In this document: positions 1-38,837 of the stretch, piece by piece
Numbering within the stretch: the first letter of the stretch is position 1
How the letters are laid out: each line of letters starts with the position of its first letter
Assembly: GCA_016210005.1 (NCBI GenBank)
Contig: JACQVA010000232.1
Span: 1-38,837 of the forward strand
Source of the DNA: Deltaproteobacteria bacterium
GTDB lineage: Bacteria; Desulfobacterota; Binatia; HRBIN30; JACQVA1
DNA: 38,837 nt
Direction: 5' to 3'
Notes under the pieces: model-generated
What the model was told of the DNA's origin: nothing
Database searches by the model: none
Seen by the model: the letters and a program-made list of their open reading frames with translations, nothing else
Made by a program: the position numbers and the translations under genes

Positions 1-48
1 CAGATCGATTCCGCAGTAGTATCGGTGCTGCTGTGTGTAGAAGTTCAT
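1..48 (-). CDS. IS110-family transposase, N-terminal fragment (cut by window edge)
   Basis: The minus strand reads MNFYTQQHRYYCGIDL and runs off the left edge. The pattern of a few polar residues followed by YCGIDLH is the N-terminus of IS110/IS1111-type DEDD transposases, where the Asp of GID is the first catalytic acidic residue. The ATG at 46-48 is preceded by a good ribosome binding site, GGAGG at 56-60 with 7-base spacing. Only 16 residues are visible, so the family call rests on this short motif and the expected position of the first Asp. The rest of the element lies outside the window and its integrity cannot be judged. Confidence 0.6.
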   Translation of the reverse strand, partial: MNFYTQQHRYYCGIDL

Positions 49-413
49 CAAGGCTCCTCCTCTTCTCCCCGGTGGGGAGGTCGTTGTGAGATGCAGCCAC
101 CGTACCCCGCCGGCGTGGCTAGGGGGAGCCCTTGATGAGGATCAAGCCGATCGAGACCGACGCGAAAAGAACGCGCGGCTCATCGGCAGGACGTTGGGCG
201 GCGGGAATCGAGGGGGAGCAGAGTGCCCTGTAGGCAGGCGAAGCAAGCGACCACCACCGCGGAGCCGTGTCAGCTCGAGATCGTACTGGCCGAATCGAAA
301 GCGCCGATGTGGCGCCCTCAGCTGGCGGGGGTCCTCGCCAGCCGGCGTAGCCGAGACCTGCGTGAGAAGAGCTTGTCCCTTGTGAACTCGCAGTTTCGCT
401 CGGAGCACGCACC
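49..413. other. Intergenic region beside the IS110-type element
   Basis: This 365-base stretch should contain one end of the IS110-type element, which normally lacks terminal inverted repeats. An imperfect inverted repeat is visible: the minus-strand leader of the transposase (45-60) is echoed on the plus strand at 123-139 with one mismatch and one extra base. A 32-codon reading frame at 135-233 begins in that second copy but resembles nothing I know. No convincing gene or terminator is seen. Confidence 0.4.
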
Positions 414-1523
414 GTGAGTACGCGGTTCCCTTTCCGCGCGGACGACCTGACGCTCGCTGCAATAAACGCCCTCGTCCATACACTGCACCCGGAGGTCGAC
501 GTGGCCCACTTCGAGGTCCGAGAGACGTTCCTCTTCGGCTCCGGGCAGGTGTCGACGGCGGGCCGCATCGCGTTGAGCGTCACGTACGAAGGAGAACGCG
601 CTGCCGAGTTCCCGCGGGAGGTGGTGCTCAAGGTCGCGCGTCCCGAGCTTGGCGCGCTCCCGCTCTATGCGAACGAGGTTTCGTTCTACACGCGCCTGCG
701 GCGGGAGCTCGGCACGCACGTCGAGACGCCGCGCTGCGTCGGCGGAATCCACGACGCTACGACGGGCATGTTCGGTCTCGCTCTCGAGGATCTCCGTACG
801 CGGGGAGCGACTTTTTCGAACGTCAAGACGCCGCACTCGATCGCCGACATGCACTCCCTTCTCGACTCGGCGGCGCGGCTGCACGCGGCCTACTGGGAGA
901 GCCCCCGATTCGCGACGGATCTCCGCTGGGTGCAGACGCACGTCGAGGGGGAGCTGCATGCGTTCTTCGAACATCCGGATCTCGTACCTGCGCTGATCCG
1001 CCAGCAGGTCACCGACGTGCAGTTCAAGCGCGAGCTGGTCCAGGCGATCGGGCAGACGCCGGATACGCTGCACGCGCAGGTGCGTCGGGTGCAGGCGCAC
1101 CACGCGCGGCTACCACGCACGGTCGTGCACGGCGACATGCACGCGGGGAACACCTACCGGCTCCCGGATGGGACCGGGGGCTTGGTCGACCCGCAGCTCA
1201 GCGTGCGCGGCTTCTGCATGCACGACGTCACGTACCTCCTGGCGACCGGGTTGTCCGTAGAGCAGCGCCGCCGGCACGAGCGCGAGCTGCTCGCGTACTA
1301 CCTCGACCGTCTGCGAGCTGCAGGCGTTGAGCGCCCGCCCGATCCGCATGCCGCATTCCTCGAGTACCGCCGCGCGGTGGCATGGTGCGTGTACGTCGGC
1401 TGGCTCACCACTCCCATCGAGAACTACGGCTGGGAGATCACGGTAATGAACCATGTGCGCCTCCTGACCGCCTACCGCGATCTCGAGACGGCCGCAGCGA
1501 TCGCTTCCCTACCCGATGCCTGA
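414..1523 (+). CDS. APH/EcKinase-like phosphotransferase
   Basis: A 369-residue protein of the aminoglycoside phosphotransferase/choline kinase-like superfamily, in the branch often annotated as ecdysteroid-kinase-like or phosphotransferase family protein. The catalytic Brenner loop is clear as VVHGDMHAGN near residue 240, followed by GLVDPQLSVRG, whose Asp is the metal-binding residue of the DFG-like position. The N-terminal lobe carries a Lys in EVVLKVARPE suitable for ATP binding. The GTG start at 414 is chosen because GGAG at 402-405 lies 8 bases upstream and the product begins where the family normally begins. The substrate is not predictable; relatives phosphorylate small alcohols, antibiotics or acyl-CoA-linked compounds. 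It stands alone, with no operon partner. Confidence 0.8.
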   Translation: MSTRFPFRADDLTLAAINALVHTLHPEVDVAHFEVRETFLFGSGQVSTAGRIALSVTYEGERAAEFPREVVLKVARPELGALPLYANEVSFYTRLRRELGTHVETPRCVGGIHDATTGMFGLALEDLRTRGATFSNVKTPHSIADMHSLLDSAARLHAAYWESPRFATDLRWVQTHVEGELHAFFEHPDLVPALIRQQVTDVQFKRELVQAIGQTPDTLHAQVRRVQAHHARLPRTVVHGDMHAGNTYRLPDGTGGLVDPQLSVRGFCMHDVTYLLATGLSVEQRRRHERELLAYYLDRLRAAGVERPPDPHAAFLEYRRAVAWCVYVGWLTTPIENYGWEITVMNHVRLLTAYRDLETAAAIASLPDA

Positions 1524-2123
1524 GTTCCTCTTGCGCTTCATCACGTTGCCCTCGCGCCTCTAAACCGCGACGGCGGCGGGACGACATTCCGCCGTACCCC
1601 CGCCGCCTCAACACCTATAAGGCCTCCGTTGTCAAGAAGACGCAGCGGTAGCGCCACGGGGGCGGGGGGCGCTCGCGGGAAGCAGACGCGGCGGGCGCGC
1701 TGAGGAGGGTGAGCTGACTGCGTTTCACATCACGAGGGGGTCACCGTCACGAGAGGGTCACATCACGTCACGAGGGGGCCTGGAGTGCGATAGAGGTGGA
1801 TTCGATCAGCTTCCGAAACTTCCGATCCGTCGCCTTCAATGCTCCAGCTCGCCGAAGCATTTCGCTCACGGCAAAGGGTGGCGCCGCCTCCGCTACTTCC
1901 CCAACCCGGACCGGATCGAGGTGGATGTAGAGCTTGGAGTACGATGCCGCCGGGCGCGTTCGCTACCCGACGGCGAGTTTCAGCTCAGGCAGCGGAGAGA
2001 TGCCGGAAAAGCGAGCCCCTCGCCTCTACAACTCCTGATCCCCACTCCGACCTCCGCGTCCGCTCTCGCCGCCTGGCTTCACCGCCGGGGTCTGCTATAC
2101 GCGGATCGCCGGAGGTCGTGAGC
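1524..2123. other. Long intergenic region with short direct repeats
   Basis: No supportable gene is seen in these 600 bases. At 1725-1778 a degenerate tandem repeat occurs, with three imperfect units built on TCACATCACGAGGGGG. On the plus strand around 1855-1950 one frame reads a gene-like stretch (KGWRRLRYFPNPDRIEVD), which might be a remnant of a mobile-element gene but is not recognisable. The 3' part contains the leader of the amidohydrolase gene, ending in the GGAGG at 2111-2115. Confidence 0.4.
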
Positions 2124-3713
2124 GTGACATTGGCCAGCCCTAACCAGCCCACCGCGATCGCGTTCACCGGTGGGCGCATCCTCACGCTCGACGCCACTCT
2201 CGGCGAGCCGGAAGTGCTGATCATCGACAACGGCCGTATCGCCGCGGCCGGCGAGCGGGCGCTGCTGCAAGCCTATGCGGGCGTGGCGGTCGAGCCCTTG
2301 GGCGGGCGCACGCTCGTGCCTGGTTTTATCGACGCCCACAATCATCTCTCGATTGCGGCGCTGCATCCGCTGTGGGCCGACCTCTCGCAGGTGCGCTCGC
2401 TCGAAGAAATGAAGCAAGCACTGGCGGCGCAGGCGGCGCGCGAGCCCGAGGCGCGCTGGATTCGCGGCGCAAACTGGAACGAAGTCACCACCAATGTGTT
2501 GCCTGACCGCCATGACCTCGATGCGCTCGGCTTCGATCGGCCGGTGATCGTGGCGCACTACACGCTGCACCAAGGCGTGGTCAGCTCGCACGGGCTCGAT
2601 GACTTGGGCATCGGGCCCGAGACACCCGATCCACCTGGCGGGGTGATCGCACGGGGTACCGACGGAAAGCCGAGCGGCTTACTCGTCGAGTGCGCCTGGA
2701 GCCAGGCGCATGCCCGCTCGCTGGCGGCCTACCGCCAACCCGAGCGCTGGGCCGAGTTGATCGCCGCCCGCGGGCGCCAGCTCTTGCGCGACGGCATCAC
2801 CTGCGTGCACGACGCCGCTTGTTCACCGGCGGCCGAGGCGGTTTACCGTGCCCTGCACCGGGCCGGCACGCTGCCGCTGGCGGTGCTGATGATGCCGCAC
2901 CCCGAGGCGATTCTGACGGGGCTGGCGCCGGAACGTCTGGAGGGGCCGCTCACTGGCGACGGCGATGAGTGGCTGCGCGTGGGTCCGCTCAAACTGTTCG
3001 CCGATGGCGGCATCGCCCCGGCGATGGACGTGAGCATCGCCGGCATGCGTAGCGCTTTCGGGATCGAGATCCCGGGCCTGGCGGCGGGCGTGGCGCAAGC
3101 GGTCGAGCGCGGCTTTCGCGTCGCCGTCCACGCCATCGGGAACGTAGGACTGCGTAACGCCCTGGCGGCGTTTAGCCTGGCTGCCCGCGCGCGCGACCTG
3201 GACCATCGCTTCCGCGTCGAGCACGCCTGCCTGGCCTCGCCTCCCCAGATCGAGGAGATGGCGAGCCTGGGCGCGGTGGGCGTGGTGCAACCTGGCTTTC
3301 TGCACCACATCGGCCAAGCGGTCGAGGCGGTGCCGTGGGACGAAGAGATTTGGCTGCCGTTCGGCGCCATGGCGGCTGCCGGTGTCGCCCTGGCGGCATC
3401 GTCCGACGACCCGTGCGCTTTCCACCAGCCGCTGCTGACGGCTGCCTGCGGGACCACGCGCCGCACCGGCTCGGGCGGCGTTCTCGGCCTTGAGCAAGCG
3501 CTCGGCTACGAGCGCTGGCTGCACGCTTACAGTGCCGGTGCGGCATATGCCGGCGGGCAGGAGCACGAGCGCGGCACGCTCACGCCCGGCAAACGCGCCG
3601 ACTTGGTGGTGCTCGAAGGCGCACTCGAGGCCGAACATCCGCCGCGCGTCAGGCAAACCTGGGTTGCCGGCCGGCTCGCTTACGGCGAGCCGCTGCCGCG
3701 CGCCGGCACATAG
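2124..3713 (+). CDS. Amidohydrolase family 3 protein (YtcJ/NfdA-like)
   Basis: A metal-dependent hydrolase of the amidohydrolase superfamily, in the branch of YtcJ and N-substituted formamide deformylase. Visible landmarks are the first metal motif FIDAHNHLS (HxH), the substrate-side PLKLFADGGIAPAMD segment, VHAIGN and FRVEHACL with the two later metal-binding histidines, and ASSDDPC with the catalytic Asp. The C-terminal LTPGKRADLVVLE closes the small beta-sandwich domain. The frame is open far upstream, but GTG at 2124 is preferred: GGAGG lies 8 bases before it and the protein then starts right before the conserved beta-sandwich strand (TGGRILTLDA). This gives 529 residues, the usual size. 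Substrate unknown. It stands alone and is convergent with the kinase on the other strand. Confidence 0.85.
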   Translation: MTLASPNQPTAIAFTGGRILTLDATLGEPEVLIIDNGRIAAAGERALLQAYAGVAVEPLGGRTLVPGFIDAHNHLSIAALHPLWADLSQVRSLEEMKQALAAQAAREPEARWIRGANWNEVTTNVLPDRHDLDALGFDRPVIVAHYTLHQGVVSSHGLDDLGIGPETPDPPGGVIARGTDGKPSGLLVECAWSQAHARSLAAYRQPERWAELIAARGRQLLRDGITCVHDAACSPAAEAVYRALHRAGTLPLAVLMMPHPEAILTGLAPERLEGPLTGDGDEWLRVGPLKLFADGGIAPAMDVSIAGMRSAFGIEIPGLAAGVAQAVERGFRVAVHAIGNVGLRNALAAFSLAARARDLDHRFRVEHACLASPPQIEEMASLGAVGVVQPGFLHHIGQAVEAVPWDEEIWLPFGAMAAAGVALAASSDDPCAFHQPLLTAACGTTRRTGSGGVLGLEQALGYERWLHAYSAGAAYAGGQEHERGTLTPGKRADLVVLEGALEAEHPPRVRQTWVAGRLAYGEPLPRAGT

Positions 3714-3726
3714 GCCGCGGCCCGGA

Positions 3727-5010
3727 TCAGCGCCGGCGCGAACGCCGCGGCCGATTGCGCTCGGCGGGCGGATCGCTGGGGCTTGCCGGCTCCGGCATGG
3801 GGGCCGGGGGCTTGCCGACCGGCAAGCGCAACGCCACCAGCGCGCCTCCGCCGGGGTGGTTAGATGCCGTCACCGTGCCGCCGTGACTTTCGACGGTGCG
3901 TCGCACGATGGCCAACCCCAAGCCCGTGCCGCCTTGGCGGTGCGAAAAGAACGGCTCGAAGACGCGCGGCAGGTCCTCGGGGCGAAAGCCCGGGCCGCGG
4001 TCTCGCACCCGGCATTCGACCCAAGCGGTGCCCGCTTCGCCGGGCACCAACTCGACTTCTGTCACTACGTCACTACCCCGGGGCGCATGTTGCACGGCGT
4101 TCTGGATCAGGTTCTGCACCGCCTGTTGCAACCTTGATGCGTCCATGGCCACGGGCGGCAGACCCGGCGCCAGCGAGGTCTCGAACCGCACCCCCGAGGC
4201 CGCCGCCGCGGGCCCGCACTCGCGCACGGCGTAGCTTACGACGTCGGCGAGTGCCCCCGGAGCCAACTCCAGCTCCTGCACCTTGCCGTAGTCGAGCAAG
4301 TCAGCCGTGAGCTGGCGCAGCCGACCGGCGGCACCGCGCAGCGCCGCGATGAACGGCTGATGCTCTTGCTGCTGGCCAAAGCGCGCCTCGAAGGCATCGA
4401 GCGTGCCGGTGATCGCAAACAGCGGATTGCGCACCTCGTGAGCGACGCCCGCTACCAGTGCCCCCAACGCCGCCAGCACTTCGCTGTGCCGCAGCTCCTG
4501 CTGCATGCGCTCGCACTCCCCCATCTCCGCCTGTAGCCGCACATTGGCTGCCGCCAGCTCGCGCGTGCGCGCCTCGACTCGGCGTTCGAGCTCGGCGCCC
4601 ACCCGTTCCAATGCCCGCGCGGCCCGGAAGAGGTCGGCAAAGACCGCGACTTTCGCGCGCAAGACCTCCGGCACCAGCGGATGAAACAGGTAATCCACGG
4701 CCCCAGCGAGGTAGCTGCGCAGCAGTTGGGTGCCGTTAACATCGGTTGCGGTGACGAAAATTATCGGCGTGTATTGCGAGCGCTCGCGCTGGCGAATCAG
4801 CGTCGCCGTCTCCAAGCCGTCCATGCCGGGCATGTTGACGTCGAGCAAGATGACGGCGAAGTCGCGCTTGAGGATCTGGCGCAGCGCCTGCTCGCCGGAG
4901 CTTGCAGTGAAGAGGTTGTACCCGTCTTGGGCGAGGACGGCCTCTGTCGCCAGCAGGTTCTCCGGCCGGTCGTCGACCAGCAGCACGTTGACGCCATCGT
5001 CCACGTTCAT
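3727..5010 (-). CDS. Hybrid receiver-histidine kinase
   Basis: A soluble 427-residue two-component protein. Residues 8-125 form a receiver domain with acidic pair D13/D14 and phospho-acceptor D57 in LLDVNMPG. A coiled coil covers about 130-175. The dimerisation domain has H191 in GVAHEVRNPL, and the ATPase domain follows with the N box LIQNAVQHAP, G1 box RDRGPGF and G2 box GGTGLGLAIV. No membrane segments are present. The order receiver-then-kinase is typical of kinases that relay a signal from another phosphodonor. The normally invariant receiver Lys (consensus DYLFKP) is His here (DYLFHP, near residue 110). No clear ribosome binding site precedes the ATG, and there is no adjacent partner gene. 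Confidence 0.88.
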   Translation of the reverse strand: MNVDDGVNVLLVDDRPENLLATEAVLAQDGYNLFTASSGEQALRQILKRDFAVILLDVNMPGMDGLETATLIRQRERSQYTPIIFVTATDVNGTQLLRSYLAGAVDYLFHPLVPEVLRAKVAVFADLFRAARALERVGAELERRVEARTRELAAANVRLQAEMGECERMQQELRHSEVLAALGALVAGVAHEVRNPLFAITGTLDAFEARFGQQQEHQPFIAALRGAAGRLRQLTADLLDYGKVQELELAPGALADVVSYAVRECGPAAAASGVRFETSLAPGLPPVAMDASRLQQAVQNLIQNAVQHAPRGSDVVTEVELVPGEAGTAWVECRVRDRGPGFRPEDLPRVFEPFFSHRQGGTGLGLAIVRRTVESHGGTVTASNHPGGGALVALRLPVGKPPAPMPEPASPSDPPAERNRPRRSRRR

Positions 5011-5084
5011 GTCAACACAAAAGAAGTATAGAGCAGCCGGCCTCGGCTGTCAGCAGGTCGGCGCGCGGTGCACGGATCGGACAG

Positions 5085-5295
5085 GTGAACCACAGAGAGG
5101 CGCCGAGGGCGCCGTGAAAGAGCCCAGAGCACGGGAAAACACGGCTCGGAGACGCTAGAGCCGCGGAGAAGAGCAAGGAGGGTGATCCCCGTGCCCCACG
5201 GGGCTGGCTGAAGTCGAGAGCCGACCCTGAGCCTCGAACGGGCTCGCAGAGTCCTCTCTGTGTGTTCTGAGCCTCGGTGGTTTCCTTGTGTTCAC
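5085..5295. repeat. Pair of dispersed intergenic repeats in inverted orientation
   Basis: The gap between the kinase start and the next gene holds a repeat copy at 5085-5108 (AACCACAGAGAGGC core) and a related copy on the opposite strand at 5252-5295, whose complement contains AACCACCGAGGCTCAG and CACAGAGAGG. Such AACCAC..GAGG..CAGAG words recur between genes in many environmental bacterial genomes. The distal copy touches the stop codon of the neighbouring dehydrogenase. No gene is seen between them. Confidence 0.45.
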
Positions 5296-6155
5296 GGCTG
5301 GTCGTCGGCGAGGTCGCCGAGGCGCTTACCTTGGCGGGCGCGGGCGCGGGCCTTCTCCACCACCGCGGCGAGGACCGGATCGGTCTTGGCCATGCCGAAG
5401 CGCAGTAGTGCGGGCAGGCACAGCCGCAGGAAGCGCGCCGTCATCAGCTGGAGGTTGTGCCGCGGTGCGGTAATCTCGTAGCGCCGTTTTTCGATCGCCT
5501 CGAAGATCGCGTCGGTGACGATCTGCGGCGGGTACTTCGGACCCTTGTACGCCACCGGCTCGTCTTCCTTGAGCCAGATTTCGGTATCGATCGGCCCGGG
5601 GTTGATCAGGGCGGCGTGGATGTTGGCGCCGGCGAGGTCGTTCCACAGCCCTTCGGTGAAACTGCTGAGCGCGGCCTTGGAGGCGGCGTAGATCGCCTCG
5701 CGCGGTGGCGCCACTTTGGCGGCGAAAGAGGAGACGTTGACAATGGTGCCGCCGCCGGCGCGCAGCATGTAGGGGATGGCGGCCAAGGTGGTCCACACCG
5801 CCGAAAGGAAATTGACCTGCATGACGTGCTCGGCCTCGTCCGCCGACAGGTGGTAGATCTGTTTGTGCTTGGAAATGGCGGCGTTGTTGATGAGGATGTC
5901 GAGGCGGCCGAAGCGCGCGACGGTGTCGTCGATCACCCGCTCGGCGAAGCTGCGCTGGCCGAGATCACCGGCCAGGTAATGTGATGCGGGGGCGTGCACC
6001 CGGCATTGGCGCAGCAGCTCCTGCAAGCGGTCCTCGCGCCGCGCTACGGCGACGACGCTGGCGCCGCGCCGGGCAAAGGCTTTGGCGGTGACTTCGCCGA
6101 TGCCCGACGACGCCCCGGTTACGATCACGACCTGGTCACGATAGTCCACGTCCAT
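5292..6155 (-). CDS. Short-chain dehydrogenase/reductase
   Basis: A classical SDR of 287 residues. It has the NAD(P)-binding TGASSGIG motif, the NNAA structural motif, a catalytic Ser in VNVSSFAAK and the catalytic YAASK (Tyr and Lys). The C-terminus continues past the core with a hydrophobic, basic segment typical of SDRs that act on lipophilic substrates. The ATG at 6155 is chosen because the product MDVDYRDQVVIVTG starts at the usual distance from the Rossmann motif; GGGGAGG abuts it closely. Earlier in-frame starts at 6173 and 6212 (GTG) exist. The next gene on this strand, also an SDR, ends about 100 bases away, so they may be co-transcribed. Substrate not predictable. Confidence 0.85.
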   Translation of the reverse strand: MDVDYRDQVVIVTGASSGIGEVTAKAFARRGASVVAVARREDRLQELLRQCRVHAPASHYLAGDLGQRSFAERVIDDTVARFGRLDILINNAAISKHKQIYHLSADEAEHVMQVNFLSAVWTTLAAIPYMLRAGGGTIVNVSSFAAKVAPPREAIYAASKAALSSFTEGLWNDLAGANIHAALINPGPIDTEIWLKEDEPVAYKGPKYPPQIVTDAIFEAIEKRRYEITAPRHNLQLMTARFLRLCLPALLRFGMAKTDPVLAAVVEKARARARQGKRLGDLADDQP

Positions 6156-6257
6156 CCTCCCCGCCGGCGGCATTGCGCCGGTTGAAAATGTCCTGGTCGA
6201 CAGCGGACGCACAGAACCGCGGGCCTGAAACTCGCCCGCGGTCTCGGCGCCATCGCT

Positions 6258-7067
6258 CTAGCGCGCCGGTTTCGTGGCATCCAGAACCATGCGCTTGACA
6301 TTGCGGCGCATCAGGCCGGGGGCAAGCGCGCGGACAATGTAACCCGCCGTGATCGCCCGCGGCACGGTGATGTCATGTTGGCCGCGCGCCAGCGCTTTCA
6401 TGATGGCTTCGATCAGCGGCGCCGGTTCGATCATCGACCGGCGCGACACCGGCGACATCCGTTCCAGCGCTTCGGCGTCGAAGAACGGGGTATTGATCGC
6501 GCCCGGGCAGACCGTGAGCACGTGTACGCCGGAGTCCTCCACCTCCAGTGATAGCGCTTCCGCCAGGCCGACCATGGCGAACTTCGAGGCGGCATAGACA
6601 CTCTCGTCGGGCACGCCGATCTTACCGGCAACCGAGGCGATGAAAACGACCCAGCCGCGGCGCTGCTCGACCATGTGCGGCAGTAGCGCTTTGGTCCAGT
6701 ACACGCTGCCGAGGAAGTTCACCTGCATCATACGCTCGATGTCATCGAGCTCCCACTCGAGGAAGCGCCGGTGGCGGCCGTAGCCGGCGTTGTTCACCAG
6801 CACCTCGACCGGGCCGAAATGGCGGCGCACATGGTCAGCCGCCGCGAACACCTGCGCGCGTTCGCCGACGTCACACGGGAGCACCAGCGCCTCGCCGCCG
6901 GCGCGCCGGATCTCCTCGGCGAGGGCATTCAGCTCGGCCTCGCGCCGGGCCACCAGCGCCAGCCGCGCCTGCTCGCGCGCCAAGCGCAACGATAGCAGCC
7001 GGCCGATGCCGCTCGAGGCCCCGGTCACCACCGCAACCTTTCCCTTCCATGACTGCAACCGCGCCAT
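6258..7067 (-). CDS. Short-chain dehydrogenase/reductase
   Basis: A second classical SDR, 269 residues, with TGASSGIG near the N-terminus, NNAGYG, the catalytic Ser in VFIASVAGK and YAASK. It shares the overall layout of the SDR encoded at 5292-6155 (long C-terminal extension, similar VNFL..VYWT region), so the two are likely old paralogues. The ATG at 7067 is supported by an AGGGGG ribosome binding site 6 bases upstream. The gene is first in the putative two-gene SDR unit and is divergent from the transporter gene at 7202. Cofactor preference is unclear, although the Arg residues after the second strand (LVARR) favour NADP. Confidence 0.85.
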   Translation of the reverse strand: MARLQSWKGKVAVVTGASSGIGRLLSLRLAREQARLALVARREAELNALAEEIRRAGGEALVLPCDVGERAQVFAAADHVRRHFGPVEVLVNNAGYGRHRRFLEWELDDIERMMQVNFLGSVYWTKALLPHMVEQRRGWVVFIASVAGKIGVPDESVYAASKFAMVGLAEALSLEVEDSGVHVLTVCPGAINTPFFDAEALERMSPVSRRSMIEPAPLIEAIMKALARGQHDITVPRAITAGYIVRALAPGLMRRNVKRMVLDATKPAR

Positions 7068-7201
7068 GCCGATCCCCCTTGCGCCGAGTGAGTGCCGGAA
7101 GAAGAAGAGAAGATAAGAAGAGCCCGATCGCGATCACTGCGGCACGGGCGTTTCCATAGTCTAACGATCGCCAGTAGTACAGCGCTGAGGCAGGCGCAGC
7201 C

Positions 7202-8437
7202 GTGGCCTTGAGCCGGCAGCGACATGCCGGTACACCCATCGGCGGGAGAAGGCAGACTGCGAGTGTGTTGACCCGTCTTCGCGCAAACCTCGGGCAGGCG
7301 CGGCTGAACCGGCACGAGATTGCAGGCTCGCTCGGCGACCTGGGCACGTTCTTGCCCTTGCTGGTGGGCATGGCGGCGCAGAACGGCCTCGACTTCGCCG
7401 CCTCGCTGTTCTTCGCCGGCCTGTTCAACGTCGTTACCGGCCTGACCTTCGGTATCCCGATGGCGGTGCAGCCGATGACGGCGATTGCCGCGGTGGCGCT
7501 GACCGAGGGGCTGACGGCGTCGCAGATCTTGGCGGCCGGTGCCACCGTCAGCCTGATCGTGTTGGGGCTCGGCCTGAGCGGGCTGATCGGTTGGCTCAAT
7601 CGCATGGTGCCCAAGCCGGTGGTGCGCGGGCTGCAACTCGCGCTCGGCCTGTCGCTGCTGATGAAGGGGCTACAGATGGTAGCGAGCACCCAGGCATGGA
7701 TCGGCCCCGACAGTTACCTTACCGGGCTGTGTGCGGCGGTGATCGTGCTGCAGCTGTTCTTCTCGCCGCGGGTGCCGGCGGCGTTGATCTTGTTCGGCGC
7801 CGGCTTGGTATTGGCGCTGTGGCGGCAGCCGGACGTTTTGCAGGCGCTGGCCTTGCACCTGACGCTGCCGGCCTGGGCGCCGCCCGCGGCGGGCGACTTC
7901 ATCAGCGCGTTCGCCAAGGCCGCGCTGCCGCAGATTCCGCTGACCACGCTCAACTCGGTCATCGCCGTGTGTGCCTTGTCGGGCGACTTGTTCCCCGAGC
8001 GCAAAGCCGAGCCGCGGGCGGTGGCGGTGTCGGTCGGGGTGATGAATCTGGTGGGGGCGTGGTTCGGCGCGATGCCGATGTGTCACGGCGCGGGCGGCTT
8101 GGCCGGTCAATATCGCTTCGGTGCGCGCACCAACGGCTCGATCTTGTTCCTGGGCGCGGCCAAGATGCTGGTGGCGGTGGTTTTCGGGGCCTCGCTGATG
8201 GCGCTGTGCCGGGTGTTTCCCGCCAGCGTGCTGGGGGCGATGCTGGCCTTCAGCGGCATGGAGCTGGCGCTGGTCACCCGCGACCAAAGCCAGCGCGCCG
8301 ATGCCTTCGTGATGTTGCTGACCGCCGGCACTTGCCTGGGGTTGAACAACATCGCCCTCGGCTTCGGCTTGGGGCTGGCCTTGGCCTGGGGCTTCAGCCT
8401 GCGCCCGCACCTACACCAGGGCGCAGCCGGCCACTGA
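7202..8437 (+). CDS. MOT1/SulP-like molybdate or sulfate transporter
   Basis: A 411-residue polytopic membrane protein with about ten hydrophobic segments. The paired motifs EIAGSLGDLGTFLPLLVG near residue 40 and MPMCHGAGGLAGQYRFGAR near residue 300 are the two signatures of the MOT1 molybdate transporter family, a relative of SulP sulfate permeases. Known MOT1 proteins take up molybdate with high affinity. A molybdoenzyme is encoded at 30358-33264, so a role in molybdenum supply is attractive but unproven, since the genes are 22 kb apart. The start is uncertain: GTG at 7202, or GTG at 7265 which would trim a poorly conserved basic leader. Confidence 0.8.
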   Translation: MALSRQRHAGTPIGGRRQTASVLTRLRANLGQARLNRHEIAGSLGDLGTFLPLLVGMAAQNGLDFAASLFFAGLFNVVTGLTFGIPMAVQPMTAIAAVALTEGLTASQILAAGATVSLIVLGLGLSGLIGWLNRMVPKPVVRGLQLALGLSLLMKGLQMVASTQAWIGPDSYLTGLCAAVIVLQLFFSPRVPAALILFGAGLVLALWRQPDVLQALALHLTLPAWAPPAAGDFISAFAKAALPQIPLTTLNSVIAVCALSGDLFPERKAEPRAVAVSVGVMNLVGAWFGAMPMCHGAGGLAGQYRFGARTNGSILFLGAAKMLVAVVFGASLMALCRVFPASVLGAMLAFSGMELALVTRDQSQRADAFVMLLTAGTCLGLNNIALGFGLGLALAWGFSLRPHLHQGAAGH

Positions 8438-8442
8438 GTGCC

Positions 8443-9045
8443 CTATTTCTTGAAACGCAAGTCCACCGTCTGCAACTTCGCGGGGTCGAGGTTGACCCAG
8501 GTCTCGACCGCTTTGAGCGATTCGTGCCAGGCCCGCAGCTTGTAGCGGCCGGGGGGAATGCCGCTGATCTGGAACTTGCCCTGGGAATCCGGCTGGGCGA
8601 AGTAGGGGTTGGCCAGAACCACCACGAAGGCCTCCATGTGCGGGTGCACGTTGCACTTGACGTCGACCACGCCCGGGGTCTCGAACGTCACGCTGCGTGA
8701 TTCGCCGCGCCCGAACATGCCGAGATCGAAGTGCTTGGCCGCCGAGGTGGAAAAGACGTTGTGCAAGAAGGCGTCGCTGTTGAGGAACTCCACGGTGCTG
8801 CCGGCGACCACCGCGACCACGTGCGGGACGAACTTCATGTCCTTCTGATCGATCACCGCCTTAGCCGGCGCGGGCGTGCCGGCGCTGCCCTCGAGCGAGA
8901 CCACGACGTCCTGCGGCGAACCGCCCTGCTCCGGCAACGTCACCGTGCCCTTGACGATGGCGCCGTCGCCGGCAGCATGGGCGCTGGCGCCGAGCGCCAT
9001 TGCCGTGGCCAGCAGCAAACCCGTAACCTGACGTCTTCCGATCAT
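8443..9045 (-). CDS. Exported cupredoxin-like protein with carboxypeptidase-regulatory-like tail
   Basis: A 200-residue periplasmic protein. Residues 1-25 are a signal peptide (GLLLATAMALGASAHA). The middle, about 65-145, looks like a plastocyanin-type fold: His95 in FLHN and the cluster C131-N-V-H134-P-H-M137 supply possible type-1 copper ligands. The tail, about 150-198, matches a carboxypeptidase regulatory-like beta-sandwich (GKFQISGIPPGRYKLRAWHE). ATG at 9045 is preferred over the longer frame because GGAGG stands 5 bases before it and a signal peptide follows at once. It is divergent from a paralogue at 9222. Likely a copper or electron-transfer protein; relatives are sometimes labelled methylamine-utilisation proteins without evidence. 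Confidence 0.7.
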   Translation of the reverse strand: MIGRRQVTGLLLATAMALGASAHAAGDGAIVKGTVTLPEQGGSPQDVVVSLEGSAGTPAPAKAVIDQKDMKFVPHVVAVVAGSTVEFLNSDAFLHNVFSTSAAKHFDLGMFGRGESRSVTFETPGVVDVKCNVHPHMEAFVVVLANPYFAQPDSQGKFQISGIPPGRYKLRAWHESLKAVETWVNLDPAKLQTVDLRFKK

Positions 9046-9221
9046 TTCATCCTCCGTGCTCGTCATCGCCGGCGGCACGCAGAGGCGCGCCGGCTGTTCT
9101 GCGACAGGCTCTAGCACGATGGTGGCGCGATTGTGAATGGTGCGGCACCCACCACCGCGCCCCTGGCAGATCGCGCGCGCCTCAGGTATACGGCCGCGAG
9201 ATGTTCGTTGGGGAGGATACT

Positions 9222-9968
9222 ATGCGCAGAGGAACTCAGGGATGGCTGCTGGCGGGCGCGCTGCTCGTGCTCATCGGGCCGGCGGCGGCGGAATACCGCG
9301 AGGTGGCGGTGAGTAATGGGGGCACGATCAGCGGGCGCGTGCGCGCCGCCGGCGAACTGCCGGTTCTGCCCCCCCATCCGGTATTCAAGCATCAAGACAA
9401 CTGCGGCGCGGCGATCGCCGATGAACGCTTGGTGGCAGGCCAGAGCGGTGAGCTGCGCAACGCCGTCGTCTACCTGACGGGAATCAGCGCCGGCAAAGCC
9501 GTGCCGCGCGAGCGAGCGCTGCGATTGGATAACAGCAAATGCGCCTTCGTGCCGCACGTGCTCAGCGCCAGCGTCGGCCAGACCATCGAGATCCACAACA
9601 GCGATCCGTTCCTGCACGACGCCCACGCCTTGCTGGGCTCGCGCACCGTCTTCAACGTCGCCATCCCCAAGGGGCGGACGGTACGCAGGCCACTGGCCTA
9701 CGCCGGGCTCATCCAGCTCAACTGCAACGTTCGCCACACCTGGATGCAAGCCTACCTCTACGTCGCCGAGCACCCCTATCACGCCGTCACCGATGATCGC
9801 GGCCAATTCACGCTCAGTGAGGTGCCGCCTGGCAAGTATACGCTCACCGTCTGGCATGAACTGCTCGGCAGTGTTGACCGGGAGGTGACGGTTGAAAGTG
9901 GCAAGACCACTACGGTTGATGTGGACCTGAAGGCGGTGGCTCCAGAAGCATCGGAACTGCACGAATAA
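9222..9968 (+). CDS. Exported cupredoxin-like protein, paralogue of the divergent gene
   Basis: A 248-residue periplasmic protein with a signal peptide (residues 1-24, ending PAAAEY). It shares the core of its divergent neighbour: FVPHV, NSDPFLH, a C-N-V-(x)-H cluster (C168, H172, M175) and the C-terminal GQFTLSEVPPGKYTLTVWHE beta-sandwich. The Cys-to-His spacing differs (CNVRH against CNVHPH), so copper geometry may differ or be absent. Extra Cys residues at 61 and 107 could form a disulfide. ATG at 9222 is preferred, with GGGGAGG 5 bases upstream. Its position before a small cytochrome c suggests an electron-transfer context. Confidence 0.68.
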   Translation: MRRGTQGWLLAGALLVLIGPAAAEYREVAVSNGGTISGRVRAAGELPVLPPHPVFKHQDNCGAAIADERLVAGQSGELRNAVVYLTGISAGKAVPRERALRLDNSKCAFVPHVLSASVGQTIEIHNSDPFLHDAHALLGSRTVFNVAIPKGRTVRRPLAYAGLIQLNCNVRHTWMQAYLYVAEHPYHAVTDDRGQFTLSEVPPGKYTLTVWHELLGSVDREVTVESGKTTTVDVDLKAVAPEASELHE

Positions 9969-9999
9969 GAGATTTGTAACGCAGCGCGGCACCTTGATT

Positions 10000-10102
10000 G
10001 CCTGGCGGTGGCGTGGTAGCCGCCAGGCGGGAGCGATGACAGGCTCCCAGGAAACCGGCGGCAGGCGATTGCCGAGCAAGTTCCCGGCCGGCGGGATGCC
10101 GG
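10000..10102 (+). promoter_or_regulatory. Leader with four consecutive hairpins before the monohaem cytochrome gene
   Basis: Four inverted repeats follow one another: GCCTGGCGG/CCGCCAGGC (10000-10028, 9-base perfect arms), GGGAGC/GCTCCC (10029-10048), CGGCA/TGCCG (10059-10074) and CCGGC/GCCGG (10084-10102). They lie 48 bases before the cytochrome start codon. The first could act as a terminator stem for the upstream gene although no T-run follows. The set could be a structured leader. I matched no known riboswitch consensus. Confidence 0.3.
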
Positions 10103-10149
10103 TGACACAGCGAGACGGGCCATGGATCAGGCCTAGACGGAGGTGACCC

Positions 10150-10455
10150 ATGAAAGTGCGTGCGTTGACCTTGGCGGCTGCGTTAGTCATTCCGGCCGCC
10201 GCGGCGTGGGCCGTGGACGGCACGGCCCTCTACGAGAAGAAGTGCAAGACCTGCCACAGCATCGGCGGCGTCGCCGGGCCGATGGCCAAGACCGGCGGCG
10301 CGCTCGACGGCGTCGGCGCCAAGCGCGATGCCACCTGGCTGCGGGAGTACTTCAAGGACCCGAAGTCGAAGATCCCCGAGTCCAAGTTCCCCAAGCTGAC
10401 GCTCTCCGACGAGGAGTGGGAGGCGCTGGTGGCCTACATGCTGACGCTGAAGTAG
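10150..10455 (+). CDS. Small monohaem c-type cytochrome
   Basis: A 101-residue periplasmic cytochrome with signal peptide (residues 1-21, cleavage after AWA) and one haem motif, C32-K-T-C-H36. The overall pattern (YEKKCKTCHSIGG, DPKSK, LSDEEWEALVAYM) is that of class I cytochrome c. The segment that normally supplies the axial Met (consensus SKMPK) reads ESKFPK, with Phe80 in place of Met, so the sixth haem ligand is not obvious. GGAGG 6 bases before the ATG supports the start. It precedes the Rieske/cytochrome b operon by 140 bases and could be its soluble electron acceptor. Confidence 0.88.
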   Translation: MKVRALTLAAALVIPAAAAWAVDGTALYEKKCKTCHSIGGVAGPMAKTGGALDGVGAKRDATWLREYFKDPKSKIPESKFPKLTLSDEEWEALVAYMLTLK

Positions 10456-10519
10456 CAGCGGTGCGTCGGTGAGCGCGCACCGCCGGCCGGCGCGCGCCCA
10501 CCGACAACTAACCACCTGC

Positions 10520-10620
10520 TACCTCTATAGGTAAGTGGATCTGTGAACGCATATAAGATTATTTACGTAGGCCAGCCAGCTGGGAGGTGCTACGTTGCAG
10601 TTCAGCTGGAGCCGCAGTCT
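10520..10620 (+). promoter_or_regulatory. Putative promoter/leader element of the Rieske operon (copy 1 of a repeated motif)
   Basis: This AT-richer segment contains an inverted repeat TACCT-CTAT-AGGTA (10520-10533), an A/T-rich ATAAGATTATTTA block, GGTGCTAC at 10586-10593 and CCGCAGTCT at 10612-10620. The same words occur in the same order at 15362-15417, before the next cytochrome operon, which argues for a shared regulatory element. The element runs into the first codons of the Rieske gene. No convincing -35/-10 pair can be assigned. Confidence 0.35.
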
Positions 10621-11098
10621 GTTGAAAATGCCCCACTCGGCTGCTGATAGGCAGAACCCCACGCGCCGGTCCTTTTTGAGCCAACTGCTCGCGGGCACGT
10701 TGCTCACCGGGGTAGCCGGCGCATTGGGCTCGACCATCGCCTTTTTGTTTCCGCCTGAGGAAGTCAGCTCGACGCTGGGCCCGCGCCGCGTCAAGGTCGC
10801 CAGCGCCGATGAGATGCTGCCGGGCGAGGGCAAGCTCATGCTGGTGGACGAGGAGCCGGTGTGGGTGGTGCGGCGGGCCAAGGGGTTCGCCGGCTTATCG
10901 GCGTGGTGCACGCACAAGGGCTGTGTCATCAAGTGGGACGAGCAGAGCCGGCTGTTTCGTTGCCCGTGCCACGAAGGCCAATTCGACGAGCGCGGCAACG
11001 TCATCTCCGGCCTCCCGCTGCGGCCGCTGGCGCGCTTCCGCGTCGGCGTGGTGCGCGGTGAGGTGTACGTCTCGCGCGGCGACGAGCGCAGCGTCTAG
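10595..11098 (+). CDS. Rieske [2Fe-2S] protein of a bc-type complex
   Basis: A 167-residue Rieske protein. A twin-arginine segment (TRRSFLSQLLAG, residues 23-34) leads into a single hydrophobic anchor. The cluster-binding boxes are C105-T-H107-K-G-C110 and C123-P-C125-H126-E-G-Q-F, with both disulfide cysteines present. It should accept electrons from quinol at the Qo site of the cytochrome b encoded next. The TTG start at 10595 has GGGAGG 7 bases upstream; ATG at 10628 is the alternative. It is the first gene of an operon with cytochrome b and two multihaem cytochromes (9-base gap to the next gene). Confidence 0.93.
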   Translation: MQFSWSRSLLKMPHSAADRQNPTRRSFLSQLLAGTLLTGVAGALGSTIAFLFPPEEVSSTLGPRRVKVASADEMLPGEGKLMLVDEEPVWVVRRAKGFAGLSAWCTHKGCVIKWDEQSRLFRCPCHEGQFDERGNVISGLPLRPLARFRVGVVRGEVYVSRGDERSV

Positions 11099-11107
11099 GG
11101 GCCGCGC

Positions 11108-12106
11108 GTGTTGACGTCGATCGCCGAGCTTCTTCGCGCCGAACGTGATCGCACGGTTCCGGGCCACGTCAACCTGCTGCACTACCTGGGCGGCCTGACG
11201 GCGATCTTCTTCGCGCTCGAGGTCGCCACCGGTCTATTGCTGACGATCTACTACCGGCCCTCAGCGGCGGGGGCCTATTACAGCACGGGCGTGATCATGG
11301 ACGAGGTGCGCTTGGGCTGGCTGATCCGCTCGGTGCACCGCTGGGGTGCCGACCTGTTGATCCTGCTGAGCCTCACGCACCTGGCCCGCGTATACTTTGC
11401 CCGCGCCTACCAGGCCCCGCGCCAACTCAACTGGACGGTCGGCATCCTCCTGTTCGTGCTGCTGCTAACTGCGAGTTTTACCGGCATGCTGCTGCCGTGG
11501 GATCAGTATGCGTACTGGTACACCGACTCGGCCCGCGCCGCGATCGCGGCGGTGCCGGTACTGGGCAAGATGATGCTGACGCTGTTTTGGGGCGGCTGGG
11601 AGATCAGCGAAGAGGTGCTGCTGCGGTTCTACGCTCTGCACGTCGGCATGGTGCCCTGGCTGGCGGCCAGCTTGGTGTTCGTGCACGTGCTGCTGGTGTG
11701 GCGTTTCGGTATCAAGGAGCCGGCGCGGGCCGCCGGGGCCGCGCCGGTGCCGTTCGTGCCGGATTTCTTGCTCAACCTGCTGATCGCGGTGTTGCTCGTC
11801 GGCGGGCTGCTGCTGTCGGTGTCGGTGATCTTCCCGGCAACCTTGCTGGCACCGGCCGATCCGCTGTCAGCGCTGCCGCAGCCGCAGCCGCGCTGGTACT
11901 TTCAGCCGCTGCGCGAGTTGTTGCAGGATCTGCCGGGTTGGGGTGCGGGCTTGGGGGCGGTGGCCTTTCTGTTGGCGTTGTTCCTGATTCCGGCGCTCGA
12001 CCGCAGGCCGGCGCCGCCGCTGTGGCAGAAGGGTTTGCAACGGGCCGTGGGCGTGGCGGTGATCGCCGCGGCGCTGCTGTTGGGGGCGCGGGGATACCTG
12101 CGGTAA
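11108..12106 (+). CDS. Cytochrome b of a Rieske/cytochrome b complex
   Basis: A 332-residue membrane protein joining the b6-like four-helix haem domain to a shortened C-terminal part with further helices. Haem ligands are H77/H91 (13 residues between) and H178/H193 (14 residues between, as in cytochrome b6). The SFTGMLLPWDQYAYW stretch forms the quinol pocket. The ef-loop motif, normally PEWY, is PRWY (residues 261-264), so the Qo-site Glu is replaced by Arg. Together with the Rieske protein it should oxidise (mena)quinol. No cytochrome c1 gene exists here; the 9-haem and 19-haem proteins that follow probably take its place. GTG start; the next gene starts 4 bases after the stop. Confidence 0.92.
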   Translation: MLTSIAELLRAERDRTVPGHVNLLHYLGGLTAIFFALEVATGLLLTIYYRPSAAGAYYSTGVIMDEVRLGWLIRSVHRWGADLLILLSLTHLARVYFARAYQAPRQLNWTVGILLFVLLLTASFTGMLLPWDQYAYWYTDSARAAIAAVPVLGKMMLTLFWGGWEISEEVLLRFYALHVGMVPWLAASLVFVHVLLVWRFGIKEPARAAGAAPVPFVPDFLLNLLIAVLLVGGLLLSVSVIFPATLLAPADPLSALPQPQPRWYFQPLRELLQDLPGWGAGLGAVAFLLALFLIPALDRRPAPPLWQKGLQRAVGVAVIAAALLLGARGYLR

Positions 12107-12109
12107 CTT

Positions 12110-13327
12110 ATGAGGATGCGGCCGGGTTTGGCGCTGGTAGGTCTGTTGCTGCTGCCGGCCGTCGCGACAGCTGCGCCGGAGTCGTGCGGCACTTGCCATC
12201 CGAACGTAAAGACCGAATACGGCGAGAGCGTTCACGCCAAGGAGTTCGGCTGCACCGGTTGCCACGGCGGCGACGCCACGATCGAGAGCGAAGAGGCCCA
12301 TGCCGCCGCCAAGGGCTACCTCGGCAAGCCCAGCCGCCAAGCCGTTCCGGCGCTGTGTGCGACTTGTCACGCGGACCCGACGCGCATGAAAGCTTTCGGC
12401 CTGCCGACCGACCAGTACGCGCAATACCAGACTTCGGGACACGGCGTGCGCTTGGCCCAAGGCGATGCGCGGGTGGCGGTGTGCAGCGATTGCCACGGTA
12501 GCCACCGTATCCTGGCACCGCAGCAGCCGCTCAGCCCGGTGTCGCGCCGCAACATTTCCGCCACCTGTGGCCGCTGTCACTCCGACCAGCCGCTGATGGC
12601 GGAGTACCGGCTGCCGGCCGATCAAGTAGACAAGTTCCGCCGCAGCGTTCATGGCGTCGCGCTCTTCGACGAGGAGCACCGTTCGGCGCCGACTTGCGCC
12701 ACCTGTCACGGACCCCACGGGGCGGTGGCGCCGCAGGTGGGGTCGATTCGGGCCGTCTGCGGGCACTGCCACGAGCGCACGCGCGAGTACTTCAACCAAG
12801 GGCCGCACCGCCAGGCAGCCGACGACGGGAAGATGTCGGAGTGCGTCAGCTGCCACGGCTATCACGACACCGCGGCGCCCGATCGCGCCCTCTTCGATAC
12901 CACCTGCCCGAGCTGCCATGAGCCTGGCAGCAACGGAGTGTTGGCGGCGCAGAAGCTGAAGACGCTGCTGACGCAAGCCCAGGACTCGGTGGCCACGGCC
13001 CACGCCGAGATCGCGCGCGCCGCCGAGACCTCGCCCACCGTCGCCCGCTATCGCCCGCGCCTGCAACAAGGCTGGGCGCATTTCATGGAAGCCCTGCCGC
13101 TGCAGCACGCCTTGGCGGTGGAGCGCGTCGACGACTTGACCCGCAGCGCCCGCTCGATCGCCGAGGACGTGCGCGCGGCGGTCCATGGTGCCGAACAGCA
13201 GTGGCAGCTGCGCTACGTCCTGCTCGGCCTGGCGTGGGTCTTCATCCTGTTCACCGCCGGTGTTGCCTACTCGCGCAAGAAGGAGCGCCAGCGCGTGCGC
13301 GCCCAAGGGGAGAGCGAACCGCGCTGA
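12110..13327 (+). CDS. Nine-haem c-type cytochrome with C-terminal membrane anchor
   Basis: A 405-residue exported cytochrome. A signal peptide (residues 1-22) is followed by nine CXXCH motifs spread over residues 26-270, many within CxxCHG(S/P/Y)H contexts that provide distal histidines. A helical region without haems (about 285-355) precedes one transmembrane helix (YVLLGLAWVFILFTAGVAY) and a basic tail. The topology is periplasmic haem domain with inner-membrane C-terminal anchor. It lies between cytochrome b and the 19-haem cytochrome, so it is a likely electron-accepting subunit of the Rieske complex. The same arrangement (haem domain plus C-terminal helix) recurs in the cytochromes at 18450 and 20536. 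Confidence 0.9.
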   Translation: MRMRPGLALVGLLLLPAVATAAPESCGTCHPNVKTEYGESVHAKEFGCTGCHGGDATIESEEAHAAAKGYLGKPSRQAVPALCATCHADPTRMKAFGLPTDQYAQYQTSGHGVRLAQGDARVAVCSDCHGSHRILAPQQPLSPVSRRNISATCGRCHSDQPLMAEYRLPADQVDKFRRSVHGVALFDEEHRSAPTCATCHGPHGAVAPQVGSIRAVCGHCHERTREYFNQGPHRQAADDGKMSECVSCHGYHDTAAPDRALFDTTCPSCHEPGSNGVLAAQKLKTLLTQAQDSVATAHAEIARAAETSPTVARYRPRLQQGWAHFMEALPLQHALAVERVDDLTRSARSIAEDVRAAVHGAEQQWQLRYVLLGLAWVFILFTAGVAYSRKKERQRVRAQGESEPR

Positions 13328-13358
13328 GCGCGCGCTGCCGGTGCGTAATTTCGGGGCC

Positions 13359-15182
13359 ATGCGCGAGAGCATCCGAACCTGGGCCAAGCGGTCGGCCGTG
13401 ACGCTGGTGGTCTTCATCCCCGCCGGCGCCGCGTTCATGTTTCTCTCCATCCAAGTGTCGTCGCAGCCGCGCTTTTGCGGCAGCTGCCACTTCATGGCGC
13501 CGTATTACGAGTCGTGGAAGACCTCGCGGCACAAGGAGGTGGCCTGCGTCGAGTGCCACATCCCGCCGGGGATCACCTCCGAGTTCCGCAAGAAGTACGA
13601 GGCCCTGGCCATGGTCGCCCGCTACTTCACCGGCACCTACTCGACCAACCCCTGGGCCGAAGTCGACGATCAGAGCTGCCTGCGCAGCGGCTGTCACGTC
13701 AAGCGCGTGCTCCTCGGCCGCGAGCTCTACCAGGGTGTGCTCTTCGATCATCAGCCGCATCTGACGGAAATGCGGCGCGAAAAGCAGCTGCGCTGCACCA
13801 GCTGCCATTCACAGATAGTTCAGGGCAGTCATATATCGGTAACTCCGACCACCTGTTTCCTGTGCCACTTCAAGAATGCCGCGCCCAATTCCGGCACCGC
13901 GCGCTGCACGCTGTGCCACGCGATCCCGGACAAGATGATCACCACCGCCGGCCTGTCGTTCAACCACGGCGACGTCAAACGCTTCGACATGAACTGCATG
14001 GCCTGCCATCAGGGTATCATCAAAGGCGACGGCGAGGTCCTGCGCGAGCGCTGCTTCACCTGCCACAACGACACCGAGCGAATCGAGCGTTACGGCCAGA
14101 CCGAGTTCCTCCACCGCACCCACGTCACCGATCACAAGGTCGAGTGCCTCAACTGCCACATGGAAATCAGCCACCGGATTCCGGCGCGCGAGGAAGCGCT
14201 GAGTACCGCCTGCCAAAGCTGCCACAGCTCGGCCGCGGGCCATTCGCCGGTGCGCGATCTCTACCGCGGCATCGGCGGCCGCGGCGTCACCCCGCGGCCG
14301 GCGGCTATGTACCTCGCCGGCATCCACTGCGAGGCCTGCCACAACCGCCCGCAAGGTGACGTCCAAACCGCCAACGAGGTCAGCTGCATGGCCTGCCATG
14401 GCCCCAAGTACCTCACCATCTATCGCGGTTGGCAGGCGGGGCTGAAACAACGAGTTGACGGCGTGCGCAGCGAGCTGCAAAAGGCCACCGCCGCCCTGGC
14501 AGCACAGCAATTGCCGGCAGACCCGCTGGCCGACGCCAAAGCCAATCTCGCACTGCTCGAACAGGGCCGGGCGATCCACAACCCCGGCTATGCGGTCGAC
14601 CTGGTCAGCAAGGTGCACAGCGACATCACCGCGGCGCTGAGTGCCGCTGGCGCGCCGCCTAGTGCTGCCCCGCCGTGGGTCGAGGCGCCTTACCAGATTC
14701 AGTGCCTGAAGTGTCACATCGGGATCGAGTTACAGTCGGGTAGCGCTTTCGGTCAGCAGTTCTCGCATACGCCCCACGTCGCCCGCGCGCGCCTGCGCTG
14801 CACCGCTTGCCACGGCGGCCCCGACCGTCACGGCACTCTCACGCTCACCGCCGCCGGCTGCGCCAGCTGCCATCAGCGCATCGCTCAGCCTATGGCCGGA
14901 GTCGCCGCCGCCGACTGCCTGGCTTGTCACACGGCCGACATCGGGCAGGCGTTCGCGCAGGTTGCCTTCCCGCACGAGAAGCACATCGAGGCCGGGCTCG
15001 ACTGCGAGATGTGCCACGCGGGCGTGGCCGACAAACCCCACCGCCAGTTCGCCCACTCGCCCGGCGCGCTGCCGCCGCGCGGCCACGGCTTTTGCGCCAC
15101 CTGCCACGGCGGCGACGTGCTCGCCGACGACGGTAGCATGCCCGAGGGCGCCAATTGCGGCCTGTGCCACGCCAGCCCGTGA
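13359..15182 (+). CDS. NapC/NrfH-anchored giant cytochrome c with 19 haem motifs
   Basis: A 607-residue cytochrome. The N-terminus resembles NapC/NrfH: one transmembrane helix (about residues 10-30), then RFCGSCHFMAPYYESW and VACVECHIPPG. Eighteen CXXCH motifs are visible, plus one CX4CH motif (CLRSGCH, near residue 110), a variant known from some tetrahaem cytochromes c3. A haem-free stretch of about 80 residues, near 365-445, divides two haem-rich halves. The protein should carry electrons from the membrane complex across the periplasm. The frame is open upstream; ATG at 13359 is chosen because the helix follows directly, with GTG at 13341 as the alternative. It is the last gene of the Rieske operon. 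Confidence 0.9.
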   Translation: MRESIRTWAKRSAVTLVVFIPAGAAFMFLSIQVSSQPRFCGSCHFMAPYYESWKTSRHKEVACVECHIPPGITSEFRKKYEALAMVARYFTGTYSTNPWAEVDDQSCLRSGCHVKRVLLGRELYQGVLFDHQPHLTEMRREKQLRCTSCHSQIVQGSHISVTPTTCFLCHFKNAAPNSGTARCTLCHAIPDKMITTAGLSFNHGDVKRFDMNCMACHQGIIKGDGEVLRERCFTCHNDTERIERYGQTEFLHRTHVTDHKVECLNCHMEISHRIPAREEALSTACQSCHSSAAGHSPVRDLYRGIGGRGVTPRPAAMYLAGIHCEACHNRPQGDVQTANEVSCMACHGPKYLTIYRGWQAGLKQRVDGVRSELQKATAALAAQQLPADPLADAKANLALLEQGRAIHNPGYAVDLVSKVHSDITAALSAAGAPPSAAPPWVEAPYQIQCLKCHIGIELQSGSAFGQQFSHTPHVARARLRCTACHGGPDRHGTLTLTAAGCASCHQRIAQPMAGVAAADCLACHTADIGQAFAQVAFPHEKHIEAGLDCEMCHAGVADKPHRQFAHSPGALPPRGHGFCATCHGGDVLADDGSMPEGANCGLCHASP

Positions 15183-15662
15183 GCCCAGGCGCTGCGCACC
15201 TAGCCAGCATGCCAATCACTTGACGCGACAGCTGCTGAGTCTGCAATAGCAATGAGCTTGGCTTCTTATCGCATTAGGCTTTACTCGTTGACTGGCTGGT
15301 TGCCTCGGCAGCCATTGCGAGCTTTTACCTGGTCATCATTTAAGCGCAACTATGGATAGCCATAAGAAAGATTATGTAGACTACGCAGTGACCGGGTGCT
15401 ACCCTGCACCGCAGTCTAGAGGAAGCGCTGAAGCTATGGCCCGTTCCCGCAACCCAAGCAGTAGTTCCTCCCACCCCGTTTCGGGTGCCGGCGCGCTCGG
15501 CGCTGCGGCAGGCGGCTGTGATGATTGAAGCCGCGCCCGCGCGCGCCCCCGCCGCGTCCTTCGCCATGCCGGGTTGAGCTGTCATCGCCAACCAACCGCG
15601 GCAGCGTGATGATCCCCTTCACCAACCTCCGTTCGAGGCTCCAGCTGAAAGGACTGAGGCGC
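15183..15662. other. 480-base intergenic region with a repeated leader motif (copy 2)
   Basis: The region is AT-richer than its surroundings and probably carries the promoter of the next operon. At 15351-15364 there is an inverted repeat TATGG-ATAG-CCATA. At 15362-15417 the words ATAAG, GATTAT, GGTGCTAC and CCGCAGTCT repeat the order seen before the Rieske gene (10549-10620). A weak stem TGGCTG/CAGCCA occurs at 15293-15314. A 30-codon reading frame at 15436-15528 is not recognisable. No gene is supported. Confidence 0.4.
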
Positions 15663-16412
15663 ATGATCAACGTCTTCCGCAAACTGCCCGATGCCGTGCT
15701 CCGTCTCGCGGTCGTCGTCATCCTGCTGGTGGCGGCCGTGACCACGGTGCTCTCCCTGCTCCCGCCCGAGTTGAAACGGGCCGACTTGCAGAAGGCCGCC
15801 GCGGTGCAGGCGGAGTTACTGCGCCCGGTCAAGTACGCCGGCGTGCCCGCCTGCGCCGAGTGCCATGAGGCGCAATACACGGAGACCAAGGGCGGCTACC
15901 ACCGCAACGTCTCCTGCGAGACCTGCCACGGCGCGGCCAAGGCGCACGCCGAAAGCCCGATCGATATCAAGCCGCCGGCGCCGCGGGATCGGGCTTTCTG
16001 CCCGACCTGCCACGCCTACAATGCCTCGCGGCCGCGCGGCTTCCCGCAGATCAACCCGGTGATGCACAATCCCATGAAGGCCTGCATCGCCTGCCACCAG
16101 CCGCACGACCCCAAACCCCCGACCGTTCCGGGCGAGTGCTCCGCCTGCCACGGCGAGATCGAGCGTACCAAGGTGGTCTCGCCGCATGCCCTACTCGACT
16201 GCACCACCTGCCATACCACCCCCGAGTCACACAAGGTGAGTCCGCGGCTGGTGCGGCCGAGCAAGCCGAGCAGCCGCGACTTTTGTGCGCAATGCCACGG
16301 CCAGGACGCAGCGGTCGAAGGGCCGCCGAAGATCGAGGTCGCCACCCACGGCGAGAAGTACGTCTGCTGGCAATGTCATTACGCCCACATGCCGGAGGTG
16401 CATCATGAATAG
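15663..16412 (+). CDS. Eight-haem c-type cytochrome with N-terminal anchor
   Basis: A 249-residue cytochrome. One transmembrane helix (LRLAVVVILLVAAVTTVLSLL, about residues 13-33) anchors a periplasmic domain with eight CXXCH motifs. ATG at 15663 is preferred, with GAGG close upstream and the helix near the N-terminus; ATG at 15609 would add 18 residues. The gene overlaps the next one (ferredoxin) by 8 bases, and the NrfD-type subunit follows. Together these three form a quinol-interacting module like the cytochrome/ferredoxin/NrfD units of Geobacter Cbc complexes. The cytochrome is likely the periplasmic entry or exit of electrons. Confidence 0.88.
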   Translation: MINVFRKLPDAVLRLAVVVILLVAAVTTVLSLLPPELKRADLQKAAAVQAELLRPVKYAGVPACAECHEAQYTETKGGYHRNVSCETCHGAAKAHAESPIDIKPPAPRDRAFCPTCHAYNASRPRGFPQINPVMHNPMKACIACHQPHDPKPPTVPGECSACHGEIERTKVVSPHALLDCTTCHTTPESHKVSPRLVRPSKPSSRDFCAQCHGQDAAVEGPPKIEVATHGEKYVCWQCHYAHMPEVHHE

Positions 16413-17148
16413 GCGGCGGTTTCTACGTAAGCTCGCCTCCCTGCTGCTGGCCCTCGGGGTGCCGGCCGGATTCACTCGCCGGCCGGCGGCCGCCGCCCAC
16501 AACGGCAAGAACGGCGGCAAGCCCTTTTACGGGATGGGGGTCGACATCGACAAATGCATCGGCTGCGCCAAGTGCATGGAGGCGTGCAAGATCGAGAACG
16601 AGGTGCCGGCGGAGCCGTTCTTCTTCCGCACCTGGGTCGAGCGCTACGTTATCAAGCGCGACGGCAGCGTCGCGGTGCAGAGCATCGGCACCGCCACCAA
16701 CCCGTCGGCCGAGGCCGTTTCCGAGAAGGAGATCCTGCGCAGTTTCTTCGTGCCCAAGCTGTGCAACCAATGCGCCAATCCGGCGTGTGTTCAGGTTTGC
16801 CCCGTCGGCGCCACCTTTCAGACCGAGGACGGCGTGGTCTTGGTTGACGATAAGCGCTGCATCGGCTGCCGTTACTGCATCCAGGCCTGCCCCTATGGCG
16901 CCCGCTACCTGCACCCGGAGAAGAAGACCGCCGACAAGTGCACTTTCTGTTACCACCGAATCTCGAAAGGGCTGCTGCCCGCCTGCGTCGAGGTCTGCCC
17001 GACACAGGCGCGGGTCTTCGGCGACGTCAACAGCGTCGCCAGCCCGCTGGCGCGGTTGAAGCGTATGAACAAGGTCCACGTGCTCAAACCGCACCTCAAC
17101 ACCGAGCCCAAGGTGTATTACGCCAACCTTGACGGAGAGGTGAAATGA
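16405..17148 (+). CDS. Four-cluster [4Fe-4S] ferredoxin subunit (TAT-exported, NrfC/PsrB-like)
   Basis: A 247-residue periplasmic iron-sulfur protein. The N-terminus has a twin-arginine motif (NRRRFLRKLASLLLAL). Four cysteine sets are complete: CIGCAKCMEACK, CNQCANPACVQVCP, CIGCRYCIQACP and CTFCY with CVEVCP. This is the DmsB/NrfC/PsrB type of electron-transfer subunit, which couples an NrfD-type membrane protein to a periplasmic partner. GGAGG 6 bases before the ATG confirms the start, inside the end of the cytochrome gene. It overlaps the NrfD-type gene by 4 bases, so translation is probably coupled. No molybdoenzyme is adjacent, so its partner is presumably the 8-haem cytochrome. Confidence 0.92.
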   Translation: MNRRRFLRKLASLLLALGVPAGFTRRPAAAAHNGKNGGKPFYGMGVDIDKCIGCAKCMEACKIENEVPAEPFFFRTWVERYVIKRDGSVAVQSIGTATNPSAEAVSEKEILRSFFVPKLCNQCANPACVQVCPVGATFQTEDGVVLVDDKRCIGCRYCIQACPYGARYLHPEKKTADKCTFCYHRISKGLLPACVEVCPTQARVFGDVNSVASPLARLKRMNKVHVLKPHLNTEPKVYYANLDGEVK

Positions 17149-18365
17149 ATCACGAGCTGCTTGCAAGGCTGGCGGAATTGAGCAAAGAGGTGCAGGGGTA
17201 CATATATCCCAACGAGATCGAGATCCACTGGTCGGTGTTGATCGTGGTCTATCCGTACCTGACCGGACTGGTCGCCGGCGCTTTCATCCTGGCCTCGCTG
17301 GTGAAGGTCTTCAACGTCGAAGAAGTGCAGCCGACATACCGTTTATCGTTGCTGACGGCGCTGGCGTTTCTACTGATCGCGCCGCTGCCCTTGCTGTTGC
17401 ACCTCGGCCATCCCGAGCGTGGCTACGAGGTGCTGATCACGCCCAACCCGACCTCAGCGATGGCGATGTTCGGCTTCGTCTATGCCTGGTACCTGATGGC
17501 GGTGCTGCTACTCGAAGTCTGGTTCGCCTACCGCAAGGATCTCATCCTCTATGCCCGGCAGGAGCGCGGGTTGATGAAGTGGATTCATCGCCTGCTGGCG
17601 CTGTTCTCGAACGACGTCAGCCCGGCGGCGGTCGCGTTCGATCACAAGGCGGTGAAGGTGATCACCATCATCGGTATCCCTTCGGCGTTCCTGCTGCACG
17701 GCTACGTCGGCTTCATCTTCGGCTCGATCAAGGCCAATCCCTGGTGGAGTTCGGTGCTGATGCCGATCGTCTTCCTGTTTTCCGCCATCGTCTCCGGCAT
17801 CGCCTTGGTCATCTTGCTTTACATGCTGATCACGCCGTTTCGCGGCGAGCCGATCGACATGAAGTGCCTCGATAAGATGGCCTCGTTCCTGTTCTACGCG
17901 GTGATCGTCGACTTTTCGCTCGAGTGCCTCGATTTCATCCATCGGCTGTACGAAAGCGAGGAGTCGATCAAGATCCTGTCGCAGTTGGTGATGAACAAGC
18001 TGATCATCAGCCTGCTGGTCATGCAGGTGCTACTGGGGATGATCGCGCCGCTGGGCATCATGGTGTCGATCAAGCTGCTGAGCTTGAATGAGGAGTTGCG
18101 GCGACTGCTGTACTTCATCTCCGTGTTGCTGATCCAACTGGGGATTTTCAGCACGCGGTGGAACGTCGTGATCGGCGGGCAGATGTTCTCGAAGAGCCTG
18201 ATGGGTCTGACGACCTACAAGATGGAAATCATGGGCATCGAGGGACTCGTGACCGCGCTGGCGCTGCTGATCATGCCGTTCTTCGTGCTGGCGGTCTTGA
18301 TCAAGCTCTTGCCGCCGTGGGACACTGCCCCGGCCGGGGTTGCGGGCGAACGGGTCGCCGCGTGA
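17145..18365 (+). CDS. NrfD/PsrC-type quinol-interacting membrane protein
   Basis: A 406-residue integral membrane protein with about ten hydrophobic segments. LTGLVAGAFILASL near residue 40 and LLLHLGHPERGYEVL near residue 85 are characteristic of the NrfD/PsrC/polysulfide reductase membrane family, which binds quinone near the periplasmic face and has no cofactor of its own. It overlaps the ferredoxin gene by 4 bases (ATGA) and completes the cytochrome-ferredoxin-NrfD module. It probably exchanges electrons between the menaquinone pool and the ferredoxin/8-haem cytochrome. Direction cannot be read from sequence. Confidence 0.92.
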   Translation: MNHELLARLAELSKEVQGYIYPNEIEIHWSVLIVVYPYLTGLVAGAFILASLVKVFNVEEVQPTYRLSLLTALAFLLIAPLPLLLHLGHPERGYEVLITPNPTSAMAMFGFVYAWYLMAVLLLEVWFAYRKDLILYARQERGLMKWIHRLLALFSNDVSPAAVAFDHKAVKVITIIGIPSAFLLHGYVGFIFGSIKANPWWSSVLMPIVFLFSAIVSGIALVILLYMLITPFRGEPIDMKCLDKMASFLFYAVIVDFSLECLDFIHRLYESEESIKILSQLVMNKLIISLLVMQVLLGMIAPLGIMVSIKLLSLNEELRRLLYFISVLLIQLGIFSTRWNVVIGGQMFSKSLMGLTTYKMEIMGIEGLVTALALLIMPFFVLAVLIKLLPPWDTAPAGVAGERVAA

Positions 18366-18449
18366 CAGCCGGCGGGCGAGTGGTCGGAGACGGGTGAGGA
18401 CGGCGAGTCAGCGGTTGGCGAAGCGAGGGTTGGGAAGGGGCGGCACTCC

Positions 18450-19664
18450 ATGTGGATACGCAAGCGCGTGGCGCTGGTGTTGGCGAGCATAACCCTGACG
18501 CTGGTGCGGCCGGCGGCGGCCGAGGATGAAATCACTAACGAGGCCTGCCTAGCGTGTCACGCGCTCGAGGACTTGGTTGGGAGCGACGGCCGGTCGCTGG
18601 TCGTCGACGCCGGAGCCTTCAGCGCCTCCACCCATGGAACGTTGCCGTGCACCACCTGCCACGCCGACGCCACCACCGTGCCGCACGAGGAGAAACCCGC
18701 GCGCATTGGGATCGCCACCTGTGCCACGTGTCATTCGGAGGTGGTGGCAACCTACGAGAAGAGCGTTCACGGCGAAGCTCGCACCAACGGCGCCACTGAC
18801 GCCGCCACCTGCGCCAGCTGCCACGGCTCGACGCATACGGTGCGCCAGCACAGCGATATGGGCTCACCCGTCTACCCGCTCAATCTGCCCCGCACCTGCG
18901 GCGCGTGCCACGGCGACCCCGAGTTAGCCAAGCGGCACGGCATTCCGGTGGTCAACGCCTATCAGTTGTACCTGGACTCGATTCACGGCCGCGCGCTGAC
19001 GCACAGCGGGTTGCTGGTGGCGGCCAATTGCTCGAGCTGTCATGGGTTCCACGATATAAGGCCAAAGAAGGACGCCGAGTCCAAGGTGTCGCGACTGAGC
19101 GTCCCGGCGACGTGCGGTGGTTGCCACGCCGGGGTGATGGAGGCGTATGACAACGGTGTGCACGGCCGCGCGGTCAAGCACGGCAACCTCAAGGCGCCGG
19201 TGTGCATCGACTGCCACACCGCGCACCAGATTGCGCGCGTCGACACCGACCCCTGGAAGCTGCGCATCATCGCCGAATGCGGCACCTGTCACGAGGAGTC
19301 GCTGAAGACCTACCGCGACACCTTCCACGGCCAGGTGACGGCCCTGGGCTTCACGCCGGTGGCGCGCTGTTCCAATTGCCACGGCTCACACCGTGTGTTG
19401 CCGGCGGCCGACCCGGAGTCGTCGATTGCACCGGCCAACCTGGTGGCGACCTGCCAGAAGTGCCACCCGCAGGCGGGCCCGAAATTCGTCCTCTTCTCCC
19501 CCCACGCCGACCACGAAAATCCCGAGCGCAACCCCGGCCTGTACTACGCCGCCCGCCTGATGACTTTGTTGATCGTCGCCGTGTTCATCTTCTTCGGCAT
19601 CCACACGGTCTTATGGCTGTTGCGTTCGCTCATCGAACAGCGCAGGCTCAACGGGCGGCGGTAG
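18450..19664 (+). CDS. Eleven-haem c-type cytochrome with C-terminal membrane anchor
   Basis: A 404-residue exported cytochrome with a signal peptide (residues 1-25), eleven CXXCH motifs and a C-terminal transmembrane helix (about 370-392). Repeated units of the form SVHG/SIHG..CxxCHG.H show an internally repetitive haem domain, as in the cytochrome at 20536. It is followed by a membrane cytochrome b gene after 40 bases. The pair is repeated by 20536/21603, so each pair is likely a quinol:cytochrome c module with cytochrome b in the membrane and the multihaem protein in the periplasm. GGAAGGGG about 10 bases upstream supports the ATG. Confidence 0.9.
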   Translation: MWIRKRVALVLASITLTLVRPAAAEDEITNEACLACHALEDLVGSDGRSLVVDAGAFSASTHGTLPCTTCHADATTVPHEEKPARIGIATCATCHSEVVATYEKSVHGEARTNGATDAATCASCHGSTHTVRQHSDMGSPVYPLNLPRTCGACHGDPELAKRHGIPVVNAYQLYLDSIHGRALTHSGLLVAANCSSCHGFHDIRPKKDAESKVSRLSVPATCGGCHAGVMEAYDNGVHGRAVKHGNLKAPVCIDCHTAHQIARVDTDPWKLRIIAECGTCHEESLKTYRDTFHGQVTALGFTPVARCSNCHGSHRVLPAADPESSIAPANLVATCQKCHPQAGPKFVLFSPHADHENPERNPGLYYAARLMTLLIVAVFIFFGIHTVLWLLRSLIEQRRLNGRR

Positions 19665-19704
19665 CGGCGGGAGTGTTCGCGATGGGGCGACAGGAGTGAC
19701 CAGG

Positions 19705-20532
19705 ATGGCGTCGGCGGTTTCCAGCACAGCCAAGTACTACGTCCGCATCGACCTATTCCACCGCCTCGTCCACGGTTTCCTGATGGCGAGTTTCCTGGGC
19801 TTGGCGGCTACCGGACTGCCGATCAAGTTCAATCAAGCGGCCTGGGCCACCAACTTGGCGCATGCGCTGGGCGGCTTCGGCACGGTCATCTTCTTCCACC
19901 AAACCTTCGCCATCATCTTGAGCCTGTGCTTCCTGCTGCATCTCGGCCGCATCCTGCACGCCGCCTTCGTCAAAGGCGACCCCGGCGTCTTGTGGGGGCC
20001 GAACTCGATGGTGCCGCAGCCCAAGGACCTGCTCGACATGTTTTGGCACTTCGCCTGGTTCTTCGGCTTGGGGCCGAAGCCGCGCTTTGATCGCTTCACC
20101 TACTGGGAGAAGTTCGATTACTGGGCGGTGTTCTGGGGCATGGCCATCATCGGCACCTCGGGCTACGTGATGTGGTTCTCGGGCTTCTTCGGGCGCTTCA
20201 TCCCCGGCTGGATGTTCAACATCGCGCTGCTGATCCATTCGGAGGAGGCGCTGCTGGCGGTCTGGTTCATCTTCACCATCCATTTCTTCAACTCCCACAT
20301 CCGCCCGGAGAAGTTCCCGATGGATCTCGTCATCTTCACCGGGCGCGTCAGCGAAGCCGAGCTGCACGAAGAACGCCCGCTGGAGTATGAACGGCTGGTG
20401 GCCCAAGACGGCCTGACAGCAATCGCCACCGAACCGCCGCCGCTGTGGTTGAGGAACTTCGGCCGGCTGATCGGCTTCACTGTAATCACCATCGGTTTCA
20501 TTCTGTTCGGCCTGACGCTGTGGGCCTTGTGA
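19705..20532 (+). CDS. Membrane cytochrome b (FdnI/HyaC-like fold)
   Basis: A 275-residue membrane protein with about four core helices. Histidines suited to bind two haems b are seen in LFHRLVHGF, VIFFHQTF, LLHLGRILH, LIHSEEALL and TIHFFNSHI. The layout matches the dihaem cytochrome b subunits of formate dehydrogenase and Ni-Fe hydrogenase. It shares a diagnostic stretch (RFDRFTYWEKFDYW, and FPMDLVIFTG before a PLEYERLV tail) with the protein at 21603, showing they are paralogues. ATG at 19705 is preferred (AGGAG 8 bases upstream) over GTG at 19696. It likely transfers electrons between quinone and the 11-haem cytochrome encoded before it. Confidence 0.88.
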   Translation: MASAVSSTAKYYVRIDLFHRLVHGFLMASFLGLAATGLPIKFNQAAWATNLAHALGGFGTVIFFHQTFAIILSLCFLLHLGRILHAAFVKGDPGVLWGPNSMVPQPKDLLDMFWHFAWFFGLGPKPRFDRFTYWEKFDYWAVFWGMAIIGTSGYVMWFSGFFGRFIPGWMFNIALLIHSEEALLAVWFIFTIHFFNSHIRPEKFPMDLVIFTGRVSEAELHEERPLEYERLVAQDGLTAIATEPPPLWLRNFGRLIGFTVITIGFILFGLTLWAL

Positions 20533-20535
20533 GGC

Positions 20536-21606
20536 ATGGCCGTGGGCCGGCAACTGCACGCGTGTTGGGGATGGTGGTGCGCGATGGCGCTGGTGCTGGC
20601 CATAACCCGCGGGGCTGCGGCCGCGCTCGCGCCGGAGGTGGAAGGCTGCCTGAATTGCCACCGCGAGCAGACGCTGGAGCTGACGCTGCCAAGCGGCGAG
20701 AGCCGCTCCCTGTTCGTCGACAGCCAACGCTTCGCCGGGTCCATCCACGGCGACAAGCTCAGCTGCGGCGACTGCCACACCGACATCGAGGAGTTCCCGC
20801 ACCCCGAACGCACGTTCAAGAACGTGCGTGAGTTTGCCCTGGCGTACTACGAAAGCTGCAAGCGTTGCCATTTCGATAATTACACCAAGAGCCTCGACAG
20901 CGTGCACTACACCTTCCTGTCGAAGGGTGACCAGCGGGCGCCGCTGTGCGTCGATTGTCACGGCGCCCACGACGTCGCCAGCCCGCGCCTGCCCAAGACG
21001 CGGATTTCCACCACCTGCGCCCGCTGTCACGAGCAGGTCTATCAGCGTTACGCCGAGAGCGTGCACGGCAAGGCGCTGCTCAAAGGGGCCAACGGCGACG
21101 TCCCGGTTTGCACCGATTGCCACCGCTCCCACGACATCGAAGACCCTAGAACCGCCTCCTTCCGCTTGCGCAGCCCCGAGATCTGCGCCCGCTGCCACAC
21201 CGATGAGACGGTGATGAAGAAGTACGGCCTCTCCACCGGCGTGATCCAGTCCTACCTGACGGATTTTCACGGCATGACGGCGTCGTTCTACAAACAAGAG
21301 CAGGGCACGCCCGAGGCTTTGACTGCGGTTTGCACCGATTGTCACGGTGTGCACGATATCCTGGCAGTGCAGGACCCGCGGTCTTCGGTGATGCAGGCGA
21401 ACGTGGCCAAGGTCTGTCAGAAGTGCCACCCGGGAGCCACCGAGAGTTTCCCGGCGGCGTGGCTGTCGCACTACGAGCCCAGCCCCGATAAGGCGCCGCT
21501 GGTCTACTACGTCAAGTTATTCTACCAGATCTTCATTCCATTCGTCGTGCTCGGGCTGGTGCTGCAGATTCTGCTCCACCTCTGGCGGGTGGTGGTGAGC
21601 CGATGA
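20536..21606 (+). CDS. Nine-haem c-type cytochrome with C-terminal membrane anchor
   Basis: A 356-residue exported cytochrome: N-terminal signal sequence (about residues 1-29), nine CXXCH motifs between residues 38 and 295, and a C-terminal helix (IFIPFVVLGLVLQILLHLW). Motifs such as ESVHGKALLKGANGDVPVC are near-copies of units in the 11-haem protein at 18450, so the two derive from one ancestor. It starts 3 bases after the preceding cytochrome b stop and overlaps the following cytochrome b by 4 bases, giving an unbroken c-b-c-b operon. Confidence 0.9.
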   Translation: MAVGRQLHACWGWWCAMALVLAITRGAAAALAPEVEGCLNCHREQTLELTLPSGESRSLFVDSQRFAGSIHGDKLSCGDCHTDIEEFPHPERTFKNVREFALAYYESCKRCHFDNYTKSLDSVHYTFLSKGDQRAPLCVDCHGAHDVASPRLPKTRISTTCARCHEQVYQRYAESVHGKALLKGANGDVPVCTDCHRSHDIEDPRTASFRLRSPEICARCHTDETVMKKYGLSTGVIQSYLTDFHGMTASFYKQEQGTPEALTAVCTDCHGVHDILAVQDPRSSVMQANVAKVCQKCHPGATESFPAAWLSHYEPSPDKAPLVYYVKLFYQIFIPFVVLGLVLQILLHLWRVVVSR

Positions 21607-22388
21607 GCCGGCGTGGAGCCAAGCCAACCTCTGCGGCGAAACTGGCGCGGGCGCCGCACGCGACTCGGTTCAGCGTCAAGCAGCGAATCGAGCACTTCGT
21701 GATCATGCTGCTGTTCATCCTGCTGGCGCTGACCGGCCTGCCGCAGGAGTTCTTCGAGGCCGGCTGGGCGCAGTGGCTGATCAGCCGGCTCGGCGGCATC
21801 GATCGGGTGCGCTGGCTGCACCGGGTCGCCGGCATCCTCTTCACCGCCGGCGCCGCCGAGCACTTGGGCGTCATCATCTTCCTGGCGCTCTCCAAGCGGA
21901 TCGAGCCCAGCATGATCCCGACGAAGAAGGACTTCACCGACGCGGTCGTCACTTTGGGGCACTACCTCGGTCTCTCGGAACACGAGGCCCGATTCGATCG
22001 CTACGACTATCGCCAGAAGTTCGAATACTGGGGGCTGATTTTCGGCGGAGCCATAATGGTGGTGACCGGCTTGATCTTGTATTTTCCGACCTTGGTCACG
22101 CGCGTGCTGCCGGGCGAGCTGATTCCCGCCGCCAAGGTGGCGCACGGCAGCGAGGGCCTGCTGGCGTTTCTGATCGTGATCATCTGGCACATCTACAACG
22201 CGCACTTGAGCCCCGAGGTGTTTCCGTTCGACGCCAGCATCTTTACCGGCAAGATCGAGGTCGAGCGCATGAAACGCGATCATCCGCTGGAATACGCGCG
22301 CTTGGTGGCGAGCGGTAAGGTGGCGGCGCTGGAGCAGGAAGCGAGCGCTGAGCCACCCGGCACAGACGATGACCGGCAATCGCCGTGA
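21603..22388 (+). CDS. Membrane cytochrome b (FdnI/HyaC-like fold)
   Basis: A 261-residue membrane cytochrome b, paralogous to the protein at 19705. Candidate haem histidines are in RIEHFVIML, RWLHRVAGIL, AAEHLGVII, KVAHGSEGLL and IIWHIYNAHL. It keeps the shared RFDRYDYRQKFEYWG and FPFDASIFTGK signatures and the PLEYARLV tail. The ATG overlaps the stop of the 9-haem cytochrome (ATGA), indicating translational coupling. It is the last of the four c/b genes; the kinase gene begins about 60 bases later and could belong to the same transcript. Confidence 0.88.
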   Translation: MSRRGAKPTSAAKLARAPHATRFSVKQRIEHFVIMLLFILLALTGLPQEFFEAGWAQWLISRLGGIDRVRWLHRVAGILFTAGAAEHLGVIIFLALSKRIEPSMIPTKKDFTDAVVTLGHYLGLSEHEARFDRYDYRQKFEYWGLIFGGAIMVVTGLILYFPTLVTRVLPGELIPAAKVAHGSEGLLAFLIVIIWHIYNAHLSPEVFPFDASIFTGKIEVERMKRDHPLEYARLVASGKVAALEQEASAEPPGTDDDRQSP

Positions 22389-22451
22389 CGTGACGAGAGG
22401 GGTGCCACTCTGAGCCCAGCGCGCTTTCCGCGCCGCAGCCTGCGGGGGCGC

Positions 22452-24263
22452 ATGCTGTTCCTCGTCGGCCTGGGGATGCTTGCCCTGGCGGGGATTCTGG
22501 GCACCGCCATCATGGCCGCGAGCCGTGAACTGAGCGCGCAGGCGCTGCGCGAACGCCTGCACTTGGCGCAGGCGCTCGCTGATCACCTCGACTACGTCTT
22601 GAAGTCGAACCTGGTGGCGCTGCAAGACGTGGCACAAAGCGCCCGTGCTGACCTCGAAACGGCTGGCCTCAAGCCGCTCAAGGCCGCGCTACGCGAGGCC
22701 TATCTGCGCTCGATCTTCACCGAGGGCGTGTTCCTGCTCGACCGCCGCGGCGCGCTGCTGGCGATCGAGCCGCAATCGGCCGCGCGCACGCCCGCGGAGC
22801 TCGCCGCCGTGCCGCTCATCCGCCGCGTCGTCCAAGAGGGCCGCCCCGAGGTGTCCGGCCTCGTGGTCCAGGGTAACCGGCGCATCTACGCCGGCGTGCC
22901 GGTGCGTGATTACGGCGGCGAGTTGGTGGGTGCCGTCGGCGGTGAGGTGGATCCGGCAAGCCCCCGTTTCCGCGCGCTGCTCAGTCCCATCCGCATGGGC
23001 GGCACCACCTACCTCGATCTGGTCGATGGTCACGGCGTCGTCCTGGCCTCGACCAAACCCGACCGGGCGTTCACAGAAAGTGATCACGGCCGTTTCTTGG
23101 CCGGCTTGATTCAAGAGAAGCGCTCGGCCGTGCGCGCCTGCCACAGTTGTCACGAGGAGCAGGGCCAGGTGCCGGCGCGCGAGCGCGAGGTCATCGCCTT
23201 TGCCCCGCTGACCTTCGCACCCTGGGGCGTGAGCATCCGCCAGGCCGAGGATGAGGCGTTTGCGGGCGCGCGCGCCGCCCAGCGCCGCCTGCTGCCGATC
23301 GCCGCCGTGACCATCTTGCTCGGGCTGTTGTTCGCCTGGGGCGCGGCCAGAAGCGTGACCAGGCCGTTGGGGATCCTCACGCGCGCGGCCCAACGCATCG
23401 CCGGCGGCAACCTCGAACAACCCACACCACCCTTGGGCGACGACGAGATCGGTCAACTCGCCCGCTCCTTCGACCATATGCGCCAAGCCCTCAAGGACTC
23501 GCTGGCGGCGATCGCCGGCTGGAACCGGGAGCTGGAGGACCGAGTCGGCAAGCGCACCCGCGAACTCGAAGTGCTCTACCAAGAGCTGCGCCGCAAGGAG
23601 GAGATGCGCGGCGAGCTGTTGAAAAAAGTCATCGCCGCACAAGAGGAGGAACGCAAACGCATCGCCCGGGAGTTGCACGACGAGACCAGCCAAGCCTCGG
23701 CGGCGCTCCTGCTCGCCATCGAGGCGAGCACGCAACGGGCCCCCGATGAAGCCAAGGAACGGCTGCGCCGGATGAAGGCCATGGCCGGCCGCATCCTCGA
23801 CAGCATCCACCGCCTGATCTTCGATCTGCGGCCGTCGATGCTCGACGACCTCGGTCTGGTTTCGGCCTTGCGCGCCTCCGCCGAGAGCCACCTTGAACCG
23901 TTGGGTATGGACGTGGCCTTCGAGGTGAGCGGAGCCGAGCGGCGACTGCCGGCTGAAATCGAGACGACCCTCTTCCGCATCGGGCAAGAGGCGATCTCGA
24001 ACATCCGGCGGCACGCCGAAGCCGAGAGCGTCAAGATCACGGTTGAGTTCGGGGAGCAGTGCGTCGCCCTGCGGGTTCAAGACGACGGCAAAGGCTTCAA
24101 CGCCGACGAGCTCGAGCGCTCGCCCGAAGGGGTGCGCGGGCTGGGGCTGCTAGGCATGAGAGAGCGGGCGCTGCTGCTCGATGGTGCCTTGACCATCACC
24201 TCAGCGCCGGGCAAGGGTAGCGAGGTCAGCGCGCGGATCCCGCTGACCCGGAGTCGCACCTGA
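22452..24263 (+). CDS. NarX/LiaS-type sensor histidine kinase with a haem-binding motif in its sensor domain
   Basis: A 603-residue membrane kinase. A first transmembrane helix (about 2-22) and a second (about 282-298) flank a periplasmic Cache-like sensor domain. Near the end of that domain stands C230-H-S-C-H234, a CXXCH haem motif. HAMP (about 299-350), a coiled coil, HisKA_3 with H409 in RIARELHDETSQ, and an ATPase domain ending GKGSEVSARIPL follow. The visible ATG puts the first helix at residue 2. A CTG at 22410, preceded by GAGAGGGG with good spacing, would add a basic leader (SPARFPRRSLRGR) and is a plausible true start. The partner regulator is encoded 22 bases downstream. The haem motif suggests sensing of redox state, gas or a haem-reactive anion. 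Confidence 0.9.
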   Translation: MLFLVGLGMLALAGILGTAIMAASRELSAQALRERLHLAQALADHLDYVLKSNLVALQDVAQSARADLETAGLKPLKAALREAYLRSIFTEGVFLLDRRGALLAIEPQSAARTPAELAAVPLIRRVVQEGRPEVSGLVVQGNRRIYAGVPVRDYGGELVGAVGGEVDPASPRFRALLSPIRMGGTTYLDLVDGHGVVLASTKPDRAFTESDHGRFLAGLIQEKRSAVRACHSCHEEQGQVPAREREVIAFAPLTFAPWGVSIRQAEDEAFAGARAAQRRLLPIAAVTILLGLLFAWGAARSVTRPLGILTRAAQRIAGGNLEQPTPPLGDDEIGQLARSFDHMRQALKDSLAAIAGWNRELEDRVGKRTRELEVLYQELRRKEEMRGELLKKVIAAQEEERKRIARELHDETSQASAALLLAIEASTQRAPDEAKERLRRMKAMAGRILDSIHRLIFDLRPSMLDDLGLVSALRASAESHLEPLGMDVAFEVSGAERRLPAEIETTLFRIGQEAISNIRRHAEAESVKITVEFGEQCVALRVQDDGKGFNADELERSPEGVRGLGLLGMRERALLLDGALTITSAPGKGSEVSARIPLTRSRT

Positions 24264-24285
24264 ACACAGAGCACTGAAGGTGAGC

Positions 24286-24936
24286 ATGAAGATCAAGGTG
24301 CTCGTGGCCGACGACCACGCCCTCTTTCGCGAGGGTATCACCGCCCTGCTCGCCGGCTACGACGACCTCGAGGTGGTCGGCGAGGCCGCCGACGGCAAGG
24401 CAGCCGTCGATCAAGCCGGCAAGCTACACCCCGACGTGGTGCTGATGGACATCGCGATGCCGGGATTGGGCGGGCTGGAGGCGACGTTCGAAATCAAGAA
24501 GCTGTACCCGGAAGTGAAGATCCTGGTCCTCACCCAGTACGACAACCGCGAGTACGTGTATCGCTTCCTCAACGCCGGCGTTTCCGGCTACGTGTTGAAG
24601 CGCGCCGCCGGCACGGAGTTGGTTGCGGCCATTCGCGCTGTGCATCAGAAGGGCACCTTCCTCCACCCCGACGTGGCCCCCGCAGTGGTCGCGGGCTATC
24701 TCGGCGGCGGCATCAAGTCCGCGGCGCAGGACGATCCGTACGAGGCCCTGACCGAGCGGGAGAAGCAGGTGCTCAAGCTGGTCGCCGAAGGCAAGACCAA
24801 CAAAGAGATTGCCGAGATCCTCGGCATCAGCGTCAAGACCGCGATGGGTCACCGGGCCAACCTGATGGACAACCTCGGCATCCACAACAAAGCCGAGCTG
24901 GTCAAGTTCGCCCTCCAGCGCGGCATCATCGAGTGA
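24286..24936 (+). CDS. NarL/LuxR-family response regulator
   Basis: A 216-residue response regulator. The receiver domain holds the acidic pair in VADDHALF and the phospho-acceptor Asp in VVLMDIAMPG (about residue 56). The C-terminal LuxR-type helix-turn-helix is LTEREKQVLKLVAEG with KEIAEILGISVKTAMGHRANL. It should be phosphorylated by the haem-motif kinase encoded just upstream and bind DNA as a dimer. ATG at 24286 has AAGG 6 bases upstream; GTG at 24280 would add two residues. Its stop overlaps the start of the haem-fused binding-protein gene (GTGA), tying this pair to the following sensor trio. Confidence 0.92.
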   Translation: MKIKVLVADDHALFREGITALLAGYDDLEVVGEAADGKAAVDQAGKLHPDVVLMDIAMPGLGGLEATFEIKKLYPEVKILVLTQYDNREYVYRFLNAGVSGYVLKRAAGTELVAAIRAVHQKGTFLHPDVAPAVVAGYLGGGIKSAAQDDPYEALTEREKQVLKLVAEGKTNKEIAEILGISVKTAMGHRANLMDNLGIHNKAELVKFALQRGIIE

Positions 24937-26555
24937 AGCTGATGATACCCGCCGGGCGTGTCAGCCGAGGGTTCTTGGTGCTCTGGATCTTCTTGGAGTG
25001 GAGTGCCGATCCCGCCTCGCCAGTTGAGTCCGCGCTGAACGGTTCGAGCGACGACTGCATTCCCTGCCACCAGGAGCGCGCGAGCGCGCACATTCAGGAC
25101 TGGGAGCAGTCGGTCCATGCGCGCTCTGGGATTACCTGCGTCAGTTGCCACGTTGGCAGCGCCGACAACGTGAGTACCGCGGGCGCGGGCTCCGGCGATC
25201 GACCAGCGGCCTGCCGTGGCGGGCACCCGAGCGTCGTCGTAATCTGCGCGCGGTGTCATCAGCAGGTGGGTCAGGCGTTCCGCGAAAGCCTGCACTATCG
25301 TCACGCGGGGAGCGGACCGACCACGCCCACGTGCGTGGACTGCCACTCGGCTGCGGGTGGCTCGATCCTCTCCGGCGACTCGATCCCGCGGCGCTGCGCG
25401 ACCTGCCACAGCGCGGGCGGTGTAGCAGGCGAGGCGTGGGTGGTGGAGAAAGCGCCGGAGCTGTTGCAGCTTCTGCGCCGGGTGACGCTGGCGCGCACGA
25501 TGGTCGAGGAACATCTGGACCAGCTTGGCAAATCCGGCGCTGACGTGGCATCGTTTCGAGCTTATTTGAGTCGCGTCACGGCGACTTTCCGAGACATTCC
25601 GATCGAGTGGCACCGGTTCAATCTCAAAGATGCGGAGAGTCGGTCCCGCCACGCGCTGGACACTCTCGAATCGCTTCACCAGCGGTTGGAGCGCCGCGTC
25701 CCGGACAGGGGACCCGAACGCCCGCCTGCCGAGTTGTCCCGGGCCGTGGCGTTAACACCGCCGCAGGGCAGACCGCTGCGCTTCGCGGTGGCGAGCATGG
25801 TCGACCCGATTGCGACCTACGAGGCCTACCTGAGGCTATTCGAAGATTTGGGACACAGCCTCAGTCGGCCGTACGAGTTTGTTCAGCGCCGCACCTATCA
25901 GGAGATCAACGATCTCCTGCTGCAAGGCGGTCTGGATCTGGCCTTCATCTGCTCGGGGGCGTACGCGGTGTTACCAGACGATGCACCCATCGAGATCGTC
26001 GCCTTACCGGTTGTGAATGGGAACAGCATCTACCACTCGCTGATCATCGTTCGGAAGGACAACCCGGCGCAGCGGTTCGAGGACCTCGAGGGGGCGCGGT
26101 TCGCCTTCACCGACCCGCTGTCCAACACCGGCTACCTCTATCCGGCTTTCCGAGCCACGAAGCTGGGAAAGGACTTGCAGCGCTTCTTCGCTTCAACGCT
26201 GTTTTCGGGCTCCCACGAGCGCTCCATTCTGGCGGTGTATCGCAAGTTGGCGGATGCCGCGGCCGTGGACGACCTGGTGTTCAACCAACTGGTCGTTCCG
26301 AACAGCCCGTACTGGGATCAGCTCCGGATCATCGAATCCTCACCAGAGTTCGCCATCCCGCCGGTCGTGGCGCCGACGTCGGTGCCGGCCGAACTGCGGG
26401 CACGGATGCGGGGTTTTTTCCTCGAGATGGCGCAGGCGCCTGAGGGGCGCGAGCGGCTCGCCGCCTTGGGGTTCGAGGGCTTTATCGCGGGAGAGAAGGA
26501 ACACTATGCATCCATTCGCGAGATGCTGGAGGTCACCGGTGCCAAACCCCGCTGA
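24933..26555 (+). CDS. Pentahaem cytochrome c fused to a PhnD-like periplasmic binding domain (AioX/ArxX-like sensor component)
   Basis: A 540-residue exported fusion protein. After an N-terminal hydrophobic segment (about residues 12-23) there are five CXXCH motifs: CIPCH (42-46), CVSCH (69-73), CARCH (105-109), CVDCH (134-138) and CATCH (155-159). A helical linker (about 165-255) leads to a PhnD-type phosphate/phosphonate-like binding domain (about 281-540; LRFAVASMVDP, FICSGAYAVL, ARFAFTDPLSNTGYLYP). In AioX and ArxX, a domain of this family binds arsenite and signals to a kinase. Here the next two genes are a kinase and a sigma-54 activator, the same X-S-R order. The start GTG overlaps the preceding stop by 4 bases; the kinase gene overlaps its end by 17. 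The ligand is not readable from sequence. Confidence 0.87.
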   Translation: MKLMIPAGRVSRGFLVLWIFLEWSADPASPVESALNGSSDDCIPCHQERASAHIQDWEQSVHARSGITCVSCHVGSADNVSTAGAGSGDRPAACRGGHPSVVVICARCHQQVGQAFRESLHYRHAGSGPTTPTCVDCHSAAGGSILSGDSIPRRCATCHSAGGVAGEAWVVEKAPELLQLLRRVTLARTMVEEHLDQLGKSGADVASFRAYLSRVTATFRDIPIEWHRFNLKDAESRSRHALDTLESLHQRLERRVPDRGPERPPAELSRAVALTPPQGRPLRFAVASMVDPIATYEAYLRLFEDLGHSLSRPYEFVQRRTYQEINDLLLQGGLDLAFICSGAYAVLPDDAPIEIVALPVVNGNSIYHSLIIVRKDNPAQRFEDLEGARFAFTDPLSNTGYLYPAFRATKLGKDLQRFFASTLFSGSHERSILAVYRKLADAAAVDDLVFNQLVVPNSPYWDQLRIIESSPEFAIPPVVAPTSVPAELRARMRGFFLEMAQAPEGRERLAALGFEGFIAGEKEHYASIREMLEVTGAKPR

Positions 26556-27999
26556 GCCGTCTCTGGCACACTGGCGGCCGCGGCTGACACTGCGTGTTCG
26601 ATTCGCCGTTTTGATGGCGCTCGCCGTCGCTCTGCTCGGCGGGGTCAATCGCCTTTACCTGGACACCCGCATCCTCAATGAGTTGGAGGAGGAGCTGGAA
26701 CTGCGCGCGCTGAGCTTCGCGCGCTACCTTGGCGCCGAAAGCGTCAACCTCGTGTTGCGGCAGGACTTCGTTGGCTTACACAAGCTCTTGAATGATGCTC
26801 GCAGTAGCGGTTCGGACGTCGAGTACGCGTTCATCATGGATCCGACGAACAAGGTCTTGGTGCACACGTTCGAGTCCGATTTTCCGGAGCAACTCACGCT
26901 CCTGAATCGATACCGCGAGCATGACGGGTATCAGGTTCAACGCATCGAGATCTTCAGCGAGCGTTTTCGTGACTTTGCCGTGCCGCTCTACCATGGCGAA
27001 CTGGGCGTGTTGCGCTTAGGGGTGCGCGACGGGCGGATTCTGGCGCGGGTCACGTCCGTGCGTCGAGAGCTGACGCTGGTCCTGTCCGCGGTCATGGCCT
27101 TGAGTGCCGCTGCCGCCTACCTGCTCACCTACTTTGGTCTCCGACCGTTGGCTGCCATCACCGGTGCCCTGGAGCGCTTCGAGCCCGGACAGCGCTGTGA
27201 GACGATCGTTCCGCGACGCGACGACGAGGTGGGGGATCTCGCCACCAAGGTCAATCTGGTGACTGCTCGGCTGCACAACTCCCACACGCAGATGATGCAA
27301 ACCGAGAAGATGGTGGCGGCGGGGCTCCTGGCCTCCGGAATCGCCCACGAGATCAACAATCCGATCTCCGGCCTGCAGAACTGCCTGCGCCGGATCCAGG
27401 CGAAGCCCGAGGATGTCCCGCAGATCAAGGAGTACACCGCGGTGATGCTACAGGCCGCCGAGCACATCGGGGCGGTGGTGCATGGCTTGCTGGATTTCTC
27501 GCGCAGCACACCCAAGCAGATGCTCGTGATCGATCTGCGCGGCGTGCTGACAAAGGCGCTCCATCTAACGGCGTTCCGGATCGAGAAGAATCAGATCGAG
27601 CTGCAACAGGCCATCCCGGAAGACCCGGTTTGGGTGCGCGGCGAAGAGGCGCAGTTGGTGCAAGTCGTGGTCAATGTGCTGTTGAACGCCATCGATGCCA
27701 TGGAGGCCGGCGGGGTCTTGCAGCTGATGCTGGAGCGTGAAGACGGGCAGATAGTACTTCGGGTGCGCGACGACGGTGTGGGCGTCGCCCCCGAACATCT
27801 ATCACGGGTCTTCGAGCCTTTCTTCACGACGAAGGGAAGCGGCAAGGGAACGGGGTTGGGGCTCGCCGTCACCCAAGGTATCATTCTCGACCACGACGGA
27901 CGCATCGCCATCGACTCGTCGCCCGGTGTAGGCACTGAAGTGAAAATCCAGCTGCCGTTGTGGCGCCAGATCCAACGGGTCGGACATGAAGCTGCGTGA
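26539..27999 (+). CDS. Membrane sensor histidine kinase (S component of an X-S-R system)
   Basis: A 486-residue kinase. A transmembrane helix at about 20-40 and another at about 180-200 enclose a periplasmic sensor of about 140 residues (SFARYLGAESVNLVL, YAFIMDPTNKVLVHT). A HAMP-like linker, HisKA with H270 in SGIAHEINNPISGL and an ATPase domain (NVLLNAIDAM, RDDGVGV, GKGTGLGLAV) follow. GTG at 26539 is taken as the start: it lies inside the preceding gene, has GGAGG 6 bases upstream, and places the first helix correctly. Its overlap with both neighbours (17 and 14 bases) shows coupled translation with the haem-fused binding protein, presumably its periplasmic input, and with the sigma-54 activator, its output. 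No haem motif is present here. Confidence 0.9.
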   Translation: MPNPAEPSLAHWRPRLTLRVRFAVLMALAVALLGGVNRLYLDTRILNELEEELELRALSFARYLGAESVNLVLRQDFVGLHKLLNDARSSGSDVEYAFIMDPTNKVLVHTFESDFPEQLTLLNRYREHDGYQVQRIEIFSERFRDFAVPLYHGELGVLRLGVRDGRILARVTSVRRELTLVLSAVMALSAAAAYLLTYFGLRPLAAITGALERFEPGQRCETIVPRRDDEVGDLATKVNLVTARLHNSHTQMMQTEKMVAAGLLASGIAHEINNPISGLQNCLRRIQAKPEDVPQIKEYTAVMLQAAEHIGAVVHGLLDFSRSTPKQMLVIDLRGVLTKALHLTAFRIEKNQIELQQAIPEDPVWVRGEEAQLVQVVVNVLLNAIDAMEAGGVLQLMLEREDGQIVLRVRDDGVGVAPEHLSRVFEPFFTTKGSGKGTGLGLAVTQGIILDHDGRIAIDSSPGVGTEVKIQLPLWRQIQRVGHEAA

Positions 28000-29374
28000 G
28001 CACAACAAACGGCCGTGTTCCGTACTGCTCGTTGATGACGAGCGGACGATCCTGGTCTCGTTGCGTGACTCGCTGCGCGACGCGGAGATCGAAGTCGTCA
28101 CCGCTTCTACCGGAGACGAGGCGCTGCGGCTCCTTCGCAACGGCACCTTCGGCGTGGTCGTCTCCGATGTGCGCATGCCCGGGCTGTCAGGGCTGGAGCT
28201 GCTTGCCAAGATCCGCGACGAGGGCATCGATGCGCCCGTCATCCTCATGACCGCGTATGCGACGATCGATCAGGCGGTGGCGGCGATGAAGACGGGGGCG
28301 TACGACTACGTCACCAAGCCGTTCCCCAACGAGAAAGTCGTGCGCATGGTGCAGAACGCCTGGGCGCTGGTGAGCCTGAGAGCCGAGGTCCGCGACCTGC
28401 GCGCGCAGCGGGGCACGGGGCTGGAATTTCTGGTGGGCACGAGCGCGCCATGGGCGAGAGTCCTCGACAAGGTGTGGGCCGTGGCAGCCACCGACTCCAC
28501 CGTCCTCATCGTTGGGCCGAGCGGGACCGGGAAAGAGATGGTGGCCAATGCACTGCACCTGCTGTCGCGGCGCAAAGACGGGCCTTTCATCAAGGTCCAC
28601 TGCGCGGCGCTGCCCGATTCACTCATCGAGAACGAGCTATTCGGGCACGAGAAGGGTGCGTTCACCGGTGCCGTTGCGGAGGTCAAGGGGCGTTTCGAGC
28701 TCGCGCACGGTGGCACCCTCTTGCTGGATGAGGTCGACGACATTCCTTTGAACGTTCAGGTCAAGCTGCTGCGGGTCATCCAAGAGCGCGTCATCGAAAG
28801 ACTGGGAGGCGGCAAACCCATCCCGGTGGACGTCCGGCTGCTGGTGACGAGCAAGGGCCGGCTTGAGGACTTGGTCGAGCAGGGCACGTTCCGCCAGGAC
28901 CTGTACTACCGCTTGTCCGTAGTGCAGTTGCACCTGCCCAGGCTGGCCGAACGCCGGGACGATATCCCGTTGCTCCTGGAGCACTTCCTGGCGCTGTGCA
29001 GTCACCGGATGATGCGTGCATGCGGGGGCTTCACTCCCGAAGCCTTGGCGGTGCTGACCCGCTACGACTATCCGGGCAACGTCCGTGAGCTGGAACATAT
29101 CGTCGAATCGTGCTGTGCGTTGAGCAGTGGCGGCCCAATCGGCACGCCCCTGTTGCCGGACCGAGTCAGGGAGAGAGTTCAAAACCAGCCGGCGCTCCCC
29201 CGCTCCTTCAACGGCCAGCCCCTGCAAGAGGCCATCGACGAATTCGAGCGCTCCTATCTGGAGACCGCCTTGCGGGAGTTCGAAGGGAAGCGCGCCGAGT
29301 TGGCGGACCGACTCGGCATCAGCCGCAAGACACTCTGGGAGAAGCTGAAGAAGCACGGGCTCGTCGCTGAGTGA
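27986..29374 (+). CDS. NtrC-family sigma-54-dependent response regulator (R component)
   Basis: A 462-residue activator. Receiver domain about 10-125 with phospho-acceptor D61 (VVVSDVRMPG) and conserved Lys in YVTKPF. AAA+ domain about 145-380 with Walker A GPSGTGKE, the sigma-54 contact loop GAFTGA and Walker B LLLDEVDD. The C-terminal Fis-type helix-turn-helix is AELADRLGISRKTLWEKLKKHG. It should activate a sigma-54 promoter in response to the kinase that overlaps it. A candidate target with the right -24/-12 spacing lies at 29554-29569, upstream of the molybdoenzyme operon. The overlap with the kinase gene is 14 bases. Confidence 0.94.
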   Translation: MKLREHNKRPCSVLLVDDERTILVSLRDSLRDAEIEVVTASTGDEALRLLRNGTFGVVVSDVRMPGLSGLELLAKIRDEGIDAPVILMTAYATIDQAVAAMKTGAYDYVTKPFPNEKVVRMVQNAWALVSLRAEVRDLRAQRGTGLEFLVGTSAPWARVLDKVWAVAATDSTVLIVGPSGTGKEMVANALHLLSRRKDGPFIKVHCAALPDSLIENELFGHEKGAFTGAVAEVKGRFELAHGGTLLLDEVDDIPLNVQVKLLRVIQERVIERLGGGKPIPVDVRLLVTSKGRLEDLVEQGTFRQDLYYRLSVVQLHLPRLAERRDDIPLLLEHFLALCSHRMMRACGGFTPEALAVLTRYDYPGNVRELEHIVESCCALSSGGPIGTPLLPDRVRERVQNQPALPRSFNGQPLQEAIDEFERSYLETALREFEGKRAELADRLGISRKTLWEKLKKHGLVAE

Positions 29375-29409
29375 GGGGCGCCGCCGTCTCGGCGCGCACG
29401 CTACACGCA

Positions 29410-29425
29410 CGTAACCGCAGTTACG
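29410..29425. promoter_or_regulatory. Palindrome, candidate upstream activator site
   Basis: A perfect inverted repeat CGTAAC-CGCA-GTTACG sits about 155-170 bases upstream of the start expected from the sigma-54 promoter at 29554-29569. That is the usual distance for an NtrC-type activator site. A further half site GTTACG is at 29474-29479. An adjacent inverted repeat CGCACGC/GCGTGCG spans 29426-29450. The activator gene ends 36 bases before, so one of these could instead help termination, but no T-run follows. Confidence 0.4.
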
Positions 29426-29553
29426 CGCACGCAACACCGACAAGCGTGCGATTTCCGTAGCCCTGCATCTTGCGTTACGCCGCCGAAACACCGCCGCCAA
29501 CCCGCACGGTTCGGCAGTGGCCGGTTGACTGGTTCTGCGCTGCGGTCTTTCCG

Positions 29554-29569
29554 CGGCCCCACACTTGCA
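29554..29569 (+). promoter_or_regulatory. Candidate sigma-54 promoter of the molybdoenzyme operon
   Basis: CGGCCCCACACTTGCA fits the TGGCAC-N5-TTGCA consensus: GG and GC are exactly 10 bases apart, the -12 element is a perfect TTGCA and the -24 element has two mismatches. It is 102 bases before the first start codon of the operon, on the correct strand, and follows directly a gene for a sigma-54 activator. Confidence 0.5.
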
Positions 29570-29670
29570 AGGTGTACCTCCGTCAATGCCGCGAGGCAGC
29601 TCGCCCGAAGCGGTTCGGGGGGCTCATAGCGCAGGGGGCATCGGATGAACCAGTTTCCAGGAGAGTGGCG

Positions 29671-30339
29671 ATGACACGTGTACGTGCAGGCTCGCTTCGG
29701 TGTGTAGTCGTGGCTCTGGCGCTGTTGGTCAGCGCCTGCGGCGGCGATGATGCAGGGCCGCCTCCGGCACCAACGGCGACGGCCACCCGAGTTCCGACAG
29801 CCACGGCGACGACCGTAGTAGTGCCCGTCACAAGTACCGCGACTCCGGTGCCGGCAACCGCAACGGCGACCGCCGCGCCGACGGACACGGCCACCGAAGC
29901 TCCGACGCCTACCGCGACGGCCACAACCGCGCCGCCAACACCCACGGTCACGCCGATCCCGCCGACGGCAACGGCAACTGACACCCCGGTGCCGGTAACT
30001 GCAACACCGACTGTCGCACCCACAGCGACGGCAACGGGCGGCGTCACGAACGTCCGCGCCCTGCATACGTCGGGCTCGTCGCAGTACGACGCGAACTGCC
30101 TCAAGTGCCACGCAGACGTTCTCACCGAGCAATCACTGAACCCCCAGATTCCGGGCCCGCATCCGGCCATGCTCCTTTGGGTCGGCGGGGCGACCAACGC
30201 TGCGTGTACCTTCTGTCACAAGGCGGTGGACTTCGATCGTGCATCGGCAGCCAACGTCCGCCGCAATGTGGATGTCCAGACCTGCGCGATTTGTCACGGC
30301 CCGTCTGGCCCGGGACAGCAGTTCTACCAGTCCAAGTGA
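29671..30339 (+). CDS. Trihaem c-type cytochrome lipoprotein with Thr/Pro/Ala-rich spacer
   Basis: A 222-residue lipoprotein. Residues 1-22 form a lipoprotein signal with lipobox LLVSAC. Residues about 25-125 are a low-complexity spacer of Thr, Ala, Pro and Val (repeated TATATP-like units) without structure. The C-terminal domain has three CXXCH motifs (CLKCH, CTFCH, CAICH). The spacer would let the haem head reach across the periplasm or wall-like layer from a lipid anchor. AGGAGAG 5 bases before the ATG confirms the start. It is the first gene behind the candidate sigma-54 promoter and 18 bases from the molybdoenzyme, so it is the likely redox partner of that enzyme in place of a membrane subunit. 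Confidence 0.85.
   Translation: MTRVRAGSLRCVVVALALLVSACGGDDAGPPPAPTATATRVPTATATTVVVPVTSTATPVPATATATAAPTDTATEAPTPTATATTAPPTPTVTPIPPTATATDTPVPVTATPTVAPTATATGGVTNVRALHTSGSSQYDANCLKCHADVLTEQSLNPQIPGPHPAMLLWVGGATNAACTFCHKAVDFDRASAANVRRNVDVQTCAICHGPSGPGQQFYQSK
29770..30045 (+). repeat. Low-complexity coding repeat
   Basis: This part of the trihaem lipoprotein gene consists of irregular repeats built from ACGGCGACG, ACTCCGGTGCC and CCGACG-like words, encoding the Thr/Pro/Ala spacer. Such tracts often change length by slippage. The reading frame is intact here. Confidence 0.6.
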
Positions 30340-30357
30340 GGAGCGGAGGAGACAGCT

Positions 30358-33264
30358 ATGGCCAAGATCGGTAAGCAGGGTGGCCTCGATATCAGCCTCG
30401 ACCGCCGGCGCTTCCTGCAGTGGGGCGGGGCGCTCGCCTCGCTGGCATCGGTCAGTTCGGTGCTTGGAACGCGCCGCCTCGCGGCGCTGGTGTTCTCGCA
30501 GAATCCCCCCGACCCGCCCGAGGGCACCGCGGGCGTGGAGTTCAAGTTCAGCGTCTGTCAGATGTGCCACGGCCGCTGCGGGATCATGTGCAAGATCAAG
30601 GATGGCGTGCTCCTTAAGATCGACGGCAACCCGTACCACCCGAACAACATGCACGACGACGAGCGGCTACCGTATGCGACCGCGGTAGCGACGGCCGTGC
30701 GTACGCGCGGGCGCCTGTGCCTCAAGGGCCAGTCGGGCGTGCAGACCCTCTACGATCCGTACCGGATCAAACAGCCGCTCAAGCGGGTGGGGCCGCGCGG
30801 TTCGGGGCAGTGGCAAGCGATTAGCTGGGACGATGCGCTCAGCGAAATCGCGAACAAGCTGGTCAGCCTGCGCGACTTTGTGAACGACGCGAAGCCGGGG
30901 CGCTCGAAGGCGGGCAAGGCGGTCAACAAGGTGCTCTTCGCCCCCGGCCGTACGATCGAGGGCGAGTTCACCGATCGCATCTGGAAGGACGGTTACGGAA
31001 CCTACAACTACCGTCTCGACCACACCAGCATCTGTGAGGTGGATCACCACGTCGCGTACGAGCTGGCCACCTGGGACAAGGCCGCCGCGACACCCGCCGG
31101 GCGCAAGAACCACTTCAAGCCCGAGTTGCTCGGCTGCGAGTACGCGATCTTCTTCGGCTCCAACCCCCTCGAGGCCAACTTTGCGATGGTGCCGCTGGCA
31201 CGCAACCTCATGGAGATGAAGAAGCGCGGCGGTAAGTACGTGGTTGTAGATCCGCGCTTCTCCAATGCCGCTGCCCAGGCGGACCAGTGGGTGCCGATCA
31301 TTCCCGGCACCGACGCCGCGCTCGCCCTGGGCATGGCTCGCTGGATCGTCGACAACGGCCGCCACGACACGGTCTACCTGAGCAACGCCAACAAGGCGGC
31401 GGCGACGGCGGACGGCGAGACCACGTGGACCGACGCCACGTGGCTGGTGATCACGGAACCCGCGGACGCGAACGCCGGGAAGTACATGAGGGCGAACGAG
31501 ATCGGAGGCGCCGCCACGAACTTCGTGGCGTGGAACGGCGCCGCGGGCGTGGAGGTCATCAGCCAGAGTACGACGGCCCCGGTCGACGGTGTGCTGGACA
31601 CCGAAGAGGTGATCGTAAACGGCAAGCGCTGCAAGTCGGCGTTCACGCTCTTCCGCGAACGGATCCAGCAGAAGACCCTGGCCGAGTACAGCGCCATCTG
31701 CGGCGTAAGCGAGGCCACCATCACCCAGCTGGCGAACGACTTCACCGCGCACGGGAAGAAGGCCGCGACGGAGCACTACCGCGGCGTCGTGCAGCACACC
31801 AACGGTGCCTACAGCTCCTTAGCCATCATGGCGCTCGATTTCCTCATCGGCAACTGCGACTGGAAGGGCGGCTCGACCGCCGGCGGCGGCGGCTGGTCGT
31901 TCACCAACGCCACCGGCGGTGTCAACGTACAGACCGTGCCCGGCGGCGTCGCCGCGAGCGGGGTGCGGATCGACCGCACCAAGGGCAAGACCTACGAGAA
32001 CCAGGGGTCGGAGTACCTCGCGGCGGACGACTACCCGGCGCAGCGACCGTGGTTCCCCTACGCCACGCACGGCAACTTCCAGGAAGTGATCCCCAGTGCG
32101 GCACACGGGTACCCGTACGAGGCGAAGGCCCTCATCACCTACTGGAACGCCTGGCCGTACTCGACGCCGGCGCTGCGAAACGTGTTTGAGACGTACATCG
32201 CTGACGAAACGAAGTGCGAGTTGTTCGTGGCCATCTCGGTCAATATCGGCGAGGTGGCCGCGTGGGCGGACTACATCCTGCCGGACACCACCTACCTCGA
32301 GAAGTTCGCGTTCACCGGCGGCACGCCGAGCGTCATCACCAAGCTCACCGCTTTCCAGCAACCGGTGGTGGGCACGTTCGACGGCAGCATGAACTACACG
32401 CCGGTTCTTCCGCAGACGAAGATGTACATCGACATCCTCATCGAGCTCGGAAAGAAGATGGGGATCCCCGGGGTCGGCGCGGGCGCCTTCGCGGACGGTG
32501 GCTCCCTCGACCGCGCCTGGGACTTCGTGCAGAGGGCGCTGAACAACCTGTCGATCAGCAGCGGCAAGAGCGTTGCCGACATCCAGGCCAAGGGCGGCGC
32601 CTTCGAAGACCCGGGCAACGAGTACGACTCCGGCAATCCGAACAAGCAGAAGAACCGTTACGGAAACGAGTTTCACTTCTACATCGAGGAGCTCGCGGTG
32701 ACGAAGGACTCCATGTCCCCCACCGCGCAGAAGTTCGATCCAATGGCGAAGTACGAGGTTCCCAGCCATGCCGACGGTACTCCGGTGGACGACGGCCCGG
32801 GTTACCCGTTCCGTCTGATCACGTACAAGTCGGTGCGCCACGGCCAGGCGCGAACCGCAGCCAACCCCTGGCTGATGGCACTCCAACCCGAGAACTTCGT
32901 GGACATCAGCAGCGCCGATGCGGCCGCGCTCGGCGTCGAAACCGGCGAGAAGGTGAAGATCACGTCGGTCAGCAATCCCGCCGGTATCGTGGGCAAGGCG
33001 TGGGTCACCGAAGGGTTGCGGCCGGGCGTCATCGCGGTGTCTCACCACTTCGGGCACTGGGAACTGGGGTCGCGCGCGCACGTGATCGACGGCGTGACGC
33101 AGCCGCACGACCCGAGCCGCGGCGCGGGTACCATGCCGAACCTGGTGATGCGCCTAGACGATGCGATCAGCGCCGCCAACCCCGCCGCGAAGGTGTCGTT
33201 GCAAAGCAAGATCGGCGGTAGCGTGTCCTTCTACGACACACGCGTCAACGTCGTGAAGGCGTGA
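30358..33264 (+). CDS. Periplasmic molybdopterin oxidoreductase, TtrA/ArrA-like clade
   Basis: A 968-residue catalytic subunit of the DMSO-reductase superfamily. A TAT signal (LDRRRFLQWGGALASLA) exports it. The N-terminal [4Fe-4S] site is C67-x2-C70-x3-C74 with C121 in RLCLKG. Mo is probably held by C226 in LDHTSICEVDH. KIDGNPYHPNN..LPY and IKQPLKRVGPRGSGQWQ resemble tetrathionate reductase TtrA, and the sequence also fits the related arsenate reductase ArrA group; the family does not settle the substrate. Context favours an arsenic or related oxyanion: X-S-R regulators before and arsR-acr3-arsC after. GGAGG 8 bases upstream sets the start. The ferredoxin subunit gene follows 11 bases later. 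No NrfD-type anchor is encoded nearby, unlike canonical Ttr or Arr loci. Confidence 0.85.
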   Translation: MAKIGKQGGLDISLDRRRFLQWGGALASLASVSSVLGTRRLAALVFSQNPPDPPEGTAGVEFKFSVCQMCHGRCGIMCKIKDGVLLKIDGNPYHPNNMHDDERLPYATAVATAVRTRGRLCLKGQSGVQTLYDPYRIKQPLKRVGPRGSGQWQAISWDDALSEIANKLVSLRDFVNDAKPGRSKAGKAVNKVLFAPGRTIEGEFTDRIWKDGYGTYNYRLDHTSICEVDHHVAYELATWDKAAATPAGRKNHFKPELLGCEYAIFFGSNPLEANFAMVPLARNLMEMKKRGGKYVVVDPRFSNAAAQADQWVPIIPGTDAALALGMARWIVDNGRHDTVYLSNANKAAATADGETTWTDATWLVITEPADANAGKYMRANEIGGAATNFVAWNGAAGVEVISQSTTAPVDGVLDTEEVIVNGKRCKSAFTLFRERIQQKTLAEYSAICGVSEATITQLANDFTAHGKKAATEHYRGVVQHTNGAYSSLAIMALDFLIGNCDWKGGSTAGGGGWSFTNATGGVNVQTVPGGVAASGVRIDRTKGKTYENQGSEYLAADDYPAQRPWFPYATHGNFQEVIPSAAHGYPYEAKALITYWNAWPYSTPALRNVFETYIADETKCELFVAISVNIGEVAAWADYILPDTTYLEKFAFTGGTPSVITKLTAFQQPVVGTFDGSMNYTPVLPQTKMYIDILIELGKKMGIPGVGAGAFADGGSLDRAWDFVQRALNNLSISSGKSVADIQAKGGAFEDPGNEYDSGNPNKQKNRYGNEFHFYIEELAVTKDSMSPTAQKFDPMAKYEVPSHADGTPVDDGPGYPFRLITYKSVRHGQARTAANPWLMALQPENFVDISSADAAALGVETGEKVKITSVSNPAGIVGKAWVTEGLRPGVIAVSHHFGHWELGSRAHVIDGVTQPHDPSRGAGTMPNLVMRLDDAISAANPAAKVSLQSKIGGSVSFYDTRVNVVKA

Positions 33265-33275
33265 AGGAGAGCAAC

Positions 33276-33923
33276 ATGGGCCAGAAAGGTTGGCTAATCG
33301 ATCTTGGCAAGTGCACCGGTTGCGAGAGCTGCACGGTGGCCTGCAAGTCGGAGTGGAACACGGCGCCGCTCGAGTCCCCGCTCGAGTTCAAGCCTGGCTG
33401 TTCGGGAGAACTCCCTGACGCCCCAGAATTCACCGGCTGTCTCGCGACACCGAAGCATGTGAGCTATCGCGCGGTCATCGGGCAGGAGAGTGGCACGTAC
33501 CCCCACCCCGTCCGCCTCTTCATCACGAGCGCCTGCAACCATTGCGACAAGCCCGCTTGCTTGGCTTCGTGTCCGCTCTCGGACAAGAACGACCCCGCGA
33601 ATCCGAACAACGTCATCACCAAGCGAGCATCCGACGGTGCCGTGCTCATCAACCAGGAAACATGCATCGGTTGCCAGTATTGCGTCTGGGCCTGCCCGTA
33701 CGGGGCACCGCGCTTCAACGAGGTCACCAAGAAAGTCGAGAAGTGCACGTTCTGCGTCCATCGGGTGGACGACGGCTTGTTGCCGGCGTGCGTCACCACC
33801 TGCGTTGGCCGCGCCTTGTACATGGTGGAAGACTTCAGCCTAGCCGAGTCTGGGCTCAATGCACCGCCACGTTTTTCCGATCCGAAGCTGACCACCCCAG
33901 CGGTGAAGTTCGTGCCGCGATGA
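33276..33923 (+). CDS. Four-cluster ferredoxin subunit of the molybdoenzyme (DmsB/ArrB-like)
   Basis: A 215-residue iron-sulfur subunit with four complete cysteine sets: CTGCESCTVACKSEW, CNHCDKPACLASCP, CIGCQYCVWACPYG and CTFCVH with CVTTCVG. It has no signal peptide, so it is presumably carried out with the TAT-tagged catalytic subunit. It should shuttle electrons between the molybdenum site and an external donor or acceptor. ATG at 33276 is preferred because AAGGAG lies 6 bases upstream; GTG at 33261 would overlap the preceding gene. It overlaps the chaperone gene by 4 bases. The cysteine pattern differs from the ferredoxin at 16405, so the two are not recent copies. Confidence 0.92.
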   Translation: MGQKGWLIDLGKCTGCESCTVACKSEWNTAPLESPLEFKPGCSGELPDAPEFTGCLATPKHVSYRAVIGQESGTYPHPVRLFITSACNHCDKPACLASCPLSDKNDPANPNNVITKRASDGAVLINQETCIGCQYCVWACPYGAPRFNEVTKKVEKCTFCVHRVDDGLLPACVTTCVGRALYMVEDFSLAESGLNAPPRFSDPKLTTPAVKFVPR

Positions 33924-34642
33924 CACCGGCGAACGCCGAGTTCAGTGCGCTTGCACCGCTCGCAACGAGCCGTGCCGGGGTGTACGAGGTCCTGGCCTCG
34001 CTCTACCTGCAGCCGCCTTCTGCCGCACTGATTGCCGCGCTGTTGGAATTGGCGGTGTCGCCCGCAATGGCCGAGCTCTCGGCGGGCTGCGCCGGAGATC
34101 TCCTGCGACGCTACGCCGCTAGCTACAACGGCGAGGTGGAAGCGCTACAGCAAGAGTTCAACGATCTGTTCGCGGTACCGCTCGGGCGTTATGTGACCCC
34201 GTACGAGGCGGTGTACAGGGACGAACGCGTGGTGGGAGGAGAACGCGTCCGCGGCCTACTCATGGGCCCCTCGACGGCCGCAGTTCTGCAAGCATACCGG
34301 GACTACCACTTCGCGATCAGCCCAGAGTGTCCCGAGCTCCCAGATCATATTGGTGTCGAGCTGAGTTTCATGTCGCTGCTTTGTGAGCGGGAACGTCAGG
34401 GATGGGAGGCGGGAGACCTGCCCGCAGTCAACCTGCTATTGGCGCGCGAGCTCCGTTTTCTCGGGGATCACCTCTTACGCTGGGTTCCGGATCTCAGCCA
34501 GCGGATCTCGGCAAACGCACGCACGCTCTTCTATCGCGGGATCGGCCACCTCACCGAGGAATTCATTCGAGCGGACGCGGCGGCGCTCGTCCGAGTGTGT
34601 GGCGAGCGCCAGTGTCTCACATCTGCTGAGCTGACGGCCTAG
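33920..34642 (+). CDS. TorD/DmsD-family molybdoenzyme chaperone
   Basis: A 240-residue all-helical cytoplasmic protein. The diagnostic stretch EFNDLFAVPLGRYVTPYEAVY (residues about 78-98) and the later PELPDHIGVELSFMSLL are typical of TorD/DmsD/NarJ chaperones, which hold the TAT-tagged catalytic subunit until cofactor insertion. The start ATG overlaps the stop of the ferredoxin gene (ATGA). Its place as fourth gene of the operon supports a dedicated role in maturing the molybdoenzyme at 30358. Confidence 0.9.
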   Translation: MTPANAEFSALAPLATSRAGVYEVLASLYLQPPSAALIAALLELAVSPAMAELSAGCAGDLLRRYAASYNGEVEALQQEFNDLFAVPLGRYVTPYEAVYRDERVVGGERVRGLLMGPSTAAVLQAYRDYHFAISPECPELPDHIGVELSFMSLLCERERQGWEAGDLPAVNLLLARELRFLGDHLLRWVPDLSQRISANARTLFYRGIGHLTEEFIRADAAALVRVCGERQCLTSAELTA

Positions 34643-34736
34643 CGTTCAACTGACGCATTCCCGTGGGCTCCTCGAAGTCCAAACCGCAGAACCGTAGGTC
34701 ATCGGCGCGTCACTCTGTCCTCCTCAGCTTGATCTG

Positions 34737-36311
34737 ATGCGTTTCGCTGGCGGCATAGGCGCTGCCATCGGGAGCAGCCTCAAGCTGAAGCTGAGCATCC
34801 TTCTGGCTGTCATTCTCGGCGGCATCGTCGGCCTCGTGTCTTGGAGCGCCATCGCGATGCAGGAAGGCCAGCTCCTGTGGACCTCCCGAGCGCGCCTGAG
34901 CGCCCTGCAAGAATTGTTGAAGACCGTGGTGACCGCCAGCATGCTGGCTCGGGACCGCGACAATGTTCAACGCGTCATCGAGGCGCTCGGCAGTCACGAA
35001 GACATCGATGCGGTGCGAATCTTCGATCCGCAAGGCGTCATCCACTTCTCCTCGCGCCCCGAAGAACGCGGCCAGCGCGTGAGCACCGAGGAGCTATCCC
35101 GGACGGCGGTGGAAGCGAAGCCGACAACACTCACTCGCGGCGCCACCGCGACGGAGTACACACTGGTGCAACCGATGTTCAACCAACCGGCGTGTTTCTC
35201 TTGCCACGAGCCGGAGCAGCGGATTCTCGGCCTCCTCCAGCTCAGCCTCACCTTGGGCCCAACTCGGCAGCAGCTTGCCGCCTTCAAGCGCCTCGCCGTG
35301 GCGGCGACGATGACCATCTTGGGCATGATGGTCGTCGCCATTTGGTTTGCGCTGACGTTCTTGATCGACCGGCCCCTGCAACGGCTGGTTGCGGCGATGG
35401 CACGGGTTGAGGATGGTGACCTCAGTGCCCGCGCCGGAGTTTACCGCGACGACGAACTCGGGCGGTTAGCCCTTCACTTTAACGAGATGCTCTCGCAACT
35501 GCAGGTCGCCCAGCAGCAACTCAAGCGCCACCATCAGGAGCAATTGGCACGGGCTGACCGCCTGGCGACCATCGGCGAGATGGCGGCTACCCTTGCCCAC
35601 GAGATTCGGAATCCGCTGAGCGGACTGCTCGGTGTCATTTCGGTGCTGAGCCGGAACTTCGTCGACGGTGACCCGCGGCTGGAGATCGCCCGCGAAGGCC
35701 ATTCCCTCGTCGACCGGATGAACGAGACGATTGAAGAGCTCCTTCATTACGCGAGGCCGTCGTCGCCCCACTTGCGCCCCGTCAAGCTCGACGACATCGT
35801 CGATCGGAGCGTGGCGTTGGCCGAGGGCGAGGCAAGGAAGGCGGGCGTCCGAATTGTCAGAGATGCAAACACAGCCAATAGGTGCGGCGGTGATGCTGAA
35901 TCTCCGACCATCCGGGCCGACCCACACCAAATGCAGCAGGTCTTGGTGAATCTCATTAGCAATGCCGTCCAGGCATGCGCGACGGGAGGGCAGGTGCGCA
36001 TTTGCGCCTGTCTCCGGAAACATGAGGCTGAGCAGCCGCTCGCCTGCGTCGAAATCGAGGACAACGGCAAGGGCATGACCGCTGACGAACTCGCGCAGGT
36101 CTTCAACCCGTTCTTCACGAGCAAGTTGCACGGGACGGGGCTCGGACTTCCGATCGCGCAACAAATTATGGAATACCACGAGGGCCGCATTGCGTTGACC
36201 AGCGCACCGGGTCAGGGTACCCGCGTGCAGGTGGAGTTGCCGGCGCATCCAGAGGGCCCGGCAAAGGATGGCTCCAATTTCATGCTGCGCGACCCCAACC
36301 CTCGGCCGTAA
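34737..36311 (+). CDS. Membrane sensor histidine kinase with a haem-binding motif
   Basis: A 524-residue kinase. Transmembrane helices at about 18-40 and 187-210 enclose a periplasmic domain with C153-F-S-C-H157, a CXXCH haem motif close to the second helix. HAMP (about 211-262), HisKA with H288 in ATLAHEIRNPLSGL and an ATPase domain (LVNLISNAVQ, EDNGKGM, HGTGLGLPIAQQ) follow. The position of the haem motif just before the second helix is like that in the kinase at 22452, although their catalytic domains belong to different kinase families. No regulator gene adjoins it; the sigma-54 activator at 27986 is a possible partner. The 3' end overlaps the convergent arsC gene by 32 bases. No strong ribosome binding site precedes the ATG. 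Confidence 0.9.
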   Translation: MRFAGGIGAAIGSSLKLKLSILLAVILGGIVGLVSWSAIAMQEGQLLWTSRARLSALQELLKTVVTASMLARDRDNVQRVIEALGSHEDIDAVRIFDPQGVIHFSSRPEERGQRVSTEELSRTAVEAKPTTLTRGATATEYTLVQPMFNQPACFSCHEPEQRILGLLQLSLTLGPTRQQLAAFKRLAVAATMTILGMMVVAIWFALTFLIDRPLQRLVAAMARVEDGDLSARAGVYRDDELGRLALHFNEMLSQLQVAQQQLKRHHQEQLARADRLATIGEMAATLAHEIRNPLSGLLGVISVLSRNFVDGDPRLEIAREGHSLVDRMNETIEELLHYARPSSPHLRPVKLDDIVDRSVALAEGEARKAGVRIVRDANTANRCGGDAESPTIRADPHQMQQVLVNLISNAVQACATGGQVRICACLRKHEAEQPLACVEIEDNGKGMTADELAQVFNPFFTSKLHGTGLGLPIAQQIMEYHEGRIALTSAPGQGTRVQVELPAHPEGPAKDGSNFMLRDPNPRP

Positions 36312-36687
36312 TGAGCTGCTCGACGCGCACGCGTATCTCGTCGCGGATAGTTCGCACGCGTTCGATGGGTTGCCCTTTGGGATCGGGGAGGTTCCAGTCT
36401 TGCCGCCGCAAACCGGGCACCAGCGGACAACTCTCGCCACAACCCATCGTCACCAGAAGCTGAGCACCCGCAGCCAGCTCGTCGGTGAGGCGAGTGGGCT
36501 GCGCGGTACTCAGGTCGATGCCGAGCTCGCGCATGACCGCGACGACCTCGGGATGAACGTGCTCGGCCGGTTGCGTTCCCGCCGAGCGGGCACGGGCGCG
36601 GGTCGGATCAGCGAGGCGATTGAAGAAGCCCGCCGCCATCTGCGAGCGCCCGGCATTGTGGACGCAGGCGAAGATCACGGTCTTCAT
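36280..36687 (-). CDS. arsC: Arsenate reductase, low-molecular-weight phosphatase type
   Basis: A 135-residue cytoplasmic arsenate reductase. The P-loop C8-V-H-N-A-G-R-S-Q-M-A near the N-terminus is the nucleophile site. A resolving cysteine pair appears as MGCGESCP (near residue 84), and the PDPKG Asp is the general acid. It reduces As(V) to As(III), probably with thioredoxin or a thiol partner. It is the last gene of the arsR-acr3-arsC operon, 30 bases after acr3. Its 3' end overlaps the convergent kinase gene by 32 bases. Confidence 0.93.
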   Translation of the reverse strand: MKTVIFACVHNAGRSQMAAGFFNRLADPTRARARSAGTQPAEHVHPEVVAVMRELGIDLSTAQPTRLTDELAAGAQLLVTMGCGESCPLVPGLRRQDWNLPDPKGQPIERVRTIRDEIRVRVEQLITAEGWGRAA

Positions 36688-36717
36688 GCGGTGGCCCCAG
36701 CCGGCAGAGATTGCGCG

Positions 36718-37845
36718 CTAGCCGGTGGTTGTCGCGTACGCTGCCGCCCCGGGCGCTTTGTCGCGAAAGTAGTGTCGCCGGAACCACAGCGCAACGTTGA
36801 CCAGACCGATCATCACCGGCACCTCGACGAGCGGGCCGATCACCGCAGCGAACGCCGCACCGTGGTGAATACCAAACGTGGCCACCGCGACGGCGATCGC
36901 CAGCTCGAAGTTGTTCGAGGCAGCGGTGAACGACAGCGTGGCCGATTGCGGGTAGGTAGCGCCTACCGTCTTGCTCATGAAGAAGGCGATCAGGAACATC
37001 ACCACGAAGTAGACGAGCAGCGGAATGGCAATGCGCACCACGTCCGTCGGGAGCTGCACGATCGCTTCGCCTTTGAGCGAGAACATCACCACGATGGTGA
37101 AGAGTAACGCAACGAGCGTGATCGGGCTGATCTTGGGAATGAAATGAGTATGATACCAGTCCTTGCTCTTCAGCCGGATGAGCACGACACGGGTGACGAG
37201 ACCGGCGATGAACGGGATGCCGAGGTAGATGAACACGCTCTTGGCGATCTCGCCGATCGTGACGCTCACCGCGACGCTCTGCAGGCCGAACCAGGCTGGC
37301 AATACGGTGATGAAGAAGTAGGCATAGATCGAGAAAAAGAGGATCTGGAAGACGGAGTTGAAGGCGACGAGGCCGGCGCAGTACTCGGGGTCACCCCTCG
37401 CCAGGTCGTTCCAGACCAAGACCATGGCGATGCAGCGGGCCAGGCCGATCATGATGAGGCCCACCATGTACTCCGGCTTGTCTGGAAGGAAGACAACCGC
37501 CAGTCCGAACATGAGTACCGGCCCGACGACCCAGTTCTGCACCAGCGACAGGCCTAGTATGCGCCAGTTACGGAAGACGCTGCCCAGCTCCTCGTAGCGG
37601 ACCTTGGCCAGCGGCGGGTACATCATGAGGATGAGCCCGATGGCGATCGGAATGGACGTGGTTCCGACGCTGAAGCGGTTGAGGAAGGGCTCAATGCCAG
37701 GAAGCAGATACCCGCTCCCGACGCCGACCGCCATGGCGAGGAATATCCACAGTGTCAGAAAGCGGTCGAGGAAGCTCAGCCGTTTCGGTTGCCTCTCCGG
37801 CGCCAGTCCACCGGTGGTAGCCGCAGAAGCCGTATCCCTGCTCAT
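36718..37845 (-). CDS. acr3: Arsenite efflux permease ACR3
   Basis: A 375-residue permease with about ten transmembrane helices. The signature [16 protein letters not shown] contains the conserved Cys required for As(III) transport, and [21 protein letters not shown] is the second family signature. It exports arsenite from the cytoplasm. ATG at 37845 is chosen because GGGAG lies 6 bases upstream and the long frame before it is the arsR coding region; it overlaps the arsR stop by 4 bases. The product follows the usual ACR3 length. Confidence 0.95.
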
Positions 37846-38300
37846 CGATCTCTCCCGTGCTGACGCTGCTGCATCAGACGATGACCCTCCGGACAACAGC
37901 CACCGGAACGACGAACGCTGCGCGCGTACCCGAGATCGGCTTTGGCCTGGGGCAGCAGGCGAGCACAGACGGTGAGGCACGCCAGCAGTTTGCTGTGCAG
38001 CGCGTTCTGCGCTGGCGCCAGCTCGTAGAACATCCAGAGGCCGTGCTGCCGCGGCTCGACGAACCCCGAGCGACGCAGGTACCCGAGGTGTCGCGACACG
38101 GTGGGCTGCGGCGCGCGCAGGATGGCGACCAGATCGCCGACGCAGAGCGGACCGTGCTGGAGGAGCTGCAAAATCCGCAAACGCGTGCGGTCGGCAAATG
38201 CGCGGAACATCAAGTCGACGCCCGCAGGGGCTTTCGACGCGATCGTGCCGGTGCCACGGCGCACGGGCGCGCTTTCGATCCTCTGCCGAACTCTCTCCAT
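37842..38300 (-). CDS. arsR: ArsR-family arsenic-responsive repressor
   Basis: A 152-residue winged-helix repressor. The DNA-binding core runs from about 30 to 95 ([18 protein letters not shown], recognition helix [15 protein letters not shown]). The classical CxC site of the ELCVCDL type is reduced to a single Cys (LCVGD, C53). Other cysteines are C108, C112 and a C-terminal pair C135-C136, so As(III) may bind at a different site, as in ArsR of the C-terminal-cysteine type. It likely represses its own operon. A near-consensus promoter ends 14 bases before the ATG, which leaves a very short leader; ATG at 38210 is a possible alternative start. Confidence 0.9.
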
Positions 38301-38313
38301 ATTCGCCTAGGCA

Positions 38314-38341
38314 ATTATAGTGTGGCGCTGCGCCGAGTCAA
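38314..38341 (-). promoter_or_regulatory. Sigma-70 promoter of the arsR-acr3-arsC operon
   Basis: On the minus strand TTGACT (38336-38341) and TATAAT (38314-38319) are separated by 16 bases, which is close to consensus. Transcription should start near 38307, just before the arsR ATG. The perfect palindrome GCCTAGGC at 38305-38312 covers the start point and could be part of the ArsR operator. Confidence 0.7.
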
Positions 38342-38605
38342 GCCGCTGAGCCCGTGACGCCGTCGGTTCGATTCCGCCCTAGTGAAGAGGAAGAGACCAC
38401 CACGAAGTGCACGAAGGCCACGAAGGGCATTCGACCGAGCGGATCGAGTGCATGGCCAAGTTCCGCTGTTCGCTGATGAAGCCCGCAGGGGTTCATGCTC
38501 GCAGATTTCCGAAAAATCATCCACGCGCTGACGCGAGCGAATGTCGATTGGGTGTGCGACAAATCTGTGGGTAACGTGCAGCCGACCGGGCAAATCCTCA
38601 CCAGC

Positions 38606-38628
38606 CTGACAGTACTGTGTACTGTCAG
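38606..38628. repeat. Perfect 10-bp hairpin
   Basis: CTGACAGTAC and GTACTGTCAG are exact reverse complements separated by TGT. No T-run follows, so it is not a standard terminator. It could be a binding or recombination site, or a miniature repeat. Confidence 0.5.
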
Positions 38629-38663
38629 ACCGAGGCCCATGGCCGAAAGGGACGCAATTTGTC

Positions 38664-38683
38664 ATTCCCGCGAAAGCGGGAAT
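38664..38683. repeat. Dispersed GAAA-loop hairpin repeat
   Basis: ATTCCCGC-GAAA-GCGGGAAT is a perfect 8-bp stem with a GAAA tetraloop. The sequence around it (GTCATTCCCGCGAAAGCGGG) is a common interspersed element in many proteobacterial genomes, often beside GIY-YIG nuclease genes, as here. Confidence 0.65.
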
Positions 38684-38715
38684 CCACGGCCCCGGCTCGC
38701 TACCACCCGCCAGCG

Positions 38716-38837
38716 CTACACGATCTCGTCATCGAGGTCTCGCCCGTCCGGGTTCTGAGCTTCGCTCGGCTCGATCTTCCAGGCGCGGCGCCACTGCTTC
38801 AGCTGCTTCTCCCGCACGATTGCGGTCTCTGCGCAGC
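38716..38837 (-). CDS. GIY-YIG nuclease family protein, C-terminal fragment (cut by window edge)
   Basis: The minus strand enters from the right edge and reads TAIVREKQLKQWRRAWKI, then NPDGRDLDDEIV and a TAG stop at 38716-38718. REKQLKxWRRxWKxxLI..NPxWRDLYDEI is the conserved tail of small standalone GIY-YIG endonuclease-like proteins. The start and the GIY-YIG motif are outside the window. In the normal tail the residues are NPxWRDLYD; here NPDGRDLDD is slightly divergent. Confidence 0.7.
   Translation of the reverse strand, partial: CAETAIVREKQLKQWRRAWKIEPSEAQNPDGRDLDDEIV

Follow-up and report, generated by a model that had tools for sequence, protein, structure and literature searches.

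Among the closest described systems is AioXSR-aioBA of Rhizobium/Agrobacterium (strains NT-26, GW4 and 5A), in which the X, S and R genes precede the target operon, R is an NtrC-type regulator, and 16-bp GTT-N10-AAC palindromes are followed by a -24/-12 element. In the portion of the source drawn on here, two tandem palindromes with a -24/-12 element are reported in all 12 aioXSR-aioBA operons (PMC3834237), and in A. tumefaciens GW4 the sequence that AioR protects from DNase I, as excerpted, is GTTCGGATTTCCGAAC, a 16-bp GTT-N10-AAC sequence (PMC5335332). ArxXSR of Alkalilimnicola and the X-S-R genes of Azoarcus sp. KH32C also include an NtrC-type regulator. KH32C carries a perfect GTTACGTCGGCGTAAC and a -24/-12 element, and for Alkalilimnicola the relevant excerpt gives an RpoN promoter and a putative ArxR site that begins gtaac and was inferred by homology only (PMC5908839). 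ArrXSR of Chrysiogenes arsenatis contains the ArrX closest to the sensor domain described below, and its ArrR appears in the same excerpt as CitB/FixJ-like and lacking an AAA+ domain (PMC5908839).

Here we describe a locus in a 38,837-nucleotide stretch of Deltaproteobacteria DNA (the window) that shares with AioXSR-aioBA the gene order, the NtrC-type regulator and the palindromes followed by a -24/-12 element. Its target, however, is a TtrA-like molybdoenzyme operon rather than arsenite oxidase; its half-sites are GTTACG where those of aio are GTTCGG; its recognition helix carries RKT where aio has RTT; and its sensor bears five CXXCH motifs. In ArxXSR and KH32C, by contrast, the target operon is divergent and belongs to another molybdoenzyme arrangement, and, unlike Chrysiogenes ArrR, the regulator adjoining the promoter in the window is NtrC-type. 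The kind of system is already known from aio operons; the different target enzyme, a rule relating helix residue K or T to the half-site, and the heme segment of the sensor are new here.

The X-S-R module and its predicted target operon

The oxyanion-binding domain of X has ArrX as its best solved match (6x6b, E 7.3e-43), followed by AioX, and six of the seven AioX pocket residues named in the excerpt of PMC5908839 are kept in X, with one Ser changed to Thr, as aligned by eye. The S and R genes follow X, and R combines a receiver, an AAA+ domain and a Fis-type HTH. The first-pass annotation had placed an NtrC-type activator with an intact GAFTGA loop next to the promoter, and this was borne out: the gene ends at 29374 and the protein carries both GAFTGA and a Walker A motif. 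A literature search found no AioR regulators discussed with GAFTGA. Gene order and domain content place the locus among three-component systems of the AioXSR/ArxXSR type, ahead of a TtrA-like molybdoenzyme operon (Table 1). The activator's membership of an AioXSR-like sensing system had been overlooked in the first pass, as had the second dyad at 29474.

Table 1. Coordinates of the genes and DNA elements discussed in the text.
Feature	Position in window	Strand	Remarks
Multiheme cytochrome run, Fe-S protein, NrfD-like protein, two cytochrome b561-like proteins	13185-22388		
dCache/HAMP/HisKA_3 kinase and NarL/GerE-type regulator	22452-24936		Immediately before X
X: ArrX/AioX-like oxyanion-binding domain (~residues 281-533) with N-terminal five-CXXCH segment	24933-26555	+	
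S: sensor histidine kinase (HisKA, HATPase_c, weak sCache)	26539-27999	+	GTG start judged by eye
R: NtrC/AtoC-type response regulator, receiver, AAA+ with GAFTGA, Fis-type HTH	27986-29374	+	Recognition helix ISRKTLWEK
Degenerate third copy, GCTACACGCACGTAAC	29400-29415	+	2 mismatches, score 10/12, 20 bp before dyad 1
CGTAAC-CGCA-GTTACG palindrome	29410-29425	+	Spans right half of degenerate dyad copy and left half of dyad 1
Predicted upstream activating dyad 1, GTTACGCGCACGCAAC (GTT-N10-AAC)	29420-29435	+	AioR-footprint-like layout; relatives
Predicted upstream activating dyad 2, GTTACGCCGCCGAAAC	29474-29489	+	Repeat; relatives
Sigma-54 -24/-12 element, GCGGCCCCACACTTGCA	29553-29569	+	10/14 consensus positions
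Expected transcription start	29580	+	Placed by spacing only (~12 bases past element)
Lipoprotein-like protein, three CXXCH motifs (operon's first gene)	29671-30339	+	Synteny
Catalytic molybdoenzyme subunit	30358-33264	+	Top NCBIfam model: TtrA (418.5 bits; cut-off 1750)
4Fe-4S electron-transfer subunit	33261-33923	+	
TorD/NarJ-like chaperone	33860-34642	+	Start approximate
HAMP-type sensor kinase	34737-36311		Directly 3' of operon
ACR3-family arsenite efflux gene	36718-37980	-	

The X gene runs without interruption through an N-terminal segment of ~270 residues with the five CXXCH motifs. Among 72 X frames examined, this segment occurs in the window's alone and is absent from the other 71, some of which are cut by contig ends. 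In five other loci (L136, L140, L145, L146 and L147) the X frame has 570-618 aa against the usual ~300 aa, the extra length being C-terminal. We tentatively read the sensor as a five-heme-motif cytochrome segment fused to an ArrX-like domain. Given such a fusion, the switch may respond jointly to an oxyanion and to periplasmic redox and may induce the respiratory molybdoenzyme, about which little is known, only when both signals are appropriate, an idea that we hold at well below even confidence. No relevant published cytochrome-ArrX fusion was found in a literature search.

TtrA is the best NCBIfam model for the enzyme, yet the match falls far under the model's cut-off; no ArxA model appeared among the matches seen. 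AioA and ArrA were considered as the target and rejected (136.1 bits for ArrA, cut-off 1600; 30.3 bits for the arsenite oxidase large subunit, cut-off 359), and no model or solved structure matched closely enough to name a substrate. A search of public genomes located relatives of the enzyme, 29-65% identical to it, at 27 loci; the genome titles refer to Nitrospinae, NC10, Deltaproteobacteria, Gammaproteobacteria, Phycisphaerae and Acidobacteria, among others. Within the phylum, 13 of 395 genomes, counting the window's, encode it or a relative at E <= 1e-115. Since an acr3 gene lies nearby and the sensor is ArrX-like, arsenic or a similar oxyanion is our first guess for the substrate. A further HAMP-type sensor kinase gene directly follows the operon, and the run of multiheme cytochrome and associated genes upstream of the module suggests a long electron-transfer chain.

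A second two-component pair, of NarL/FixJ type, immediately precedes X, and it could be this pair that chiefly controls the operon, as proposed for Chrysiogenes ArrSR. Besides its position, the pair's homologues in three NC10 loci (L024, L025 and L032) lie between X and the equivalent operon, where no sigma-54 regulator was found. Against such control, the gap before the window's operon holds AioR-type dyads and no FixJ-like TCAGG-N6-CCTGA site at <=2 mismatches. A Chrysiogenes-type ArrSR arrangement was rejected, the adjoining regulator being NtrC-type and the gap holding no FixJ-like site, and we give control by the pair the least credence of any alternative considered here. Control by the R protein is the reading that we carry forward.

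Dyads and a -24/-12 element in the gap

Between the stop of the regulator gene (29374) and the operon's first ATG (29671, preceded by AGGAG) lies a gap of 296 bp. A repeat finder returned three copies of a 20-bp direct repeat, at 29400, 29420 and 29474, each of which opens with an inverted repeat of common layout. Both good dyads are imperfect, with five of six arm pairs matching. Their shared pattern, GTTNCG-N4-CGNAAC, occurs at nine places in the 5.9-Mb genome, and two of these are in this gap, 54 bp apart. A reversed control pattern occurs at 18 places, so the pattern is not enriched genome-wide, and at <=2 mismatches its frequency in the window is at chance level (27 against 24.15 expected). 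Two exact copies in a single gap nevertheless stand out: of 20,000 simulated 296-bp stretches, 0.155% held at least one and none held two. The pattern was first read off the window, and its independent weight therefore comes from relatives.

Measured back from the start codon at 29671, the dyad centres lie at ~243 and ~189 nt, dyad 2 inside the 100-200 nt range given for aio palindromes in the excerpted source and dyad 1 slightly beyond it (PMC3834237). Six of the other seven genomic places lie inside open frames of at least 150 aa, and none of the seven has a -24/-12 match of at least 11 within 300 bp. This check is uninformative, because open frames overlap the dyads in the window too, and the promoter there scores 10.

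The spacing and -12 box claimed for the promoter are as described: in CGGCCCCACACTTGCA (29554-29569), GG at 29555-29556 and GC at 29567-29568 are separated by exactly 10 bases, and TTGCA is present at -12. The -24 half is weak (GGCCCC, or CGGCCCC, against the consensus TGGCACG), and the whole element has three mismatches to TGGCACG-N4-TTGCW, a quality of match that the window shows about as often as chance predicts (66 observed at <=3 mismatches, 76 expected), as it does GG-N8-TTGCA (6 observed, 5.97 expected). Among 400 random 296-bp stretches, ~15% hold a plus-strand GG..GC site of at least 10/14, falling to 2% when TTGCA is also required. Taken alone, then, the element is statistically unremarkable.

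Support for a sigma-54 promoter ahead of the operon is as follows. The genome has one sigma-54 factor gene (a single match above cut-off), many relatives have -24/-12 sites at the matching place, and no sigma-70-like site was found in 29300-29750, on which ground a sigma-70-like promoter was rejected. Comparison with related genomes supported the -24/-12 element and went against the palindrome register proposed with it, which recurs in 3 of 24 loci with this type of regulator. Quite probably, judging from the sequences compared, the interval is a real sigma-54 control region whose enhancer has to be re-drawn.

Dyads across loci and the recognition helix

We compared 73 loci: the surroundings of X matches, plasmid X matches, molybdoenzyme loci and the window. 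From 395 sampled phylum genomes came all 49 X matches at E <= 1e-35 other than the window's, yielding 48 stretches; to these were added all 17 plasmid X matches and 7 of the 27 molybdoenzyme loci, namely those with X or a sigma-54-type regulator nearby. A downstream NtrC-type or derived regulator is present in 53 loci; its recognition helix is of the LWEK type in 24 and of another type in 29. The 20 loci in which no such regulator was found were left out of the comparison. The two groups were chosen differently: LWEK loci were picked on the helix pattern and the rest on resemblance to the AAA+ region of the window's regulator. L134 was assigned to the LWEK group by hand (the C-terminus kept there starts WEKMRRH).

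A score of at least 11/12 for the 16-bp dyad is reached in 22 of the 24 LWEK loci and in none of the 29 others, and one of at least 10/12 in 24/24 and 1/29. These counts include near-duplicates in both groups (L079/L133, L083/L130/L132 and L084/L131 with LWEK; L172/L173/L175 and L167/L169 with other helices) and a stretch before aioB added by hand to L086, without which L086 scores 9 and the LWEK counts become 21/24 and 23/24. In L079, L133, L084 and L131 the final codons of the regulator gene share sequence with the best dyad, and in L080 the best dyad lies inside a divergent gene, a dyad in the gap of that locus scoring 11. All five K-helix relatives from the phylum (L136, L140, L145, L146 and L147) score at least 10 and four of them at least 11. 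Two loci with different helices, L027 and L036, have -24/-12-like sites and no dyad.

Our layout derives from the window plus 13 relatives, whereas we wrote down the exact consensus scored above once a previous test of these 73 loci, set up differently and before most of them had been fetched, had shown more. In 19 LWEK loci that test counted 14 dyads where 0.73 were expected (11 loci had at least one), and in 29 other loci it counted one where 1.37 were expected. Among loci fetched after the layout was drawn, 5 of 11 with LWEK were positive (L140, L146, L147, L129 and L133) as against 1 of 27 others; its stricter symmetry rule passed 3 of the 5 K-helix phylum relatives. In the 25 loci without a strong sigma-54 AAA+ match it found seven dyads in six loci (1.6 expected), five of them in L082, L085, L087 and L128, whose regulators have the LWEK helix, and two in L171 and L177, without LWEK.

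The first-pass annotation had drawn the activator site differently, as the palindrome CGTAAC-CGCA-GTTACG (CGTAACCGCAGTTACG). This sequence is present, at about -170 to -155 from the expected start. At <=3 mismatches it occurs 10 times against 8.88 expected, a chance level, and a 6-bp-arm palindrome with a spacer of 0-10 is found in ~75% of random 296-bp stretches (n = 400); by itself such a palindrome is statistically unremarkable. The suggested genome scan at other promoters returned this locus as the sole occurrence, and no regulon therefore follows from it.

Could CGTAAC-N4-GTTACG itself be the operator of the adjoining activator? It is perfectly symmetrical and occurs once in the 5.9-Mb genome, and relatives match it at 11/12, in its N4 form at L140 and L081 and in an N3 form at L023 and L035. 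Across LWEK loci, however, SGTAAC-N4-GTTACS reaches at least 11/12 in 3 of 24 (window included) and the N3 form in 2 of 24, whereas the shifted dyad does so in 22 of 24; no locus with another helix (0/29) reaches that score in the N4 register. At a score of at least 10, the N3 form is no commoner in LWEK loci (6/24) than in others (7/29); the N4 form is somewhat commoner (7/24 against 1/29), an excess that the half-sites of neighbouring dyads would yield. Moreover, the excerpted AioR footprint has a GTT-outward layout (PMC5335332). We consider this reading very improbable, though less so than control by the NarL/FixJ-type pair; in that register the palindrome is probably not an operator, to judge from the loci compared, and we retain the shifted 16-bp dyads as the predicted sites.

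Helix and half-site co-vary. Where the regulator has an RK.LWEK helix (ISRKTLWEK and its kin, the window's included), all 12 loci scoring at least 11 have a GTTAC-type half-site; where it has RT.LWEK, all 10 have a GTTCG-type half-site. The T loci are all alphaproteobacterial, and near-duplicates occur among the loci of both kinds, so the co-variation does not represent independent events. We propose the rule that the helix residue two before LWEK, K or T, matches a GTTAC or GTTCG half-site, respectively. The rule, which we did not find in the literature searched, is simple to test, and if it holds the targets of such regulators would be predictable from sequence.

Proposed control and promoters in relatives

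From gene order, domains, dyads, the -24/-12 element and the co-variation of helix and dyad across loci, all present in the sequences, we infer ligand, phosphorylation, binding, looping and start site as follows. The periplasmic ArrX-like protein would bind an oxyanion and signal through the S kinase to the NtrC-type regulator. Once phosphorylated, the regulator would bind the two 16-bp dyads, GTTACG-N4-CGNAAC, possibly assisted by the degenerate copy. An AAA+ ring would assemble on the dyads, and DNA looping and the GAFTGA loop would open sigma-54 polymerase at the -24/-12 element, starting transcription of the cytochrome, molybdoenzyme, Fe-S subunit and chaperone genes near the position predicted in Table 1. 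We hold this account as a whole, AioXSR/ArxXSR-type control through dyads and a sigma-54 promoter, to be likely. On this account, enhancers of the AioR type would serve not only arsenite oxidase operons but also a TtrA-like molybdoenzyme with relatives across many phyla, which would point to an oxyanion as the inducer and as the likely substrate class.

Downstream of the dyad, -24/-12 elements are found in L023 (Nitrospinae, enzyme 65% identical; CTGGCATGACCTTTGCT), L035 (Myxococcales; ATGGCCCGCACTTTGCC), Azoarcus sp. KH32C (GTGGCGCGAATGTTGCG) and NT-26 (CTGGCACAACGATTGCA). Among the 19 LWEK loci with GAFTGA, 13 have a -24/-12 match of at least 10/14 after the best dyad, and none was found at that score in the other six (L080, L083, L130, L132, L134 and L146); the gap of L080, read alone, holds one scoring 11.

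Four Paracoccaceae plasmid loci (L082, L085, L087 and L128) encode AioR-like regulators without GAFTGA or a recognisable Walker A motif that keep the LWEK helix. They have perfect GTTCGG-N4-CCGAAC dyads followed by no -24/-12 match above 9/14, which looks like a switch away from sigma-54. If the window resembled them in this respect, its dyads would be real regulator sites, its operon would be read from a sigma-70-type promoter and its -24/-12 match would be accidental; that match is indeed moderate and of a kind fairly frequent in random sequence. The window's regulator, however, has both motifs that those four lack, no sigma-70-like site was found around the gap, and -24/-12 sites stand at the matching place in L023, L035, L081, L140, L147 and NT-26. 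We rate this alternative slightly below the one in which the palindrome is the operator, and keep sigma-54 as the predicted route of transcription. On a Phyllobacterium zundukense plasmid (L086), the AioR-like gene is annotated as two pieces, one with GAFTGA and the other with the helix, and the aioB promoter there retains both the dyad and the -24/-12 element.
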